From positions 1 through 64,000 of the forward strand of contig JANYDK010000059.1 in the NCBI GenBank assembly GCA_025363655.1: DNA of 64,000 bases, read 5' to 3'. Position numbers and translations under genes: made by a program. The number at the start of each line of letters is the position of its first letter. Position 1 is the first letter of the stretch. The stretch is from Deltaproteobacteria bacterium (GTDB lineage Bacteria; Myxococcota_A; Polyangia; Polyangiales; JADJMO01). The notes under the pieces were generated by a model, which saw nothing but the letters and a program-made list of their open reading frames with translations, did not search any database and was not told the origin of the DNA. This document shows, piece after piece, positions 1 through 64,000 of this stretch.

Positions 1-71
1 GCAAGCTTTCATTGATTGGGCTCAGAGCGCGGATTGTCGCCGCGAGCGAAGATTGGGCGATTGGAGTGGAG

Positions 72-124
72 CCCGGCGAAGCCGGGTCTTGAAGCGACTC
101 GATGCCGTGGGCTTTAGCCCGCGG
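72..124. other. two adjacent stem-loops
   Basis: Two inverted repeats lie close together. CCCGGC at 72-77 pairs with GCCGGG at 81-86 around a GAA loop. CCGTGGGCT at 105-113 pairs with AGCCCGCGG at 116-124 around a two-base loop, with one G-U pair. There is no T-run, so they are poor intrinsic terminators. They lie downstream of the minus-strand lipoprotein gene at 238-1059. The rest of 1-237 shows no convincing gene. Confidence 0.4.
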
Positions 125-237
125 TTCCTGCTCCGGAATCCGCCGCCCTTCGATGTTTACCGGTCCAGCGCCCCACGATCATACCGTTCCAGCAACGCGC
201 GCACGTCGTGCGGGCCCACAAGACTCCCGAGATGCCT

Positions 238-1059
238 CTACTCGAACTTCACCTTTCCGAATCGCGAGCTCTTGTGAAAATTCCCCTCCCCTTTGATCGG
301 TGACCACGCCAGCGCCAGCTTCTGGCCGTCGCGAAAGCTGTAAAGATTGGCGCGCCAAACGTCGCCGGATTTCGGCGGCACGGCGACGCGCGATGAAGTG
401 AACGCGCTCCAGGGAATGGCTGCTTCGATGGAGTAGAATTTCCCGCGTTGCACGAACACGGCGCGCTCGGCTTTGCAGGACCACTCCATGTGGCCGAATT
501 TCTTCGTCGCCGGATCGTTGCCGACGATGGGCTGGTTGTAGTCGTCCCACTTGGTGTCGAAGACGGCGCCGGCGGTGTCGATCTGCATCTCGAAATATTC
601 GCGATTGTCCCCGAGATCGCCGGGTTGGAGCATGAGCTCGATCGCCGACGACATCTCCCAGAGGTGCGGATCGACGTCGTCGCGGCCGAAGGGGGCAGCG
701 GGCGATTCGTCGTCGACGACGATGCCGAGGTAGAGGTTCTTGTCGTCCCAACCGAGGCGCGCGAACGCGGAAACCGGATGGCTCGACGGCGTCTGACCAT
801 TGCCCGGATTGACGAAGGGCGCGGTCGCCTTCGCCGTTGCCCAGACGGCGTCGTCGAGCTTGCCGTCGAGGACCGGCGCGGCGGAGAAACGCGAGGCCGA
901 CATCGGCGCGCCAGAGATCGTGGAATCGCCTGAAATTCCGCCCTCCGGAGGCTTCGCCCACTCTGGACGACGAGTGCATCCGCCGAGCGTTGCCAGCGAG
1001 GTGAGCGTGCAGATCGAGAAGAACGAGAAGAGCGAGCCAGAGACGAAAGCGGAGCGCAT
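238..1059 (-). CDS. lipoprotein with CBM9-like (DOMON-type) domain
   Basis: This 273-residue protein has a hydrophobic signal segment ending in a lipobox (TLGGC, Cys28), so it is probably a lipidated envelope protein. The mature part has the pattern of carbohydrate-binding module family 9-like domains: an APVLDGKLDDAVW start, then a GWDDKNLYLGIVVDDE strand pair, a run ending in IELML, and a late AIPWSAF motif. These domains bind sugars or heme-like ligands on the cell surface. No catalytic domain is attached, which is unusual because CBM9 is often joined to hydrolases. The domain assignment is by pattern; the ligand is unknown. It is the last of four co-directional lipoprotein genes. Confidence 0.8.
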   Translation of the reverse strand: MRSAFVSGSLFSFFSICTLTSLATLGGCTRRPEWAKPPEGGISGDSTISGAPMSASRFSAAPVLDGKLDDAVWATAKATAPFVNPGNGQTPSSHPVSAFARLGWDDKNLYLGIVVDDESPAAPFGRDDVDPHLWEMSSAIELMLQPGDLGDNREYFEMQIDTAGAVFDTKWDDYNQPIVGNDPATKKFGHMEWSCKAERAVFVQRGKFYSIEAAIPWSAFTSSRVAVPPKSGDVWRANLYSFRDGQKLALAWSPIKGEGNFHKSSRFGKVKFE

Positions 1060-1084
1060 GGTTCGCGCAGGCTAACCCGGCGGC

Positions 1085-2257
1085 TCACGGACGCGGAATC
1101 GGGACCTGTGCGTAGGGCACGATGGGCTCGGGCTTGGTGGACGTGATCGCGCCCTTGCCGTCGACCTCGTAGGTCGCCTTCAGGTCGGCGCCGAACTCGA
1201 AACGATCCCAACAGACCTGCGGCCCCGGGGGACCACAGCCGACTTGCACGCGGCGCGCACCGCGAAGTCGACGATGGAGGACGACGCGCACGTGCTCGCT
1301 CTCGGGGAGCCAGGTGACGACGAGATCGTCGACCGTCGTCCGCGGCACGTTCTCGACCATGCCCGGCATGAAGATCGACGCACGTGCCTTGGCGACGGTG
1401 GTGCTCACCTCCGCCTGACGCGTCGCCACGAAGGCGCCGAAGACGGTGCGCAGACGAGCGACCACCTGCGTCAAATCGGCCGGAAATCTGGGCGTTCCAT
1501 CGATGCGCGCCCACGTCGGAGCCACGACCACGTGGTCGGAGAAGGGCCAGCCGACGTCGTCTGCGATTTCGATGAGCGAGAAGTCGCGACCGACGTCGGG
1601 ACGCGTGGTCACGTGCAGTCCGTCGAGCATGATCGAGGCGTTCGGCTCCTCGAAGCTCGCGCCATCGTCCGTCGGACGCGCGTCGTAGAGGACTCGATAC
1701 CCGACGTTCCCCTCCTCGCCGTGATCGGCGAGACCGAAGAAGCACTCTTCATCGGGACCGGAGAAGCTTTCGAGGGTCGCGTCTTTGCAAGCGAGCACCC
1801 CGACGCGACGAGGGGGAGCGCCCGTGTCCTTCGACATCGCTTCTCGAAGGAGCGTGAGCTCGCCCTCCACTTCTTGGCCGCCGCCGTCGAGGACGAGGGT
1901 CGTCGAACCCGCAGCGGCAATGGCATCGGAGAGTTGGGCGGTGACGCAGGCTGGCGGTGTGGCCACCACGGTCGACCACCGACACGCGCGTACGAGGTTC
2001 ATTTCCGGCAATTGCGCCTCGAGCTGCAGACGCCCGGATCCAGGCCGCTGAAACGCGCGCAAGAGCGCACGGACGACAAAGGCGCGATCGTGCGGGAAAG
2101 TCTCGATCGCCCGCGTGACGAGCGGCGGGCCCGCGGCGGGCGGCGGCGTCACGGCGGCGAGCTTCACGGAGGGCGCCAGCGGCGGCGGAGGGAGGGGACG
2201 AACTGCGGACGCGCAAGAGACGCAAAGGAGCGAGAGCAGCGCCAAGCGAGGAAGCAT
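1085..2257 (-). CDS. putative lipoprotein of unknown function
   Basis: A 390-residue protein that I do not recognise. It begins with a short hydrophobic signal and a lipobox (LCVSC, Cys15), followed by a Pro-rich linker at about residues 20-45, so it is expected to be an anchored periplasmic or outer-membrane lipoprotein. The middle carries several cysteines (for example in VRACRW, TPPACV, GVLACK, EECFFG and VGCGPPGPQVCW) that could form disulfides outside the cytoplasm. The gene is 25 bases from the CBM9-like lipoprotein gene downstream and could be co-transcribed with it. No enzyme motif is visible. Confidence 0.75.
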   Translation of the reverse strand: MLPRLALLSLLCVSCASAVRPLPPPPLAPSVKLAAVTPPPAAGPPLVTRAIETFPHDRAFVVRALLRAFQRPGSGRLQLEAQLPEMNLVRACRWSTVVATPPACVTAQLSDAIAAAGSTTLVLDGGGQEVEGELTLLREAMSKDTGAPPRRVGVLACKDATLESFSGPDEECFFGLADHGEEGNVGYRVLYDARPTDDGASFEEPNASIMLDGLHVTTRPDVGRDFSLIEIADDVGWPFSDHVVVAPTWARIDGTPRFPADLTQVVARLRTVFGAFVATRQAEVSTTVAKARASIFMPGMVENVPRTTVDDLVVTWLPESEHVRVVLHRRLRGARRVQVGCGPPGPQVCWDRFEFGADLKATYEVDGKGAITSTKPEPIVPYAQVPIPRP

Positions 2258-2306
2258 CGCGCGTAGCTACGCACGAAAAGCGAAAAGGATCGGGAGGGGC
2301 GCGGAG

Positions 2307-2885
2307 CTAGCCAGTTTGCGACTGTTCGCTCGCCCAAAACAGCTTGTCGCCGATTTGCTCGTACATCGACTCGATCGCGCTCTTCAGCAGCTGCGAGCCG
2401 TCGCTGTTGTACCCGACCGCCTTCGATTTCGCCTCGCCGGCGTAACGCGCGAGCTCCTGCCGGTCGCCGTCGAGGAGCCGCGCGTGGTAGCGGATGTGCA
2501 CTTCGTAATACGTGTAGTGTCCGGCGTAGTACTTGCCACTCACGTGCTCGTAGTTGACGGGCGCGAACCACACTTCGATGCCGGTGAGCTCGAGATAGCG
2601 CTCGGCGTCGTGATCGTCGACGACGTAGGCGTCTCCGAATCCGGCGACGAAGCCGCGAACGACGGTGTTGGTGAAGTCGTGGACGACGAAATCGTCCTTC
2701 GCCAGGAAGTCGCTCGCCAGGTTCGTGCTGAGGAGGAGGCTGATGCGTTGATCGTGGTGCGGAAGGTGGAGAACGGGCCTCGGGTTGGTCCCTCCGGCGA
2801 CGCCTCCGCTGGCGTCGAAGAAGCAACCGGTGGTGAGCAGAGCAAAGGCCGCGGCGACGAGCGAGTGGCGAGCGAAGGGGTGCAT
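2307..2885 (-). CDS. putative lipoprotein of unknown function
   Basis: A protein of about 192 residues with a signal peptide ending in LLTTGC, a good lipobox. I prefer the ATG at 2885 because it gives a compact lipoprotein signal; an in-frame ATG at 2918 would add 11 residues, and neither has a clear ribosome-binding site. The mature protein alternates short strands and polar loops, with a run of YYAGHYTYYEVHIRY, and shows no catalytic motif. It probably belongs to the same envelope gene series as its neighbours. The family is unknown. Confidence 0.65.
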   Translation of the reverse strand: MHPFARHSLVAAAFALLTTGCFFDASGGVAGGTNPRPVLHLPHHDQRISLLLSTNLASDFLAKDDFVVHDFTNTVVRGFVAGFGDAYVVDDHDAERYLELTGIEVWFAPVNYEHVSGKYYAGHYTYYEVHIRYHARLLDGDRQELARYAGEAKSKAVGYNSDGSQLLKSAIESMYEQIGDKLFWASEQSQTG

Positions 2886-2956
2886 CGAAGCAGCGAACCC
2901 GCTGAGGCCGCTGCGCATTGCGAACTATTGATTTGGCGCTGGTTTACGAGGGGATC

Positions 2957-3700
2957 TCAGCGAAAATCTTGCACTGCCCACCCGCTGCCGTCCGTCTTCT
3001 GGAAGAAGCCGCAAGAGACCTTGGTGTAGCTGGTGCTCGACATGTTGATGTAGTGACCATGGGCGTGGAAATCGGCGCCCGGGCCCTCGTCCCACATCAT
3101 TTTGAGACAGCCGACGATGAGCGTCCCCGCCGGGCCGGGCCATCCGGGGCACTCGTTCTGCGCGAACTCGCTGCACTTGCCGAAGGCGCTGTGGGCGACG
3201 CCGGAGACCGAGTCGGCCTGGGCTTGTCCGTCGGCGCATTTCTCGTCGGCCGGATCGCGTGCATAGGCCTTGAGCCCGAGCGTCGCGCGGTATCGGTTGA
3301 TCTCGTCGACGCACGTCTGCCGCGCCGACTCGAGCGGATCGCCAGTGTCGGGCGGCGGCGTGGTGTCGGGCGGCGGCTTGGTGTCCGTCGGCGGCTTGGT
3401 GTCGGGCGGCGGCGTCGTATCTGGCCCCACCGTCGTGTCGGGCTGCGGGCCGGTGTCCGCCGTTGGCGAGCTGGTGTCTTCCGACGGCGACGGCGTCCCG
3501 CTGTCGGTCGGCGGAGTGCCGTCGGTGTCCGTCGGCGGCGCGCGGGTGTCGCCGGGGATGCCCGTTCCCGTGTCCACCGTCGGATGCGTGGTGCCGCCGT
3601 CGTCCTTCTCGTCGCCCGGGAGCGGACCGTCGATGGTGCCGACGCACCCTTGCGCTGCCACCCACAATCCCAGCAAGAGCGTGGAGGAGAGGTTACGCAT
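2957..3700 (-). CDS. CAP-domain (SCP/PR-1-like) lipoprotein
   Basis: A 247-residue protein with a lipobox (VAAQGC, Cys19), then a long Pro/Asp/Thr linker at about residues 35-125, then a C-terminal CAP domain. The domain shows the start EINRYRATLGLKAY, the motif GVAHSAFGKCSEFAQNE near the cavity helix, and a late GHYINM segment like the family's final GHY/F-N motif. CAP proteins are secreted and often bind sterols, lipids or glycans; most have no proven enzyme activity. Four cysteines in the domain suggest disulfides. The linker is encoded by 18-bp tandem repeats at 3345-3416. Confidence 0.85.
   Translation of the reverse strand: MRNLSSTLLLGLWVAAQGCVGTIDGPLPGDEKDDGGTTHPTVDTGTGIPGDTRAPPTDTDGTPPTDSGTPSPSEDTSSPTADTGPQPDTTVGPDTTPPPDTKPPTDTKPPPDTTPPPDTGDPLESARQTCVDEINRYRATLGLKAYARDPADEKCADGQAQADSVSGVAHSAFGKCSEFAQNECPGWPGPAGTLIVGCLKMMWDEGPGADFHAHGHYINMSSTSYTKVSCGFFQKTDGSGWAVQDFR
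3345..3416. repeat. 18-bp tandem repeat (4 copies) in the CAP lipoprotein linker
   Basis: Four consecutive 18-bp units of the form gtgtcGGGCGGCGGCgtg, with one unit diverged, encode alternating PPDT and PPTDTK segments in the linker of the CAP lipoprotein on the minus strand. The copy number of such repeats may vary by slippage. Confidence 0.8.
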
Positions 3701-3855
3701 GACAACAGTGTCAGCCGGATCTCGCTTCGACGCACGTGGACGGTGGCCTCAGTGCAATTGTCCACGGAGCACGCTTTCAGGCGGAGATTTTCGGCAAATT
3801 TCTCGTCGACAGGTCGCTGGACGCACGTCCCGTCTCCACGGAAGATTCCACCCTC

Positions 3856-5523
3856 ATGACCGCATCGCAGCCCACCTCGCAGTCGTACGCCCAAGGCCCG
3901 TGCGAGACGCCGCTCCTCGGCGAGACCATCGGCGAGAACCTTCGTCGCACCGTCGCGCGCTTCGGCGATCGCGATGCGTTGGTGGTGCGTGCGCAAGCGG
4001 GTCGTGAGGCGCATCGCTCGACCTATCGCGAGCTGTGGGACGCGACGACGGCGATGGCGCGGGGCCTCCTCGCGCTCGGCGTCGATCGCGGCGATCGTGT
4101 GGCCATCTGGTCGCCCAATCGCTTCGAGTGGGTGATCATCCAGTACGCGACGGCGCGCATCGGCGCGGTGCTCGTCAACGTCAACCCGGCGTACAAGACC
4201 GCCGAGCTCGAGTACGCGCTGCGGCAATCGGGAGCGAGCGTGCTCCTCCTCGCGCGGGCGTTTCGTCAGAACGACTATGTCGCGATGCTCGCCGAGGTGC
4301 GTGATCGACTGCCTGCGCTGCGCGTGACCCTGGTGCTCGACGACGACTGGAAGATGCTCGCCGAGTCGGGCCAGCACGTCACCGAGCACACGCTCGAAGA
4401 GCGGGAAAAGCAGCTCCAATTCGATGATCCGATCAACATCCAATACACCTCGGGGACGACGGGATTTCCCAAGGGGGCGACGCTGACGCACCACAACGTG
4501 CTCAACAACGGCTACTTCGTCGGCGAGGCGCTGGGCCTTTGCGAGGTCGACCGCGTCTGCATCCCGGTGCCGTTCTATCACTGCTTCGGGATGGTGATGG
4601 GCAACCTCGCCTGCACCTCGCACGGCGCGACGATGGTCGTTCCTGGCGAGGCCTACGACCCGCTGGCGGTCCTCGAGACCGTCGCCGCCGAGAAGTGCAC
4701 CGCGCTCTACGGCGTGCCGACGATGTTCATCGGCGAGCTCGATCACCCTCGGTTTTCCGAGTTCGATCTCTCCTCGCTGCGCACCGGCATCATGGCCGGC
4801 TCCCCCTGCCCGATCGAGGTCATGCGCAACGTCGTCTCCCGCATGAACATGCGCGACGTCACCATCTGTTACGGCATGACCGAGACCTCGCCGGTCTCGA
4901 CCCAGACTTCGCCCGCCGACGCGCTGGAGAAGAAGGTCGGCACCGTCGGGCGCGTGCACCCGCACGTGGAGGTGAAAATCGTCGACCCCGAGAGCGGCGG
5001 CATCGTGCCTCGCGGTCAGTCCGGCGAGCTCTGCACGCGCGGATACTCGGTGATGCTCGGCTATTGGGAGAATGAAACGGCAACCTACGGAGCAATCGAT
5101 CGCGCGCGCTGGATGCACACCGGCGACTTGGCGACGATGGACGACGAGGGCTTCGTCAAGATCGTCGGCCGCATCAAGGACATGATCATCCGCGGCGGCG
5201 AGAACGTGTATCCCCGGGAAATCGAGGAATTTCTCCACGGTCACCCCGGCGTCAGCGAGGCGCAGGTGATCGGCGTGCCGAGCGAGAAATACGGTGAAGA
5301 GGTGATGGCGTGGATTCGCCCGCGCCCTGGCGCCTTGGTCGACGGCGCGATTCTCACCGCCTTCTGCACCGGCAAGATCGCCACCTACAAGATCCCGCGC
5401 TATTGGAAGCTGGTGGACGAGTTTCCGATGACGGTGACGGGCAAAGTGCAGAAATTCCGCATGCGCGAGGTGGCCGTCGTCGAGCTCGGGCTGCAGCTCG
5501 CCGCGCAGGTGAAGACGGCATGA
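3856..5523 (+). CDS. long-chain acyl-CoA synthetase (AMP-forming, ANL superfamily)
   Basis: A 555-residue enzyme expected to join a fatty acid to CoA through an acyl-adenylate in the cytoplasm. All core motifs are visible: the phosphate-binding loop [12 protein letters not shown], the YGMTETSP motif, the TGDL motif, the hinge [16 protein letters not shown], and the C-terminal TGKVQKF with the catalytic Lys. The length is normal. I chose the ATG at 3856 ([10 protein letters not shown]) because the upstream 40 codons look non-coding. It overlaps the truncated hemoglobin gene by four bases (ATGA), so the two are probably translationally coupled. It is closest to medium/long-chain FadD-type ligases; the substrate is not resolved. 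Confidence 0.93.
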
Positions 5524-5927
5524 GCGCGCAGAATCAAATCGACAATCCCTACGAGCTGATCGGCGGCGAAGAAAAAGTGCGCGCGCTCGTCGAGCACTTC
5601 TACGACGCGATGAGCGATCACGAGCCGGCCCTCACCGCGCTCCACCAGTGCGACGAGAACGGCCGTGTCGATCGGGGCTCGCGCGATCGCTTCGCGCTCT
5701 TCCTCATCGGCTGGCTCGGCGGTCCGCAGACGTACATGGAGCGCCACGGACACCCGCGCCTCCGCATGCGACACGGCAAGGTGCCGGTGAACGCGGCGAT
5801 GCGCGACGGTTGGCTCCGTTCGATGAAGAAAGCGCTCGACACCATGCAGGTGCAGGGCAACCTCCGCGGCTTCCTCGACGCGCGCTTCGCCGAGGTCGCC
5901 GAGTTCCTCCGCAACGCCGAAGGCTGA
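5520..5927 (+). CDS. group II truncated hemoglobin
   Basis: A 135-residue globin. It has [21 protein letters not shown] at the start, a [19 protein letters not shown] segment that supplies the proximal histidine, and a WLRSMKKAL helix, as in group II truncated hemoglobins. These bind O2, NO or sulfide and help in nitrosative and oxidative stress. The start codon overlaps the stop of the acyl-CoA synthetase gene (ATGA), and the next gene follows after 11 bases. The pairing of a fatty-acid activating enzyme with an O2-binding globin is the notable point. The family call is firm; the physiological role is inference. Confidence 0.92.
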
Positions 5928-5938
5928 AGGTCGAACCG

Positions 5939-6400
5939 ATGGCGACCCCTCTCGATCAACTCGCGGCTGCCTTGGTGCGCGGACACGAGCGCGCCAAGAA
6001 GAACGCGAAATCGGCTTCTTTTCAGGTCGATCCCATCGACGACGCGGTCGACGAGCTCGCCTCGCTCGTGACCAAGGTGCGCCCGCATCGCGATCGCGTG
6101 CTCGAAGATTTGGCGCTCTTCCTCCGCGGCACCCTCCCCTCCGGCTACGCGATGGAGGTGCGCACCATCCTCCGCGAAGCGACGCCCTGGGAGACGTGGG
6201 AGCGCACCGTGCATCCGTTCGTCCTCGAGCTTCGTTGGTCACCCTCGATGGAGAACCAGCAGCGCGAGTCTTCCCACTTCATCGTCGAGCGTATCGCCAA
6301 GGAAGACGGCGAATGGAAGATCGTTGCCTTCTACGACGAGCCTCGCCGCGCGAAGGCGAAGCTCGAAGCCGAGATGCGCGCGAAGGCCGAACGCGGCTGA
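5939..6400 (+). CDS. conserved protein of unknown function, third gene of the acyl-CoA synthetase operon
   Basis: A 153-residue, charged and largely helical cytoplasmic protein with no signal peptide and no motif I recognise. It begins with MATPLDQLAAALVRG and ends in a Lys/Glu-rich helix (KAKLEAEMRAKAERG). The start at 5939 lies 11 bases after the hemoglobin stop codon, so it is very likely co-transcribed with the acyl-CoA synthetase and the globin. It converges with the large VIT/vWA gene, whose stop codon lies 28 bases away on the other strand. Confidence 0.8.
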   Translation: MATPLDQLAAALVRGHERAKKNAKSASFQVDPIDDAVDELASLVTKVRPHRDRVLEDLALFLRGTLPSGYAMEVRTILREATPWETWERTVHPFVLELRWSPSMENQQRESSHFIVERIAKEDGEWKIVAFYDEPRRAKAKLEAEMRAKAERG

Positions 6401-6427
6401 CGATGCTGAAGAAGGCGACGATGCCGC

Positions 6428-9400
6428 TCAGATCGCGGCTTGTTTGTCACCGCTCTTGAGCTCGCCGGTCGTCACCTTCACGCTGAAGGTCTTGCCGTCC
6501 CATGTGAGCGTGACGAGCCGGAACTTGACGGCTCGGCCCGCGGGCGGCTCGGCCTTCCAGCGGACGGCCCACTGCGTCTTGGTCCACGCTTCGCTCGACG
6601 AGAGCATCGCATAGAGGCCCGTCTCACCCGCATCGGTGCGCTCGCCGAGGAGCGAATCGGCGCTGTCCTGCGCGGTTCCGATGACGAGCCGCGCGTCGAG
6701 GTCGTCCCACGAGAGGAGCGACAGCGTGCCCGGGCCGCTGAACAGCTGCAGCTCCTTGAGCTTGCGTGCGATCGAGCCAGCGTCGGCGGTGAATGCTGGA
6801 TCGCCGAGGAGGACGCCGAGGCGCGACGACGACCAGAGGCGCGCCCACTGCCGCGGATCGTCGGGACCCGGGCTCCCCTCTCCCGCAGCGACCTCGCGCT
6901 CGATGCGCAGCGCCTCGTCGACGCGCCCGGCTCCAGCGGCGGCTGCTGCGAGGCGCAGACGCGACGTAGGGCTCTTGGCCTCGAGATCGAGGAGCGATTT
7001 GTACTGACGATAGGCGGCGTCGTACCAGCCCTGGCGCAGGAACACGTCGCCGAGGAGCCGTCGTGACACCGGATTGGCGCCGTCGAACTCGACGATCTCC
7101 GAGTAGGTGCGGAGCGCTTCGTCCTTCTCGCCGGCCTCGACGAGCACGTCGCCGAGCGATTGCGCGAGCGAGGGCGTGAGCAAACCGCGGTCGCGGAGCC
7201 GACGTCCGTACGAGAGCGCCTCGACGCGATCGCCCTTCTTCGCCAGGAGACGCACGAGGCGCACGTCGCCCTCGGGATCACCGGGCGCGACGAGCATCGC
7301 CGCCCGCAGATGCGCGAGCTTGTCGTCGATTTTCTCCAGATCGAGGAGCTCGCGATCGACCTTGACCCAGTCGATGGCGCCGAAGAGGACGCGGGACACG
7401 GCCGCCGCGAGACGGACATCGACCGTCCGTCGCAAGATGGCGCGCGCGACGAACTGCTGCGCGTCCTTGCTGCCGACGAAGTAGGCGAGGAGCGTCTTCG
7501 CCGCGTCCTCCGTCTGCACCTTTTGCTGGAGGAGATCGAGGAGGGCCGACTGATCACGCCAATCGGGGAGCTCGCACGCGCTGCGCGCCGTCTCGTATTG
7601 CGCGACCAGCTCGAGCGCCGAAGTGGCCTGTTTCATGCGCTTTTTCCAGAGCACGATGCGCTCGGCGAGCGGGCGGCTGGCGGAGTCGCTGCAACGGCCG
7701 AGCGGCTTCGGCGGTTTCGGCGGCGGCGGTTGTTCCTTGAAGGTGGTGCTCCCTGGCAGACCCGGAATGATCGCGAGCTTGCCGTTGGGGACGATGACAC
7801 CTGGCTTCTTCCCGTCGCCGCCGAGACCCTTGAGCGGCACCTCGTTCGTCTTCGGCAGCCCCGAGATCGTGGTGGCGGTGGCGGTTGGCGCCGTCGCCGT
7901 GTTGCCCGGCTCCTGCTGCGCGATCTTGTCCTCCGTCGTCGCTTCGGACAGATCGTCGGACGAGTCTTTCGACTTCTTGTCCATGTCGGTCGCGGGCGCG
8001 GCGCTCGCCGCCGGGGCTGGCATCGGCGTCGGCGCCATCGGTGAGGGATCGCCCATCGACCCTTCTGCGCCTTTGTGCTTCGCGCCGGTGCCACCGCTCT
8101 TGTCGTCACTCTTCTCGTAACTCTTCTCGTCACTGTTCGCGGATTTGGTCGAGGTCGGGGAGGACTTGTCGCATCCGACGACGGCCCCGCTGGTCGGGAA
8201 GAGCGTCGCCAGGGCCTCTTTCTCCGCGGCCTCGCTGGTGATCGACGACAAGCGCACGCCGCGCAGCGGGTTCGTGCGTCGCTTGATGTCCATCCGCGCA
8301 TAGGCCGCCTCGCTCTCGAGCGCGAGGATGCTCGTGTACGGCGTCATCAGGCCGTACTCGAGACCGAGGTCGAGGATCTTCGCGCGGTTGTCCTCGGGCG
8401 AGCTGCCGCTGCCGACCAGACGACGCATGTACTCCGCTGCCCACAGGCGCGGCACCAGCCCGGAGACCACGCTCTTCTCGATTTCCAGCGGATATTCGGT
8501 GGAGAAGGCGGCGCCGCCGGCGCGCCCCTTGATGCGCACGGTGGGCGGGAGCGCGTGATGCGTGCGCGCGAGGAGCATCAGCTCTTCGCCGCGCGGGAGC
8601 TTGCCCATCGCCGAGAGGAAGGGCTGATCGAGCCCGGCGCCGAGATCGATTTCGAGGTCGGTGATCGTCGGCGTCTTGATCGCGGCCGCCAGCCGCAGCG
8701 CCTGTCCGGTCGTCTGATCGGCCTCGTCGATGCGCAAGTACTGACCGCCACCCGCGCGCGTGAGCTGTCCGAGCAGCTCGTGACGAGCGTCGGGCCCGAC
8801 GCCCATCGCGAAGAGACGGGCGCGCGAGCCGGAGAGTGAGCGGCGCAGGCGCTCCATCAGCGCATCGGAGCCCGTTTCGCCCGAGGTCGCGATGCCGTCG
8901 CCGACGTAGACGATCGCCGGCTGCTCGAGACCATGCACGCGACCGAGCGCCGGTTCGAACATCGCGCCGAGATCGGTCGCGCCACCGACGCCGTGATCGC
9001 TGAGCTTTTCCAGTGCCTGGGCGATGTCGCTCGCCGTCGCGGGCGCCAGCCCTTGCGCCGGATAGACGACGGTCGGCGTGACGTCGAGCGCGACGAGCGC
9101 GAACCGATCGTCGTCGGAGAGCGCACGCAAGACGCCCTCTGCAGCCGCGACGCGGAGCTGCCTGGCAGCTTCGTCACCGCCGGCCGAGGTGTCGACGACC
9201 ACCACGACTTCGCCCTTTTGCGCGGGCATTTTCGCGAAATCGAGATCAGGCACCCAACGCAACATCAGGTAGTCGGCTTGATTCGGTCCCGGCTCGAAGC
9301 GCCAGGCGCGCACGGCCTTCGGTGCATCGCCGCCGGTGAGCTCGACCTGGAAGTCGGCGCGCGGCACGTAACCGCTCCGGCGCATGGAGACGACTTGACC

Positions 9401-10753
9401 CGCCGCATCGAGCGTCGCGTCGAGCGAGGTCGCGACCTTCCGTCCCTTGATCGGCGCGCCGAGATCGACCGAGAGCGCGAACTCGTCGAAGCGAACGGGA
9501 TCGCTCGAGCGCATCGGGTAGACGTAGCGAGTCTTCCCTTCGACGTTGGGGAGGATCTCGGTGTAGCGCAGCACGACTCGCCTGGTGCCGCTCGCGGGGA
9601 TGGGGAAGATGCGCGCCCGATAGCTGCGACCATCGACCCACTCGAGGAGCGCCGGATCCACCGACGAGGCGACGGCCGCTGCGTATTTCGCCGCAGCCTC
9701 GCGCTTCTCGACCACCTCGCCTTCGACCAAGACGCCGTCCGTCTCGAGGGCGAAGCTCGACACCGCTGCCTCGGGCGGGATGGTGAACCAGTACCAACCC
9801 TCGATGTTCTGGCTGCCCGGGTTGGAGAACGTCTGATCGACCTCGGTCTCGGCGACGCCGTCGCGGAGGACGACGTGCACGGTCTGCTTGGCGATCCCGA
9901 GCTTGACCGCCGGGGTGCCGGCCGCCGCGAAGGGATCGACGCCGTAGATGCGGCCCGACCCCGCTCCGACGCCGTGCGTGGGATGCGCGTCGGCCATGCC
10001 GCCCGTCCAGTCTTGCCAGAAGGCGACCGCGCTGACCTTGGGCGCGTCCTTCGCAGCCACCGCGCCCTGCTCACCGGCGTGGATCTCCACCCGTCCGCCA
10101 GGTGACGAGAGGATCGCGAGGCCGCGCGCGACGTAGACCGTGGCGTCGTCGCCGGTGCGCTTGATGCTCAGCCCGGCGTCTTCGGCGGAGACGATGTGTC
10201 CGCCCACTTTCACCTCGACGGCGTCGCCCTCGGCGTTGGGTGCGTCGAGCCAGATCTCGCCTTTTTCCAGGGTCAAACCGTGCGCCTCGAGCACGACCTC
10301 GCTCTCGGCGCGGAGGAAGATCGCCGACCCGTCGCCGGCGCGTACGAGGGCGCGAGCTCCCTTGCCCGTCGCGACATGCGCACCGGTCGCCAGCGGCGTC
10401 CCCGAGAGCGCCTTCGCGGCAGCGCCCTCCTCCGTCACCGTCACTTCGCCGGCGGCGAGATCGAGGCGCGCTCCGATGCTCCGCACATGCGAGGGTTGGC
10501 CTGGCTTACGGAAGAGGATGATGGCGAGGACGACGACGAGCACGAGCCCGGCCCCGGAAGAGATGAAAAGCGCGAGCCTCGATCGCAACGACCGGCGTCG
10601 CTGGAGTGGCGGCGGCGGCGGCGGTGGAGGCGGCGGCGCTGCTTCGACCTTCGGCTCCGGCTCTGGCTTCGGCTCCGGCCTCGTCTCCGCATTCGGCTCC
10701 GGGCTCGTCTCGTCTCCGCGATCGTCGCTTCCCGGTTGCTTGGCGTCGGACAT
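6428..10753 (-). CDS. giant membrane protein with FecR-like, VIT, von Willebrand A and TPR regions
   Basis: A 1441-residue protein. An acidic Pro-rich cytoplasmic start (a run of nine prolines at about residues 40-50) precedes one transmembrane helix at about 60-80. Outside the membrane follow a FecR-like segment (about 90-230), a VIT domain (about 285-410, with DQTFSNPGSQNIEGWYWF and YTEILPN) and a von Willebrand A domain whose metal-site motif is VVVDTSAGGD. After that comes a Ser/Lys/Pro-rich low-complexity region (about 850-1000), then TPR-like helices ending in a beta-rich tail. VIT/vWA proteins form adhesive or scaffold assemblies. The adjacent upstream gene encodes a PEGA pseudokinase, 64 bases away and co-directional. 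The function is unknown. Confidence 0.88.
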   Translation of the reverse strand: MSDAKQPGSDDRGDETSPEPNAETRPEPKPEPEPKVEAAPPPPPPPPPPLQRRRSLRSRLALFISSGAGLVLVVVLAIILFRKPGQPSHVRSIGARLDLAAGEVTVTEEGAAAKALSGTPLATGAHVATGKGARALVRAGDGSAIFLRAESEVVLEAHGLTLEKGEIWLDAPNAEGDAVEVKVGGHIVSAEDAGLSIKRTGDDATVYVARGLAILSSPGGRVEIHAGEQGAVAAKDAPKVSAVAFWQDWTGGMADAHPTHGVGAGSGRIYGVDPFAAAGTPAVKLGIAKQTVHVVLRDGVAETEVDQTFSNPGSQNIEGWYWFTIPPEAAVSSFALETDGVLVEGEVVEKREAAAKYAAAVASSVDPALLEWVDGRSYRARIFPIPASGTRRVVLRYTEILPNVEGKTRYVYPMRSSDPVRFDEFALSVDLGAPIKGRKVATSLDATLDAAGQVVSMRRSGYVPRADFQVELTGGDAPKAVRAWRFEPGPNQADYLMLRWVPDLDFAKMPAQKGEVVVVVDTSAGGDEAARQLRVAAAEGVLRALSDDDRFALVALDVTPTVVYPAQGLAPATASDIAQALEKLSDHGVGGATDLGAMFEPALGRVHGLEQPAIVYVGDGIATSGETGSDALMERLRRSLSGSRARLFAMGVGPDARHELLGQLTRAGGGQYLRIDEADQTTGQALRLAAAIKTPTITDLEIDLGAGLDQPFLSAMGKLPRGEELMLLARTHHALPPTVRIKGRAGGAAFSTEYPLEIEKSVVSGLVPRLWAAEYMRRLVGSGSSPEDNRAKILDLGLEYGLMTPYTSILALESEAAYARMDIKRRTNPLRGVRLSSITSEAAEKEALATLFPTSGAVVGCDKSSPTSTKSANSDEKSYEKSDDKSGGTGAKHKGAEGSMGDPSPMAPTPMPAPAASAAPATDMDKKSKDSSDDLSEATTEDKIAQQEPGNTATAPTATATTISGLPKTNEVPLKGLGGDGKKPGVIVPNGKLAIIPGLPGSTTFKEQPPPPKPPKPLGRCSDSASRPLAERIVLWKKRMKQATSALELVAQYETARSACELPDWRDQSALLDLLQQKVQTEDAAKTLLAYFVGSKDAQQFVARAILRRTVDVRLAAAVSRVLFGAIDWVKVDRELLDLEKIDDKLAHLRAAMLVAPGDPEGDVRLVRLLAKKGDRVEALSYGRRLRDRGLLTPSLAQSLGDVLVEAGEKDEALRTYSEIVEFDGANPVSRRLLGDVFLRQGWYDAAYRQYKSLLDLEAKSPTSRLRLAAAAAGAGRVDEALRIEREVAAGEGSPGPDDPRQWARLWSSSRLGVLLGDPAFTADAGSIARKLKELQLFSGPGTLSLLSWDDLDARLVIGTAQDSADSLLGERTDAGETGLYAMLSSSEAWTKTQWAVRWKAEPPAGRAVKFRLVTLTWDGKTFSVKVTTGELKSGDKQAAI

Positions 10754-10817
10754 GGCTCCCCTTCGACGTGTGACGTTCGAGGAGGATCTGCCCCTCGGTC
10801 TCCGAACACAACGCCGA

Positions 10818-11888
10818 TCAGCGCGGGATCAACGGAAGGAGCAGGCTGCAATCCTCCGCCGACCCGTCCGACCCGCGCGATTCCGAGAGGACGGAGATCA
10901 CCGTCGGACGATGCTCCGCTGCCATGACGAGCAGCACCCGTGAACCGCCAGTCGGCCGCGACACCCGCAGCGGCGTCGTACCGAGCCGCGCTTCGGGCGG
11001 CGGATCGTCGTCGGAGAGCGTACGCCCATCGAGCGCATAGACCTCGGCCCCCGGCGGCGAGCTTTGCAGGAGGCAGCCAGCGCCATCGGCAGCGGGCTCG
11101 GCCGGCGCGGCGCTGAAGGCGATCGAAGCACGCGGATGGCCGTGGACGACGAGCGCCATCGATCCGATCGCGAGGGCGAGGGCGAGCGCAAACGAGGCGA
11201 GCGCGAATCGTGCTCGCCTGGCCCGTCGTCCACGAGAGCTCGCACGATCGATCGACTTCAGCCGTTCGAGCGCCATCGTCGCCGTGGGAACGCGCCCGTT
11301 CGCGAGATCGTCGAGGAGGGCGCGCAAGGCCTTCGGAATCAGGGACGTCGCGACGATGGTCGCAGCGAGCGCGCGCAAATCGTCGAGGCACGTCGGCGGG
11401 GCGAAATCGTCGTACGCGGCGTCGAAGCCGACGAGCACGGGCACGAGCTCGGACGGCGCGCGGAAGAACACCAGCTCGGGCGCAATCGACCCATGACACA
11501 CCGGCGGCGCGAGCGCGTGCAGCGTCTCCACGGCTTCGAGCAGGCCGCGAAGCAGCGCCGATGTTGCCGCTTCGGTGCACTTCGCCTCGGCCGCGCGCTC
11601 CGCAAGCGTGCCCCCGAGCATCGCCTCGCGAACCAGGAAGGCAAGGCCGCTCTCCTCGTGCACGAGCCCATGCACACGCGGCAACGACGGCGTGAGAGGC
11701 TCCGACGCGAGCGCATGTGCCGTGCGTTCCAAGCGATCGACGCCACTCCAGGCAGTGCGAGACGCGAGGCTCGCGATCTCCACGTCGACGAGCGCGTCGC
11801 GTTGCAGATCGCGCCCGCGAGCGATGGCGGGTGACAAGACGACGACGTCTTCGAGACGATAGGCTCCCCCGATCACGCGCGGCATCAT
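10818..11888 (-). CDS. membrane pseudokinase with C-terminal PEGA domain
   Basis: A 356-residue protein whose first 200 residues follow the Ser/Thr kinase fold but lack its catalytic residues. The glycine loop is not conserved, VDVEIA replaces VAIK, CHGSIAPELVFF replaces the HRDLKPxN loop, and no DFG is seen. A Lys/Arg-rich stretch precedes one transmembrane helix (about residues 230-255). The outer part is PEGA-like (SPPGAEVYALDGR, LGTTPLRVSRP), a domain common in myxobacterial kinases. It is probably a signalling scaffold that has lost phosphotransfer. It lies just upstream of the VIT/vWA gene and may work with it. Confidence 0.8.
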   Translation of the reverse strand: MMPRVIGGAYRLEDVVVLSPAIARGRDLQRDALVDVEIASLASRTAWSGVDRLERTAHALASEPLTPSLPRVHGLVHEESGLAFLVREAMLGGTLAERAAEAKCTEAATSALLRGLLEAVETLHALAPPVCHGSIAPELVFFRAPSELVPVLVGFDAAYDDFAPPTCLDDLRALAATIVATSLIPKALRALLDDLANGRVPTATMALERLKSIDRASSRGRRARRARFALASFALALALAIGSMALVVHGHPRASIAFSAAPAEPAADGAGCLLQSSPPGAEVYALDGRTLSDDDPPPEARLGTTPLRVSRPTGGSRVLLVMAAEHRPTVISVLSESRGSDGSAEDCSLLLPLIPR

Positions 11889-11948
11889 GCTCGTGGTCCG
11901 ACACCGGGCCGCCGACGATCTTGGCCGCAGCGAGTTACCGCTCGAAAC

Positions 11949-12389
11949 TCAGCGCGGAATCGTCCCCGTCGGCGCCCCCGACGCGCCTGGCGCTCCCGGT
12001 GCAGCAGGCGTGTTCATGAGCTCGAACACCAAGTGCACTTCCGGATTCTTCGTGTCCGGCTTGCACCCTCCCCCCTTGCGCGAGTTCAGCTCACCGCATT
12101 GCAGGCCCTGAAAATAGACCTTGTCGGGCCCGTCGAGCGCGAGGACACAGGAGACGTATCCATCGTCGTCCGAGTCGAACATCGTGCACGCGGCGCCTCG
12201 CATCGGCAGCTTGAGTTTCTCGGCCCAGGCGCGGGCGGCGTCTTCGGGGAGGACGGTGTTGCGCGGGGAGCGGAGGAAGAGCCAGATGAAGAACGCGACG
12301 ACGGCGAGGGTGATGACGCCGATGATGACGACGGTGGTGGTCGTGGAGGACGACGACTTGGAGGGAGGCGCGGGGGCGTCGGTCGTCAT
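11949..12389 (-). CDS. small single-pass membrane protein of unknown function
   Basis: A 146-residue protein beginning MTTDAPAPPSKSSSSTTTT, followed by one transmembrane helix (about 23-43) and an outer domain with four or so cysteines, including AACTMF, YVSCVLALDG, LQCGEL and GGCKPD. It ends in a Pro/Gly/Ala tail. The start at 12389 is chosen because the longer upstream frame reads low-quality Arg-rich sequence. The family is not recognised. It lies between the pseudokinase gene and a small gene at 12431, all co-directional. Confidence 0.72.
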   Translation of the reverse strand: MTTDAPAPPSKSSSSTTTTVVIIGVITLAVVAFFIWLFLRSPRNTVLPEDAARAWAEKLKLPMRGAACTMFDSDDDGYVSCVLALDGPDKVYFQGLQCGELNSRKGGGCKPDTKNPEVHLVFELMNTPAAPGAPGASGAPTGTIPR

Positions 12390-12406
12390 GGGGCGGGAGG
12401 ATAGCG

Positions 12407-12430
12407 CGCGGGCGCGGGCGCGGGCGCGGG
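12407..12430. repeat. (CGCGGG)4 tandem repeat between genes
   Basis: Four perfect copies of the hexamer CGCGGG separate the start of the small membrane-protein gene from the stop of the gene at 12431-12736. It is a simple sequence repeat; no function is visible. Confidence 0.85.
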
Positions 12431-12736
12431 CTAGGGCTCGACCTTCACCAACCGCCCAAAAATCCCGCTCGCGGTGATCCAGCCGTTGATCCTCCCGCGA
12501 TTGTTTCCAATCTGAAATCGATCTCCCTGAATCGCTTTGATCAAGTGGAGATACTGCGCGCCGCCGACCTTGCAGAGGACGATGTCGTGCACTGCGAGGA
12601 CGCCGACGTCGGTGATGGGTTCGACGGTGCAGAGGGCGCCGGAGTGGATTTTCGGGACCATCGAGTTGCCTCGGGGTCGGAATTGGACCGTGGCGCCGGT
12701 TTTGAGTTTTTCGATGTGAGGTGTTGCCCAAGACAT
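12431..12736 (-). CDS. small S24/S26 signal-peptidase-like protein
   Basis: A 101-residue protein starting MSWATPHIEKL. The segment FRPRGNSMVPKIHSGALCTVEP has the GxSMxPxI/L-x-G/D arrangement of the S24/S26 serine-protease fold, with the Ser-Met dyad region. The later VHDIVLCKVGGAQYLHLIKAI matches the strand carrying the catalytic-lysine position in that family, although no clear Lys dyad can be proved here. It lacks a transmembrane anchor, and I see no LexA-like helix-turn-helix. It is probably a stand-alone S24-like protein; an enzymatic role is uncertain. Confidence 0.72.
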   Translation of the reverse strand: MSWATPHIEKLKTGATVQFRPRGNSMVPKIHSGALCTVEPITDVGVLAVHDIVLCKVGGAQYLHLIKAIQGDRFQIGNNRGRINGWITASGIFGRLVKVEP

Positions 12737-12749
12737 AAGGAGGGAGAGG

Positions 12750-13173
12750 GTGGCATTTGGGACGTGGGGGCCCAAGAAGCTTCGCGCGGCCTTGCTGGAG
12801 CGTGGCGTGGCTGCGATGGCGGCGGTCAGAACGATCGGCGACGCGCTCAAACGCAACCGGCTCAAACGGCCCCGTTGGGACATCTTCGCGACCTACTACT
12901 CGGCGAGATCCGCATTCGTAGCCGACACGCGTGCGGCGGGAAAGATCCGCTCGCGCATCGTCGTGTGCCCCCATCCGAGCGCCGACCTCGACGACTTCGG
13001 CGGCGTCTATCAGGTCGACGACCCGCTCAGCGGTGGTCTCGGCTGTCGCCTGACCAACGTGCGCACCGGCGACAGCTCTTGTCCCAGCGGCTTTTACTCC
13101 GTCGCCGTGCGCAGGCTCGTCGACACGGGCGCGGGCGAGATCGGCGCGCAGCTGTTCACCCTGCTTTCGGTGA
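12750..13173 (+). pseudogene. Cys-rich secreted-type domain gene, apparently frameshifted at its 3' end
   Basis: From a GTG at 12750, with an AAGGAGGGAG ribosome-binding site just upstream, the plus frame has strong G/C at third positions. It carries a repeat-like secreted domain: IVVCPHPSADLDDFGGVYQV, DDPLSGGLGC, SSCPSGF and VRRLVDTGAGEIGAQLFT. As written, the frame runs on without a sensible end. Removing one C from CCC at 13159-13161 turns the end into LFTCFR followed by TGA at 13171-13173, a normal Cys-containing finish. There is no signal peptide, so the 5' end may also be truncated. I do not recognise the family with certainty. Confidence 0.55.
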
Positions 13174-14002
13174 GGGCGACGAACGACTCGATGCGCGCGG
13201 CGATCTCCGGGGCGCGATTCCAGATCATCCAGTGCTCGCCGCCGGCGACGATGGTGAGCTCGGCGCCCGCGACCGACTTGTGCAACCGCTCGGCGTGCAC
13301 CGGCGGAAAGTGACGATCGTTCCCGCCCCAGAGCACGAGCGTCGGCACCTTGATGCGCCCGTAGTGAATGGGCAAGCGCGAGAGCGTCGCCTGATAGCCG
13401 GCGCACATGCGCACGATGAACTCACGCACCTCGTCGCGACGGAACGAGCCCCACAGATCATCGCGCACGTCGTCGGGGAGCCGGACGCCCGCCGGAAAGA
13501 ACGACCGCTCCGCGCGGCGGAAGACGACCGTCGGCAGGTTGCGCAGCACCAGTCGGTTGAAGCCGAACTTGCGCAGTAGGTCGATCTCCCACGACGTCTT
13601 CTCGTCGCCCATCACGAGGGAGTTCATCGCGATGACGCCACGCGTGCGAGCAGGATACCTCGACGCGAAAACGAGCGCGGGCTGGCCACCCATGTCGATG
13701 CCGAGCACGTAGCAACGCGCGACGCTCAGTCGATCGAGGATGGCCGCGAGTCGCTCGGCCATCGCCGACGGCGTCGCCCCTCCCTTCCACGCGTCGCTCT
13801 CGCCCATGCCCGGCCAGTCGAGGACGACGACGTCGAGCGTGCGGGCGAGCAGCGGCGCGAGCTCGCCGAAGATCTGCAGGTTGTCGGGGTAGCCGTGCAA
13901 CAGCACGATCGTCGGGCGCGGTGCGTCGATCGCGCCCTCGTGCAGGCGGGCGAGCCGCAACCGCGCTCCCGAAGGAAACGTCTCGATGCTGGTGGTCAGC
14001 AT
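13094..14002 (-). CDS. alpha/beta hydrolase, C-terminus probably extended by a frameshift
   Basis: A serine hydrolase of the alpha/beta fold. The oxyanion region is VLLHGYPDN, the nucleophile motif is GIDMGGQ (an Asp elbow like haloalkane dehalogenases and epoxide hydrolases rather than Ser), a later acid lies in WGGNDRHFP, and the catalytic His is in GGEHW. The ATG at 14002 overlaps the flavoprotein stop by seven bases, making it the last gene of a three-gene operon. Without one G of the run complementary to 13159-13161 the protein would end at VALTESR with a TGA at 13156-13158, about 20 residues earlier. The Asp elbow suggests epoxide hydrolase or dehalogenase chemistry; this is inference. 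Confidence 0.87.
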   Translation of the reverse strand: MLTTSIETFPSGARLRLARLHEGAIDAPRPTIVLLHGYPDNLQIFGELAPLLARTLDVVVLDWPGMGESDAWKGGATPSAMAERLAAILDRLSVARCYVLGIDMGGQPALVFASRYPARTRGVIAMNSLVMGDEKTSWEIDLLRKFGFNRLVLRNLPTVVFRRAERSFFPAGVRLPDDVRDDLWGSFRRDEVREFIVRMCAGYQATLSRLPIHYGRIKVPTLVLWGGNDRHFPPVHAERLHKSVAGAELTIVAGGEHWMIWNRAPEIAARIESFVALTESRVNSCAPISPAPVSTSLRTATE

Positions 14003-15411
14003 CCGAGGTCCTCGCGAAGAAGGTTCGCGGCGAGGATGCCCGAGATCGCGGTGAAGCTCACCCACTGGCCCGGGTGCGTCGAGCTGCCCGCGAGATAGAG
14101 ACCGGGAAAATGCGGGCTCCGGTGCGGGATTCGGCCTTGCCGCATGAACTTCGCGGTCATCACCGGGTTCATGCTCTGCGCGTGGAGATGATGCGCCTCG
14201 CCCCACGTCTGCGGCGTGCGCGTGGCCACCATCCGCGCGTCGTAGACGTGCGCGCGCCACCACGGTTCGGCGGTGACGCGCTCGAGATAGTCACGCTGCG
14301 CCGGCTCACCTGCTGCGGCCGCAGCGTAGCGCATCGGACCGAGGATGCGCGCCGGCGCGCGGGCGCCGACGATGGCGCCGTCGTCGAGGACGTGCGGGCG
14401 GATGAGCACGCGCGTGAGCTCGCCCCGCTCGGCGAGGCGAAAGTGCAGATAGGGCCCGCCACGCGGCGAGGACGACGCGATCGACAGGTACGCGCACACG
14501 CCAGGCGACTGGAGCGGAAGCGCACGCAGATCACGCGCCGCGCCCCTGGGTGTGCCGTCGACGAGGTCGAGGTAGGTACCGACCGCGCTCGCGTTCGAGA
14601 CGATCGCATCGGCGTCGATCGTCGCACCCGATTCTGTCTCGACGGACGTGACGCGGGCCCCCTCGCGACGGATCGCGCGCACCTTGGTGGACAGGCGCAG
14701 CTCGACGCCGAGCGAGCGCGCATGGTCCGCGAGCACCCGAGGGATGGTGCCGATGCCACCCCGCGGATAGTAGGCGCCGATGCCGTGGATGAGCGCCGGC
14801 ACGAACGACAGCGGGCTCGGCGCCTCGTCGAGCGTCTGGCCGGCGACGTGGGTCCAGATGGCGATGGCGTCGACGATCTCGGCGGGCAAGTGCGTGGCGC
14901 GCAGCACCGACGCGAGCGAGCGAAGGAGGAACGGCCCCTGCAATAGTGCCCCGTTCTTGACGAGGTCGAGCACGCCCGGATGCGACACCGTCAGCGTCGG
15001 GCGCAAGCGATCGTTTACCTTCGTGACTCGCGCGACGTAGGAGAGATAGCGTTTGCCGCTTCCAGGAAAGCTCCGTTCGAATCCGCTGGCCGTCGCCTCG
15101 AGGCTCTTGAAGAAACGCACCGGTGGCCGTCCGTCGGCGGCGACCTCGTAGACGTCGTCGATCGGTAGGAGCTCGACATGCTCCTCGAGGACGAGGCCGA
15201 GGGCGCCGAAGGCCCACTGCAGCCCCGGAAGGTCGAGCAGGATGTAGGGACCAGCATCGAAGCGGAGGCCTTCGTGCTCGACGCTCGCCGCGAGACCACC
15301 CGCGTGCGCCGAGGCCTCCACCACGGTGACGGAGAGTCCCGCGGCCACCAGCTTGATCGCCGCCGTCAGCCCGCCCATGCCAGCGCCGATCACGACGACG
15401 CGCTTCTTCAC
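13996..15411 (-). CDS. FAD-dependent oxidoreductase, phytoene desaturase/CrtI-like
   Basis: A 471-residue flavoprotein. The N-terminus VVVIGAGMGGLTAAIKL is a dinucleotide-binding fold, followed by VVEASAHAGGLAAS and FDAGPYILLDLPG as in phytoene desaturases and retinol saturases. GIGTIPRVLADHA and a C-terminal GLYLAGSSTHPGQWV FAD segment complete the pattern. The GTG start at 15411 overlaps the stop of the upstream ferritin-like/DUF362 gene (GTGA), which fixes the start. Enzymes of this family desaturate or saturate polyene or lipid chains. No carotenoid genes are near, so the substrate is open; the operon partners suggest lipid or hydrocarbon oxidation. Confidence 0.9.
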   Translation of the reverse strand: MKKRVVVIGAGMGGLTAAIKLVAAGLSVTVVEASAHAGGLAASVEHEGLRFDAGPYILLDLPGLQWAFGALGLVLEEHVELLPIDDVYEVAADGRPPVRFFKSLEATASGFERSFPGSGKRYLSYVARVTKVNDRLRPTLTVSHPGVLDLVKNGALLQGPFLLRSLASVLRATHLPAEIVDAIAIWTHVAGQTLDEAPSPLSFVPALIHGIGAYYPRGGIGTIPRVLADHARSLGVELRLSTKVRAIRREGARVTSVETESGATIDADAIVSNASAVGTYLDLVDGTPRGAARDLRALPLQSPGVCAYLSIASSSPRGGPYLHFRLAERGELTRVLIRPHVLDDGAIVGARAPARILGPMRYAAAAAGEPAQRDYLERVTAEPWWRAHVYDARMVATRTPQTWGEAHHLHAQSMNPVMTAKFMRQGRIPHRSPHFPGLYLAGSSTHPGQWVSFTAISGILAANLLREDLGC

Positions 15412-17267
15412 GAGCCCCCGCGCGGCGCCCGCAGCCCGAGAAGCAGCCGTAGCATCGAGCGCACCGCCCGCAGCCCGGTCCCCTCCGGCACGCGGAACGG
15501 AAACGCGCGCCGGTCCATCTCGGGCACGAACAACGATCCGCGTCCGCTGCCGTACTCGTAGACGGGGCGGGCGAGAAAGCTGAGGAACGTCGAGACGTCG
15601 TTGTGGTAAGGCCCGCGCCAGCCCGCGATAGGCTCGTCGACGCCGTGCACCTGGATGAGCCCGGTGGGATCGCCGAACCAGTCGCACGCCGTCCTGACGA
15701 GGCCCGCGCCGCGCGCGTCTTTCACGCCGACGTGTCGCGCGGCCACGAAGTCCACGGCGATCGCGTCGGCGCCAGCGTAGAGGCGCAGCGGACGCTTGGG
15801 CCGAGGGCAGCCCATCACCCCGATGAGCCCGTCGGCGGCGGAGTCGTAGGCATCGAGGAGCGCGAAGTGAGGGAAGAACGCGCTCGCCATGGTCATCAAG
15901 GCGGCGTCGCGGTGGGCCTGCCGATCGGCGAACAAGAACTCGTCGCAACGCGCGCCGATGCCCTCGAGGTTCGCGAGCGTGAGATACACCTGCTCGATCG
16001 GATGGCTCCGCAGCTTGCCGAAGCTCATGCGGAAGTCGGCGTCCTTCCACGTGGACGACACGCTGTATTGCGCACAGCCGCGGACGTATTCGTGGGGAAT
16101 CTGCTCGGCAGACGCATCGACGATGCGATAGCGCGGAGATTCATAACCAAAATATGCAGCGACCTCGGCGACGCTGCGATGCTCGTAGTAGAAGTCGTAG
16201 AGGTTGCGACCCTCGATGACTACTACTTCGCCCACGCCGAGCGCGCGCAGGTAGCCGGCCAGCTCGTCGAGGAGCTCCGCGTCGGTGAGGCCCGAGCGAT
16301 CGTTGCGGTGATAGCCCAGCATGAACGCCGGCTTCACCACGACGGCGAGCGCCGAAACTTTTTTTCCGACGGCCTTGGCGCGCGCCGCGATCCGCGCCGG
16401 CAGGCAGGCATCGTCGAGGAGCTTCCGGAAGACCGCGCGCTTGTCGTCGCCGGTCTTGCCGCTCGCCACCCAGACCGAGCCGCCGCTGCCGAGGGGGTTG
16501 TCGACGATGGTGTCGCGCCGGTGCGCCCGCACGAGGAAGAACTCGCCGGCCTCGGCCACGCGGTCGGAGAGTCGGTCGACGGTGAAGCCGGGCGCGAAGC
16601 GATCGTCGTCGTCGAGCGCGTCGGCGAAGGCCTCGAAGACGCGGGCGTGGGCCTCCTCGTCCTCCTCGATGCGGCGATACTCGGCGACGGTTGCCTTCGC
16701 CTCGCCCATCGACTCGGCGACCTCGGCGAGCCGCCTCCAGGCGAGCGCCGCCGTTCGCTCGGCGTCGACGTTGAAGCGACAGAACTCGCGGAACGAGTGG
16801 TAGTCGAGCTTCTTGCCAACGACGCTCGACACCTTTCCCATCACGCGCCCGGCGTAGGCGAGCATCGTGGCGGCGAGGCGCGAGAACGGCGCATCACGCC
16901 AGCGCACGTGCTGGCGCACCGAGCTCACCCATCCGGCGACGCCGCCCGATACCTGCTGCATGAACGCCCGGGCCGCGAGGAGAGGACGCCGCATGCGCAG
17001 CAGCACGCCGCGGACGTAGATCGCGTGCATCTCCTCGTCGCGCCACGCCCACTGCAGTGCGTGACGCATGATCGCCTTCACCTCGCGCGAGACGGGAAGC
17101 GACGCGAGACGTTGCGTCATGAGCGTGTCGCGATAGGCGACGTTGACGATCTGCTCGCGCTCGAGCGAGAGCAACCACAGGTTGACCATCTCGTCCTGGG
17201 GACGCCCCTGGTACTTGCGCCGGAACTCCGCGAGCTCCTGCAAGAACTCTTCGTAGACCTCCCCCAT
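15408..17267 (-). CDS. ferritin-like di-iron domain fused to DUF362-type domain
   Basis: A 619-residue cytoplasmic protein with two parts. Residues 1 to about 260 are helical and place metal-ligand pairs as in ferritin-like di-iron proteins: LEREQI on the first helix, RDEEMH on the second, NVDAERT on the third and EDEEAH on the fourth. Residues from about 300 to 560 look like a DUF362 domain (LAVVVKPAFMLGYHRNDRSG, YLRALGVGEVVVIEG, FRMSFGKLRSHP, LANLEGIG). No ferredoxin cysteine cluster is seen. It is the first gene of an operon with a CrtI-like flavoprotein and a hydrolase. It is probably an oxygen-using or metal-binding enzyme; the reaction is unknown. Confidence 0.83.
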   Translation of the reverse strand: MGEVYEEFLQELAEFRRKYQGRPQDEMVNLWLLSLEREQIVNVAYRDTLMTQRLASLPVSREVKAIMRHALQWAWRDEEMHAIYVRGVLLRMRRPLLAARAFMQQVSGGVAGWVSSVRQHVRWRDAPFSRLAATMLAYAGRVMGKVSSVVGKKLDYHSFREFCRFNVDAERTAALAWRRLAEVAESMGEAKATVAEYRRIEEDEEAHARVFEAFADALDDDDRFAPGFTVDRLSDRVAEAGEFFLVRAHRRDTIVDNPLGSGGSVWVASGKTGDDKRAVFRKLLDDACLPARIAARAKAVGKKVSALAVVVKPAFMLGYHRNDRSGLTDAELLDELAGYLRALGVGEVVVIEGRNLYDFYYEHRSVAEVAAYFGYESPRYRIVDASAEQIPHEYVRGCAQYSVSSTWKDADFRMSFGKLRSHPIEQVYLTLANLEGIGARCDEFLFADRQAHRDAALMTMASAFFPHFALLDAYDSAADGLIGVMGCPRPKRPLRLYAGADAIAVDFVAARHVGVKDARGAGLVRTACDWFGDPTGLIQVHGVDEPIAGWRGPYHNDVSTFLSFLARPVYEYGSGRGSLFVPEMDRRAFPFRVPEGTGLRAVRSMLRLLLGLRAPRGGS

Positions 17268-17284
17268 CGCACTCCTACTCTACC

Positions 17285-17708
17285 TCAGGGCGGTCCCTCA
17301 CCCTCCACCCATACGAGCGCGTCGCCCATGCGCGCCCCGAGATCGGGAGGGAGGACCTTCCCGACCTTGCCGAGGCTCACGAATCGCTTCGCATCCCGTC
17401 GTGACGCGAGGGCGCGCCAGGAAGCCCCGATCGCCGACCGCCTTCGACCACGGCACGCAGGTGCCCTGCGCGTCCTCGCACGTATCTGCTCGCCGAAACG
17501 TACCCGTGGGGACGTTCGGAATGCGCTTGATGGCGCAGCTCGCCGATCCGTTCGCGAGCGATTTCCCGGCGGCGGGCAGCAGCGCGCGCGCATCTCGATG
17601 CGAGAGGCCGTCGGAGCGCGCGATCCGCGGGAGCACGTCGCGCAAGTACGCCACGGGCTCGCCGCCAGCGAACTCCCAGTCGACATCACCGTGCCGTTTC
17701 ACCGACAC
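17285..17708 (-). pseudogene. short gene of unknown function with a probable 1-nt frameshift
   Basis: Two minus frames with good codon bias join end to end. The first runs from a GTG at 17708 or 17702 through VKRHGDVDWEFAGGEP, ARALLPAAGKSLANG and TCEDAQGTCVPWSKAVGDRG. The second runs from about 17410 through RRDAKRFVSLGKVGKVLPPD to EGEGPP and a TGA at 17285. Removing one G of GGG at 17410-17412 fuses them into about 139 residues (DRGFLARLASRRDAKRF). Either a sequencing indel or a recent frameshift explains this. The family is unknown. The start lies nine bases from the divergent lipoprotein gene at 17717. Confidence 0.5.
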
Positions 17709-17716
17709 TATCCCCC

Positions 17717-18889
17717 ATGTCCCCTTCGCGCCCGATCGCCCCCTTCCCCATCCTCGCCGCCCTCGGCCTCGCGATCGGATGCAAAGCGCCCCCGTCGTCG
17801 GGAGCGGCCACAGCACCAGCCGATTCGGTATCTGCGAAAGTTGCGGTACCAACCACGAGCACGAGCTCAAATCCAAGCACCACCGACACCGTCGCAGCCA
17901 TCGCGACGATGGCGGTCGCTCCTTCAGCCTCCGCGAGCACGGCCCCCGACGACGTCGGAATGACCTGCTCCAACGGCATGCTCCTCGGAAGCGACGCCGT
18001 CACTGGCTATCAACCGCCCCAAGGCGGACAACTCGGTGGCCCCGGCATTCTCGGCAATCCGCCTGCCGACTGGGGAGGATTGAAGCAAAACGGCGGCGGC
18101 ATCACTGGGGGCGAAGGTATCGGTGGAGTGGGTGGAACGGAGGGTGCCGGCGGTGGCATCACCGGAATTGGCAATCCCAATGGTGCTCCGTTCGTGCCGG
18201 CGCACACCGTCGTCAACGTCTCGGGGCACACCGTGCGGCTCGCGCCGAAAGAAGAAACGGCGGAGACGTCGAAGGCAATTTGCCTCGTTTTTCCGGCAAT
18301 CGAGCCTTGTTTCGGGACGGCGGCGGCGAGCGCGCCGATCGATGGGACGGTGGAGCTCGACCTCGCGGTCGAGGTCGGTGGTGCGGTGAAGAGCGTGAGC
18401 ACGTCGGGCGGCACGCTCACGAGCGCGACGCTGACGAAGTGTGTGACCGATGCGCTGGCGAAGGTCACGTTGGGCAAGCCGAAGACGGCGATCACGTTCG
18501 GGTACGTGCTCAAGGCGCAATCGCACGTGGTGCCGGCGTCGGGGACGCCGGGGGTCTTCAAGCCGCCGACCGCGAACGTGACGATTGGCGCGTTCGGCGG
18601 CGGCGGGCTCAGCGACGGCCCTGCGGTGGTCGCGAGGAACCGTTGGCGCTTCAAGGCTTGTTACATGAAGGCGCTGGCACTCGATCCGTCGCTCGCGGGC
18701 GCAATCAAGGTCAATGCCAAGGTCGGCGAAAATGGAGAGGTGACCGCGAGCTCGGTCGCGTCGAATGATACGGGCTCGTCTCCCTTCGCGTCGTGCGTGG
18801 CCGGTGCGTTCCGGTCGATGAAGTTCACTCCGCCCGATACCGGGAGCGCATCCATCGTGGTGCCGTTCGTCTTCAGCAGCGTGAAGTGA
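17717..18889 (+). CDS. lipoprotein with AgmX/PglI-type (TonB-like) C-terminal domain
   Basis: A 390-residue lipoprotein with signal MSPSRPIAPFPILAALGLAIGC (the last residue is the lipidated Cys). A Ser/Thr/Ala linker and a glycine-rich middle (runs such as GGGITGGEGIGGVGG at about 125-155) follow. The C-terminal half holds two copies of a domain seen in myxobacterial AgmX/PglI-type proteins: GTVELDLAVEVGGAVKSV, KCVTDALAKVTLG, then RWRFKACYMKALALDPSLAG, KVNAKVGENGEVTAS and CVAGAFRSMKF. Such domains resemble TonB C-terminal folds and occur in gliding and energy-coupling proteins. The exact role is unknown. Confidence 0.85.
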   Translation: MSPSRPIAPFPILAALGLAIGCKAPPSSGAATAPADSVSAKVAVPTTSTSSNPSTTDTVAAIATMAVAPSASASTAPDDVGMTCSNGMLLGSDAVTGYQPPQGGQLGGPGILGNPPADWGGLKQNGGGITGGEGIGGVGGTEGAGGGITGIGNPNGAPFVPAHTVVNVSGHTVRLAPKEETAETSKAICLVFPAIEPCFGTAAASAPIDGTVELDLAVEVGGAVKSVSTSGGTLTSATLTKCVTDALAKVTLGKPKTAITFGYVLKAQSHVVPASGTPGVFKPPTANVTIGAFGGGGLSDGPAVVARNRWRFKACYMKALALDPSLAGAIKVNAKVGENGEVTASSVASNDTGSSPFASCVAGAFRSMKFTPPDTGSASIVVPFVFSSVK

Positions 18890-19172
18890 CGAGCGGGCAC
18901 GCGAGATGGCCCAAGGCGCCACGCGGTTGCGAGAAGCGTGAGCCATTCACGCGTTCCGCATTGATCACTGCATCCGCCACCGCACACGCATCCTCCCCCT
19001 CGAGCCCATACTCCCTCTCCAACCACTCCATCACCTCCCTATGCGTCCCGATCTCCCGCGCCCGCGCCTGCGCGCGAAAGTCAGCCGCGTCGAGCCCCGT
19101 GCGACGTCGAACATGCGCGACGCGCGCCGGAAAACGAAGGCGTGCGCGTGAGAGGGTGTACCAGAGCGGCAT
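18873..19172 (-). CDS. DUF4287-type small protein
   Basis: A 99-residue protein. The segment VAHVRRRTGLDAADFRAQAR, then GTHREVMEWLEREYGL and ACAVADAVINA, has the spacing of DUF4287: a helix, the motif TGxxxxDF, a helix with WLxxxYGL and a final helix. The function of this domain is unknown. The 3' end overlaps the convergent lipoprotein gene by 17 bases, so the last 20 or so residues are less certain. The upstream region to 19338 carries a nine-T run at about 19313-19321 but no clear promoter. Confidence 0.7.
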   Translation of the reverse strand: MPLWYTLSRARLRFPARVAHVRRRTGLDAADFRAQARAREIGTHREVMEWLEREYGLEGEDACAVADAVINAERVNGSRFSQPRGALGHLACPLVTSRC

Positions 19173-19337
19173 CGGGACTCTCCGAGAGGAGCATCGGCTC
19201 GCCGAAATGACGGCCCGATAGAGAGTCGTTCGAGAGACCCCGAAATCGACATCGCGCGGGATCGGAGGCTAACTTTTTCCGGCGCACTCCGCCGCCGTCA
19301 CAGGGCGACGATCTTTTTTTTTGAGACGGCTATCCTC

Positions 19338-20375
19338 GTGCTCGTGCCGTACTCCGAGCTCGATGCGTTGGCGGCGGCGTTCGAAGTCCCGAACGACAAG
19401 AGCCACTCCATCGTCGTGCAGCTCGAGGGCGCTTCGTTCGAGGTCGGCGTCTCGCTCGACAGCTTCCGGGTGGTCGGCGTCGACGTCGACATGGCCGCGC
19501 ATCCTTTTCCCGAGGTCACCCTGCGCGCCGAGAGCGACGCGGATCGGAGAGGTAAAGAGCGCGGAATCAACGCTGAAATCCAGGTCGGCGACCCCGAGTT
19601 CGATCGCCTCGTCTACATCGAGACCGACGCCACCGAGGGCGTCGTACGCACGCTCCTCGCGCGTCCTGAACATCGCGCGGCGATTCGCGAGCTGCTCTGG
19701 GGCGGGAGCGTGCGACTGTCGGCGCGAGGCGTCTCGGCAGGCCCCTTCGGCATGGTGTGCTTCGAGCCCGACTGGTTCCGCAAGGTGGCGACGCAGCTCC
19801 TCATCCTCCGCACGCTCCCCGCGGTGCCCACCGAAATCATCGATCCAGCCTCGCGTCGAGGCGCCAGCGCGGTCGTCGTCTTCTGCGCGCTCGTTCCGGT
19901 GATGCTCCTCGCGATGGTGTGCACCAGCTTCGGCTATTGGCCACACGCCGCGAAATTGCCGCTGATCGGCGCCGGCGTCGGCCTCGGCGCGTGGTTCGCA
20001 CTGCGCTTCCTCCTTGCCGTTCGCATCCGCGGCCACTCACGCGCCTATCGACGCTATCTCGCCGCCGCGATCGTCTCCTTCGTCGATCTCGTCGGCTTCG
20101 GCGTCGCTGGTTCCGTGCTCCTCAACGCTTGGGCCGACACGTCAGCGACCGTCGACCTCGGCACCCGCGTGATCGCCATTCGCCCCGGCGACGGCTGCAC
20201 CCACGCGACGATCGCCGCGAAAGATCCGCTCGAGAGCATGGAGCTCTGCTTCACGGATGGAGCGCACAAGACCCATGTCGATGACGCGGTGATTGTGCAT
20301 TTTCACCCGGGTTTTTTGGGATTTACGTGGGACGAGACGGCGGAGGCGTGGACGATGGAGGATGGAGGGAAGTAG
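19338..20375 (+). CDS. membrane protein of unknown function
   Basis: A 345-residue protein starting with a GTG (another in-frame GTG lies six bases on). The first 170 residues look like a soluble domain with alternating strands (VQLEGASFEVGVSL, SARGVSAGPFGMVCF). Three hydrophobic helices follow at about 180-200, 205-225 and 240-265, then a short outer domain with a few cysteines (GDGCTHAT, MELCFTDG) and the ending HPGFLGFTWDETAEAW. I do not recognise the family. It stands alone on the plus strand between minus-strand genes. Confidence 0.75.
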   Translation: MLVPYSELDALAAAFEVPNDKSHSIVVQLEGASFEVGVSLDSFRVVGVDVDMAAHPFPEVTLRAESDADRRGKERGINAEIQVGDPEFDRLVYIETDATEGVVRTLLARPEHRAAIRELLWGGSVRLSARGVSAGPFGMVCFEPDWFRKVATQLLILRTLPAVPTEIIDPASRRGASAVVVFCALVPVMLLAMVCTSFGYWPHAAKLPLIGAGVGLGAWFALRFLLAVRIRGHSRAYRRYLAAAIVSFVDLVGFGVAGSVLLNAWADTSATVDLGTRVIAIRPGDGCTHATIAAKDPLESMELCFTDGAHKTHVDDAVIVHFHPGFLGFTWDETAEAWTMEDGGK

Positions 20376-20407
20376 GGCCCGCATTGCGTGCGCGCCTCGT
20401 GCGGGCC

Positions 20408-20905
20408 TCACCCCCGCTTCTTCGTCCACCACTCATCCAACTTCCCACCACACGCAATCAGCAACAACCCGCCCGCTGCAATTGCCAACTCGACACGACG
20501 CTGCTTCACGTCTTCGTCGCGACGTCGCTCTTCGATCTCCGGATCCCCGAACGGATTCTGCTCTTCGAGCTTGTCGAGGTCGGGTGGCGGAAGGGTCGTG
20601 TCGCGCAAGAGGAGGAAGACGCCGAGAGCGCCGGCGAGCATGCCGAAGACGATGAGCATCGCGGCGAGGGTGCCGAGGAACGAAGCCGTGTGACGGACGC
20701 CTCGAATTGGGGCGCCGAAGAATTTACGACGGCCGACGATCGCAGCGAGGACCACGGCGGCGACAGCCCCGACCGCAAAGGTGGATCGCAGACCCATGAC
20801 GTGGAGGACTATCGACCAACCGACGCCGACAGCGACGACGATGAAGGCATCGACCCAATCGAGGGCGAGCTGGCGGGGGCCTTGGTTTTCCGACTCGGCG
20901 GACAT
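20408..20905 (-). CDS. membrane protein of unknown function
   Basis: A 165-residue protein with four probable transmembrane helices (about 17-37, 42-60, 75-100 and 138-155). Between the third and fourth lies a charged cytoplasmic loop rich in Asp/Glu/Arg (DPEIEERRRDEDVKQRRVEL). There is no catalytic motif. It lies 12 bases after the stop of the zinc-ribbon protein gene and is read in the same direction, so the two are likely co-transcribed. The family is unknown. Confidence 0.75.
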   Translation of the reverse strand: MSAESENQGPRQLALDWVDAFIVVAVGVGWSIVLHVMGLRSTFAVGAVAAVVLAAIVGRRKFFGAPIRGVRHTASFLGTLAAMLIVFGMLAGALGVFLLLRDTTLPPPDLDKLEEQNPFGDPEIEERRRDEDVKQRRVELAIAAGGLLLIACGGKLDEWWTKKRG

Positions 20906-20917
20906 CGTCGGGCCGCG

Positions 20918-21190
20918 CTACTTCGAAGACGACGCGCTGGTCGAGGTGCTGCTCGAAGTCGAAGGCGCGGCGAGGGGCTTGTCTTTGTCGGCGCCGGGCG
21001 GGCGGCCGTAACAGGCCATCAACGTCATCGCGAAGGCGCTGCCACCGAGCACCGCGAGGGCGACGCCGGCTTTGCGGCCGATACGACCAAGACGACGCGG
21101 CGCCAGCGCGGAGCAGTTCGGACAGTGGAGCTCGTCGCCAGGAACGAAGCCGTCACAGGCCGAACAGGTCGGCATCGAGTTCGTGCTCAT
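20918..21190 (-). CDS. zinc-ribbon membrane protein
   Basis: A 90-residue protein. The N-terminus has paired CxxC motifs (CSACDGFVPGDELHCPNC), a zinc ribbon typical of double-zinc-ribbon regulators, then a basic stretch (RRLGRIGRKAG), one transmembrane helix (about 37-58) and a Ser/Thr-rich tail. I chose the ATG at 21190 (MSTNSMPTCSAC). It is probably a small regulatory or anchoring protein of the inner membrane. It is followed by the membrane protein gene ending at 20408. Confidence 0.72.
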   Translation of the reverse strand: MSTNSMPTCSACDGFVPGDELHCPNCSALAPRRLGRIGRKAGVALAVLGGSAFAMTLMACYGRPPGADKDKPLAAPSTSSSTSTSASSSK

Positions 21191-21223
21191 CGATCGATGA
21201 TGCACCAGATTCGCGAGCGTGCG

Positions 21224-21345
21224 TCAGAGCGGACAGCTCCAGCCGGGCGGCCGGCTGCCGTCGAACGACTCGTCGCACGCGCAATCTGGCCGCCGCTGCA
21301 CCGGTAGTACGGGTTTTCATGCGGAAAAACGACGCGGCAGCCGAT
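21224..21345 (-). pseudogene. remnant of a short Cys-rich protein with a 1-nt frameshift
   Basis: Two minus frames combine into a plausible C-terminus: PIGCRVVFPHENPYYRCSGG, then PDCACDESFDGSRPPGWSCPL and a TGA at 21224. The switch occurs at GG 21288-21289; adding one G:C pair there keeps a single frame. Six cysteines suggest a disulfide-bonded secreted protein. The 5' part (to about 21470) includes a duplicated 16-bp unit (ctcgacggagacggag, about 21373-21404) and has no clear start. The call is tentative. Confidence 0.35.
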
Positions 21346-21469
21346 CGGAAGAAGGAGTCGAGCTCGACGGAGACGGAGCTCGACGGAGACGGAGCTGGCC
21401 AGGAGGACCCCACATGTCGACGGGCAGGCCGATAGCGCCCACCACCTTCCCCACCCCTCACCGTCGACC

Positions 21470-21991
21470 TCACGCGTGATGTCGGACGATGCGCGGACGT
21501 CGGCGCACGCGAACGAAGCTCGCGATCGCGACGACGACCAAGGTCGCAGCGACGCCCGAGACGTCTCCCGGCCGCGCCGCGATGCGACCACCGCATCCGT
21601 ACGCGGGAGGCTCGGCGGAGAGCGCGGACGCATCCCCACCGTTCGGATCCTGCCCTTTTTTCAGCTTGGCGACGTCGGAGGCGCCATCGTGGAGAGAGCT
21701 CGTGCCGTCCTTCTCCATCGCCGCGAGCGCGGCCTCGATCGAGCCATCGTCGCGCGCGGCGCCGCCGTGGGCACGGAGCGACTTGCCAAAGGGCGTGTTG
21801 ACGGTGCCGAGGCCCGTGCGACCGCCGACGTGACAGAGCGCGCACGGCGGCGTGTAGGAGAGACCGAGCGCGCCGGCGACGACGTCGGGATAGTTCGGCG
21901 TCGCTCGCGCGCGAGAAGGGATTGCGAGCAACGCGAAGCTCGCGAGGACGAACGCGGCGACGAAGAGGGCCAGTGATCTCATCGCCTTCAT
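21470..21991 (-). CDS. heme-motif (CxxCH) membrane-anchored protein with MYXO-CTERM-like tail
   Basis: A 173-residue exported protein. A signal peptide (to about residue 30) precedes one CALCH cytochrome c heme-binding motif (PPCALCHVGG). The C-terminus has GCGG, a hydrophobic helix and then RVRRR, similar to MYXO-CTERM sorting tails that hold proteins at the envelope. The start at 21991 overlaps the upstream gene's stop (ATGA), and both encode a heme motif, so coupled expression is likely. It is probably an electron-transfer or redox-sensing partner of the porin-like protein. The function is inferred. Confidence 0.78.
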   Translation of the reverse strand: MKAMRSLALFVAAFVLASFALLAIPSRARATPNYPDVVAGALGLSYTPPCALCHVGGRTGLGTVNTPFGKSLRAHGGAARDDGSIEAALAAMEKDGTSSLHDGASDVAKLKKGQDPNGGDASALSAEPPAYGCGGRIAARPGDVSGVAATLVVVAIASFVRVRRRPRIVRHHA

Positions 21992-23217
21992 CACAAGAAC
22001 GCGTGGAGTTGGAGGAGCACGCTCTCGACGTTGGCGTGGGCGCCGCCCGCGGCGACGCGCGAATGAATGAAGTCGGTGCGGACGTCGAAGTGGGGCGCGA
22101 AGAACCACGTCAGGCTGAGCCAGGCCCCGAACGATGGGTCGGCGCCCGCCTGCGCCGGTCGCAACGTCTCACCCGTGACCATCACGTGCATGCCCTGTCG
22201 CACCTCGAAATCGGCTTGTAAAAGGCCGGCGTAGCCCGAGGCGGTGGCGGCGCCGTCGGGCGAGAGGAGGAGCCAATCGCCCTCTGCCATCAGCACCAAG
22301 GGTTCCCACGGCGAGGCTCGGACGAAGAGGCCATGCGCTTGCCTCGCATAGGCGACGCGGGTGGTGACGTCGCGGAGCGCCTGGGTGCGCAAGCTGCTGA
22401 GGCCGATGCCGACGTGAGGATCGACGAAGTACTCGAAGAGCGCGCTATAGCCACGTTCGCGGTAGTCGTCGGGGTGGAGCGCGAAGTTGCCGACGATGGC
22501 CATCAGCTCGCCGCGGCTCTTGGTGTCGGAGTACGCGAGCGCGAGGCCGTACTGCTGCGTGTCGTTGAGATCGGTGCGGGTCGACGCGCGCACGAACGCG
22601 TTGTGCTCGACGGTGCGGACGCCGAAAGGGAGCGCCAGACGACCCGTGCGAATCATCACCGCATCGCCGATGGCCACGCCGATCCAGTGCTCGCGCGACA
22701 CGAGGTTGTCTTTGTCACGCGAGGTGATCGACGCCGAGAGGGCGCCGCCATGCGCGTATCCGAGGCTCGCGCCGGCGCGAAATATGCCTGGTTGAAGCCC
22801 GATTTTGAGATCGGCCTGCATCTGCACGTAGCGCGCGATCGCCGGCGCTGGCGAAGGCGGCTTCGAGTAGAGATACATGCCGCGATAGCTGCCACCGGGG
22901 AGGAGCCAGTCGGGAGTCTCGAGGAGACCGAAGAGGAAGCCGGCCGTCTTGCTCGCCTCCTCGGGGCCGGCCTTGCCGTTCTTCGTGTAGTGATCGCGAA
23001 GGAGCAAATCGCCCTGCGCGCGGCCGTACGGAGTGAGCACGCCGGCCCCCGAAGGATCGAGGTGACAGGTCGTGCAGGCTCCGTAGCCGTGACGAATCAT
23101 CCACGGATACGCCGACGCGGTGCGCGTGAAGGCCAAGGTGACGACGAGCGCGAGGGCGAAGGTCGCGAGGGCGACGAACGCGCGAACGGGCGACGACGAA
23201 CGCATCCTTCGACTCAC
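21991..23217 (-). CDS. porin-like outer-membrane protein with N-terminal heme motif
   Basis: A 408-residue exported protein. After the signal peptide comes a single CxxCH motif (GYGACTTCHLDPSGAGVLTPYGRAQ), then about 300 residues of alternating hydrophobic and aromatic strands (for example GIFRAGASLGYAHGGALSASI and RTGRLALPFGVRT) ending in Leu (LLQLHAFL), the pattern of an outer-membrane beta barrel. This suggests a heme module placed at the mouth of a porin, a fused version of porin-cytochrome systems. It overlaps the YceI stop by four bases and the next gene by one base. It is probably part of an electron or substrate conduit. Confidence 0.78.
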   Translation of the reverse strand: MSRRMRSSSPVRAFVALATFALALVVTLAFTRTASAYPWMIRHGYGACTTCHLDPSGAGVLTPYGRAQGDLLLRDHYTKNGKAGPEEASKTAGFLFGLLETPDWLLPGGSYRGMYLYSKPPSPAPAIARYVQMQADLKIGLQPGIFRAGASLGYAHGGALSASITSRDKDNLVSREHWIGVAIGDAVMIRTGRLALPFGVRTVEHNAFVRASTRTDLNDTQQYGLALAYSDTKSRGELMAIVGNFALHPDDYRERGYSALFEYFVDPHVGIGLSSLRTQALRDVTTRVAYARQAHGLFVRASPWEPLVLMAEGDWLLLSPDGAATASGYAGLLQADFEVRQGMHVMVTGETLRPAQAGADPSFGAWLSLTWFFAPHFDVRTDFIHSRVAAGGAHANVESVLLQLHAFL

Positions 23218-23786
23218 AAGTCCTTGGCGACGAAGGTGAGCGCGACGCCGACGGCGGGATCGACCGAGACGCCGACGTACCCAGGGGTCTCGACGCCGTA
23301 GTCGGTCATGACGAGGTTGAGCGCGCCGCGAACGACGTAGTTCCCATCGCGCTTCTCGATCTCATATCCGACCTTGACCTTCTTCTGCACGCCATGAAGA
23401 TCGAGCGTGCCGGTGGTGGTCGATTTGCTCTTCGCGCCCTCGGCGGGGAGCTTGAGATCCGATTTGACGACCGTCAGCTTGGTGGTCGGCCACTTCGCGG
23501 TCTGCAGATACTTGTCGCGCATGTGGGTGTTGCGCAGCTCCATGCCGGTGTCGATGGTGGTGAGCCCGACGGTGATGGTGAGGTTCTTCCCGTCGTCGGC
23601 GATCGTGACGTCGCTGCCGGTGCCGGTGAACTTCATCGCCGGAGTGCCGGTGGCGAAGAAGAAGACCTTCGAGTCACCGACGCGTTTGAGCGCCGCATGT
23701 CCATCGTCCGGCCAACTGCAGATGGCGATGCTGAGCGCAATCGAGACGGGAATTCCGGCCTGAACGAGCGTCTTTCGCAATGACAT
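23214..23786 (-). CDS. YceI-family periplasmic protein
   Basis: A 190-residue protein with a signal peptide (to about residue 31). The mature part shows YceI strands: SKVFFFATGTPAMKFTGTGS, MELRNTHMRDKYLQTAKWPT, then TLDLHGVQKKVKVGYEIEK and the end VDPAVGVALTFVAKDL. YceI proteins are lipocalin-like and bind polyisoprenoids or related lipids. The start is read from a good ATG, and the 3' end overlaps the porin gene by four bases (ATGA). It sits in the middle of the heme/DUF1592 gene series, suggesting a lipid or quinone carrier role there. Confidence 0.88.
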   Translation of the reverse strand: MSLRKTLVQAGIPVSIALSIAICSWPDDGHAALKRVGDSKVFFFATGTPAMKFTGTGSDVTIADDGKNLTITVGLTTIDTGMELRNTHMRDKYLQTAKWPTTKLTVVKSDLKLPAEGAKSKSTTTGTLDLHGVQKKVKVGYEIEKRDGNYVVRGALNLVMTDYGVETPGYVGVSVDPAVGVALTFVAKDL

Positions 23787-23828
23787 GACGGGTGCTCCTC
23801 TCTTCGACTTTCGGACTTCAGGACGGGC

Positions 23829-25226
23829 TCAGAGGCGGAAGGCGAGGGCCAGCACTGCGCGCGCGAGCTCGTCGCTCGCGGAGGTCGCGACGTAGGCGTC
23901 GCCGGGCTCGCTGCGGAAGGTCCAAGAGAAGCGCGTGAAGGCGACGCCGAGGGACAGCTCGAGGTGCGAGCCGAGCGGCGCTGCGACCGAGGCCTCGAGC
24001 TCGACGCCGGTGACGCTGCTGTGGCGGAATCGCGTCGTCAGCGGCGTCGCCGAGAGAGGATGCACCCATGCCGCGCCGAGCCGCAGCTCGACCGACGCGA
24101 GGGTCGCGCGCACGAGTCCACCGAGGCGAATCGATCGATAGGTGACCGAGGGAAGATCGGGCGACGACGCGTCCTCGAGTCGGAAGTCGTCACGCGAGAA
24201 CGCGCCCACCGGACCAAGAGCTACGCCGCTCTTGCCAAGCGCCACGAGCCAGCGCGCGCCGGCATCGAGCCGTGCCCACTTCGTCTTCACGTCGGAGCCG
24301 CCTTCGACCTGCGAGGTGGTCGCCACCGTCATGTGGTAGTCGGCGAAGACGCCGAGCCCTTGCAGGAGCTTGACGGGCGTATGTGAAAATGGCGTCAAAT
24401 CCAGCGCCATCGTGACCCCGGGGGCGCTCGGCAAATCGTACGGACGGAGGTTGGTGGTGCCGGGGTTCTGGTAGACGAAGCGACGCGAGGCCATCTCGGC
24501 GCCGACCGCGAGGGCGACGATTTCATCGTGCACGCGGCCCTTCTTGCTCGGGGCCGAGCCAACATCCCCCACGTCACTCCCGTCGCCATGGGTCCCGAGA
24601 AGATCGTCGACCGAGGGAGGCTCCGGGCCTTCGCTCGCGCCCGCGACAGCATCTCCCTCCGGAGCACCGTTCGAGGAACTCGCCGCCGCCACCGGAGGCG
24701 CCTTCAAGCTGACGGCGATGGCATGGAGCGGCCCATCGATGGCTGCGAGGAGCGCGACGTCGTCCTTCTTGCTCGGCGCATGGCCGACGCGGGTGACGAC
24801 GTGCGAGGGCGAGACGCCGCCGTGGCAATCGACGATCTCGTAGGTGACGTCGCGTCCCTTCTTGTCGACGGCGACGCGAATGACCACCATCGCATCGACG
24901 CCCGAGGCGGCACCGACGGTCTTCATCTTCTCGAAGAGCGCGGCGCGACCCTTCTCGGTGGCGGCCGCCTTCTGGACCGTCCCCTCGAGACCGGCCGCAT
25001 GCAGCGCCTTCACGACGTCGCCACCCTCGCGCAACGTCACCCCATCGAGGCTGCCCTTGGTGAGCAAAATGGCTATTTTTCTCGACTCTTTCTCTTCGGC
25101 GAGGACGACGACGACGATCGGCTTCTCGGCAGCGACGGCCGATCGTTCGCATGTGAAGGACGCGAGCGGACCGCCGAGACCGGCGAGCATGCCCACGAGC
25201 AAGATACGAACGTGCGCGCGGGTCAT
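23829..25226 (-). CDS. envelope protein with outer-membrane-like C-terminal domain
   Basis: A 465-residue exported protein. The signal peptide is MTRAHVRILLVGMLAGLGG onward, giving a soluble first half (about 35-190) with strands such as PIVVVVLAEEKESRKIAIL and a Ser/Pro-rich linker (about 190-250). The second half alternates polar and hydrophobic strands and ends VLALAFRL, typical of a beta barrel. The ATG at 25226 overlaps the stop of the lipoprotein gene (ATGA). No named family is recognised. It is the fourth gene of the operon running from 29251 to 21470. Confidence 0.72.
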   Translation of the reverse strand: MTRAHVRILLVGMLAGLGGPLASFTCERSAVAAEKPIVVVVLAEEKESRKIAILLTKGSLDGVTLREGGDVVKALHAAGLEGTVQKAAATEKGRAALFEKMKTVGAASGVDAMVVIRVAVDKKGRDVTYEIVDCHGGVSPSHVVTRVGHAPSKKDDVALLAAIDGPLHAIAVSLKAPPVAAASSSNGAPEGDAVAGASEGPEPPSVDDLLGTHGDGSDVGDVGSAPSKKGRVHDEIVALAVGAEMASRRFVYQNPGTTNLRPYDLPSAPGVTMALDLTPFSHTPVKLLQGLGVFADYHMTVATTSQVEGGSDVKTKWARLDAGARWLVALGKSGVALGPVGAFSRDDFRLEDASSPDLPSVTYRSIRLGGLVRATLASVELRLGAAWVHPLSATPLTTRFRHSSVTGVELEASVAAPLGSHLELSLGVAFTRFSWTFRSEPGDAYVATSASDELARAVLALAFRL

Positions 25227-26101
25227 GGGCAGGCCACCGCTTTGGTGTCGAGCACCAGCTCGTCGAAATAGACGTCCATCGGATGATCGAGCGCGGCGAC
25301 GTGATAGAAGCCGAGCGTAATCTCGGAGAACGTCGGCACCTTTGCGGGGAGCGGTTGGCTCGTCGTCGTGCCGTCGCTCGTCTTGCCGTCGACCGCTGTG
25401 ACCTTGACCGCGTTGCTCGCCCCATCGAGCTCGAACTGCACGCAGGCGAACTTCGTCGTCGGCACCTTGCCACCCCCCGCGGGGTATTCGCCTTTGCTGT
25501 CGAACGAGGTGACCTGCCAACCGTCGATGTAGCTGCCAATTTCCAAGTGCGGGCCGCTCACCGGGCCGGCGTTGAAGAAGCGACTGTGCCCTTGGTGCAC
25601 GTCGGGCGCGGCGTAGAAGAACATGCGGCCGAAGAGGTGCGATTGAATCGCCTTGGGAACGGCGGCGAGCTTCAAGTAGATGGCGTCGCCGCTCTGATCG
25701 AGGTGGAAGTGCGCGGCGCGCTTGCCGCGAGCGACGATCGCCGTCTGCACCTCGAAGGCGCCTCCACCGTCGTTGGTGACCGCCCAACGTGCGTCGAGCG
25801 TGGCCGATTCGAAGTCTTCGCAGAGCGCAGCGGTGCACGACGGCGGGGGCGCGGTCTCGGGTGCCGTGTCGACGGTGACGACGTCGGCGATGGGCGCATC
25901 GCCGCTGGCGTCCGCGCCGACGACGCCACCGTCGGGGTTCGTGTCGCCGGTGTCGCCGACCTCGTCGTAAGAGACGTCGAGACGCGCGGCATCGGTGCCC
26001 GCCTTGGCATCGCCCTTCCCCGGATCGCCGTCGAACTCACTCGCACAGGCGACGAGCGCGAGGCCGAGCACGAACGCAATCGACTTGTTTTTACGGCTCA
26101 T
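25223..26101 (-). CDS. lipoprotein with concanavalin/laminin-G-like jelly-roll domain
   Basis: A 292-residue protein with a signal ending in LALVAC (lipobox), an Asp/Gly/Thr linker (about 20-85), then a jelly-roll-like domain: CTAALCEDFESATLDARW, VARGKRAAHFHLD, LFGRMFFYAAPDV and VYFDELVLDTKAV. Such LamG-like domains often bind glycans; the enzyme site is not visible. It lies five bases downstream of the DUF1552 gene and its 3' end overlaps the envelope protein gene by four bases, so it is co-transcribed. It could be a surface sugar-binding partner of the DUF1592/DUF1552 proteins. Confidence 0.8.
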   Translation of the reverse strand: MSRKNKSIAFVLGLALVACASEFDGDPGKGDAKAGTDAARLDVSYDEVGDTGDTNPDGGVVGADASGDAPIADVVTVDTAPETAPPPSCTAALCEDFESATLDARWAVTNDGGGAFEVQTAIVARGKRAAHFHLDQSGDAIYLKLAAVPKAIQSHLFGRMFFYAAPDVHQGHSRFFNAGPVSGPHLEIGSYIDGWQVTSFDSKGEYPAGGGKVPTTKFACVQFELDGASNAVKVTAVDGKTSDGTTTSQPLPAKVPTFSEITLGFYHVAALDHPMDVYFDELVLDTKAVACP

Positions 26102-26105
26102 GGTC

Positions 26106-27548
26106 TCAACCGCGGAGCCGCGGGAGAGGTCCCTTGCAGACCGAAGGCTCGCCGAAGGTGGAGGTGGAGATGCCCATCGCGTTGGCGATGGAGACGAACA
26201 AATCGTTGTGCGCGAGCCCGACGCCTCCAGGACGGTCGTAGGCGAGATAGCGACCCATCTTGAAGTAGCCGTTGCCCCCGCCGGCGAGCATCCACGGCAG
26301 TCGCTCGAGCGCGTGGCCACCTTCCGCGATTTGTCCGCACCAGAGGACGACGGTGCTGTCGAGGAGCGTGCCGCCGTCGGGCTCGGGGATGCCGTCGAGG
26401 TGATCGAGCAAGCTGGCGAACATCTGCGACTGGGTGACGTGGATCTTCTTCACCATCGCCATCGCGCCCGCGTCGCCCCACAGCGCCGCATCTTTGTTGT
26501 TCGTCTTGTGCGTGAGGTCGTGCGAGTCGCTGGTACCGAACATGCCGCCGCTGTAGCCGACGGTGGATTCGAGGTCGTAGTGCGTCGGAAGATGAACGGT
26601 CGCCACGCGCGTCAGGTCGCACGAGAACGCAGCCGTCACCAGGCGCGCGTCGAGATCGAAATCGGCCAGCGCGTTTCGCCCGGGCAGCTTCCAGGCCGCC
26701 AAATCCATCTTGTATTTGGCGTCCGGCGGCACGCAGGCGCTCGAAGCGTGGAGCGCCAGCCGCGACTCGAGATCGCGAATCGCGGCGGCGTGGGCCTCGA
26801 GCTTGACGCGATCTTCCTTGGCGAGCGCGAGCTTGGGCGTCACCTTGTCGAACTCGCCGGCCGCCGCGTCGAGGACGCTCTTCTTCTGCGCGAGCGCCGC
26901 CTTCGCCGCCGAATCGTCGGGCGCGGCGAAGCTGGCGAAGACGCGCTTGAAGGCCGCGTTCGGGTTCTGCTCGGGCGAAGTGGGTGTGCCGGCCGAGAGA
27001 TAGTGCGGACCGCCTTCGGAGTCGCCGCCATCGGCCCCCGACGAGAGCTCGAGCGAGGGCACCGCGGTGAGCGGCGTCGGCTTGTTGATGCTCTGCGCGA
27101 TCCATTGATCGATCGACGGTCCGGCGGCGAGCGCGTCGCTCTGACGTTTGGCGGCGGTGAGCGCGTGGGTGCCGCCCTTGACGTGCGAGTTGCGCGCGTC
27201 GACCTGCTTCACGTTCTGCACCGCCATGTCGAGCCCATCGAGCACGATCAGCTTGGATTCATGGCCTTTCAGCGGTCCGTGGAGCGAGCCGAGGGCCCAG
27301 CTCGTCTCGCTCGGGGCGCCTCCCGAAGGACCCGTCGGCGAGTAGAAATCCCACATCGAGCCCATGCCGTAGACGAAGAGCACGCGCGTCGGCGCCGTCG
27401 ACGGACCGGCCACGGCCGAGCGCATCTCGCGGAGCGTGTAGGGGAGCACCGCCGCGGCGAGACCACCGAGACCGAGCGCACGAAGCATCGATCGGCGCGA
27501 GGTGATCGAGGTGAGCGAGCTGAGAGGGGTTCGAGAGTCCTTGATCAT
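26106..27548 (-). CDS. DUF1552 protein, probable Tat-exported
   Basis: A 480-residue protein. The N-terminus SRRSMLRALGLGGLAAAVLP is a twin-arginine-type signal. The body follows DUF1552, a family of the alkaline-phosphatase/sulfatase-like type found beside DUF1592-family proteins in planctomycetes and myxobacteria: VLFVYGMGSMWDFYSP, LIVLDGLD, VKGGTHALTA and SSGADGGDSEGGPHYLS. Its start overlaps the stop of the DUF1592-family gene (ATGA). The enzyme activity of the family is unknown. The gene pair is a recognisable co-occurring unit; the family label is based on motif pattern. Confidence 0.87.
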   Translation of the reverse strand: MIKDSRTPLSSLTSITSRRSMLRALGLGGLAAAVLPYTLREMRSAVAGPSTAPTRVLFVYGMGSMWDFYSPTGPSGGAPSETSWALGSLHGPLKGHESKLIVLDGLDMAVQNVKQVDARNSHVKGGTHALTAAKRQSDALAAGPSIDQWIAQSINKPTPLTAVPSLELSSGADGGDSEGGPHYLSAGTPTSPEQNPNAAFKRVFASFAAPDDSAAKAALAQKKSVLDAAAGEFDKVTPKLALAKEDRVKLEAHAAAIRDLESRLALHASSACVPPDAKYKMDLAAWKLPGRNALADFDLDARLVTAAFSCDLTRVATVHLPTHYDLESTVGYSGGMFGTSDSHDLTHKTNNKDAALWGDAGAMAMVKKIHVTQSQMFASLLDHLDGIPEPDGGTLLDSTVVLWCGQIAEGGHALERLPWMLAGGGNGYFKMGRYLAYDRPGGVGLAHNDLFVSIANAMGISTSTFGEPSVCKGPLPRLRG

Positions 27549-29251
27549 GGCGTCCTCAATCGCAGGCGGAAGGGTTCGCTCTCGATGACGGCGATGAGCA
27601 ACTCACGGACGTCGAGCCCGTGATCGCCGAAGGTCTTCGACACCGGCGCGACCATCGAGGCGCTGATCTCGTTGCCGGCGAGCCCGAGCGAGTAGCGCAG
27701 CCACTCGCGGCTGACGCAGGTCTGCACTTGCTGACTCGAGGCCAGCTTCTTCCCCAAGTCGACCGCGCCATCGAAGGGCCCATCGACGTCGGTGCCGAGC
27801 AGCTCACCCGTCGAATCGACGGGAAAACCAGAGTCTTTCGTGCGGAAGGCACCGGTCGCGTCGTAGTGCTCGAAGCCGAAGCCGACGCCGTCGATGAGCT
27901 TGTGGCAATCGGCGCAGGTGCCTTGCTCGTGGGTGCTCGCGAACCGATCGCGCGTGGTGTGCGGCGTCGCGCCGTGCGAAGGCGGAGATTGATTGACCCC
28001 TGGGGGTGGTGGCGGCGGAGGCGCGCAAAGCACGTTGCGAAGAACGAAGACGCCCCGCAACACCGGCGAGTCGTCGGTCTGGTGGGCGAGCGCCGCCATC
28101 ACGCCGGGGTCGGTGAGTAGCCCTGCGCGCTGCGTCGACTCGAGGCTGGTCAGCTTAGGCGACGCGCTCCCAGGTGGGGCGACGCCGAACATCGGCGCGG
28201 TCGCGTCGGTGACGAAGCCGTGCGTATCGGTGAGCATCGCCGTGAGCGTCCCTTGCTCCCAGAAGAGCCAGTCGACGTACTGCGCGGTCGCTGCTCGCAG
28301 CGCGCCGGGCGTCTTCGCGTTGTCCCAATAGGCAAAGATGCTGACGTCTTTCTGCGCGCTCTCGAGGATGCCGAGCGGGAGCCACTGCGCGTGGAAGGCC
28401 GCAATCGCCTCGTGGGCGCGAGGGTCGGCGAGGAGCCTCCGCGCCTGCTTCTCGATCTCCGCCGAGTCGCCGAGCTTGCCGCTCGCAGCGGAGGCGAGGA
28501 GCGCGTCGTCGGGCGGCGCGTTCCAGAGAAAGTAGGACATGCGGCTCGCCAGCTCGAAGGGCCTCAGCTGATAGCGTCCGTCGGCCTGAAGCTCGCCGAG
28601 CTCGTAGAGATAGAGAAACTGCGGCGACTGCAGCACCGTCTCGATCGTCATCCGCAGCGCGACGCCGAAGCCGTACGACGCACGGGAGGCCGAAAAAAAG
28701 GTGCGTAGACGATCGCGCTCGTCGGTCTCGAGGGGACGACGATAGGCCTTGGCGCCGAACGCATCGACGAAGGAGAAGCCGCAGGGCTCTTCGTCGGCGG
28801 CGCTCGAGACCTTGCAGGGTAGAATCTTCGTCGGGTCGGCGACCGCGAGCGTCGCGACGGCGTTGGCGCCATTGGCCAGCTGCTCGATCAGATCGGCCGA
28901 GGGCGCTTGCGCACGCGCGTTGTTGTCGAAGCCGCCGACGACGACCGCGCGCGGCAATGTCTGCGTCGGGATCGAGAGCCCCGGAAAGAGCGCTCTCAGC
29001 GTGTTGTTGTATTGCGTCGTCGTCAGCCGCGCGGCAGGCACGGCGAGGAAGACGTTCGGCGGAGGATCGCCGATGCCGCCGCCACCACCTCCTCCTCCAC
29101 CGCCACCCGCACCGCTGCCGTCGTCCTTCTTCTGCGGAGCACCGACGACGCCCCGGCAGCCGACGCTGCCGAACGCCGCGAAGCTCGCGCCGAGACCGAG
29201 CGCGCAGATGACCGCCAACGCCTGAGGTGCCGTGCTCGCCGTTCGTCCCAC
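27545..29251 (-). CDS. DUF1592/DUF1588/DUF1585-family cytochrome-like protein
   Basis: A 568-residue exported protein with a glycine-rich linker (runs of Gly at about residue 50) after the signal. The order LTTTQYNNTLRALF (DUF1587), FGAKAYRRPLETDERDRLR (DUF1595), ASRMSYFLWNAPPDDALL (DUF1592), FVLRNVLCAPPPPPPPGVN with a CADCH motif (DUF1588) and a final LDVRELLIAVIESEPFRLR (DUF1585) is that of the planctomycete/myxobacterial multi-DUF proteins. CADCH is a heme-like motif. The GTG at 29251 follows a GGAGGAGG site, which decides the start. It is the first gene of the seven-gene run. Confidence 0.9.
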   Translation of the reverse strand: MGRTASTAPQALAVICALGLGASFAAFGSVGCRGVVGAPQKKDDGSGAGGGGGGGGGGGIGDPPPNVFLAVPAARLTTTQYNNTLRALFPGLSIPTQTLPRAVVVGGFDNNARAQAPSADLIEQLANGANAVATLAVADPTKILPCKVSSAADEEPCGFSFVDAFGAKAYRRPLETDERDRLRTFFSASRASYGFGVALRMTIETVLQSPQFLYLYELGELQADGRYQLRPFELASRMSYFLWNAPPDDALLASAASGKLGDSAEIEKQARRLLADPRAHEAIAAFHAQWLPLGILESAQKDVSIFAYWDNAKTPGALRAATAQYVDWLFWEQGTLTAMLTDTHGFVTDATAPMFGVAPPGSASPKLTSLESTQRAGLLTDPGVMAALAHQTDDSPVLRGVFVLRNVLCAPPPPPPPGVNQSPPSHGATPHTTRDRFASTHEQGTCADCHKLIDGVGFGFEHYDATGAFRTKDSGFPVDSTGELLGTDVDGPFDGAVDLGKKLASSQQVQTCVSREWLRYSLGLAGNEISASMVAPVSKTFGDHGLDVRELLIAVIESEPFRLRLRTP

Positions 29252-29402
29252 GTGACCTCCTCCGAACGTGCAGAGGAGCCGACCTACGCCGATCGGCTCA
29301 CCGATCGTCGAAATCGCGTTTTGTCGCTGATTTTCGTGCATTCCTCGCTATTTCCGGGGAGAGTGAGCCGATCGAGGCCGATCGCGCCTCTCCCTGTCGA
29401 CC

Positions 29403-29951
29403 ATGCCGAGACCTGCCATCGCCGCCGTCCCCGTGGACGATGCCGCCCTCGTCGCGCAAGCGATCGACGGCAGCGAGCGGGCGTTCGCGGCGCTCTACAA
29501 GCGGCACGCGCGTTACGTCGCCGGCGTCGTCTATCGCATCCTCGGTCGCGACGACGAGCTCGACGACATCTTGCAAGAGGCCTTCATCGACGCTTCGCAC
29601 GCGCTCGAAGGTCTGCGGGAGCCGGGTGACTTCCGAGCTTGGCTGGTGCGCATCACCATCCGTCGCGTGCACAAGCGGCTCGGCAAGCGGCGCCTCATGC
29701 GACGACTCGCGGCGGCGATGGAGTGGATCGCGCCACGCGTGGAGAGCCCCGCCGCCGAAGGGGAAGCGCGCGCCCTCTACCACGCGCTCGACAAGCTCTC
29801 TCCGAAGCTGCGCATCCCCTGGGTGCTGCATGTCATCGAGGGTGAAACGCTGCCCGACGTCGCCAAGGCCTGCGACGTCTCGCTGGCGACGGTGAAGCGG
29901 CGCATCGCCGAAGCCGAGGCGAGTCTTGGGGGAGGTTCCCATGGATCGTGA
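29403..29951 (+). CDS. RNA polymerase sigma factor, ECF (sigma-70 family)
   Basis: A 182-residue sigma factor. Region 2 is ALYKRHARYVAGVVYRILGR with DDELDDILQEAFIDASHAL, and region 4 is WVLHVIEGETLPDVAKACDV with SLATVKRRIAEAEASL, the recognition helix-turn-helix. It directs RNA polymerase to envelope-stress promoters. The FecR-like gene overlaps its 3' end by 11 bases, so the two form a sigma/anti-sigma-type pair. It is divergent from the DUF1592 operon, 151 bases away; that gap probably holds the promoters of both. Confidence 0.93.
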   Translation: MPRPAIAAVPVDDAALVAQAIDGSERAFAALYKRHARYVAGVVYRILGRDDELDDILQEAFIDASHALEGLREPGDFRAWLVRITIRRVHKRLGKRRLMRRLAAAMEWIAPRVESPAAEGEARALYHALDKLSPKLRIPWVLHVIEGETLPDVAKACDVSLATVKRRIAEAEASLGGGSHGS

Positions 29952-30978
29952 ACAGATCGAGCGCGTGCGCCGGGCGATGGAACCTCCGTGGGACGACGTC
30001 CGCGAGCAGCGCGTGCTCGGGCGCATCACCGAGGCCCGCCGTGCGAGACCGCCGAAGAGGCGCGTGCGTGTCGTACCGATCGCCCTATTTTCTGGGGTGA
30101 TCGCCGTCGCAGCGGCAGTGCTCCTCTTCTTCGTCCTTCGTGTGCCGCGCCTGGACGCCTCGCACGTGGCGGTCCCTGCGCCGCCGCACGACGACGCCGC
30201 GCACCTCACGCTCGTCGACGGTTCGGTGGCTACCCTCGAAGCCGACGCACGCGTCCGTGTCGATACGCAAAGCCCTGGTCGCATCGAGCTCTCGCAGCTC
30301 GGCGGCAAGGTCGGCTACGACGTCACGCACGACACCTCACGACCGTTCTTGATCCACGCCGGCAAGGTGGTGGTCTCGGTGCTCGGCACGCGCTTCGTCG
30401 TCGTTCGCAACAAGAACACCGTCGAAGTGCACGTCATCGAAGGCCTCGTCGGCGTCGATGACGGCAAGCGCGTCCGCGAGGTGAGCCCGGGCGAGACGTT
30501 GATCGTCCCCGTCGACGACGAGACCGCCGCGCTCGAGGCGCCGAGCGGAAAACCGGCTTCGATCGCCAACATCGATGCGGGCTCTACCTCGATCACGCCG
30601 CCGGTCACCGCGGCCACGCTCCTCGCCAAGGCCGACGAGGCGCGCGCCAAGGGCAATAGCGACGAAGCGGCGGGCGCGCTCCAGCAGATGTTGATCATGT
30701 TCCCGAGCGATCCGCGCGTCCCTTCGGCCGCGTTCACCCTCGGTCGGCTCGAACGCAAGCGTGGACACGCCGCCGCCGCCGCGCAGGCCTTCGCCCGTTG
30801 TCGCGCGGCGGCTCCCCATGGCGCGCTCGCCGAAGACGCGCTCGCCGAAGAGGCGCTCGCCTGGTCGGCCGGCGGACAGAAGAAAGCAGCAGAAAGCGCC
30901 GCATCACGCTATCTTTCAGCTCATCCGAGCGGCGCTTATGCCGCTCGGATGAAGCCGTTGCTCGAGGGAGCTCCCTGA
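29941..30978 (+). CDS. FecR-like/TPR membrane protein, probable partner of the ECF sigma factor
   Basis: A 345-residue protein. A cytoplasmic N-terminus of about 40 residues (DREQIERVRRAMEPP) precedes one transmembrane helix (about 43-66). The outer part carries a FecR-type domain with TLVDGSVATLEADARVRVD and VLGTRFVVVRNKNTVEVHVI, then TPR-like helices at about 215-335 (DEARAKGNSDEAAGALQQML, RLERKRGHAAAAAQAF). I chose the ATG at 29941 because GGGGGAGG lies six bases upstream. It is likely a membrane regulator of the sigma factor, sensing the outer envelope. Confidence 0.88.
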   Translation: MDREQIERVRRAMEPPWDDVREQRVLGRITEARRARPPKRRVRVVPIALFSGVIAVAAAVLLFFVLRVPRLDASHVAVPAPPHDDAAHLTLVDGSVATLEADARVRVDTQSPGRIELSQLGGKVGYDVTHDTSRPFLIHAGKVVVSVLGTRFVVVRNKNTVEVHVIEGLVGVDDGKRVREVSPGETLIVPVDDETAALEAPSGKPASIANIDAGSTSITPPVTAATLLAKADEARAKGNSDEAAGALQQMLIMFPSDPRVPSAAFTLGRLERKRGHAAAAAQAFARCRAAAPHGALAEDALAEEALAWSAGGQKKAAESAASRYLSAHPSGAYAARMKPLLEGAP

Positions 30979-30982
30979 TCGC

Positions 30983-31972
30983 GTGAACGTCTCTGCGCTG
31001 GCTACCGCCGTCGTCGTCCTCGCGAGCCCCGGCCTAGCCTTCGCCGGACCGTTCGCGATCGATACCTCTGCGTGTCCCAGCCTCGACGCCGAGGAGATCG
31101 ATCGGCGCGTCCGCGTCGAGCTCGCCGACGTCGCGACCGCGCAAGAAGGCGCCGGTAGCCTGCGGGTCACGTTCACGTGCAACGACGCGCCGAAGGGCAT
31201 GGCAACGGTCGTGATCTCCGATCCGATCACCGACAAGCGCGTCGAGCGAACGGTGCCCTTGCCGCCGAAGCTCGATCGCGAACGGGTGCTCGCCCTCGTC
31301 GCCGCGCAGCTCTTCACCACCAGCTGGCTCGAGCTCCTCACTCACCCCTCGCCCGACGCGCGCCCTGCCCCGCGCGATCCGCCGCCCGCAGCGCTGACCG
31401 ATCGCGCGCTCGAACGAGCCAACGCCGAGGCCGGAAGCGGTGGTCGCGCACGCGGCATCGAGCTCGCAGTCGGAGGCCTCGCCGATCTTCGAAGTCTTGG
31501 TTCGGGGCCTATTTTCCTCGGCGGCGGCTTCGTCCGACCGGGCTTCTTCCTCGGCGATCACCTTCGTCTCGATCTCGCGAGCTCGTTCGCCACCGGACAC
31601 GCGGCGCGCACGCACGGCGCCATCGATGCGACCGTCTTCGGCTTCGGCCTCGGGCTCGGCTATCGCTCGTCGGGGCGTGCCTCTGTGGCCTTCGAGGGCC
31701 ACGCGCTCGCGTCCCTCGCCTACGCACGCGTCGTCGGCACCTCCGACTCTCCCGGCTTCGGCGACGCGACGGCACGCGGCTTCTTCGCCGATTTTTCTCT
31801 CGCCTTCGGTCCGAGCGTACGCATCGGCGCCTCGCACCTCGCCCTCGAAGCGCTCGGTGGACTCGCTCTCCCGAAGTTGCGCGCAGCGGTCGAAGGCGAT
31901 CACGACCTCGTCCTCTCTGGCGCCTTCGTCGGCGCGCGTCTCACCCTCGCCGCCGGCTGGGGTGGCTCATGA
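30983..31972 (+). CDS. exported protein with outer-membrane-like C-terminus
   Basis: A 329-residue protein starting with GTG and a signal peptide (NVSALATAVVVLASPGLAFA). The first 140 residues are soluble with a Cys pair (TSACPSLD, TFTCNDAPK) and a LALVAAQLFTTSWLEL helix. The rest alternates strands ending LTLAAGWGGS, in the style of an outer-membrane barrel. It lies five bases after the FecR gene and its stop overlaps the RCC1 gene by four bases, so it belongs to the sigma-factor operon. The function is unknown. Confidence 0.78.
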   Translation: MNVSALATAVVVLASPGLAFAGPFAIDTSACPSLDAEEIDRRVRVELADVATAQEGAGSLRVTFTCNDAPKGMATVVISDPITDKRVERTVPLPPKLDRERVLALVAAQLFTTSWLELLTHPSPDARPAPRDPPPAALTDRALERANAEAGSGGRARGIELAVGGLADLRSLGSGPIFLGGGFVRPGFFLGDHLRLDLASSFATGHAARTHGAIDATVFGFGLGLGYRSSGRASVAFEGHALASLAYARVVGTSDSPGFGDATARGFFADFSLAFGPSVRIGASHLALEALGGLALPKLRAAVEGDHDLVLSGAFVGARLTLAAGWGGS

Positions 31973-33183
31973 ACGGCCGCATCGTCAGCGCACTCGCGAT
32001 GTCCTCGCTCTTCGGATCGTCGGCCTGCGGCTTCGAGGAGCCGGTGCTCTTCGGCCAAGAAGCAGGCGCCCTCGCCGATCGCGATTCGACTGGAATTTCC
32101 GACGTTCCCACCACCTCGGGCCCCCTCCCCGGCACCGCGGTCATCGCCGGACAAGACCACGCGTGCGTGCTCGATGCCGGTCACCTCGTCTGTTGGGGCG
32201 CCAACGAAAAAGGACAGCTCGGGATCGGCGACACCAAAGATCGAAACGCCGGAGTCAGCGTCGCCCCCGATCGCCTCTTCGCCGAAGTGTGCGGCGGACG
32301 CGTCCATGGCTGCGCCCTCGAGGTCGGCAGCGGCTTCGTCGACTGTTGGGGCGATGGCAGCCAAGGCCAGCTCGGCGACGCGCTCGCGTCCTCGTCGACG
32401 CCGCGCGTCGTCCCGCTCGGATTGCCCGCGACGTCGATCGCCTGCGGCTACGATCACTCCTGCGCCGTGCTCTCCGACGGCACGCTCAGCTGTTGGGGAA
32501 GAAACAGCGAGAACCAACTGGGCCGCGGCGCCAGCACTCCCTTCGAAACGACGCCCATGCGCGTGAACGGCGGCATCGCCGATTGGGTGCGCGCCTCCGC
32601 CTCCGACGGTCACACCTGCGGCATCCGCAGCGACGGCTCGCTCTGGTGTTGGGGTCGCAACGAAAGCGGCGAGTGCGGACTCGGCGCAGGGGCACCGGTG
32701 CAAGTCTTCACGCCCACGCACCTCGGCGCCGACGTCGACTGGGTGCGCATCGTGCTCGGCCAAAACGCGACCTGCGGATTGCGCAACGACGACTCGCTGT
32801 GGTGTTGGGGAAGCAACGATTTCGGCGATCTCGGCTTCCCACCGCCGACGGGTTCGAACGTCCCACGTCGCGTCGAAGGCCCAGCTGGATACTTCGCGCT
32901 GGCGGTCGAAACGTTTCATGGCGGCGGCATCCAACGCGACGGTTCGCTGTGGACCTGGGGTCGCAACGCCGAAGGACAGCTCGGCGTCGGCGACATCGTC
33001 GATCGCGGCACGCCGACGAAGGCTGGCGACGCCTCGCGTTGGATCGGCGTCGCCACCGGTCGCTTTCACACATGCGCGTTGCGTGCCGACAAGCAGGTGC
33101 TCTGCGCCGGCGAGAACGAACGCGGCCAGCTCGGCACCGGAGACCTCGTCCGTCGCAACGTCTTCCAACCGATCGCTCGTTGA
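31969..33183 (+). CDS. RCC1-repeat (beta-propeller) lipoprotein
   Basis: A 404-residue protein with a lipobox-like signal (FGSSACGF) and then seven RCC1-type repeats, each with H-x-C-[GA], C/W-[WG] and QLG/GDLG features: HACVLDAGHLVCWGANEKGQ, HGCALEVG, HSCAVLSDGT, HTCGIRSDGSLWCWGRN, ATCGLRNDDSLWCWGSN, GGGIQRDGSLWTWGRN and HTCALRADKQ. Seven repeats fit one seven-bladed propeller. In myxobacteria such proteins are extracellular scaffolds. Its ATG overlaps the previous stop. It is probably a target or output of the sigma factor operon; the role is inferred. Confidence 0.9.
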   Translation: MNGRIVSALAMSSLFGSSACGFEEPVLFGQEAGALADRDSTGISDVPTTSGPLPGTAVIAGQDHACVLDAGHLVCWGANEKGQLGIGDTKDRNAGVSVAPDRLFAEVCGGRVHGCALEVGSGFVDCWGDGSQGQLGDALASSSTPRVVPLGLPATSIACGYDHSCAVLSDGTLSCWGRNSENQLGRGASTPFETTPMRVNGGIADWVRASASDGHTCGIRSDGSLWCWGRNESGECGLGAGAPVQVFTPTHLGADVDWVRIVLGQNATCGLRNDDSLWCWGSNDFGDLGFPPPTGSNVPRRVEGPAGYFALAVETFHGGGIQRDGSLWTWGRNAEGQLGVGDIVDRGTPTKAGDASRWIGVATGRFHTCALRADKQVLCAGENERGQLGTGDLVRRNVFQPIAR

Positions 33184-33267
33184 GCGACAAAAAAGCCATT
33201 TCAGGACGACGCACGTGGCGTGAGCCGATTCACCCACCTCCGCGCCTCTACAGGTCGAGAGGTACCC

Positions 33268-34605
33268 ATGCGCCCGCGAACCATTTCCCATTTCGTCGTC
33301 TCCTTCGGCGTCTACGGCATGCTCGCCTGGCTCTCGGCGTGCAGCGGCGCCGACGATGGTGCTCCCGAGACCGACGGAGGCATCGCCTTCTCCGACACGG
33401 CCGGCGGCGTCGACACGCTGAGCCCGCAGACCGACGGCAAGCCGAGCGACGACGCCCCCAGCAGCGACGTCGCCACTTCCACCGACGCACCAGGCGCCGA
33501 CACCACCGGTGGCAGCGACACGGGTCCGACGCCCGACACCGGACCGACCTCGCTCGCGAACCCCGCGCCCGGCAGCAAGCTCTTCGTCGGCGCCAATTTC
33601 TGGAACATCGATTGGGAAGGGCAAGACGACTTCTTCACCAAGGGCGTCGACTTCGCCACCACCACCAACCCGTGGCAGCCCGCGCTCCTCACCGATCTCG
33701 CCCCCTACAAAGTCCTGCGTTTCATGGATTGGAATCTCACCAACGAGAAGGACAATCCGCAAGCAGTGTGGTCGACGCGCAAGCTGAAGACGCAGGCGCA
33801 GAACGAGCCCGTCGCCTTCGAGTGGCAAATCGATCTCTGCAATCGCACGAAGAAGGATTACTGGGTAAACGTCCCGCATGCGATGTCCGAGGCCGACATC
33901 ACGCAGCTGGCGACGCTGGTGCAAAAGCTCCTCGATCCCTCGCTGCGCGTGTACGTCGAGTATTCCAACGAAGTCTGGAACGGCGGCTTTCCGCAACATG
34001 GATATGCCGCCGGAAAGGCCAGCTCCCTCGGCCTCGCGGGGAGCGATCCGGCGGGTGCATACTACGTTTATGCATCGGTCCGCGCCTACGAGGCCTTCGA
34101 GTCGGTCTTCGGCAAAGGCAGCCCGCGCCTCGTCAAGGTGCTGGCCGGACAAGCGGCGTGGACCGGCCCCTGCGACGCGCACATGAAGGCGCTCGCCGAC
34201 ACCAAGATCAACCCCAAGGGCACCAAACCCGACTTCTACGCGATCGCGCCCTATTTCAGCGGCGCCTCGATTTCGGCGCTGAAGAGCGCGAGCACCACGG
34301 CCGCCGGTTGGACCACCAGCTCGGCGAAGTGCGCCACCGGCGGCGGCCTCCCGCTCATCTCCTATGAAGGCGGCGCCGATTCGTACTCGGCGGGTGCGGG
34401 CTGCACGACGTTGCAGCATGACACGCAGATGCACGACCTCTACATGTCTTACCTCGACGCGCAGGCAGCCGCCGGCATGAAAGGCCCCTACATGCAATAT
34501 ACGCATAGCGGCTCGTGCTGGGGTTTGAAGGAGAAGACGTCCGATTCGCTGGCGAGCTCGCCGAAGTACAAGGGAGTGCTCGATTGGCTGGCGGCGCACC
34601 CGTGA
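33268..34605 (+). CDS. glycosidase-like (TIM-barrel) lipoprotein
   Basis: A 445-residue protein with a lipobox (WLSACSG), a Ser/Asp/Thr/Pro linker (about 25-105) and a barrel-like domain. GSKLFVGANFWNIDWEGQDD leads in, VYVEYSNEVWNGG contains the Asn-Glu pair typical of clan GH-A acid/base sites, and ISYEGGADSY places a second Glu as a possible nucleophile. The substrate is unknown but such proteins cut or bind polysaccharides. The stop overlaps the next gene start (GTGA). Another view is that it is a cellulose-binding-type fold without activity. Confidence 0.72.
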   Translation: MRPRTISHFVVSFGVYGMLAWLSACSGADDGAPETDGGIAFSDTAGGVDTLSPQTDGKPSDDAPSSDVATSTDAPGADTTGGSDTGPTPDTGPTSLANPAPGSKLFVGANFWNIDWEGQDDFFTKGVDFATTTNPWQPALLTDLAPYKVLRFMDWNLTNEKDNPQAVWSTRKLKTQAQNEPVAFEWQIDLCNRTKKDYWVNVPHAMSEADITQLATLVQKLLDPSLRVYVEYSNEVWNGGFPQHGYAAGKASSLGLAGSDPAGAYYVYASVRAYEAFESVFGKGSPRLVKVLAGQAAWTGPCDAHMKALADTKINPKGTKPDFYAIAPYFSGASISALKSASTTAAGWTTSSAKCATGGGLPLISYEGGADSYSAGAGCTTLQHDTQMHDLYMSYLDAQAAAGMKGPYMQYTHSGSCWGLKEKTSDSLASSPKYKGVLDWLAAHP

Positions 34606-36338
34606 CCTCACGCGGCCTGCTCCTCTTTGGGTCGCTCGCGTCGATCGCACCCGTCTTCCTCGTCGCCTGCGGAGGCTCCGATGGAGGCGACGTCCCTGGC
34701 GACGACGGCGCCGTCGACACGAACACTTCCGTCGACGCCGCGGGCACGGACACGACAGGCACGGACGCAGCAGGCACCGACGCGAGCGGCACCGACGCCA
34801 ATGTCGACACCGGTCCGATCACGCCACCGAGCGCGACCTGCACGGCGCCCGTCGCCGCGGTCGACACCAGCAAGCCAACCACGGTCGTCGGGAGCGGCAA
34901 CGCCGCGAGCTGCACCGAGGCCGCGCTCACCGCCGCGATCGCCAAAGGCGGAATCATCACCTTCGACTGCGGCGGCGCGGCCACCATCGCGATCACCAAG
35001 ACCCTGCAATTGCGCACCGACGTAGCGACGACGATCGACGGTGGCAACAAAATCACGCTCGACGGCGGCGACGCGGTTCGTGTGCTGGAGTGGAATCACC
35101 CTGATTATCGCAAAGACGACAACGTCCTCACGCTGCAACATCTGACGATCACGCGCGGCCACGCCAAAGGCACCGACGCCTTCGCACCGGCCCCCGCCCC
35201 ATGTTCGCAAGGTTGGTACGATGGGGAAGGCGGCGCGCTGAAGATGCGCGATGGCGTCCTCATGGTCATCGACTCGACCTTCGTCGCCAATCGAGCCGCC
35301 GAGCTCGGCCCAGACGTCGGCGGCGGCGCGCTTTATCTGGCCGGCTGCAAAAAGGCGACGATCGTCGGCAGCACGTTCAAAGACAACAAGGGCAGCAACA
35401 GCGGCGCCATCGGCTCCCTCAACAGCGAGCTCGACGTCTACAACTCGACCTTCGATGGCAACGTCGCGCTCGGCAACGGCGCCAACAGCGATGACGCCAG
35501 CAAGTGCTCGGTGGTGGCCAAGACGGGACAGCACCAAGTCGGTTCCGGCGGCAATGGCGGCGCGATCGGCATCGACGGTGGCTCGGACGGCACGCACACC
35601 TTCTGCGGCGTGAAGTTCCTCGGCAACACCTGCGGCAAGAACGCGCTCGGCGGCGCCCTCGCCCGCACGCCCGACGCCGCGCGCCAGACGACGATCATCG
35701 ATCGCTGCGTTTTCTCGGGCAATCGTGGCGAATCGGGCATCTCGCTCTACTTCCACAATTCGCTTTTGCAAATCAGCGCCTCGACCTTCTCCGGCAACGT
35801 CGGCAATGGCGCCGGCATCCAGGCCGATGGCACCACGCTGCAGGCGACCAACGTCACGTTCTCGGGCAATGAAGCCATTGCCGGGCTCGGCGCCGGAATC
35901 GCGCTCTTCGGCGGCGACGGCAAGCTCCTCAATTGCACCTTCGTCGGCAACAAGGCGGAGGGTGGAGATCCTTATTTCGCTGCGGCGATCTTCGGCAATC
36001 CGAAGTTGGAGATTGCCAATTGCCTCTTCGTCGACAACACCGCGAAGAATCCAGGCGCGCCCATGCAATGTCAGGCGAACGCGACGGGCACGGGTGATCT
36101 GCAGTGGCCGCGCAAGCACCTCGTCGGGGGAGGCGACGACGCGCTCTGCGTCCCCGGCATCACCTTCGCCGATCCACTGCTCGGGGCGCTCGGCGATCAC
36201 GGGGGCGCGGTCCCTGTCGCATTGCCCGGCGCCGGGAGCCCCGCGATCGGCATCGGCAATGCATGTCCGGGCAGCGACGCACGGGGCAAGGCGCGCAAGG
36301 CGAGCGGCTGCACTGCCGGAGCGGCGGAGCCCGATTGA
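34602..36338 (+). CDS. lipoprotein with right-handed parallel beta-helix repeats
   Basis: A 578-residue protein. A signal ending VFLVACGG (lipobox) and an Asp/Thr-rich linker (about 30-80) precede a right-handed parallel beta-helix: FDCGGAATIAITKTLQLR, then HLTITRGHAKG, DSTFVANRAAE, GSTFKDNKGSN, NSTFDGNVA, VTFSGNEA and CTFVGNKAEGG, each a rung of about 25 residues. Such proteins are polysaccharide-binding or lyase-like. The GTG at 34602 is set by overlap with the glycosidase-like gene stop. Together these two lipoproteins look like a carbohydrate-processing pair. Confidence 0.82.
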   Translation: MTSRGLLLFGSLASIAPVFLVACGGSDGGDVPGDDGAVDTNTSVDAAGTDTTGTDAAGTDASGTDANVDTGPITPPSATCTAPVAAVDTSKPTTVVGSGNAASCTEAALTAAIAKGGIITFDCGGAATIAITKTLQLRTDVATTIDGGNKITLDGGDAVRVLEWNHPDYRKDDNVLTLQHLTITRGHAKGTDAFAPAPAPCSQGWYDGEGGALKMRDGVLMVIDSTFVANRAAELGPDVGGGALYLAGCKKATIVGSTFKDNKGSNSGAIGSLNSELDVYNSTFDGNVALGNGANSDDASKCSVVAKTGQHQVGSGGNGGAIGIDGGSDGTHTFCGVKFLGNTCGKNALGGALARTPDAARQTTIIDRCVFSGNRGESGISLYFHNSLLQISASTFSGNVGNGAGIQADGTTLQATNVTFSGNEAIAGLGAGIALFGGDGKLLNCTFVGNKAEGGDPYFAAAIFGNPKLEIANCLFVDNTAKNPGAPMQCQANATGTGDLQWPRKHLVGGGDDALCVPGITFADPLLGALGDHGGAVPVALPGAGSPAIGIGNACPGSDARGKARKASGCTAGAAEPD

Positions 36339-36387
36339 CGAGCACTGGCGGATGGCTCGTCGCCCGAGCGAGGTGTACGATCGACCC

Positions 36388-36906
36388 ATGAAAATCAGCG
36401 CCGGCAGCATCGTCCGCGTCGAGTTCGAGCTCCGCGTGAAAGGCGGCGACGTCATCGAATCGTCCGCCAAAACGGGGCCCGTGCAGTACGTCCACGGCGA
36501 GCACAAGCTGCTCCCCGCATTGGAGAAGCGCCTCGAAGGTCTCGCCGCTGGGCAAACGCTCGAAGGCGTGATTCCCGCCGCCGAGGTCATCCCACCGGAA
36601 GAGACGCTACCGCTGCGTCACATCCCGCGCGCCGAGTTCCCCAAGGACGTCGCCGTCGAGCTCGGCGCGATGTTCGAAGCGCACAACCAAGCTGGCGCGG
36701 TCATCAACCTCAAGGTCACCGGCGTCGACGACAAGCACGTCACCGTGCGCCTGCTGCCACCGCTCGCGGGGAAAGACCTGGCGTTCAAGGTCAAGGTCGT
36801 GATGATCGAAGACCCGGTGAGCCACCTGCGCGAGGTGGTGCTGAAGCATCCACCGCCGTTGCCAGCGGAGGCGCTGAAGCTCGAGCTCGAGCCGGTGGAT
36901 GATTAG
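36388..36906 (+). CDS. FKBP-type peptidyl-prolyl isomerase, SlyD-like
   Basis: A 172-residue protein with no signal peptide. VRVEFELRVKGGDVIESSAK, then GPVQYVHGEHKLLPALEKRLEGLAAGQ, is the FKBP core; the insert (about residues 65-125) is the SlyD-type insert-in-flap region. The last 40 residues continue the fold. It folds proline-containing chains and may assist the exported proteins encoded nearby. It starts at 36388, 49 bases after the beta-helix lipoprotein stop. Confidence 0.9.
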   Translation: MKISAGSIVRVEFELRVKGGDVIESSAKTGPVQYVHGEHKLLPALEKRLEGLAAGQTLEGVIPAAEVIPPEETLPLRHIPRAEFPKDVAVELGAMFEAHNQAGAVINLKVTGVDDKHVTVRLLPPLAGKDLAFKVKVVMIEDPVSHLREVVLKHPPPLPAEALKLELEPVDD

Positions 36907-36922
36907 TCCGCTGGACTGCCCC

Positions 36923-37273
36923 TCAGCTCACATAAGCCCCCAGCGAAATATCCGTGAGCGTCCCGTCGCGAAACGTCAGCACCCTCAGAAACGACCCTTT
37001 CCCCTGTGAATAGGTCCACACGTCGACGGTGATGTAGACCACCGTCCCGTTCCACTTGCGCTTCTCGGTGCGACTCGTCTTCATCCACGGCGCGTTGCAC
37101 TTCATCAGCACCGACGCCTGCGACTCGCCGAGTTGCACCAAGTTGCCGGTGCAGCTCATCCCTGCGTCATCGCCGGCGATGGGTGAAGGACGGGGCGACG
37201 GCGACGGCAGCGCGGGCGCGCTGGCCACTCGGAGAGCGAAGAGGGCGACGAGCGTAGGGAGCACGGGAAGCAT
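36923..37273 (-). CDS. DUF2845-type exported protein
   Basis: A 116-residue protein with a signal peptide (to about residue 20). GMSCTGNLVQLGESQASVLMKC is the conserved start of DUF2845 (two cysteines around a G-x-S), followed by DVWTYSQGKGSFLRVLTFRDGTL. The family is uncharacterised. It is the outward gene of a minus-strand pair with the lipoprotein at 37322. Confidence 0.78.
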   Translation of the reverse strand: MLPVLPTLVALFALRVASAPALPSPSPRPSPIAGDDAGMSCTGNLVQLGESQASVLMKCNAPWMKTSRTEKRKWNGTVVYITVDVWTYSQGKGSFLRVLTFRDGTLTDISLGAYVS

Positions 37274-37321
37274 GGCCGGGAAGCAATCGGCCGCCGGCGG
37301 TTGTTCCTCGGTCGACGCCGA

Positions 37322-37747
37322 TCAGGCTCCCTTCGTCTTCGCGATCAAGATCAGCGTCACCACGTCGTCCTCCTCGGCGAGCGGTGACCAGCTCTCGGCA
37401 TAGGTCGCCCGTTGCGCGCACCCTTCGACGAGAAATAGGCTTCCTTTTCCGATGTTCACGGCGTGTGCGTGCAGCTTCGCCGTCTCGCAGCCGAGGTCGA
37501 TGGCGCCACTCGCCTTGAGCGCAGCGTCCTCCGCGCAGTGGTGGATACCCTCGTGATCGCAGGCGTCGCTGGGGAAGAAGTGCTTCGTTGCGAGTCGATC
37601 GTGGAAGCGCTCGCCGTGCGCGCCCACGAAGACGAGCTCGCCCGGGTTCGGTCTCGGGGCGGGGGGCAACGCGGGCACGCACGCGCTGAGGAAGCTCTCG
37701 AAGAGCAGGCTGCCGAGCAAAATCCACGTCGATGCAGAGGGCCTCAT
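37322..37747 (-). CDS. small lipoprotein of unknown function
   Basis: A 141-residue protein with a lipobox (FLSACVPALP, Cys at about 23) and a short Pro linker. The mature part has four cysteines (DACDHEGIHHCAEDA, LGCETAK, VEGCAQR). The start at 37747 (MRPSASTWILL) is the first one that gives a good signal; a longer frame to 37876 would add residues with no signal character. The pattern DACDHEGIHHC resembles small metal- or disulfide-stabilised domains. The family is not recognised. Confidence 0.7.
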   Translation of the reverse strand: MRPSASTWILLGSLLFESFLSACVPALPPAPRPNPGELVFVGAHGERFHDRLATKHFFPSDACDHEGIHHCAEDAALKASGAIDLGCETAKLHAHAVNIGKGSLFLVEGCAQRATYAESWSPLAEEDDVVTLILIAKTKGA

Positions 37748-37911
37748 GTCGCCTCCAACCCCGACGAGGCTCGGACGATTCCCGGTCGGTTGCGGAACGA
37801 TGTTACGGAACAGTCGCCGTTTCGCGCCGACCAATCCGCGGCGAATCACCGAGAAATCAGCCCTATCGAGCGTCACCGGATGACGGCGAGGGGCTTGCAG
37901 TGGAGAGGAGC

Positions 37912-39192
37912 ATGCACCGCCCTCTCCCCACCCTCCCCTCGCTCGCGCTCGTCTCCATCGCCTCCTTCGCCTCCTTCGCCTCCTTCGCCTCCTTCGCGTC
38001 GCTCGCCGCCCTCGGCGCGCTCACCGCCTGCAGTAGCGCCGACGGCTCGATCGAAGGTGCGCCAGGTGACGAAGCCGGAACGACCAAGGATTCGGGGACC
38101 TCGCCGGGCGTCGACTCGAGCAGCCCGGGCACCGACACGGGAACGGCGCCGCCCGGCACCGACACGGGAACGTCGCCGCCCGGCACCGACACGGGAACGA
38201 CGCCGCCCGGCACCGACACGGGCACGACGCCGCCGACGGACACCGGCACGCCGACGCCGACGATCGGTGGCATCTTCGAGAAGCCGGAGCCGTGGACGAA
38301 GGACGTCTCGGGCCTCACCAAGGACGCGCGTTCGGACGCCATCACCGGTGCGCTCGTGACCCTCGGGGGTTGGGGCGCAGGCGCCCTCAAGATCGATTTC
38401 TCGATTCCGCTCTTCTTCGCCGACTCGACGACGCCGCGCCAATCGATCACCGCGCCTTCGGGCGGCTATTGCTACGGCGGTCCGGACTGCGATCCGCTGC
38501 CGATTCGCATGCCACTCCCCACGGGGGGTAACACCGAAGGAAGCGCGACCTATGCGTGCGACACGAGCGCGGACGACTGTCACGTGCTGGTCGTCGAGAA
38601 GACCGAGAAGAAGCTCTATGAGCTTTACAACTCGACCTCGACGAGCGGCGGCTTCACTGCGCTCGGCGCCTTCGTCTGGGATCTCACGAAATCGTATCCC
38701 GACAGCGAGCGCGGCGAGCAGTGCACCTCCGCCGACGCCGCCGGTTTCCCCATCGCCGGCCTGCTTCCCACCGCTGACGAGGTCGCCGCGGGCGAGGTCA
38801 AACATGCGCTGCGCTTCATCCTCCCGAACGCGCGCATGAAGGCCAAGGTCTACGTCCATCCGGCCGGTCACGCCGGAGGGCCGAGCAGCACCAACGCCAA
38901 CGCGCCGCCCTACGGCGTCCGTTTCCGCCTCCGCGCGAGCTTCGACGAGACGCCGTACAACGCCAGCGAGAAGGTGCTCATCCATGCGATGAAGAAGTAC
39001 GGGATGCTCCTCTCGGACGGCGGCAACATCGCCCTCACCTTCGCCGACGATCGAACGAGCAAGGCGAAGTGGGCGACGCTGGGCGTCAGCGCCAGCTCCT
39101 TCACCAAGATCGCGGTCGGCGATTTCGAGGTCGTCGACCTCACCCCCGAGATCAAGCTCACCTACGACTGCGTGCGAAACGCCGGATTCTGA
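37912..39192 (+). CDS. lipoprotein of unknown function with repetitive linker
   Basis: A 426-residue protein. The signal has a perfect ASF repeat (four copies) and ends ALTACSS (lipobox). A linker encoded by a 27-bp repeat gives four PPGTDTG units (about residues 65-115), then comes a domain of about 290 residues: IDFSIPLFFADSTT, YCYGGPDCDPLPIRMPL, HVLVVEKTEKKLYELYN, RFRLRASFDETPYNASEKVL. Strands and aromatic residues suggest a carbohydrate-binding or beta-sandwich fold, but no family can be named. It is alone on the plus strand. Confidence 0.78.
   Translation: MHRPLPTLPSLALVSIASFASFASFASFASLAALGALTACSSADGSIEGAPGDEAGTTKDSGTSPGVDSSSPGTDTGTAPPGTDTGTSPPGTDTGTTPPGTDTGTTPPTDTGTPTPTIGGIFEKPEPWTKDVSGLTKDARSDAITGALVTLGGWGAGALKIDFSIPLFFADSTTPRQSITAPSGGYCYGGPDCDPLPIRMPLPTGGNTEGSATYACDTSADDCHVLVVEKTEKKLYELYNSTSTSGGFTALGAFVWDLTKSYPDSERGEQCTSADAAGFPIAGLLPTADEVAAGEVKHALRFILPNARMKAKVYVHPAGHAGGPSSTNANAPPYGVRFRLRASFDETPYNASEKVLIHAMKKYGMLLSDGGNIALTFADDRTSKAKWATLGVSASSFTKIAVGDFEVVDLTPEIKLTYDCVRNAGF
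37960..37995. repeat. 9-bp tandem repeat (4 copies) in a signal-peptide coding region
   Basis: Four perfect copies of gcctccttc encode four ASF triplets inside the signal peptide of the lipoprotein at 37912-39192. Slippage here would change signal length in steps of three residues without shifting the frame. Confidence 0.85.
38128..38235. repeat. 27-bp tandem repeat (4 copies) encoding a PPGTDTG linker
   Basis: Four units of 27 bp, each starting GGCACCGACACGGGAACG and differing at one or two bases (the fourth unit slightly more), encode the Pro/Gly/Thr linker between the lipid anchor and the domain of the lipoprotein at 37912-39192. Confidence 0.82.
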
Positions 39193-39363
39193 GGATTCTG
39201 CGAGCACGTCGGCAGCGAGGCGAATGCGTTACGCGGCGTCAGCTCCACGCGCCGCGTCGTGATTCAGCACCCATCGGTAACTTTCCCCGGACCCCATCGA
39301 CTCACCTTCGCGACGCCGCTTCGACCTTCGTCTATCCCAACGGGGCGCGTCCAAGGAGCATGC

Positions 39364-39660
39364 ATGAAAACGAGCGTTTCGACGGACGAACTGACCGCTG
39401 GGGGATGGGTCCATTACGCCTCGGACTGGTACTACTACTCACCGAGCTGGGGCAGCACGACCCACATCCACGTCGGCGGCAGCAACAAGGGCGGAACGCT
39501 CCAGGTGGCCTTCATCTCGTTCAAGGTGAAAGATCGCTTCGCCGCCAAGATGTACGACGCCGAGCGCATGATCTCCGATCAGAGCGTCCTCGAGGACGAC
39601 ACCAAGATCCCGTACGACGTCGCCATCGAGTTCCGTCGCGCGCTCAAGCCGTTCTTTTGA
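39364..39660 (+). CDS. small protein of unknown function
   Basis: A 98-residue protein beginning MKTSVSTDELTAGG, without a signal peptide. It is rich in aromatic residues (HYASDWYYYSPSW), with strands such as THIHVGGSNKGGTLQVAFI and FKVKDRFAAKMYDAERMI, and ends RRALKPFF. It probably adopts a small alpha/beta fold. The start at 39364 is the first ATG after an upstream region of about 170 bases with nothing recognisable. No family is known. Confidence 0.65.
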   Translation: MKTSVSTDELTAGGWVHYASDWYYYSPSWGSTTHIHVGGSNKGGTLQVAFISFKVKDRFAAKMYDAERMISDQSVLEDDTKIPYDVAIEFRRALKPFF

Positions 39661-39730
39661 GCTGACCTAGAACTGAAGTTGCACACGCAGCGTGCGCCTC
39701 GTCGCGCCGCTGCGCGTTGCCATTTTTGCT

Positions 39731-39907
39731 TCACGCTTCTCGACTGCCCTTCTTCTTCCCCGGCAACCGGCCCGCCCTCGCCAGCGCATCTCTCAGCACG
39801 AACTCGATCTGCGCGTTGAGGCTGCGGAGGTCGTCCGCAGCCCAACGCTGCAGCGCTTCGAGGAGCGCCGGATCGGTGCGCAATAGAAAGGGCTTACGCT
39901 CGGCCAT
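39731..39907 (-). CDS. ribbon-helix-helix (Arc/MetJ-type) DNA-binding protein
   Basis: A 58-residue protein: RKPFLLRTDPALLEALQRWA, then DDLRSLNAQIEFVLRDALAR. A short basic strand, a helix, a turn and a second helix fit the Arc-type ribbon-helix-helix fold; LRSLNAQIEFVLRDAL is the second-helix signature. Proteins of this type are often encoded downstream of SPFH proteins and regulate their gene. It lies 19 bases after the SPFH stop codon and shares its strand. A 36-bp palindrome upstream of the SPFH gene (40831-40866) is a plausible binding site. Confidence 0.85.
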   Translation of the reverse strand: MAERKPFLLRTDPALLEALQRWAADDLRSLNAQIEFVLRDALARAGRLPGKKKGSREA

Positions 39908-39926
39908 CGCCTGCTCGGGTGAGTGA

Positions 39927-40808
39927 CTAGTAGAGAGTGCCGGCGTTGATGATCGGCTGGGTCGAGCGCTCTCCACACAGCACGACCAGGAGATTGCTCA
40001 CCATCGCCGCTTTGCGCTCGGTGTCGAGCTCGACGATGCCGCGCGAGGTGAGTTGGGCGAGCGCCATCTCGACCATCGACACTGCGCCTTCGACGATGAG
40101 CGTGCGAGCGGCGATGATCGCGCCGGCCTGTTGACGCTGGAGCATGGCCTGGGCGATTTCCGGGGCGTAGGCGAGGTGCGCGACCCGGGCGTCGACCACC
40201 TCGACGCCAGCCGATTTGATGCGCGTGTTGACCTCCATGCGCAGCTGGTCGGCGACCGCCTCGGAGTGGCCGCGGAGGCTCATCTTGGCCTCGTCGTGGC
40301 TGTCGTAGGGGTGATGCATCGCCAGGTTTCGCAGCGCGGCCTCGGACTGCACTTGCACGAAGCTGGAGAAATTCTCGACGTCGAAGAGCGCGCAGAACGT
40401 ATCGGTGACGCGCCAGGAGATGACCGCGGCGATCTCGATCGGGTTGCCGTCGACGTCGTTGACCTTGATTTTCGCGGTCTCGAAGTTGCGCACGCGGAGC
40501 GAGAGCGTGGCCTTGGTGGTGAAGGGATTGGCGAAGCGGAGGCCCGCCTCCTTCACGGTGCCGACGTAGCGGCCGACGAAGGTGAGCACCCGCGCTTCGT
40601 TGGGACCGACGACGAAGACGCCACGGAAGACGATGATCGAGAGGATGAAGACGACCCCGGCGGCGAGCACGTAGACGCCCGCCTCGCTCGGCGCCCTGCG
40701 CGAATCGATCTGCGCGACCAACGAAATTGCGCCGACCAGACCGGCGAGCCCCGCGAAGACCGCGAGCCAGCCCGAGGTGGAGAACGCATCGGTTTCTTTA
40801 CGTGCCAT
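39927..40808 (-). CDS. SPFH (band 7/stomatin-prohibitin) membrane protein
   Basis: A 293-residue protein. Two hydrophobic stretches near the N-terminus ([19 protein letters not shown] and [19 protein letters not shown]) anchor it. The SPFH domain follows with [58 protein letters not shown] and [26 protein letters not shown], ending in the coiled segment typical of the family. It forms membrane microdomain scaffolds. The start at 40808 is backed by GGAGGTC eight bases upstream. It precedes the ribbon-helix-helix gene in one operon. Confidence 0.92.
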
Positions 40809-40830
40809 GGGAGACCTCCTTGGGGGTCGA

Positions 40831-40866
40831 ACGTGATGGCAATGTGATATCACTTTGGCATCACGT
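40831..40866. promoter_or_regulatory. 36-bp palindrome upstream of the SPFH gene
   Basis: An inverted repeat with 16 of 18 paired positions matching, centred at 40848-40849, begins ACGTGATGGCAATGTGAT and mirrors itself to 40866. Its core GTGATATCAC at 40844-40853 is perfect, and GTGAT half-sites recur four times (two on each strand). It lies 23 bases before the SPFH start codon. The arrangement fits an operator for the ribbon-helix-helix protein encoded two genes on; this link is inference. Confidence 0.7.
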
Positions 40867-40889
40867 CAAGGGGCCGGCCCGCGGTGATG

Positions 40890-42014
40890 TCAGGGCAGTC
40901 GGAAGCGCTCGAAGAACGTCATCATGTACTCGTCGCCGTCGATGTCGGTGATCGGCGCACCCACTGGACACGTCGCGCTGCCGGGCCAGCAGTGTCCTCC
41001 CCCGTCGGCCGTGCACAGCTCGACTTGGGAGCCGCCCGCGCACTTCGTCCGCGCCTCGCAGTGCACGGCGCCCTTCTTGTACGTCTGCACGGGTGCATCG
41101 GTGCAGCCGTCGTGGGTCGCCCAAAATGTGATGGTGTCGGCCACCGACGCGCCGTTGCCGCCGCCATAGGGCACGAGCGGATCGGCGGTGCCGTGGAAAT
41201 GCAGCACCGGCACCGGCCGCGTCGGCTTGCAATCGGGAAGAGCAATCCCAATCGTCCCCGAGGCGGGCGCGATCGCCGTGATCAGATCGGAGGCTTCGCA
41301 CGCCAGTCGATGCGAGAGGAACGCGCCGTTGGAGTGGCCCGTGGCGTACACGCGCTTCTGGTCGACGCAGACCTTCGCCTCGACGGCGGCCACCATCTCG
41401 CGGATGAAGCCGACGTCGTCCTCCCCGTTGGTGTTCGAAGGCGCGCAGCAGACGCCTGCGTTCCACGAGCCGCTGAGCCCCGAGGGGTAGGCGACGATCA
41501 TGCGGTGTTTGTCGGCTGCCGGCTTCATCTCGGAGAACAGCTCCATGCTCGGACCGTCGAGGACGAGCGGGTGCATGTCGATGAGCAGCGGCCGCAGCTC
41601 CTTCGGGCCGAGGCCGGTCGGCACATACACGCGATAGCGCCGCGTCTTGCCGGCGTGGTCGAGCGTGAAGTCGTGATCACCCGGCGAGAGGCCCTCGGCG
41701 TGACATTCCGGCTCTGTGGGCGCTGGCGGCGCGGTGTCGACGCTCGATGACGGGCTGTCGAGGACGTCGTCGGTGCTCGACACCTCGGAAGCGCCACCGA
41801 CGTCGATCGAGACGTCGTTCGGCGATTGTGCGTCGGCCACGCGCGAGGGGACGCCGTCGGTGGAGGTGGCGCCCGTGCCGCAACCCACGATCGCTCCGCA
41901 AACCAAACCCACTGCGCCCACGATCGTCCGGCGGCCGAGCGCAGCGAGATCGACCGGAGGGCCAAAGTTGCGAAGCAGTGTTTGGCGAAATGAGACTGTC
42001 CTTGTCGCGCCCAT
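40890..42014 (-). CDS. PHB-depolymerase-like esterase (alpha/beta hydrolase lipoprotein)
   Basis: A 374-residue protein. The N-terminus carries a hydrophobic signal (TIVGAVGLVCGAIVGC, lipobox) and a linker rich in Asp/Ser (about 50-95). The catalytic domain has RRYRVYVPTGL, the nucleophile elbow ATGHSNGAFLS, HGTADPLVPYGGG with the Asp, and GGGHCWPG with the His, as in LpqC/feruloyl-esterase/PHB depolymerase. The ATG at 42014 gives 27 residues before the signal; part of that is the 66-bp repeat described below, so a later start is possible. It is probably an exported esterase for polyesters or aryl esters. Confidence 0.85.
   Translation of the reverse strand: MGATRTVSFRQTLLRNFGPPVDLAALGRRTIVGAVGLVCGAIVGCGTGATSTDGVPSRVADAQSPNDVSIDVGGASEVSSTDDVLDSPSSSVDTAPPAPTEPECHAEGLSPGDHDFTLDHAGKTRRYRVYVPTGLGPKELRPLLIDMHPLVLDGPSMELFSEMKPAADKHRMIVAYPSGLSGSWNAGVCCAPSNTNGEDDVGFIREMVAAVEAKVCVDQKRVYATGHSNGAFLSHRLACEASDLITAIAPASGTIGIALPDCKPTRPVPVLHFHGTADPLVPYGGGNGASVADTITFWATHDGCTDAPVQTYKKGAVHCEARTKCAGGSQVELCTADGGGHCWPGSATCPVGAPITDIDGDEYMMTFFERFRLP
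41932..41997 (-). repeat. 66-bp interspersed repeat, copy A (minus orientation)
   Basis: Read on the minus strand, this copy aligns with copy B at 42671-42736 over about 66 bases with roughly 80 percent identity and one gap, sharing TTTCGCCAAA, CGCAACTTTGGCC and ATCTCGCT-CGCTCGG. It lies inside the first codons of the esterase gene as annotated. It contains the imperfect palindrome GCCAAA-14-TTTGGC at 41961-41986. Confidence 0.75.
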
Positions 42015-42065
42015 CGATGCCCCCTGTCGGGCGCGAGTAGAACACGTTCTACGAGCGTGGCACAA

Positions 42066-42665
42066 TCACGGAGCTTCTCGGAGCTTGAGCGGCTTCAGCC
42101 AATGCTCCCACACCAACTCGTGGCTCGCTTTCAGCGGCGCCTTGTTCATCACGCGCTGCACCAGCAAACCATCGACCAGCGCACGCACGCACGCAAAGAG
42201 CGCCTCGGGGTTGCACTCGGCGACGATGCCGTCACGAATTCCCTGCCGCAGCCGCGCGACCATGTCCTGCCGATTGGCCTCGAAGACCATCGCGCCGGCC
42301 GCGAGAATCTCCGGGAGCCGCGCGCCGGCGGTGGCGGCGATGGCCTGCGTGAGGAAGACGACACGCTCTTCGTGGCCCGCGTGAAACCCATGCACCGCGC
42401 GAAGATGGGCATAGAGACGATCGAGCGGATGGGTGTGCTTGTCGACCTTGGCGATGACGTGCTCGGCCTGCTCCATGAGCAAGTCGACCAGCGCCAACTC
42501 GACGAGGTGGGCCTTGGTCGGGAAGTGATAGAGCAGCGTCGGTCGCTTGATTCCGAGCGCGTCGGCGAGCGCGGCCATCGAAAGATCGATGCCCTCACGG
42601 CGCAAGACGTCGACGGCCGCACGGGCGAGCTCCTGCTTTTTCGCGTGTTCGGTGGGCCTGGCCAC
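42066..42665 (-). CDS. TetR-family transcriptional regulator
   Basis: A 199-residue protein. The DNA-binding domain at about residues 8-55 has RAAVDVLRREGIDLSMAALA, then DALGIKRPTLLYHFPTKAHLVE, the classic helix-turn-helix of TetR/AcrR regulators with the YHFPTK turn. The rest is a helical ligand and dimer domain ending LKPLKLREAP. The GTG at 42665 is the start; 42666-42736 upstream holds the repeat copy B. It lies between the esterase gene and the MlrC gene, all on the minus strand, so it probably controls neighbours. The ligand is unknown. Confidence 0.9.
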   Translation of the reverse strand: MARPTEHAKKQELARAAVDVLRREGIDLSMAALADALGIKRPTLLYHFPTKAHLVELALVDLLMEQAEHVIAKVDKHTHPLDRLYAHLRAVHGFHAGHEERVVFLTQAIAATAGARLPEILAAGAMVFEANRQDMVARLRQGIRDGIVAECNPEALFACVRALVDGLLVQRVMNKAPLKASHELVWEHWLKPLKLREAP

Positions 42666-42670
42666 GATTT

Positions 42671-42736
42671 TCTCGTTTCGCCAAAGATTGCTGCGCAACT
42701 TTGGCCGCTTCGGTCAATCTCGCTCCGCTCGGTTGC
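42671..42736 (+). repeat. 66-bp interspersed repeat, copy B (plus orientation)
   Basis: This copy is the inverted partner of copy A at 41932-41997 and flanks the TetR gene on its upstream side. It contains an imperfect palindrome, GCCAAAG to CTTTGGC, at 42680-42705. The position just before the TetR start would suit an operator; the length and conservation outside the palindrome also suit a mobile or REP-like repeat. Confidence 0.75.
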
Positions 42737-42744
42737 CGAAGCTT

Positions 42745-44304
42745 TCAGGCTCGCAGCATGCGATCGCCCTCGCGCCAATCCGCGAGCTCGACGCGCGGAC
42801 GCGAAGGCACGCGCGTCGGGAGGTCGCGCACGCGTTGCAGATTGGTGGCGCCGCGCGAGGCGACGGGCACGTGCTCGAAGGACACGGCGACATGGAAGAT
42901 GCGGTAGTGGAAGAAATTCTTCTGCACCATCAAGTCGGCTTTGCGGACGACGACGCCGAGCTCCTTCCAATAGCGCGGGTGAATCGGCAACGGGGGATCC
43001 TTCGAGATCGCGACGTGGAGGTTGCCGACACGGAGGAGCACGCGCGCGCCCAGCTCACTGTCGGAGCGAGCGGTGACCCTCGCGCGGAGCGACACCGGCG
43101 GCTGATCGTAGCCCGGCGTGCCCGCGACCACGACGTCGAGCGTGGTGCCCAGCGGAACGTCGGCGAGTCGAGAAAACAAGGATGGATCGTGTATCGGAAC
43201 GAGCGCGGTCAAGGTCGATCGGCGCTCGATCAGCGCCTTCAAGATCTGCGTGCTTCCTCCGGGGGCTCCGGCGCCGACGATGTCGTCGGTGTCGACGAGG
43301 GTGACCGGCCCGAGCTTGCGCCACGTACTCGTCTCGACGCGCCTGATCGCCGAGTCGATGTCGAAGAGCTGGGGAATCGGCGTCTTGGCGGCCTTCCAAG
43401 CGAGGTCGGCGAGCTCGTCGACGAGGCGGGCAGCCAACGCCTCATCGCCATCGGTCGTCACGTGCACCGACCAACCGAGCTCGGTCGACGAGGTGAACGG
43501 ATGCACCATGAAGAGGCTCGTCGTCAGGACGCGCGGGTCTCTCTCCATCGCCCGCATGCGCGTGAAGACGCCGCGCATCGGCGCGACGAAGTTGATCGTG
43601 GTGCCGCCCCCGAGCACCAGCGGGAGCTTGCGCCATGCGTGGGTCGGTCGCACGTGCGCACGCAAGAGACGAATCAGCCGCGTGCCTGCGCGAAAGCCGG
43701 TGGGCGCCAAATCCCAGTGTGGATTGGTTCGATACGCCACCAACACATCGAGCGCGTCGACGATCGCCGGCGTCATGTTGCCATGCAAGTCGAAGCTGGC
43801 AGCGAGCTTCACCTCTGGCCCGATGACCTCACGCACGCGTCGCAAGATGACGGCTTCCGGGGCCTCACCCAAGTCGTGCACCTCCATCGAGCCATGCAAC
43901 GCGAGGTAGACGCCATCGAGACGCCCAGCCTCGCGCAGGTTGGTGAGGAGCCGATCGAGGAGCCACTCGAAGCACTGTCGCGTCAGCGGCCCGCTCGGCA
44001 CCGCCATCGACGACGAGAGGGGCACCGCCTCGACGCCGCCCGCCACGCGCGCCGCCTGCGTGAAGCCGGTGAGCTCGGCGTGCGGGAAGAAGCTCTTCAG
44101 CTCGGTGCCCCGAAGCCCTGCGGCCTCGGCGAGCGCCGCGCCCTCGAGGTGATGCATGCGATGAAAATCAGCCTCGGTCGTCGCGATCGGCGAGGCAGCG
44201 CACGCCTCGTGGAAGATTCGCCCGTAGCCGATGCGAAGAGGACGACCGCCACGGCCGAAGCTGCGAGCCAAGTCACGAGCGAAGTTGCGCGCCAGCGAGA
44301 TCAC
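42745..44304 (-). CDS. M81-family metallopeptidase (MlrC/microcystinase-like)
   Basis: A 519-residue enzyme. LRIGYGRIFHEACAASPIAT holds the first ligand region, VYLALHGSMEVHDL and LAASFDLHGNMTP supply the HG/DLHGN metal ligands, and YRTNPHWDLAPTG continues the conserved site, as in MlrC proteins. These cut linear peptides or act as zinc amidohydrolases. The GTG at 44304 overlaps the stop of the PLP-enzyme gene (GTGA). The product ends with a C-terminal domain of strands up to GDRMLRA. The real substrate is unknown; microcystin cutting is not implied. Confidence 0.88.
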   Translation of the reverse strand: MISLARNFARDLARSFGRGGRPLRIGYGRIFHEACAASPIATTEADFHRMHHLEGAALAEAAGLRGTELKSFFPHAELTGFTQAARVAGGVEAVPLSSSMAVPSGPLTRQCFEWLLDRLLTNLREAGRLDGVYLALHGSMEVHDLGEAPEAVILRRVREVIGPEVKLAASFDLHGNMTPAIVDALDVLVAYRTNPHWDLAPTGFRAGTRLIRLLRAHVRPTHAWRKLPLVLGGGTTINFVAPMRGVFTRMRAMERDPRVLTTSLFMVHPFTSSTELGWSVHVTTDGDEALAARLVDELADLAWKAAKTPIPQLFDIDSAIRRVETSTWRKLGPVTLVDTDDIVGAGAPGGSTQILKALIERRSTLTALVPIHDPSLFSRLADVPLGTTLDVVVAGTPGYDQPPVSLRARVTARSDSELGARVLLRVGNLHVAISKDPPLPIHPRYWKELGVVVRKADLMVQKNFFHYRIFHVAVSFEHVPVASRGATNLQRVRDLPTRVPSRPRVELADWREGDRMLRA

Positions 44305-45737
44305 GCGAAGAGCCCTCCGACGAAGAGGACGACGAGCTTCTCGCGAAGGGCGGGCGACGCGGCGTCGAGGATGCGATGGAGCGGCGCCGAGCGCGAAGGC
44401 AGTTGCCCATCGACGATGCCGAGCGAGGCGATGAGTGACCCCACGTCGACACCAGCGCCCGCGGGAGCCGACGCGACCGATTCGAGCATCGCCAGCACCT
44501 CGGCGGGCGGCGCGACGCCCTCGGGCAAGTCGACGAGACAGGCCTCGAGATCGCTCGCGAACGCTTGCGCGTGCGGGGCGTTGCTCGGATCGATGGTCAG
44601 GTGCACGTGCGCTGGGGAAGGCCCGAATCCATACGTCGGCTGCACGTGCCAACCACGGGCGGTGAGTCGATCGGCGAGCTCGAACAGATCACCCCCGCGG
44701 GTGGTGAAGGCGAAGAGGTTCATGTCCGGCCGCGCGAGGAGACGCAGCTCGGGGCGGCTCTCGATGGTGCGCAGGAGCGTGCTCGTCGCCTCCCACATCG
44801 TCTTTGCCAGCTGCACGTAGCCTTCACGACCGAGGTGCTGCATCACCGCGAGCGCCGCGCCCGCAGCGGCGAGGGACTTCGAGCCGAGCGTCGTCGAGTT
44901 GACGATGGTGTAGCCGGTCCACGTCGCGCATGCGAAGTAGTGCGCCTCGCGCAGCGCACGGTCGCGCATGAGGAGCATCGAGCTGCCCTTGGGCGCGAAG
45001 CCGTATTTGTGCAGATCCATCGAGATCGAGGTGACGCCGTCGACGGTGAAGTCGAAGGCCGGCACGGTGACGCCGCTCACCTGCGCGTCGCGGAGGAAGG
45101 GCAGCACCAAGCCACCGACGCAGGCGTCGACGTGCATCAGCGTGGCGTGCTCCTTCGCCAGGCTCGCCAGGCCTTCGATCGGATCGACGACGCCGTGCGC
45201 GTAGCTCGGCGCCGAACCGACGACGAGGATGACGTCGCTCGTCATCTTCGCGCGCGCGTCGCCCAGCTTGGCGCGGAAGGTGTCGTCGACCTCGACGGTG
45301 ATCACCTCGACCCCGAGATAGTGCGCGGCCTTGTGAAAACAGGCGTGCGCGGTGATCGGGAGGAGCATCTTCGGACGGGTCACCTCGGGGCGCGTCTTGC
45401 GGGCATGATCGCGCGCGGCCTTCACCGCCAGCATGACGCTCTCGGTGCCGCCGGCAGTGGCAGTGCCGACGGCGCCCTCGGGCGAACGCATCAGCTCGAG
45501 ACAGGCCGAGACGAGCGCGCGCTCGAGGGTGCGTGCGCTCGGATACGCCGTCGGGTCGAGGCCGTTGATCGACATGCAGGCGGCGTACGCCTCGCGGGCG
45601 AGGTCACGCGTCTCTTGCCCGGCGTCGTAGATGAACGCGAAGGCGCGACCATCGGCCGTGAGGTCGCTGGCGCGCGCATCGGCGAGGGCGGCGAGGATGG
45701 AGGCGCGGGACTGGCTCTTCGCGGGGAAAGCGGACAT
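44301..45737 (-). CDS. PLP-dependent decarboxylase/lyase (sphingosine-1-phosphate lyase-like)
   Basis: A 478-residue pyridoxal-phosphate enzyme of the aspartate aminotransferase fold. GTATAGGTESVMLAVKAARD binds the phosphate, THAHACFHKAAHYLGVEV-like segment ITAHACFHKAAHYL stacks the ring, LMHVDACVGGLVLPF holds the Asp, and SISMDLHKYGFAPKGSS holds the Schiff-base Lys. The sequence matches the sphingosine-1-phosphate lyase/glutamate-decarboxylase group. It is the first gene of the operon with the M81 peptidase, and two repeated operator-like sites lie just upstream. Confidence 0.9.
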   Translation of the reverse strand: MSAFPAKSQSRASILAALADARASDLTADGRAFAFIYDAGQETRDLAREAYAACMSINGLDPTAYPSARTLERALVSACLELMRSPEGAVGTATAGGTESVMLAVKAARDHARKTRPEVTRPKMLLPITAHACFHKAAHYLGVEVITVEVDDTFRAKLGDARAKMTSDVILVVGSAPSYAHGVVDPIEGLASLAKEHATLMHVDACVGGLVLPFLRDAQVSGVTVPAFDFTVDGVTSISMDLHKYGFAPKGSSMLLMRDRALREAHYFACATWTGYTIVNSTTLGSKSLAAAGAALAVMQHLGREGYVQLAKTMWEATSTLLRTIESRPELRLLARPDMNLFAFTTRGGDLFELADRLTARGWHVQPTYGFGPSPAHVHLTIDPSNAPHAQAFASDLEACLVDLPEGVAPPAEVLAMLESVASAPAGAGVDVGSLIASLGIVDGQLPSRSAPLHRILDAASPALREKLVVLFVGGLFA

Positions 45738-45754
45738 GGACGGCTCCTGCGTTG

Positions 45755-45770
45755 TTTGACGAACTGTCAG
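45755..45770. promoter_or_regulatory. operator-like site 1 (TTTGACGAACTGTCAG)
   Basis: The site has TGAC and GTCA as inverted halves around five bases. It lies 18 bases upstream of the PLP-lyase start and matches a second site 48 bases away except for one base. TetR-type regulators often bind such pairs; the nearby TetR is the natural candidate. Confidence 0.6.
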
Positions 45771-45802
45771 ATAACACACCCCAGGATCCTGTCGAGGAGA
45801 TA

Positions 45803-45818
45803 TTTGACGAAGTGTCAG
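45803..45818. promoter_or_regulatory. operator-like site 2 (TTTGACGAAGTGTCAG)
   Basis: The second copy of the site differs from the first only at the central C/G. Both copies lie in the 141-base gap between the divergent PLP-lyase and SUMF1-like genes, so one regulator could control both directions. TTTGAC also overlaps a possible -35 element. Confidence 0.6.
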
Positions 45819-45878
45819 CAATTGTTTCTCGACGCGGAGAATCTCGGACAAAGAGGTGCTAGGGAGGGCCTCCTTCCC

Positions 45879-47888
45879 ATGCTCCGGCGCCTTCGCCACC
45901 TCTCGAGTCTCGCGTTCGTCGGCCTGGTCGCAGGCTCGTCGTCGTGGTCGTGCAGCGCGACCAAAGCACCGCCGCCGTTCGCGACGGTCACGCTCGTCGT
46001 CGACACCGATCTCCCGACCCCGCGCCTCGCCTCGCGTCTGCGCGCCGATCTCTTCCGCGAAGACGGCACTTGGTTCGCGTCGCACGACGTCGCGCTCCCC
46101 GACGTCACCGATTGGCCGGCGAGCTTCAGCATCGTCTCGCCCGACGAATCGAAGGCGACGCGCGTCCTCGTCCGACTACGTGCCTATCCCTCGGGCCGCG
46201 TGCGCGACTATCGGGGAGAGCGTCATCGTCCTCGGCCGGTGCATCGGCCGCCGCATGCGCCCTCGTCGGTCGCGCAGATGTGCGCCGAGGAGACCGAGCT
46301 CCACGTCGGTGGCACCGCCGTGCTCCGCCACGATCGCGCCATTTTTCAGGAGGTCGACGGGGCCCGCTGTTCGACGGTGTCGCGCATCTACTCCGGGCTC
46401 GCCGCCGCCTATGTCGACGTCACCGACCCGGGTCGCTACACGTTCGCTGCCCTCGACACCTATCCGCGAAAAATCCCTGGAGAAATCCCGGATACGACGC
46501 AGGTGGTGCTGCAGATCCGGCGAGACTGCGCCGACACGCTCTCGGCGGTCGATTGTCGCGACGCCACCACCGACGTCGATCATTGGACGCTCCCCGTCTT
46601 CGATGTCGACCTGACATCGGGTCGCTATCACGTCGTCGTCGGCACCACGTTCCTCGAGATGGCGCCGCGCGACGTGCTCGTGGGGGTGACGCACGCCGGT
46701 GAACTCGGGACGCTGCCGACCGATCTCCGTCCGCCGACCCCCGACACCGAGGTGCTGGCGCTCGAGCTCGAGGCCGCCGCGGGTCCGACGCCGACGACCG
46801 AACCTGCCCCCGACACTGCCGTCGATCGCCTCGTCCTCGTCGAGCTCACGCCCGGCCAAGAGCGCACGGTGAAGGTGGTTTTGCAGGGTGATTGCGTGGG
46901 GACGATGGCGCGCCTCGGCGTCGGAAAGGTCGACGTCACCACCGCCACCACCTGCGTCGACGCCGCAAGGCTGCGCGTGCCGGTGACGAGCGTCGCGGGG
47001 GATGATGCTTCGGTGACCGCACGCTTCGGCGAGGGCGCGCCCTGCCCGAGCGACGTCGATCCGGAGCGGGCGTGCATTCCCGGCGGCGCCTTCATCCTCG
47101 GTCACGCCACCGTCGACGACTTCGGGGGGCATCCGGTGCGAACGGTGTCGACGTCGACGTTCGTCCTCGATCGTCACGAGGTCACGGTCGGCGAGTGGAA
47201 GCACGCCGTCGCCGATGGTTTGGTGATCAAGAACCCGGAAGATCGTCCGCGCGTACCGCGAGGCGGAGGCATGCGCTGTCTCTCGACCCTCGCGGGCGAC
47301 GCCTATGACGATTACCCCGTCGACTGCATCGATTGGTATGGAGCGCGCGCCTATTGCCTATTCCGCGGCGGCGATCTCCCGACCGAGGTGCAATTCGAAT
47401 ATGCCGCTTCGCAATCGGGGAGGGTCGACAAGACCTTCTTTCCCTGGGGCGACGACGTCCCAGAGTGCCATTGCGACGTCGTCGGTCCGACGTGCCATTC
47501 GGCGATTTTTTCCCGGGGAAAGAACGGTCGCAACACCGGTTGGGCGATTTGCTTCGACCCGGCCGACGCGACGGCGACCTCAGGCCCATTGCCGGTGACC
47601 GCGAGCCTCGAGGCGGGCGACGTCAATCCAGAAGGTGTCTATGGACTCTCCGGCAATGCCATCGAGTGGGTGCTCGATGCCTATGCCAACCACGACGAGA
47701 CCTGTTGGGCCGCGGCCCTACCCCGCGACGCAGCGTGCCTGGAGGACGACGCGCCCGTGCGTCTCGTACGCGGCGGCAGCTGGTGGAACACCGACACCTC
47801 GACGATCTCGTACGTGCGCCACTCCGTGCGGCCGGCGCAGCTCTCCGATGAAGCCGGTTTTCGCTGCGCGTACGCGGTGCCACGATGA
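45879..47888 (+). CDS. SUMF1-fold (FGE-sulfatase-like) lipoprotein, catalytic cysteines absent
   Basis: A 669-residue exported protein. A lipobox-type signal ends in SSSWSCSA; about 370 residues of strand-rich sequence with several cysteines follow. The C-terminal 270 residues are the SUMF1/formylglycine-generating-enzyme fold: IPGGAFILGHATVDDFGG, FVLDRHEVTVGEWKHAV, DWYGARAYCLFRGGDLPTEV, GLSGNAIEWVLDAYA and LVRGGSWWNTD to DEAGFRCAYA. True FGEs have two active-site Cys near RGGS-x-x-C; here WWNTDTST has none. It is probably a structural or ligand-binding protein. Confidence 0.85.
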   Translation: MLRRLRHLSSLAFVGLVAGSSSWSCSATKAPPPFATVTLVVDTDLPTPRLASRLRADLFREDGTWFASHDVALPDVTDWPASFSIVSPDESKATRVLVRLRAYPSGRVRDYRGERHRPRPVHRPPHAPSSVAQMCAEETELHVGGTAVLRHDRAIFQEVDGARCSTVSRIYSGLAAAYVDVTDPGRYTFAALDTYPRKIPGEIPDTTQVVLQIRRDCADTLSAVDCRDATTDVDHWTLPVFDVDLTSGRYHVVVGTTFLEMAPRDVLVGVTHAGELGTLPTDLRPPTPDTEVLALELEAAAGPTPTTEPAPDTAVDRLVLVELTPGQERTVKVVLQGDCVGTMARLGVGKVDVTTATTCVDAARLRVPVTSVAGDDASVTARFGEGAPCPSDVDPERACIPGGAFILGHATVDDFGGHPVRTVSTSTFVLDRHEVTVGEWKHAVADGLVIKNPEDRPRVPRGGGMRCLSTLAGDAYDDYPVDCIDWYGARAYCLFRGGDLPTEVQFEYAASQSGRVDKTFFPWGDDVPECHCDVVGPTCHSAIFSRGKNGRNTGWAICFDPADATATSGPLPVTASLEAGDVNPEGVYGLSGNAIEWVLDAYANHDETCWAAALPRDAACLEDDAPVRLVRGGSWWNTDTSTISYVRHSVRPAQLSDEAGFRCAYAVPR

Positions 47889-49261
47889 TCGCCAGAGGGG
47901 CGATTGCGCTGTTGACGGCGTCTACGCTTTTTACGGTCAGCGGCCTCGTCGGGTGCAAGACGGCGCCGCCTCGGGCTGCGGAAATTCTCGTCTATGTCGA
48001 CACCGACGCGCCGCTCTCTCCGCGCACGGGACTCGGCGCGCCCGCGACGGCGCCGCTCTTCGAGCGCGTGCGCATCGACGTCTATCCGCCCGGCGCCACC
48101 GAGCCCTGCCTCGGGTGCACACGGGAACTCGCGATCGACGACGCGCTCGTCCGTGCCGGTGCCTCGTTCGGGGTCTTGCCGAGCCCTGGAACCTCGGGAT
48201 GGCGCGTGCGCGTGCGCTTCGTGCACTCCGACGGGGAGGCGCCGCGCGCCGATTCGTCGCTCGATGGTTACTTCTCCCTTCCCACGGCGAGCGACGGTCA
48301 GCTCGTCGAGGTGACGACGTTCCTCCCCATCGCCAGCCTCGGCACGCCCATCGGCTCGCTCGAGGCGCCGGCGTTGCCGACCACCGGGCGCGTCGTCGGA
48401 CATGCGGGCGAGTTCGACGGCGCGAATCGCCGCGGCTGTCGGGGCCCGGCCGCCCTTGGACGCGCGTGCGTGCCCTCGGGTGCTTACTGGATGGGCGATC
48501 CATCGATTCTCGCCGGTGCGCCCGATGCTTTCTCGTCCGGACGACGCATCGTCGTCGTCTCTCCCTTCTACGTCGATGCCGCCGAGGTCTCGGTCGGCGC
48601 CTTCCGCGCATGGATCGAGGCGGGAAATACCGCAGTGATCGGCAAGTACGACCCCTCGTCGACGACCCCGGAGGCGCGCCTCTGCGGGTACGCGGACGAC
48701 GGCAGTCACGACGCGATGCCGATGACGTGCGTCTCGCAACCCGACGCGCGCCGCTTCTGCCAAGCGCGGGGTGAGGACGGCGATCTGCCCTCCGAGGCCC
48801 AACTCGAATGGATGGGAAAGGCGCTCGGCTCCGCTCGCTTCGTCTGGGGCGCCGACGATCCGAGCTGCGACGCCGCGGTGCTCGGAAACATCGCCGAACG
48901 CAGCGACGTCGCGCTCTTCATCGGCTCCGACTTCTGTCATCAGCCGGGCGATCCGGGCGGCCCACGCCCCGTCGATCGCGCCGAGGTCGGTCGCGATCTG
49001 TTGCACCTCGGCGAGCTCACCGTGCGCGATCTCGAAGGCAACGTCGAAGAGCTCGCACGCGACAGCTTCGGAGCGTCCGACGGTCCTTGTTGGGGCGTCG
49101 GCGTCCTCCGCGATCCCGTGTGCGAGCTCCGGAGCGACTACGCCTCGACCCGGGGCGGCGGTTGGACGACTGGCTTCGCCCACGCCGACTTCGCCGGCCG
49201 CCCCGGAACTTCCAAGCTGCAGCGCCACCCAGGAATCGGGTTCCGCTGCGTCTATCCCTGA
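47885..49261 (+). CDS. second SUMF1-fold lipoprotein, catalytic cysteines absent
   Basis: A 458-residue protein encoded straight after the first (ATGA overlap), with a signal ending SGLVGCKT (lipobox). The N-terminal 190 residues parallel the first protein in outline (ILVYVDTDAPLSPRTG versus TLVVDTDLPTPR), and the SUMF1 domain follows with VPSGAYWMGDP, VDAAEVSVGAFRAWIEAG, RRFCQARGEDGDLPSEAQ, DLEGNVEELA and TRGGGWTTGF to GIGFRCVYP. Again the two FGE cysteines are missing. The pair likely arose by duplication and divergence. Confidence 0.85.
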   Translation: MIARGAIALLTASTLFTVSGLVGCKTAPPRAAEILVYVDTDAPLSPRTGLGAPATAPLFERVRIDVYPPGATEPCLGCTRELAIDDALVRAGASFGVLPSPGTSGWRVRVRFVHSDGEAPRADSSLDGYFSLPTASDGQLVEVTTFLPIASLGTPIGSLEAPALPTTGRVVGHAGEFDGANRRGCRGPAALGRACVPSGAYWMGDPSILAGAPDAFSSGRRIVVVSPFYVDAAEVSVGAFRAWIEAGNTAVIGKYDPSSTTPEARLCGYADDGSHDAMPMTCVSQPDARRFCQARGEDGDLPSEAQLEWMGKALGSARFVWGADDPSCDAAVLGNIAERSDVALFIGSDFCHQPGDPGGPRPVDRAEVGRDLLHLGELTVRDLEGNVEELARDSFGASDGPCWGVGVLRDPVCELRSDYASTRGGGWTTGFAHADFAGRPGTSKLQRHPGIGFRCVYP

Positions 49262-49265
49262 TGAC

Positions 49266-49967
49266 TCACTGGCAGCCGACTTGTCCGTCGACCGACTGGC
49301 AGGTGAGACCCGAGGCGCTGCCGAACACGGTCTGGCAGGTGAGCGAGTAGACCTTGCCGCTCTTGCACCCGAAGAGCGTGTCGCCGGAGCAGAAGCCGTG
49401 CGAGTCCTGCTCGGGTTTGCAATCGGCGTCGGAGACGACCGCGCCGTAGGTCGAGACGTCGCTGATCGAGATGTCGGTGAGCGGCGAGAGATCGACGGTG
49501 AAACAACCGGCCGCCGCGTCGTCATCGCAATAGGCGATGTGCGAAGCGTCGTCGAAGAGATCGCAGTTGAGGACCTTGGCGTCGGCGGAGACGCAGCCGA
49601 GGAGGATGCTCGGCGCGTCCTTCAGGCACACGCCTTTGCCTTCGCCGAGCCCCGTCGGGCAGGCGATGCCGAGCGAGAGCGCTTCGGGGGCCGTGAGTTG
49701 ATCGGCGAACGCGAGCGGCACCGCGCCGGTGACCTCGGGGGGCGGAGGCGCCGCCGGCTTGCTCGTCGAGCCCGAGGGCTTGGTGACCGGCTTGGTGGTG
49801 GTCGTCGGGAGCGGCGCCGGCTTGGTCTGCGTCGTTCCTGCCGGGCGCGCCTTCGCGGTCGTGCTCCCGCTCGATTTGCTCGAGCAAGCGACGCCGAACC
49901 CGAGGGCAGCGGCGACGGCGGTGACGGTGAGAAGCGAGCGCGTGATCGGATAGGTGACGAAAGACAT
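49266..49967 (-). CDS. lipoprotein of unknown function
   Basis: A 233-residue protein with a lipobox (GFGVACSS), a Thr/Pro/Lys/Ser-rich linker (about 30-80) and a C-terminal domain of about 145 residues with ten cysteines, for example GIACPTGLGEGKGVCLKD, LLGCVSA, LNCDLFD, YCDDDAAAGCF and CKPEQDSHGFCSGDTLFGCK. It is probably a disulfide-rich surface domain. It is divergent from the kinase gene and shares the palindromic upstream region. The family is unknown. Confidence 0.78.
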   Translation of the reverse strand: MSFVTYPITRSLLTVTAVAAALGFGVACSSKSSGSTTAKARPAGTTQTKPAPLPTTTTKPVTKPSGSTSKPAAPPPPEVTGAVPLAFADQLTAPEALSLGIACPTGLGEGKGVCLKDAPSILLGCVSADAKVLNCDLFDDASHIAYCDDDAAAGCFTVDLSPLTDISISDVSTYGAVVSDADCKPEQDSHGFCSGDTLFGCKSGKVYSLTCQTVFGSASGLTCQSVDGQVGCQ

Positions 49968-50154
49968 GGCGATACTCCTTGGGACGAGGGCGTCTTGAAG
50001 CGGAAGTTGGGGTGGTCACGGGGTCCGTGACGTCTCCGGCGACCGACGCGGAGCACTATCGCAAAGGCCAAGCCAACCTCGTCGGCAGGCCGGCAACGCT
50101 CGAATAGGCCTATTTTTGCGCGTAGACCGCGATGCGGCGTCACCCGCCTCCGGC

Positions 50155-50171
50155 GTCACGGTGACGTCACC
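50155..50171. promoter_or_regulatory. overlapping palindromes GTCACGGTGAC / GGTGACGTCACC
   Basis: GTCAC-G-GTGAC (50155-50165) and GGTGACGTCACC (50160-50171) are perfect inverted repeats that overlap. A further GGCGTCAC lies at 50136 and again at 50152. They sit between the divergent lipoprotein and kinase genes, 40-57 bases before the kinase start, and look like a TGACGTCA-type operator. The binding protein is not known. Confidence 0.55.
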
Positions 50172-50211
50172 GCGACGTCCATCAGGTGCTGCGGAGGAGT
50201 GCCGAGACGCG

Positions 50212-51660
50212 ATGGTGGTATGGTCGACGGCGGTGCCCGGGGAGTCGCCCATCGTCGAGGCGGGGAGCGTGCTCTGCGATCGTTATCGGCTCGTCCGGTT
50301 GATTGGCGAGGGCGGAATGGGCGCCGTCTGGGCAGCGGTCGACACCCGTGACGACACCCGTGACGACCCGAGAGAACGCACGGTCGCGCTCAAGTTGCTG
50401 AAGGCGCTCGCGGCGGCACCTCCAAGACGTCGACTCCGGTTCCTCGAAGAGGCGAAGGCCGCGATGGCCCTCGACCACCCTCACGTGGTCCGAGTGCACG
50501 CGCTCGAAGAGGACGAGGCGGCGGGTCCCTTCCTGGTGATGGATCTGCTCGCCGGCGAGTCTCTCGCGAGTCGTCTCGCCCGCGGCCCGCTCGTCGCCGA
50601 AGAGGTGGCGCGCGTCTTCGGTCAGGTCGTCTCCGCGGTCGGCGCGGCGCACGCACGAGGCATCGTCCATCGCGATCTCAAGCCCGACAACGTCTTCCTC
50701 GTCGGCCTCGTCGACCTCGTGAAGGATGAGCACGCAGGAGTTTGCGCGGTGGTGCTCGATTTCGGGATCGCCAAGCGCCTCGTCGACGACGACGGCGAAG
50801 CGCGCACCGGCGGCCTCACCGAGACCGGCGATCTCCTCGGCACGCCTCGGTACATGTCTCCCGAGCAGGTCTACGGCGAAGGCGACATCGACCATCGCAC
50901 GGACGTCTGGGCGCTCGGCGTGATGCTCCACGAGGCCATCTCCGGCGAGTGCCCGATCCAAGGCGCGAACGTCGGACAGATCTTCAAGGCCATCACCGCG
51001 GGCCGTATTTCCCCGCTCGAAGTGCGATCGCCTTCGGTCCCCGCTCCGCTCGCGGCGATGGTGAACCAGATGGTCGCGCGCGATCGACGCGAGCGGCCGA
51101 GCGATCTCCGTGAGGTCGACGCCGTGCTCCGCGCGATCGCGCCCTTCGATGCGCCGACGTTCGGACCGGCGGCGATCATCTCCCGCGATCGGCCTGCCGC
51201 GGCGGCGACCCTCGATCAGACCGACGCGACGTCGTCGGGGCCGTCGAACCCGAGGTCATCTCGACTGCCGAAGGCACGTTCGCGTCTCACACCGGTGCTC
51301 CTGGCCGCGGCGGCGCTGGCGATCGGCGTCGGCGGGGTTGCGCTCGTTCGCAGCGGCAGGTCCTCCGGGAATGGGAATTCGAACTCGAATGCGAGCTCGA
51401 CGGGACAGCCAACCGGGACCTCGACGAGCGCGACGACGTCGAACACGACTGCGACCGTCGTCACGCCTCCGGCGACCTCGGCCATGCCCAGCGCATCGCT
51501 CTCCGCAGCGCCGCTCCCGATCGCCACATCGGCTGCGACCGCACAAAAACAGGCTCCGCCGCGTCCTACGACGACGGTCGCAGCGAGCGTGATCGAGAAG
51601 CCCGCGGCGCCTCCGCCCTCGGTCGAGAAGCCGCTCATCGCGCCCACCGCGCCCTTCTGA
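50212..51660 (+). CDS. transmembrane serine/threonine protein kinase (Hanks type)
   Basis: A 482-residue kinase. The glycine loop GEGGMGAVW, the VALK lysine, HRDLKPDN, VVLDFGIAK and the MSPEQ activation-segment motif are all complete, so it should be active. After the kinase domain (to about 290) a Ser/Pro/Arg-rich linker and one transmembrane helix (about 355-377) lead to an outer Ser/Thr/Pro/Ala tail. I chose the ATG at 50212 (MVVWSTAVPGES), with GGAGGAG 13 bases upstream. It probably senses envelope state. It is followed by a TPR/PEGA protein gene 36 bases on, a likely partner. Confidence 0.9.
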   Translation: MVVWSTAVPGESPIVEAGSVLCDRYRLVRLIGEGGMGAVWAAVDTRDDTRDDPRERTVALKLLKALAAAPPRRRLRFLEEAKAAMALDHPHVVRVHALEEDEAAGPFLVMDLLAGESLASRLARGPLVAEEVARVFGQVVSAVGAAHARGIVHRDLKPDNVFLVGLVDLVKDEHAGVCAVVLDFGIAKRLVDDDGEARTGGLTETGDLLGTPRYMSPEQVYGEGDIDHRTDVWALGVMLHEAISGECPIQGANVGQIFKAITAGRISPLEVRSPSVPAPLAAMVNQMVARDRRERPSDLREVDAVLRAIAPFDAPTFGPAAIISRDRPAAAATLDQTDATSSGPSNPRSSRLPKARSRLTPVLLAAAALAIGVGGVALVRSGRSSGNGNSNSNASSTGQPTGTSTSATTSNTTATVVTPPATSAMPSASLSAAPLPIATSAATAQKQAPPRPTTTVAASVIEKPAAPPPSVEKPLIAPTAPF

Positions 51661-51696
51661 TTTGCCGCCCGTCATCGTCACCGGCATAGGGCCGCG

Positions 51697-52722
51697 ATGA
51701 GATCGCGCTGGGCACGCGGCTGGGTCGGGGTTCTCGCGCTCAGCGTCGTCGCGGTGTCCGTTCACCCGATTGCGCCGGTGCGGGCCGACGACGCTGTCGA
51801 TGCCAACACTGCCGCCGCACGCGCGGCCTTCGCCGAAGGTGCGGCCGACGTCGAGGCCTCGAAGTGGGGCGAAGCGCTCGCCGCGTTCGAAAAGTCGGCG
51901 ACGCTCCGGCCGCACGCGCTCACGACGTACAACATCGGCGTCTGCGAACGCGCGCTCGGTCGCTACACGCGCGCGCGAAGAGCCCTCCGAGACGCGGTCG
52001 ATCGAGACGCGCCGAGTGGAGGTAAAGAGCTGCCTGCCACCTATGCCGACCAAGCAAAGACGTATCTCGGGGAAATCGACAAGCTCCTCGTCCACCTCGA
52101 CGTCGCCCTCGCGCCGGCCGACGCCAAGCTCCTCGTCGATGGCCGTCCGCTCCACGTGGAGTCGAAATCACCTGCCATCGTCGTCGGTGGCGTGGCCGCG
52201 CCGGGCCCCGAGACCGCGCCGCCGTCGGGCACCTTCGAGCTCCTCGTCGATCCCGGCACGCATGTGATTCTGCTTTCGCGCACTGGGTACCAATCGGTCG
52301 CCGTCCACCGCACCTTCGCCGCCGGTGCCCACGCCGCGCTGCCGCTGACCATCGACAAGCTGCCGGCCGTGCTCCGCATCGAAGCCGATCGCGACGACGC
52401 CATCGTCACCGTCAACGGCCTCGACGTCGGCACCACGCCGGTCGTCCTCCAAAGGCCAGGCGGCGCCTACGACGTCACCGTGCGTGCGGTCGGCTTCGTC
52501 ACCTATCACACCAGCGTCGACGTGCTCGCCGGCGAAGAGAGCCGCATTCGCGCGACCCTCGCCGCCGAGTCGACGCCGATCACGCGCCGTTGGTGGTTCT
52601 GGACGATCGCCGGCGCGGTCGTCGCGGGTGCCGCCATCAGCACCTGGGCTCTCACTCGACCGACGCCCGATCGGCCGCAGCCCGATCCGGGCACCCTCAA
52701 TTGGGTCGCGCGCACGCAGTGA
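51697..52722 (+). CDS. exported TPR-PEGA protein with C-terminal membrane anchor
   Basis: A 341-residue protein. A signal peptide (to about residue 29) precedes a TPR-like pair (about 40-125: AFAEGAADVEASKWGEALAA, TYNIGVCERALGRYTRARRA), then two PEGA-like modules (VDPGTHVILLSRTGYQSV and EADRDDAIVTVNGLDVGTTP to YDVTVRAVGFVTYHT). One transmembrane helix (about 293-315: WWFWTIAGAVVAGAAIS) ends it. PEGA proteins are frequent beside myxobacterial kinases. It is probably co-transcribed with the kinase gene. Confidence 0.85.
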   Translation: MRSRWARGWVGVLALSVVAVSVHPIAPVRADDAVDANTAAARAAFAEGAADVEASKWGEALAAFEKSATLRPHALTTYNIGVCERALGRYTRARRALRDAVDRDAPSGGKELPATYADQAKTYLGEIDKLLVHLDVALAPADAKLLVDGRPLHVESKSPAIVVGGVAAPGPETAPPSGTFELLVDPGTHVILLSRTGYQSVAVHRTFAAGAHAALPLTIDKLPAVLRIEADRDDAIVTVNGLDVGTTPVVLQRPGGAYDVTVRAVGFVTYHTSVDVLAGEESRIRATLAAESTPITRRWWFWTIAGAVVAGAAISTWALTRPTPDRPQPDPGTLNWVARTQ

Positions 52723-52736
52723 ATCCAGCGCGAAAC

Positions 52737-54077
52737 TCACGTCGAGCGTTTGGGTTCGACGCCGAATTTCTTGAGCAGGCGATACATCTGCGTTCGTTGC
52801 ACGCCGAGTGTTCGAGCCGCTGCTGCGACTTGTCCCTCGTGACGGGCGAGCGCGGCTTCGAGTGACTCTTTCGTCACCTTCGTCTTCGGCTCGTCGCCCG
52901 CCTCACGAGCAGCATCGCCTTCCGGTTCGTCGTCGAAGGCGCGGCCAGCTTCGTCGTCGAGGTGCTCGGCGCGCACCATCTTGCTCCCCTCGGCGAGCGC
53001 CGCGTCCGCCGCGCCGCGCACCGCTTGGAGAAGCTCACGGACGTTGCCCGGCCAAAGTCGCAAGAGGCACGCCTCGACGAAGGCGACGTGCGGCGCCAGC
53101 AACTCGCGATCGCGAGAGCCCGAGAGCGCTTGTTCGATGAGCGTCGGCACGTCCTCGAGACGCTGACGAAGCGCCGGGAGCATGACCGACGGCTGGGCGA
53201 TGCGGTGATAGAGATCGGCCCTGAATTTCCCGCTCGCGACGGCCTTTCGCAAATCGCGATGGGTCGCGAAGCAGAAGCGCACGTCGACGGTGCGTGGGCT
53301 CGTCGAACCGAGCGGAATGACCTCGCGCGTCTCGAGGAGACGGAGCAACTTCGCCTGCACGTCGGGCTCGAGCTCTCCCAGCTCGTCGAGGAAGAGCACA
53401 CCACCATCGGCGGCCTGCACGTATCCCTCGGCGTTCTCGGCACCGGAAAAGGCTCCCTTGCGTGCGCCGAAGAGCAAGCGCTCAGCGACGCCATGCGGAA
53501 TGGTCGCGCAGTTGACCGCCACGAAGGGTCCCCGCGCGCACGGGCCTTGTGCGTGGAATGCGCGCGCCGCACCTTCTTTTCCGGAGCCGCTCTCCCCGAG
53601 GACGAGCGCGTTCTCGCCGCTCTCGGCGATGCGACGGAGCTTCGCCATGACGCGGCCGAGCGTCGGACCTTCGATGCGACCGCCCTGCCGCTCGATGGTG
53701 CCCACGTATCCGTGGACGTCTTCGACCACCAGCGCCAAGGTGTTTCCGAGGCGCAAGACGTCGAGCGAGGAGACCACCGCTTCGTCCTTCAGCGGCTCGC
53801 CGTGGAGGAACGAGCCGTTGCGGCTGCCCAAATCACGGACCTTGAGGATGCCTTGCTCACGGAGCATCTCGACGTGACGGCGCGAGACGCGATCGTCGTC
53901 GGGGAAGCCGTCGACGTCACGTCCGAGGAGGAGCCGCGCGCCGCGCATCGGCAAGACGTCGAGCATCGCCTTGCCGGAGAAGACGGTGACGACGCCCGGA
54001 CCATGCCCCTGCTCGGTGACGTCGTCGTCGCCCGTCGCGTCCGCGGTCTGCGTTCGAGTGCTCGCCGGCACGGGCAT
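52737..54077 (-). CDS. FHA-domain sigma54-dependent transcriptional activator
   Basis: A 446-residue regulator. An FHA domain (about 30-105) has LLLGRDVDGFPDDDRVSRRH and LKVRDLGSRNGSFLHGE, which bind phosphothreonine. The AAA+ domain has Walker A GESGSGKE, the sigma54-contact loop GAFSGA (Ser for the usual Thr), and Walker B GGVLFLDELGELE. The C-terminal helix-turn-helix is LARHEGQVAAAARTLGVQRT. It is the classic output of a myxobacterial kinase circuit and lies beside the active kinase. The ATG at 54077 (MPVPAST) is preferred because upstream codons are Arg-rich and biased unlike the gene. Confidence 0.92.
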   Translation of the reverse strand: MPVPASTRTQTADATGDDDVTEQGHGPGVVTVFSGKAMLDVLPMRGARLLLGRDVDGFPDDDRVSRRHVEMLREQGILKVRDLGSRNGSFLHGEPLKDEAVVSSLDVLRLGNTLALVVEDVHGYVGTIERQGGRIEGPTLGRVMAKLRRIAESGENALVLGESGSGKEGAARAFHAQGPCARGPFVAVNCATIPHGVAERLLFGARKGAFSGAENAEGYVQAADGGVLFLDELGELEPDVQAKLLRLLETREVIPLGSTSPRTVDVRFCFATHRDLRKAVASGKFRADLYHRIAQPSVMLPALRQRLEDVPTLIEQALSGSRDRELLAPHVAFVEACLLRLWPGNVRELLQAVRGAADAALAEGSKMVRAEHLDDEAGRAFDDEPEGDAAREAGDEPKTKVTKESLEAALARHEGQVAAAARTLGVQRTQMYRLLKKFGVEPKRST

Positions 54078-54307
54078 CGTGCGAACGATAAGGCAAGACG
54101 ACCACGGCGTGTGGCGCACACGTGGATCGAACGCCGACGGGTGCGGGGAGCGCCGGCCGGGGGATCGATCGTCCGTCATCGGTGGGCGGGAGGAGTGCAA
54201 GGCGGCGGCCAGCGGTGGTCGACCTACTTGGGCCTAGAAATGCGGCGTTTCGTGGTCTGCGCAGGCGAAGGGAGGCGTCGCGGTGACGTCCAGGAACGTC
54301 ACGAGAG

Positions 54308-54691
54308 CTAGACCTCGCCGATCGCGCGAAGAAGATCCGCGCCCGAGTGCACGACGCGGACATCCGCTCGCAGCTCCTCGGGCAGGTCGCCTTTGCCTGC
54401 CGCCGAGCAGATCAATGTCGCGCAGCCGACCGGCATGATGACGAGTCCTGCCTCGCGCGCGACCTCGTAGATCAGTTGCCAGGCGCGTTCCCCTTCGACG
54501 TGGTTGAACATGAGCCCCGACGGATCGCCGATGCCGTGCACGTCCGCCTCGCCGTCCGCTGTCACGACGCGAGCGAAGGAGTCGCTCGGCGGCGCAGACA
54601 GAAATGGCGTGAGCATGCGCCGGACGGCCGCCGGGTCGTGGTGCGAGGCCTGGCCGTCGCGGAACGCCTGCAGGAAGATGTCGAAGCTCAT
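54308..54691 (-). CDS. conserved protein of unknown function
   Basis: A 127-residue cytoplasmic protein beginning MSFDIFLQAFRDGQASHHDP. Strands and helices alternate (ARVVTADGEADVHGIG, GLMFNHVEGERAWQLIYEV, GLVIMPVGCATLICSA), and it ends DLLRAIGEV. Proteins of this start occur in several actinobacteria and myxobacteria as immunity-like or regulatory partners, but I cannot assign the family. It is divergent from the lipoprotein-sorting gene at 54753, 61 bases away. The 230 bases between its stop and the FHA activator start hold nothing I can name. Confidence 0.7.
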   Translation of the reverse strand: MSFDIFLQAFRDGQASHHDPAAVRRMLTPFLSAPPSDSFARVVTADGEADVHGIGDPSGLMFNHVEGERAWQLIYEVAREAGLVIMPVGCATLICSAAGKGDLPEELRADVRVVHSGADLLRAIGEV

Positions 54692-54752
54692 CTCGCGAAG
54701 AGCATGCCACACGCGGCCGGCGCACACGCGGCTCAGACGGTACCATCGAGAA

Positions 54753-55508
54753 ATGTCGATCGACCTCGCTCACCTCGCGCCGGCCTTCGCATTCGCCGTC
54801 ACCGCGTTCGCCTTCGCACCGAGCGCCCGCGCCGACGCAGCAGGCGACAACGTCCTCGCGTCGATGGACGCAGCACTGAACAAGTCCAAGACGAGCTACT
54901 TCGAGTGGCAGCTCACGGTCGACGAGCCGGGGAAGGCCGAGAAGACGCTCGGACTCAGCGAATGGGACAAGGGCAGCAAGCGGCTCTTCGAGTTCACCTC
55001 CCCCGCCGACATGAAGGGCACGAAGCTTCTCGAGGTGGCCCCGGACCAGATCTACGTCTATCTGCCGGCGTTCGGAAAGGTCAGGCGGGTGAGCACGAGC
55101 GTCGCCGATCAGGGCCTGTTCGGCCTCGCCTTCGGCATCGACGAGCTCACCACCACGACCTACGCGGCGAGTTACACGGCGACGATCGCGTCCGACACTG
55201 CGACCGAGTGGAAGCTGACCGCCACGGCCAAGACGGGTCAAACGCCGGTGTGGCCCAAGATTGCGTTCACGATCTCCAAGGACCGCACGCTCCCGACCGA
55301 GCTGAAGTATTTCAACGCCGCCGGCGTCAACGTGAAGACCGAGACGCGCACCGGCTACACGTGCTCGGGCGCGAGCTGCACGCCGAGCGAGAAGAAGATG
55401 GTCGACAACGTGAAGGCCGGGCTCTCGACCAAGATGGTGCGTAAGACTTGGAAGGTCGACGGGGCGATCTCCGACGACATGTTCTCGAAGACGAAGCTCG
55501 GGAGCTAG
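54753..55508 (+). CDS. outer-membrane lipoprotein-sorting-like (LolA/LolB fold) protein
   Basis: A 251-residue exported protein. A signal peptide (to about residue 28, FAPSARADA) precedes the lipoprotein-sorting fold: WQLTVDEPGKAEKTLGLSEW, KRLFEFTSPADMKGTKLL, VAPDQIYVYLPAFGKVRRV and KIAFTISKDRTLPTELKYF. The family of sorting-like proteins of this length is common next to membrane transporters or kinases. It is probably a lipid or lipoprotein carrier in the periplasm. The next gene follows 28 bases later in the same direction. Confidence 0.82.
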   Translation: MSIDLAHLAPAFAFAVTAFAFAPSARADAAGDNVLASMDAALNKSKTSYFEWQLTVDEPGKAEKTLGLSEWDKGSKRLFEFTSPADMKGTKLLEVAPDQIYVYLPAFGKVRRVSTSVADQGLFGLAFGIDELTTTTYAASYTATIASDTATEWKLTATAKTGQTPVWPKIAFTISKDRTLPTELKYFNAAGVNVKTETRTGYTCSGASCTPSEKKMVDNVKAGLSTKMVRKTWKVDGAISDDMFSKTKLGS

Positions 55509-55536
55509 CGAGTCCCGCGAGTTACACTGCTCCGCG

Positions 55537-56193
55537 ATGAAGACCGGCTTCGCTCTCTTGTCGTTCGCCCTCCTCGCGCCGCTGGCGTCGTTCTCGTCCG
55601 CTTGTCTCACCTCGTACGTGAAGCCGCCGGACGGGCAACCGGCAGGCAATGGATCAGCCGCACCACAAGTCGGTTCGATCCCCGAGATGGACGAGAAGGA
55701 CATGGCGGCGATCGCCGTGCTCCTCGGGTGCACCAAGTCGATGGAAGGCTTCTTCTGCCGTGCGCTGGTGGCCTTTCCTGGCGGCGAGAAGCCGACCGGT
55801 CATCCGCAGGAGGTCTCGTTCGCCGGAGCCTCTGCGCTCATCCCCGCGCCTGGTTCTCCCGACGACGGCAAGCCGGTGGCCTACGAAGCGAGCTATTTCG
55901 TGCTCTCGGATGCGAGCGCGCGCTATGGCACCCTTCTGCCGACGACCGCCGAAGAGCGCGCGAGCACGCGTGAGCTCTTCCTCGCCGTGACCAAGGGGGA
56001 GCCGCTGCCCTCGGACAACAGCTCGGTGCAATACGCGAAGACGATCAAGGGCGCGTTTCCCGCCAGCCCGACCGAGCGCTCGCTGGCTTGGAACGGCAAG
56101 ACCAAGGGCTATGTGCGCATGACGAAGATGGGGCTGGTGGCCATCGAAGTGGCCGATGGGCTGATCGCCGTCGGCGTCTTTCCGACGAAGTGA
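55537..56193 (+). CDS. lipoprotein of unknown function
   Basis: A 218-residue protein with a lipobox (SFSSACLTSY). The mature region alternates strands: DMAAIAVLLGCTKSMEGFFC, VAYEASYFVLSDASARYGTL, KGYVRMTKMGLVAIEVADG. There is a Cys pair (GCTKSMEGFFC). No family is known. It follows the lipoprotein-sorting gene by 28 bases and is probably co-transcribed; one may speculate that it is a cargo or partner. Confidence 0.75.
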   Translation: MKTGFALLSFALLAPLASFSSACLTSYVKPPDGQPAGNGSAAPQVGSIPEMDEKDMAAIAVLLGCTKSMEGFFCRALVAFPGGEKPTGHPQEVSFAGASALIPAPGSPDDGKPVAYEASYFVLSDASARYGTLLPTTAEERASTRELFLAVTKGEPLPSDNSSVQYAKTIKGAFPASPTERSLAWNGKTKGYVRMTKMGLVAIEVADGLIAVGVFPTK

Positions 56194-56289
56194 GGTCGAT
56201 TCGAGCCTCCCTGCCTCGTGGCGAAGAGACGGAGTCCGCGAGGTGTGCTCACAACTCGGTTGCGACGATCGCATAGCCGTGACGCGAAG

Positions 56290-56631
56290 CTACTTCAGAT
56301 TCCAACCGCACTCGGCGTTCATCTTTGCCGTGTCGGGCTCGCCTGGGCACGCTGCGGAGGTGTGTCCGCTCGGCTTGGCGTCGACGGTGCAAGCGCAATA
56401 CGCGGTGTCGCAGAGCAACTCGTATCTCTTACCGTCCGTGCAGCCCGTCCAATCGAAGACGCACGTGGTGCCGACCGTGGATGAAGCCTTCTTGGTGCAC
56501 GCCACTGGAGTCGAGGTGTCCGCCGGACCGGCGTTGTCGCTGCTGCTGCTGCTGCAGCCGCTGACCGACACCGAGAGCGCGATGGAGAGCGCGATGGAGA
56601 GCGACGAGGCGCGGCGCGAGTCACGGGGCAT
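56290..56631 (-). CDS. small Cys-rich lipoprotein
   Basis: A 113-residue protein with a signal ending in SVSVSGCSSSS (lipobox). The remainder has eight cysteines in a short space: PVACTKKAS, TTCVFDWTGCTDGKR, LLCDTAYCACTVDA, AACPGEP and AECGW, typical of a disulfide-knotted surface domain. The family is unknown. It faces the plus-strand lipoprotein gene; the 96 bases between them hold nothing else. Confidence 0.75.
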   Translation of the reverse strand: MPRDSRRASSLSIALSIALSVSVSGCSSSSSDNAGPADTSTPVACTKKASSTVGTTCVFDWTGCTDGKRYELLCDTAYCACTVDAKPSGHTSAACPGEPDTAKMNAECGWNLK

Positions 56632-56830
56632 CCTCCCGAGACGCGCGTGCGGCGGAACGATTCAATCGAAGTGCGCAACGCGGTCGACCTTCGTCGCAAG
56701 CTGCGACGTGCGGAGCGTTGCATGCAACTCGCGCGAGCATCGCCTGAGCGCAAATGGATCTCGTGCGCTCGATGAAACGTCGACGTGCCGCGACTTCTTG
56801 GCCGGTACGAAAGCTGCTGGCGCACCAGAC

Positions 56831-57268
56831 ATGTCCACCGCCCCGCTCACCGCCCAGCCGGGATCAGTGCCGTGCCCCCCGATCGCGTTCGTGCCCGAAT
56901 ACGAGTTCGACGACGATCAGAACCGCGTCTTCCACGGCCTCGGTCGATCGCTGCGCCTCCTCGGCATCATCACCATGGTCAACGGTGGCTTCGCGCTGCT
57001 CGGCGTCTTCGGCGGGCCTTTCGTCGCGCTCATCGCCGTCGCCACTGCGGTGCTCTACCTCGTCAACGGCCAATGGCTACGCAGCTCCGGCGAGAACATG
57101 AAACGCATCGTCGGCAGCCAAGGCAACGACATCTCGTACCTCATGACGGCGATGAGCCAGCTACGTCGCGTCTTCTTGGTTCAGGTGATCCTCGCCATCT
57201 TTCCCATCGTCAGTGGCCTCTTCGGTTTGGCCGGGCTCCTCGGCATCCATCTCCTCAGCTTCGGCTGA
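56831..57268 (+). CDS. membrane protein of unknown function
   Basis: A 145-residue protein starting MSTAPLTAQPG, with two hydrophobic helices close together (about 47-90: LRLLGIITMVNGGFALLG and FVALIAVATAVLYLV), a loop with KRIVGSQGNDISYLM and a third helix (about 115-140). It resembles small DUF-type membrane proteins with a tight hairpin, but I do not recognise the family. The 199 bases upstream (56632-56830) contain no gene or clear signal. Confidence 0.72.
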   Translation: MSTAPLTAQPGSVPCPPIAFVPEYEFDDDQNRVFHGLGRSLRLLGIITMVNGGFALLGVFGGPFVALIAVATAVLYLVNGQWLRSSGENMKRIVGSQGNDISYLMTAMSQLRRVFLVQVILAIFPIVSGLFGLAGLLGIHLLSFG

Positions 57269-57299
57269 CTACTCGCCACCTCGTCGGCCGAGGTTGCGA

Positions 57300-57689
57300 T
57301 CTCCGACGCGAGCACGAAAAAGAGACGAGCGCGCAGGCGATTGCGCGCCGAGCTTCGCGTGCAACGCCGGTAAGTGCGAGGCGATCAAGGCCAAGTGTGA
57401 CGACACGAAGACGTCGTCCATCCCCACCGACGGCTCTCCGCCGAAGAACTGCGCGCCGTACATGTGCAACCCCTCGACGGGTGATTGCTTCAAGCCCGGC
57501 GACTGCTCGAGCGCCGATCAGTGCGCGACGGGCAACGTCTGCCAAGAGGGCGCGTGCATCGCGGCCGCACCGGCCGGGGACACCGGGAGCAGCGGCGGCT
57601 GCGCCGTCAACGGCCGCACGGGCGAAAGCGCCTTCGCCGTCATCGTGCTCGCAGGAGCAGCAGCGATGATGAGGAGACGCCGCAAATAG
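57300..57689 (+). pseudogene. truncated MYXO-CTERM secreted protein
   Basis: A coding-quality frame begins without a start or signal peptide: GDCAPSFACNAGKCEAIKAK, then NCAPYMCNPSTGDCFKPGDC and QCATGNVCQEGACIAA form a Cys-rich EGF-like array. It ends with GGCAVNGRTGES, a hydrophobic helix and RRRRK, the MYXO-CTERM sorting signature. The upstream bases 57269-57300 hold another frame (ATSSAEVAISDAS), suggesting loss of the front part and a frameshift. It is read as the C-terminal remnant of a surface protein. Confidence 0.6.
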
Positions 57690-57713
57690 GGCGATCGCCG
57701 TATTCTGCTCCGC

Positions 57714-58964
57714 GTGAGCGACGAATCTCCCGAACCATCGATGACGCTGGATCGCGCGCCCCTCGGCGATGCCGCCCGAGCGCGCGCGCTCACCCTCGCA
57801 ATCGCCGCCGAGCTCTCTGCACTCCATCGCGCAGGCGTCGCGCACGGCACGTTGCGCGCAAACGTCGTGCTCGTCCACGAGGGAGCCGAGGGAGCCGAGG
57901 GAGCCGAGGGAGGCAAGGGAGGCGTGAAGCTCCTCGGGCTCGGCGCTCGTCCGATTCCGAGAGACCAAGAAGTCGGCCTCGATCAGCTGCGCTATGCCTC
58001 GTGCGACGCGTGGGACTGGAGCAGCGTGGCGACGCCGGCGATGGACGTCTGGTCGCTCGGCCTCCTCGCGTTCCGCGCCTTCACCGGCCGCGAGTATTTC
58101 GGCGCGGACGGCGCGGCGGACCTCGCACGCGCCATCCACATCGAAGCGCTTCCCCGCGCGAGCGACCAGGCCGCGTCGCTCGGCACGGGCCGACTTCCGC
58201 GCGGCTTCGATGCCTGGTTCGCCCGGTGCGTGGGTCGGGTGCGTACCGACCTCTTCGCCGACGCCCTCGAGGCCGAGGCAGCTTTCCGAGCCACCGTAGC
58301 CACCGAGGTGCCGGCGACGGACGACGCGAGGCCGAGCGCAGACGCGTGGGAAGAGGCCGAGCGAGTCTTGCGTGCAGCGCGGGGGGAACATGGCGAGCTC
58401 CACATGCTGTCCCGACACACCGACTCGCCGCCGTTCCAATTCGACTGGTGGTCGAGCCCCGACTGCCACGCTCACGCGCTCGTGCATCGCGGCCACATTC
58501 GCCGTGGCGGAGGCGTCTCGGCGCTCGCCACGTACGTCCGCGAGGTCGGCCTCGCCCAGCGCCCCGAGCTGCACGGAGGAATCCTCCCTCTCCTCGACCT
58601 CTTCGGTGCGCTGCCGACCGTGCCCTTCGCGACCTCGAGCTCGTTCGAGAGCTCCGAGGAGCTGGCGCCGAGCGTCCAGCTCTCGGAGGGGCGCCTCGAG
58701 TGCGTGCTCCACTACGTCGACTCGCGGCCGGCGATCGCGCATCACGATCGCGCCATGGCGTCGCGCGAAGCGAAGCTGGTGCCCCACGGCGAAGGGTCTT
58801 GGCTCCACTCGTTCGAGATCGAGCTGCCGGTGATGCGCTGTCGCCTCGCCCTCGGCGGCGTCGGTCCGGTCGAATGGCAATTCGAGACGTCGACGACGCG
58901 ACGTTCCCCGAGCTACGTCGTCTTTCGCAGTGATCTGCCTTGCTGGCGGCGGTTCATGCTCTGA
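57714..58964 (+). CDS. N-lobe-less pseudokinase
   Basis: A 416-residue protein. After a short start (GTG at 57714) it goes straight into what matches the kinase C-lobe: a helix with RARALTLAIAAELSALHRAG, HGTLRANVVLVHEG in place of the HRDLKPxN loop, KLLGLGAR in place of DFG, and DVWSLGLLAFRAFTGREYF as subdomain IX. No ATP-binding lobe and no catalytic Asp are present. The last 200 residues (QFDWWSSPDCHAHALVHRG and so on) form an unknown domain. It is probably a scaffold or protein-binding module in a kinase network. Confidence 0.78.
   Translation: MSDESPEPSMTLDRAPLGDAARARALTLAIAAELSALHRAGVAHGTLRANVVLVHEGAEGAEGAEGGKGGVKLLGLGARPIPRDQEVGLDQLRYASCDAWDWSSVATPAMDVWSLGLLAFRAFTGREYFGADGAADLARAIHIEALPRASDQAASLGTGRLPRGFDAWFARCVGRVRTDLFADALEAEAAFRATVATEVPATDDARPSADAWEEAERVLRAARGEHGELHMLSRHTDSPPFQFDWWSSPDCHAHALVHRGHIRRGGGVSALATYVREVGLAQRPELHGGILPLLDLFGALPTVPFATSSSFESSEELAPSVQLSEGRLECVLHYVDSRPAIAHHDRAMASREAKLVPHGEGSWLHSFEIELPVMRCRLALGGVGPVEWQFETSTTRRSPSYVVFRSDLPCWRRFML
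57879..57923. repeat. 9-bp tandem repeat (5 units) encoding Glu-Gly-Ala
   Basis: Three perfect copies of gagggagcc are followed by gagggaggc and aagggaggc, encoding an EGA-rich loop inside the pseudokinase, near the degenerate catalytic loop. Confidence 0.8.
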
Positions 58965-59022
58965 ACGAGCCGCGCTCAACGACGGGTGCATGACCCCCAG
59001 TCGCGACGCTCGCTTCCGGACT

Positions 59023-59940
59023 TCAGGCGAGGAGCGAGCCCGTGAGCACGACCTTTCCACCTGCGTGATGCTCGGCGAGCGTCTGCGCGGCGCCTGCTTG
59101 CGACAGCTCGAACTTCTTGACGATCGGGACGACCAGCCTTCCCTCGGCGACGTCACGCGCGAGTTCGGCGAGACGCGTGGAGTCCGGATGGGTCCACATC
59201 GCACGGACGACGAGGCCGTGCTCGTTGGCTTCAGCGGGCTCGCCGACGATCGAGGCGATGACGCCGCCCTTCTTCACCTTCCCGAACAGCTTCGCGATCG
59301 TCGCACCGCCTACGGTATCGGCGATGCCGTCGAGACGAGGCAAGTGACCGAGCTCCTTGTCGCTGTCGAGGGCGACGACACCATCTGCACCGAGCTCCGC
59401 CGCGATGCCCCTCTGCGAAGCGCGGATCCCTGCCCAGACCTTGGCACCGCAGGCCTTCGCCGCGAAGACGGCGACGCGACCGACGCTGCCGAGCGCGCCC
59501 GTGACGAGCACGACTTCACCTCGCTTCGGCTTCAAGGCCTCCTCGATGAGCTGCGCGCCCGTGAGGAGGACGAGCGGAAGCGCGGCGGCGTCGACGAGGT
59601 CCATCTTCGCGGGGATCTCCGCCCACGCTTCGGCGTCCGCGACCACGAAGTCGGCGTAGGCGCCCATGACGAGCCCGATCACCCGCGCCCCGACCGCGAA
59701 TCGGGTGACGCTCGATCCGACCTCGACCACTTCGCCCGAGGCGTCGCGACCGAGCACCGCCGGGAGCGTGAGCGGCATCATCGTCTGGAGCGCGCCGCTG
59801 CGGAGCTTCCAATCGACGGGATTGATGCTCGCGCCGGCCATTCGAACCTTGATCTCGTTCGGACCTGGTTTGCCCTCGGGGACGTCTTCGAGGACGAGCT
59901 TCGTGACGTCACCGTAGGCGGTGAGAACCATTGCCTTCAT
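59023..59940 (-). CDS. NADPH:quinone oxidoreductase-type MDR dehydrogenase
   Basis: A 305-residue enzyme of the medium-chain dehydrogenase fold without the structural zinc cysteines. KAMVLTAYGDVTKLVLEDVP begins it, SINPVDWKLRSG and VLGRDASGEVVEVG build the active-site half, and VLVTGALGSVGRVAVFAAKA is the NADP-binding loop. It probably reduces quinones or enones with NADPH. The length is short but complete at both ends (HAGGKVVLTGSLLA). Next to it lie the remnants of two other MDR enzymes, so this stretch has seen repeated MDR gains and losses. Confidence 0.9.
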   Translation of the reverse strand: MKAMVLTAYGDVTKLVLEDVPEGKPGPNEIKVRMAGASINPVDWKLRSGALQTMMPLTLPAVLGRDASGEVVEVGSSVTRFAVGARVIGLVMGAYADFVVADAEAWAEIPAKMDLVDAAALPLVLLTGAQLIEEALKPKRGEVVLVTGALGSVGRVAVFAAKACGAKVWAGIRASQRGIAAELGADGVVALDSDKELGHLPRLDGIADTVGGATIAKLFGKVKKGGVIASIVGEPAEANEHGLVVRAMWTHPDSTRLAELARDVAEGRLVVPIVKKFELSQAGAAQTLAEHHAGGKVVLTGSLLA

Positions 59941-59994
59941 TTCTGCTCCTGTTCGTTTGCGGAATCGAATCTGGCGGCCGGATTGGAGATGAGA

Positions 59995-60198
59995 CTAGAA
60001 CGCGCCGATCATCACCTCGAGCGCGTGCGTTTCGGGGGCGTGGCCGAAGGCTTCGTAGGCATCGACGATTTGACGATTTGATTGAGCTTGAAGCGATGGG
60101 TGATGAGCGTGCTCACGGTGTCAACGAGTCGGGTGGTGCTCGTTGATGTTGCGATCCCAGAGCTGCTCCATGTGCAAGGTCACCTTGGTGCCTTCATT
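59995..60198 (-). pseudogene. remnant of a zinc-dependent alcohol dehydrogenase (3' end)
   Basis: Three minus frames preserve pieces of a zinc alcohol dehydrogenase C-terminus: GTKVTLHMEQLWDRNI, then TTRLVDTVS, then THRFKLNQIV and DAYEAFGHAPETHALEVMIG with a TAG at 59995. The usual middle (a stretch of about 15 residues between TTRLVDTVS and LITHRF) is missing, and an 8-bp unit gacgattt is duplicated (60064-60071, 60072-60079), which throws the frame. Removing one copy gives LNQIVDAYEAFG in a single frame. It is dead. Confidence 0.78.
60064..60079. repeat. 8-bp tandem duplication disrupting the ADH remnant
   Basis: The unit gacgattt occurs twice in direct succession. The duplicated eight bases change the reading frame of the alcohol dehydrogenase remnant exactly between LNQIV and DAYEAFG, so slippage duplication is the likely cause. 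Confidence 0.8.
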
Positions 60199-60407
60199 TC
60201 GCGAACGTCCTTCCCTCGCAGCCATTTCACGACGCACACCGAGGCGAGGGCCGCTCGTGCAATCCGTACGCCGCTCGCGGACGCGTCGAGCGCTCGTCGA
60301 GCCGCGTCCGACGGCGCACCGCGAGACGGCAGTCATCGATTCCGATGAGACACCAATGTGCCCAGGCGTGGGGCATTCGTGAGTCGCGTTCGTCCGCGGA
60401 GCGTCAG

Positions 60408-61184
60408 TCAGAGATGCGTGAGGGCGACGATGGCCTCGAGGATTCGCCTCGGTTCGCGCTCGAGAAGATCGTGGTGGGTTCCGCCGTCGATCGACATGAG
60501 CCGCGCACCAGGAATGGCGCGGGCGACGGCCGCACCCATCCAGTAAGGAACGACGTCGTCCGCATCGCCGTGGACGACGAGCGTCGGAACGCCAATTTGC
60601 GGCGCCTTCGAGAGCGTGTCGAACGAGTCGACCTCGAGCGAGCCTGGGATCGAAGTGTACGGAGACGTCAGAACGAGCGCCGAGCCTCGACCTCGGCGCG
60701 CCATTTCCGCTGCCACGCCCGTCCCCAGCGAGACGCCGCTGAGGATCACCTGCCAGGGCCCGTAGCCACGGCGAGCGAGGTCGTCGAGCACGGCTTCCGC
60801 ATCGAGATAGAGACCTTCTTCGGTTGGATCGAGCGCCGACGCATCGCCATGGCCGCGGTATTCGACGAGCACGACGCCGATCCCTCGATCTCGCAGGCTG
60901 CGTGCGAACGGAACCCCTTCGACCGCCGTCTCGCGCTGGTTGTGGAAGTGGACGAGCACGGGTGCGCGCGGTCCAGAGAGGAGCTCGAGCGTATGCACGT
61001 GAACGCCGTCGGCAGCGAACACCATGTGTGGAGTGGCGTCGTCGGGAGCTGCGGGCGCGGGCGCTCCGCTGCCGCGAAAGAGTGGATTTCGCGAGGCCGC
61101 CCGCGCGCCGCCTTGGACGCCGACGAGCGCGAAGAGCGAAGCGACCCCGAGGAGCCATCGTCGGCGAAGTCGTTCACGCATCAT
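60408..61184 (-). CDS. exported alpha/beta hydrolase
   Basis: A 258-residue protein with a signal peptide (to about residue 30: RRRWLLGVASLFALVGVQGG). The hydrolase domain has VLVHFHNQRETAVEG as oxyanion region, SGVSLGTG as the nucleophile elbow (Ser), GDADDVVP as the acid region and DGGTHHDLLE as the His. It belongs to the BAAT/YqiA-like or dienelactone-hydrolase type. Neighbouring DNA is decayed, but the gene itself is intact. The substrate is unknown. Confidence 0.85.
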   Translation of the reverse strand: MMRERLRRRWLLGVASLFALVGVQGGARAASRNPLFRGSGAPAPAAPDDATPHMVFAADGVHVHTLELLSGPRAPVLVHFHNQRETAVEGVPFARSLRDRGIGVVLVEYRGHGDASALDPTEEGLYLDAEAVLDDLARRGYGPWQVILSGVSLGTGVAAEMARRGRGSALVLTSPYTSIPGSLEVDSFDTLSKAPQIGVPTLVVHGDADDVVPYWMGAAVARAIPGARLMSIDGGTHHDLLEREPRRILEAIVALTHL

Positions 61185-61217
61185 TTGGATGAAAAATGAT
61201 GCGCGGAACGTGCCACT

Positions 61218-61325
61218 TCACGCGAACGCATCGGCGTCGTGGCTCGGGAAGTTGACCTGCACGATTCCGGTGGCGGTCTCGATCATCGCGCCTTCGACGC
61301 GTCCTTTCGGACTGCCGAGCAGCAC
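61218..61325 (-). pseudogene. possible C-terminal remnant or micro-ORF
   Basis: A 35-codon minus frame, LLGSPKGRVEGAMIETATGI through VQVNFPSHDADAFA and a TGA at 61218, has good third-position G/C but no start signal. It reads like the tail of a lost protein; it may also be a small ORF from the GTG at 61325. The bases 61185-61366 around it have no other visible content. Confidence 0.3.
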
Positions 61326-61366
61326 TTCGCGGGCCGCTGGCCTGGTTGGTGCTCATGTCATGTTTC

Positions 61367-61930
61367 ATGTCGAAAGCCGTTCTCGCCACCACATCGTCTC
61401 GAGCCCAGACCGAGCTGATCGTCGCCGTGCTCGACGGCGCGGGCTTTGCCGCCCGCGACATCTCCGTGCTCGCGGCGAAGCCGCCTGCGCTATCGGCGAC
61501 GAACGAGCGAGACGCGCGCCTGGCGGAAAATCCCGTGATCGGTGGGACCGTTCTCGGCAGTGCCGGTGCGGTCGTCGGCGGGACGCTCGGGGTCCTTGGC
61601 GCGTTCGGCATCGTCTCCATCCCCGGCCTCGGTGCATTCCTCGCGCTCGGACCGCTCCTCGGCATGCTCAGCGGCGCGGCGATCGGCGCGTCCGTCGGAA
61701 TGACCGCCGGCACGCTCACGGGCGTCCTCCTCGCATTGGGCATCCCCGAGCTACAGGCGCACGCCTACCAGGCAAGGGTCGCCAGTGGACGCGTCGTCGT
61801 CTCGGTGCACACCGAGAGTCGCCGACGCCAGATGCTCGCGGCCGCGGTCTTTCGTCACTTCGGCGCGCTCGATCTTTGGTACCTGAACGACGACTTGCAG
61901 CGAGCCCGGGGTATTTGCCCTTACGGATGA
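61367..61930 (+). CDS. general-stress-protein-like glycine-zipper membrane-associated protein
   Basis: A 187-residue protein. MSKAVLATTSSRAQTELIVA and VLDGAGFAARDISVLAAKPP match the start of the general stress protein/DUF1269-like type. Then long Gly/Ala/Leu-rich hydrophobic segments follow (AVVGGTLGVLGAFGIVSIPG, ALGPLLGMLSGAAIG), and IPELQAHAYQARVASGRVVVSVH with a helix closes it. The ATG at 61367 is the best of three close starts. The last residues after ALDLWYL probably read into the decayed MDR remnant that begins on the other strand, so the stop may not be native. Confidence 0.65.
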   Translation: MSKAVLATTSSRAQTELIVAVLDGAGFAARDISVLAAKPPALSATNERDARLAENPVIGGTVLGSAGAVVGGTLGVLGAFGIVSIPGLGAFLALGPLLGMLSGAAIGASVGMTAGTLTGVLLALGIPELQAHAYQARVASGRVVVSVHTESRRRQMLAAAVFRHFGALDLWYLNDDLQRARGICPYG

Positions 61931-62090
61931 TGAGGTCGGTGAACTGCACGCTGGCGGCTCGTACGCGGATCCGCACCTCGCCGGCGCACGGCTCGGGCAA
62001 CGGCTCGTCGCGCAGCTCGAAGCCCTCGACGCCGCCGAATCGGCGGAGCGCGACGACCTGTTGGCGCTCGACCTTGCCCGGGCGAATCGG
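61895..62090 (-). pseudogene. remnant of an MDR oxidoreductase (5' end)
   Basis: On the minus strand RQQVVALRRFGGVEGF, LRDEPLPEPCAGEVRIRVRA and ASVQFTDLIIRKGKYPGL give the N-terminal quarter of a quinone oxidoreductase-type MDR enzyme. It stops abruptly at about 61895 where the sequence loses similarity, and no start signal precedes it. It is a second MDR remnant in the same decayed stretch, from a different subfamily than the zinc enzyme remnant at 59995-60198. Confidence 0.65.
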
Positions 62091-62756
62091 ACGGGTCGGG
62101 AGAGACTCGAGAGCGTTGATGGCCATGCAGCGAAGCGCTGCAACGCGAGTGCCGATGGGCGGTGCAGAAATCAAGGAGACGGGGACGAGCTACGTAGCCT
62201 CGTGCGCTTCCATCACGTCTCACGGTGTGGCGTTTTCGCCCTCGAACTCCGCTCGCGCGGTCATCGATCACATGGATGGTGTCCAAACTCGAGCCGCTCC
62301 ACCCTGGTGACGGGGGAAAGCGAGGGTCCATCGAATGGCCAACACTCAGCACGGCGAACGTCTACTTGCCACGGCGTGCGTAATCGGGAAACACCTCGGG
62401 GAGGCCGGCTCGACCGCGCTCGCGGCCAAAGCTCTGTCCTCGTGAGGCGCGTGCTCGCGACCGCGAAGCAGGCCAACGCGGCGCCCACGTGTACTCGAAG
62501 GGAAGCTCCGCGCGGTGGCGGAAGGAAAAGAGCAGCATGGCCAGCGGGCCGGCGGCGTCTTCCCCGGCCTCCGCCCCGTCTCGTCGTTCGAGCTGACGCT
62601 GGGCGCCGAAGAACGAATCCGCATTGGACAGGTCGCCGGCTTCCACGCCTCGATTCGAGAGCGAATCGTGACCGCGGGGGTCGCTTTCGTGCTGTGAACT
62701 GCGCTGCGCAATCACCTCGACGTCGCGCGGCGATCGCGATCGCGATCCATCGCGCT
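62091..62756. other. gene-poor stretch with only traces of decayed coding
   Basis: No convincing gene is visible here. Short minus-strand pieces (for example GPLAMLLFSFRHRAELPFEY followed one frame over by VGAALACFAVASTRLTR, at about 62430-62560) hint at decayed coding for a membrane protein. None has a full start-to-stop frame with good codon bias. Confidence 0.45.
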
Positions 62757-63278
62757 TCAGGCCGCTTTCACGGCCGAATGGGCGACGACCGCAGCGTCGT
62801 CCGGCACCGAGTCACGACGGCCGACGATCGATCGCTGATCGACGATGGCGTCGGCTCCCACGTCGCCACCCGCGAGCACGACCGCGCGCGCGCCGATGTT
62901 CGCGCGCTCGCCGATCGACACCGGCCGCGCCGTCAGACGATCGTCTCGATTGACGACGAGTCGATGAAAATTGGTGTCCATCACCTTGGAGAATCGACCG
63001 AGGATCGCGTCCGCGCCGACCGTGATCGAGACCACGGCCTCGATCGAAGTGCCGCCCGAGACGAGCACGCGATCGCCGAGGTGGATCTCGGCGTCGGCGT
63101 CGACCGACGTGAGCTCGATCGGCGAATCGGATCCGTCGAGCACGACGTCCTCACCGATGAAGATCTTTCCTTGCCCGCGGATGCTGATCGTTCCGCGAGC
63201 CACGGTGCCGCGTCCGACGCTGGCGCACCGTCGAAGTAGAAAGCGTGTCCAAAGCCGCTCGAAGGGTGTGCTGCTCAT
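62757..63278 (-). CDS. left-handed beta-helix (hexapeptide-repeat) acyltransferase-like protein
   Basis: A 173-residue protein. From about residue 20 the sequence runs in hexapeptide rungs: VGRGTVARGTISIRGQGKIF, IGEDVVLDG, VDADAEIHLGDRVLVSGGTS, ITVGADAILG and VSIGERANIGARAVVLAGGD, then VGADAIVDQRSIVG. This is the left-handed beta-helix of acetyl- or acyltransferases such as WbbJ/LpxA-like proteins. The catalytic His may be in DTNFHRL. The ATG at 63278 follows GGAG at seven bases. It probably modifies a surface sugar. Confidence 0.87.
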   Translation of the reverse strand: MSSTPFERLWTRFLLRRCASVGRGTVARGTISIRGQGKIFIGEDVVLDGSDSPIELTSVDADAEIHLGDRVLVSGGTSIEAVVSITVGADAILGRFSKVMDTNFHRLVVNRDDRLTARPVSIGERANIGARAVVLAGGDVGADAIVDQRSIVGRRDSVPDDAAVVAHSAVKAA

Positions 63279-63442
63279 AAGAAGGCTCCTTCCCCACCAC
63301 CGGTCCTCCACCGGCGTATCGGGTGAGCGATCCTCTCGCACTACACATGCCACACCCGAAAAGGGCCGCGGGCGCCGAAACGGCTCGAATTTGCGCGGCA
63401 GAACGCCTCGCATGGGCGCTGGCGAGCGACGAGGTGGCGTAG

Positions 63443-63706
63443 CTAGGACTTCTCCGTCCGCCCTGCCCGCACGAGCTTCTTGCGAATGCCGAGGTCGGTG
63501 GCGAGGACGATCAGATAGAGCACGAAGCTGGAGGTGCCCATCGCCTGTCCGACGCTCAGCCCAATCAAGATCGGCATCGGCGTCGGCACGAAGATTCCCC
63601 AAATCATCAGGGCCAGCCCGAGGAGCGCGAGCACGCAGGCGACGCGCAGGACGCGATCACGGCGCGTCGGCGGCAAGTGCGGCGCGGGGTGTGCGGAGAA
63701 CTTCAT
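63443..63706 (-). CDS. small membrane protein next to the cytochrome gene
   Basis: An 87-residue protein with two transmembrane helices (about 20-40: RVACVLALLGLALMIWGIFV, and 45-70: ILIGLSVGQAMGTSSFVLYL). A basic tail follows. The start at 63706 overlaps the stop of the cytochrome gene by four bases (ATGA), so the two are coupled. It is probably an accessory subunit of the NapC/NirT-like complex. The family is not recognised. Confidence 0.75.
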   Translation of the reverse strand: MKFSAHPAPHLPPTRRDRVLRVACVLALLGLALMIWGIFVPTPMPILIGLSVGQAMGTSSFVLYLIVLATDLGIRKKLVRAGRTEKS

Positions 63707-64000
63707 GGCGCGGTCACTGGCCCCTTCGTCGTCGGATGCGCCCATCCGTGGCAGCCGCTGCTCGCGCACGAAATGCGGTTCGCCAGCACGTCTTCGCGCG
63801 CGGCCGTGTGATCTTTGATCGCGAGCCAGCGCGGCGCGGTCGCGGTGTGGCACTGCATGCAGTTCTCGTTGGGGTACGGCTTGACGAGGTGGATCTTTTC
63901 GCGCGCCTCGGCGAGCGGCATCTTTCGGTACTGCGTGACGTAGAGCCAGACGTGCCGCATGCCGCCGAGCTTGGTGACCACCGTGCCGAAGAGGCCGTAG
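63703..64000 (-). CDS. NapC/NirT-like multiheme cytochrome c, C-terminal part (cut by the window edge)
   Basis: The frame runs in from beyond 64000 and ends at 63703, so only the last 99 or so residues are seen. HVWLYVTQYRKMPLAEAREK, then NENCMQCHTATAPRWLAIKDH and NRISCASSGCHG give one CxxCH heme motif (CMQCH) and a second with four spacer residues (CASSGCH). This matches the end of membrane quinol dehydrogenases of the NapC/NirT/NrfH type. The next downstream gene overlaps by four bases. Confidence 0.78.
   Translation of the reverse strand, partial: YGLFGTVVTKLGGMRHVWLYVTQYRKMPLAEAREKIHLVKPYPNENCMQCHTATAPRWLAIKDHTAAREDVLANRISCASSGCHGWAHPTTKGPVTAP

Follow-up and report, generated by a model that had tools for sequence, protein, structure and literature searches.

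Among proteins in which a cytochrome is fused to a porin, the chief one known is Cyc2, a marker of iron oxidation. The barrels of general porins carry a constriction loop between strands 5 and 6. DUF1592 and DUF1552 proteins are abundant in Planctomycetes, Verrucomicrobia and Myxococcota, where they are unexplained. Keffer et al. (2021) named 2O4V as the structure that the Cyc2 barrel matches and defined Cyc2 by two signatures, AXPXFAR[QK][TY] before the CXXCH heme motif and PXL after it (PMC8406198). YceI proteins bind ubiquinone-8 and associate with cytochromes (PMC9113575; PMC8981238). The MYXO-CTERM sequence is defined as an invariant cysteine followed by a transmembrane helix and an arginine-rich tail (PMC11980579).

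In the window that we analysed, a stretch of 64,000 nucleotides, a run of seven genes (g1 to g7) occupies positions 21470–29251 of the minus strand. The first-pass annotation had described seven adjacent genes with spacings of 42 bases or less, and we find all of them in place: g1 and g2 overlap by 4 bases, g2 and g3 are 4 apart, g3 and g4 overlap by 4, a gap of 42 separates g4 from g5, g5 and g6 overlap by 4 at a GTG start, and g6 and g7 overlap by 1. Judged by these overlaps, it is plausible that the seven genes would form a single transcript; a scan for promoters and terminators revealed no promoter-like site, and no terminators above chance.

The first gene, g1 (27545–29251), which starts with GTG at 29251 or possibly with an alternative in-frame ATG at 29341, encodes a DUF1592-type protein with the domain series PSD3-PSD5-PSD4-PSCyt3-PSD2 (DUF1587/1595/1592/1588/1585), one CXXCH and an SVGC lipobox-like sequence that makes it a likely lipoprotein. 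It is followed by g2 (26106–27548), a DUF1552 protein (Pfam HXXSHH) with a Tat-like signal, in which an RR motif is present and the TIGR01409 score lies below the cut-off; 10/26 relatives match the Pfam TAT_signal model. The YceI domain of g5 (23214–23786), which also has a signal peptide, scores above the Pfam cut-off (E 1.1e-15). Pfam thus bears out the multi-DUF, DUF1552 and YceI assignments of the first-pass annotation, and the heme motifs that it had claimed in g1, g6 and g7 are in frame in all three. For its description of g3 (25223–26101) as LamG-like, Pfam gives no support in g3 itself: the gene encodes a lipoprotein with an LVAC lipobox-like sequence, and its homologue in another genome (g3 of G079, L164) matches PF21340, which makes g3 Cip1-like/polysaccharide-lyase-like by homology. 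The product of g4 (23829–25226) is predicted to be exported and reads from its sequence as a small N-terminal domain with a barrel-like C-terminal part; it matched no family, and its homologues adjoin g6 in two other loci (L031 and L043).

The whole window holds five CXXCH-encoding sites against 1.8 expected by chance, three of them inside the cluster, and 5 of 100 shuffled windows reach the same number. As evidence this count is weak; the real evidence is the conservation of the motif. The columns of the g1-type motif (CADCH, 27902–27916, minus strand) are invariant across 26 DUF1592 proteins, a single one of them with an additional residue separating the cysteines. The motif of g6 (CTTCH, 23062–23076, minus strand) is retained in 98/98 relatives, with exactly one CXXCH past the signal region counted for 97 of the 98, and that of g7 (CALCH, 21830–21844, minus strand) in 23/23 aligned relatives. 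We infer that heme is attached at these motifs.

The structure of g6 (21991–23217) is predicted with high confidence (pLDDT 93.9) as an N-terminal CXXCH segment followed by 16 strands, i.e. a monoheme cytochrome fused to a porin, with the architecture of Cyc2 and an OprP/OprO-like barrel. The best structural matches of the model are OprO and OprP (Z 26.3–26.8, rmsd 2.5–2.7 over 300–301 residues), in a comparison that covers the barrel only (residues 54–372) and hardly probes how the heme segment folds. Of the barrel regions, the loop joining strands 5 and 6 ranks with the most conserved, and several Arg, His, Asp and Glu residues of the barrel and its inward loop are near-invariant. Sequence searches of the PDB with g6, g1 and g2 profiles gave no credible match; on plasmids, g6 was absent and g2 was represented by just one distant sequence. 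Full-length profiles of g6 and of Cyc2 from the same phylum matched at E 1.5e-4, in an alignment of only 26 heme-segment columns, and with the g6 profile alone 2/200 shuffles did equally well; with the extended profile the heme segments align at E 1.6e-7 and 0/200 shuffles equalled them. Since neither Cyc2 signature, AXPXFAR[QK][TY] before CXXCH or PXL after it, occurs in any of the 98 g6 relatives (0/98 for each), we rejected the classification of g6 as Cyc2 and regard it as a Cyc2-like sister family. Genuine Cyc2-like proteins are present in 11 of the 282 sampled Myxococcota genomes, some of which also contain g6.

The last gene, g7 (21470–21991), encodes a small monoheme protein with a Ca-binding-like D-x-D-G repeat. 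As read from the alignment, a GC pair is invariant in the 23 aligned g7 proteins and is followed by hydrophobic residues and then a basic tail, such that the Cys, transmembrane helix and Arg-rich tail of MYXO-CTERM are all present. The MYXO-CTERM models TIGR03901 and TIGR03382 leave the g7 of the window unmatched and match weakly in 4/23 and 3/23 of its relatives, respectively.

In a survey of 80 g6 loci, we observed that g7 directly follows g6 in 72 of 77 loci and that YceI lies upstream of g6 in 43 of 64. YceI, g6 and g7 are a conserved core across Myxococcota. YceI is not essential: the other 21 of the 64 lack it upstream, and so does a second locus in the window's own genome, in which six of the seven genes are present. 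The DUF1592/DUF1552 pair, in contrast, accompanies only 3 of the 37 g6 loci flanked on each side by 5 kb or more; together with the Cip1-like lipoprotein and the barrel protein g4 it is accessory and mostly located elsewhere. A triheme lipoprotein is found within the cassette or next to it in 9/80 loci. We therefore rejected the notion that all seven genes make up a single conserved operon. The absence of conserved co-occurrence in related genomes, which the first-pass annotation had named as refuting its reading, was looked for and did not refute it: co-occurrence holds for YceI, the heme-porin and the heme protein, not for all seven genes as a unit.

The pair nevertheless recurs beside the core. 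Both g6 loci of the window's genome have it just upstream on the same strand, and in Myxococcus (L113) g1–g2–YceI–g6–g7 diverge from d1–FecR–sigma, as in the window. Each of the two gene trees (g1 and g6) requires at least three changes of this link on well-supported branches, and we conclude that it was gained or lost at least three times, as seen in both loci of this genome, in Myxococcus and in one MAG. By profile comparison (probability 97.9, E 6.4e-13), DUF1552 is homologous to DUF1501, and DUF1592 weakly resembles DUF1800, which is matched by 9 of 26 DUF1592 proteins with a best E of 2.8e-5. The DUF1592 and DUF1552 domain sets lie in the adjacent genes g1 and g2, just as DUF1800 and DUF1501 form an adjacent pair; unlike the latter, the DUF1592 proteins here contain a PSCyt3 heme domain, and the Pfam families are separate.

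On the plus strand, diverging from the cluster, are an ECF sigma factor identified by Pfam (29403–29951), a FecR domain protein with TPR-like repeats that is its probable partner (29926–30978; the same in L113/L117) and a third gene, d1 (30983–31972), whose homologue follows FecR in L113. The sigma factor recurs divergently upstream of the cassette in nine loci, of which seven lack the DUF pair, and FecR adjoins it where tested and in Myxococcus. Probably, an envelope signal acts through the sigma/FecR pair to turn on the unit.

From these observations, we lean, if only modestly, towards a short-range outer-membrane redox relay with YceI, g6 and g7 as its core. A small redox-active solute would probably enter the g6 pore and exchange an electron with the heme, located at the barrel's periplasmic end; electrons would then move among this heme, that of g7, a small monoheme protein carrying a surface-sorting tail, and a quinone that the g5 YceI may bind. 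In this organism the relay would also bear the DUF1592 heme lipoprotein, its DUF1552 partner, the Cip1-like lipoprotein and a further barrel protein; certain other genomes have, in their place, a triheme lipoprotein within the cassette or next to it. The outer-membrane redox system proposed by the first-pass annotation is supported by the predicted heme–barrel fusion, the MYXO-CTERM-like heme protein and the presence of YceI in a conserved cassette. We stress that the barrel protein has only one heme, too few to bridge an outer membrane unaided, which counts against the relay. Given the architecture that g6 and Cyc2 have in common, their aligning heme segments and the near-invariant charged and histidine residues of the barrel, the pore might instead, as has been proposed for Cyc2, be an inward conduit in which dissolved Fe(II), or some other soluble reductant, is oxidised and its electrons are handed to periplasmic carriers. 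The missing Cyc2 motifs, the shuffles that do as well against the g6 profile alone and the separate genuine Cyc2-like proteins, whose presence alongside g6 in some genomes suggests a different job, make this unlikely.

The polymer attack that the first-pass annotation had also suggested, in which outward electron flow would feed an oxidative attack outside the cell on a polysaccharide bound by g3, with g1 and g2 acting on it, we likewise consider unlikely. In the locus itself it is weakly favoured by the Cip1-like homology of g3 alone, a protein of putative enzymatic activity; Cbp2D, in addition, has YceI and c-type cytochrome domains, the latter able to reduce LPMOs (PMC8981238), and the DUF1501/DUF1800 pair, which is related, accompanies chitin synthase genes of bacteria (PMC5122149). 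Against it, nearly all cassettes lack g1–g4, the cluster contains no glycoside hydrolase, and an AA10 LPMO, the candidate electron acceptor, was sought in the window's genome (96% complete) and not found. That the DUF block and the cassette are unrelated operons that happen to abut is somewhat less probable again: DUF1592 genes are abundant (152/282 Myxococcota genomes, several per genome) and a g1-g2-g3-g4 block stands free of the core in G079, but this genome has only four full DUF1592 loci and yet carries the pair upstream of both g6 loci, the order is the same in Myxococcus, and the genes overlap. Least probable, in our view, is an envelope antioxidant of the kind proposed for BcnA/LcoA, in which the heme proteins would keep YceI-bound quinone reduced and lipid radicals would be quenched. 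A YceI lipocalin next to cytochromes (PMC9113575) and ECF sigma/FecR control would fit it; the cluster has no cytochrome b561, a third of loci lack YceI, and the 16-strand porin would be left without a role.

Tentatively, and with rather more doubt than belief, we hypothesize that Myxococcota hold an undescribed Cyc2-related cytochrome–porin family which, together with YceI and a monoheme cytochrome anchored at the surface, would constitute a short single-heme outer-membrane relay under ECF/FecR control, to which DUF1592/DUF1552 pairs and triheme lipoproteins would be added as interchangeable redox modules. If this is true, Planctomycete-type PSCyt/DUF1552 proteins gain their first functional setting. 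The cluster also puts DUF1592/DUF1552 next to a testable electron-transfer unit that is present in culturable Myxococcus species. A second, sister-like family with fixed partners, its hosts being heterotrophic predators and soil bacteria, would broaden the roles of heme in porins and would caution against calling every cytochrome–porin an iron oxidase.

Besides the DUF1800–DUF1501 pair, the cluster shares features with three kinds of described system. As in the YceI lipocalin–cytochrome systems BcnA/LcoA and Cbp2D, YceI is paired with a heme protein; its partner here is an outer-membrane cytochrome–porin, whereas theirs is a cytochrome b561 or a CBM fusion. As in MtrAB-type conduits, a heme protein is joined to an outer-membrane barrel; however, MtrAB is a long heme wire with a multiheme cytochrome in its barrel, and g6 is a single fused chain with one CXXCH, hence one heme, and 16 strands. 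Cyc2 and g6 are alike in their single N-terminal CXXCH, their 16-strand OprP-like barrel (predicted in the case of g6) and their similar size, while g6 differs from Cyc2 in the constant [DN]P[ST]G that follows its heme motif and in its conserved partner genes, YceI and g7.

The seven genes of the cluster lie on the minus strand of the window (21470-29251), overlapping by 1 to 4 bases or separated by gaps of 4 and 42 bases, as the first-pass annotation had placed them. Pfam bears out the domains it had assigned to g1 (DUF1587/1595/1592/1588/1585), g2 (DUF1552) and g5 (YceI), and gave no match for the lipoprotein g3, the barrel-like, predicted exported protein g4, the heme-porin g6 or the small protein g7. 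In-frame CXXCH heme motifs are present in g1, g6 and g7. Three genes diverge from g1, the first for an ECF sigma factor and the second for a FecR/TPR protein; downstream of this trio is an RCC1-repeat protein (31921-33183, plus strand). At 15408-17267 (minus strand) lies a gene for a 619-aa protein whose C-terminal half contains a DUF362 domain.

We found g6 in 27 of 115 related genomes; in a phylum-wide set of 140 genomes it turned up in 24, some of which have distant relatives only. Across 80 g6 loci fetched from named genomes, g7 immediately follows g6 in 72 of the 77 that extend far enough downstream, and in 43 of 64 YceI comes before g6; no other gene family near g6 in these loci approaches either frequency. 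A triple-CXXCH lipoprotein-like protein, whose first domain is similar to subunit III of cytochrome cbb3, lies within or adjoining the cassette in nine loci (L053, L057, L064, L069, L074, L078, L088, L093, L105), mostly between YceI and g6. A divergent ECF sigma gene stands upstream in nine loci, seven without the DUF1592–DUF1552 pair; a neighbouring FecR gene was confirmed with Pfam in L074 and L108, and through similarity in L113 and L117. One myxobacterial YceI–g6–g7 cassette belongs to a MAG titled Klebsiella pneumoniae (L094), a bin that is probably mislabelled or contaminated.

Of 282 Myxococcota genomes sampled, 152 have DUF1592 genes, and DUF1552 adjoins DUF1592 in all 20 neighbourhoods examined. 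Three of the 37 g6 loci flanked by 5 kb or more on each side have the pair next to the cassette; the conserved unit is YceI–g6–g7, and the unity of all seven genes, as originally proposed, is not supported. Two of the three, from two Myxococcus species (L113, L117), are nearly identical and keep the window's gene order and divergent trio, while in L104 the pair is downstream and convergent. Genome G079 has the g1–g2–g3–g4 block on its own, without the cassette (L164), its g3 matching a Cip1-like/polysaccharide-lyase-like domain. In the window's own genome the pair is found at both g6 loci, in the window and on contig C123. Because these 9.0 Mb hold only four full DUF1592 loci, a same-strand upstream pair at both is very unlikely to reflect chance, by simple arithmetic and not by a formal statistical test. 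In the wider set, proximity alone would not reach significance, given how often the pair occurs, and shared gene order is the telling evidence. The g6 tree and the g1 tree (bootstrap not fully settled) each require the link to have changed three or more times along well-supported branches, which fits repeated joining of the DUF block to the core, gain and loss being indistinguishable. The second cluster (L031, C123:44000-63000, genes 4978-12495) has six of the seven genes, namely homologues of g3, g1, g2, g4, g6 and g7, without YceI; its g6 is only ~40% identical to that of the window and is therefore not a recent duplicate.

The DUF1592–DUF1552 pair is probably related to the DUF1800–DUF1501 pair, whose function is itself unassigned (PMC5122149). 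This relationship is suggested by profile matches of DUF1552 to DUF1501 (probability 97.9%, E 6.4e-13, with some untrimmed DUF1501 rows that would only blur the match) and of DUF1800 to 9 of 26 DUF1592 proteins (best E 2.8e-5). In the same genome, C70 (56909-59982) and C78 (1152-4146) have a weak DUF1592 match followed by a DUF1501 gene, with a weak DUF1800 match also in C70; these loci apparently lie between the two types.

Heme motifs, barrel, gene order and recurrence are established by computation, and among the readings of the cluster a short outer-membrane redox relay is the best supported. The earlier outer-membrane redox claim is supported in outline; the relay is our inference. Heme would be attached to the heme-motif proteins, YceI would carry quinone, as YceI proteins bind ubiquinone-8 (PMC9113575), electrons would pass between the two, and the sigma/FecR pair would control the cluster. 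Relatives of g7 have in common CXXCH, D-x-D-G-x-x-D and an invariant GC, after which come a hydrophobic stretch and basic residues; this C-terminal arrangement is the tripartite layout of MYXO-CTERM, which directs proteins to the cell surface (PMC11980579), and curated MYXO-CTERM models match weakly in some relatives only. One main rival is outward electron flow to a polymer-acting step. Cbp2D combines YceI and c-type cytochrome domains, and its cytochrome domain can feed LPMOs (PMC8981238); an AA10 LPMO gene was sought in the window's genome (96% complete) and not found, which speaks mildly against outward flow. The suggested polymer attack is not supported. The other main rival is inward flow of the Cyc2 kind.

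The definition of Cyc2 given by Keffer et al. (PMC8406198) comprises one CXXCH, fusion to an OprP-like porin of 16 strands, and the motifs AXPXFAR[QK][TY] and PXL. The g6 model, built from a 72-sequence alignment (pLDDT 93.9, pTM 0.90), has an N-terminal segment and then 16 strands, and its top structural matches are OprO and OprP (VIA-align, Z 26.3-26.8, 300-301 residues, rmsd 2.5-2.7), with further porins close behind. Thus g6 resembles Cyc2 in its single CXXCH and predicted fused barrel, but both motifs are missing from all 98 g6 relatives searched. Genuine Cyc2-like genes, already known from Myxococcota (PMC12442345), were recovered there by motif search (L131-L140, L142, L143), and coexist with g6 in G017, G018 and G062. 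Compared with the Myxococcota Cyc2-like profile, the g6 profile aligned over 26 heme-segment columns (E 1.5e-4), a match equalled by 2 of 200 shuffles that held CXXCH fixed and permuted the flanking columns; with four distant relatives added, one of which (L210) has AIPRFAARNGNEC ahead of the heme motif, E was 1.6e-7 and none of 200 shuffles was as good. Other distant relatives, with two CXXCH ahead of the barrel (L211-L214, from G205, G225, G148 and G186), are possible diheme cytochrome–porins. Kinship between the heme segments of g6 and Cyc2-like proteins is, on these profiles, likely but not proven. The finding is real, and the cluster is best described as a cytochrome–porin variant whose conserved gene setting is new, together with an accessory block of DUF1592/DUF1552 genes.
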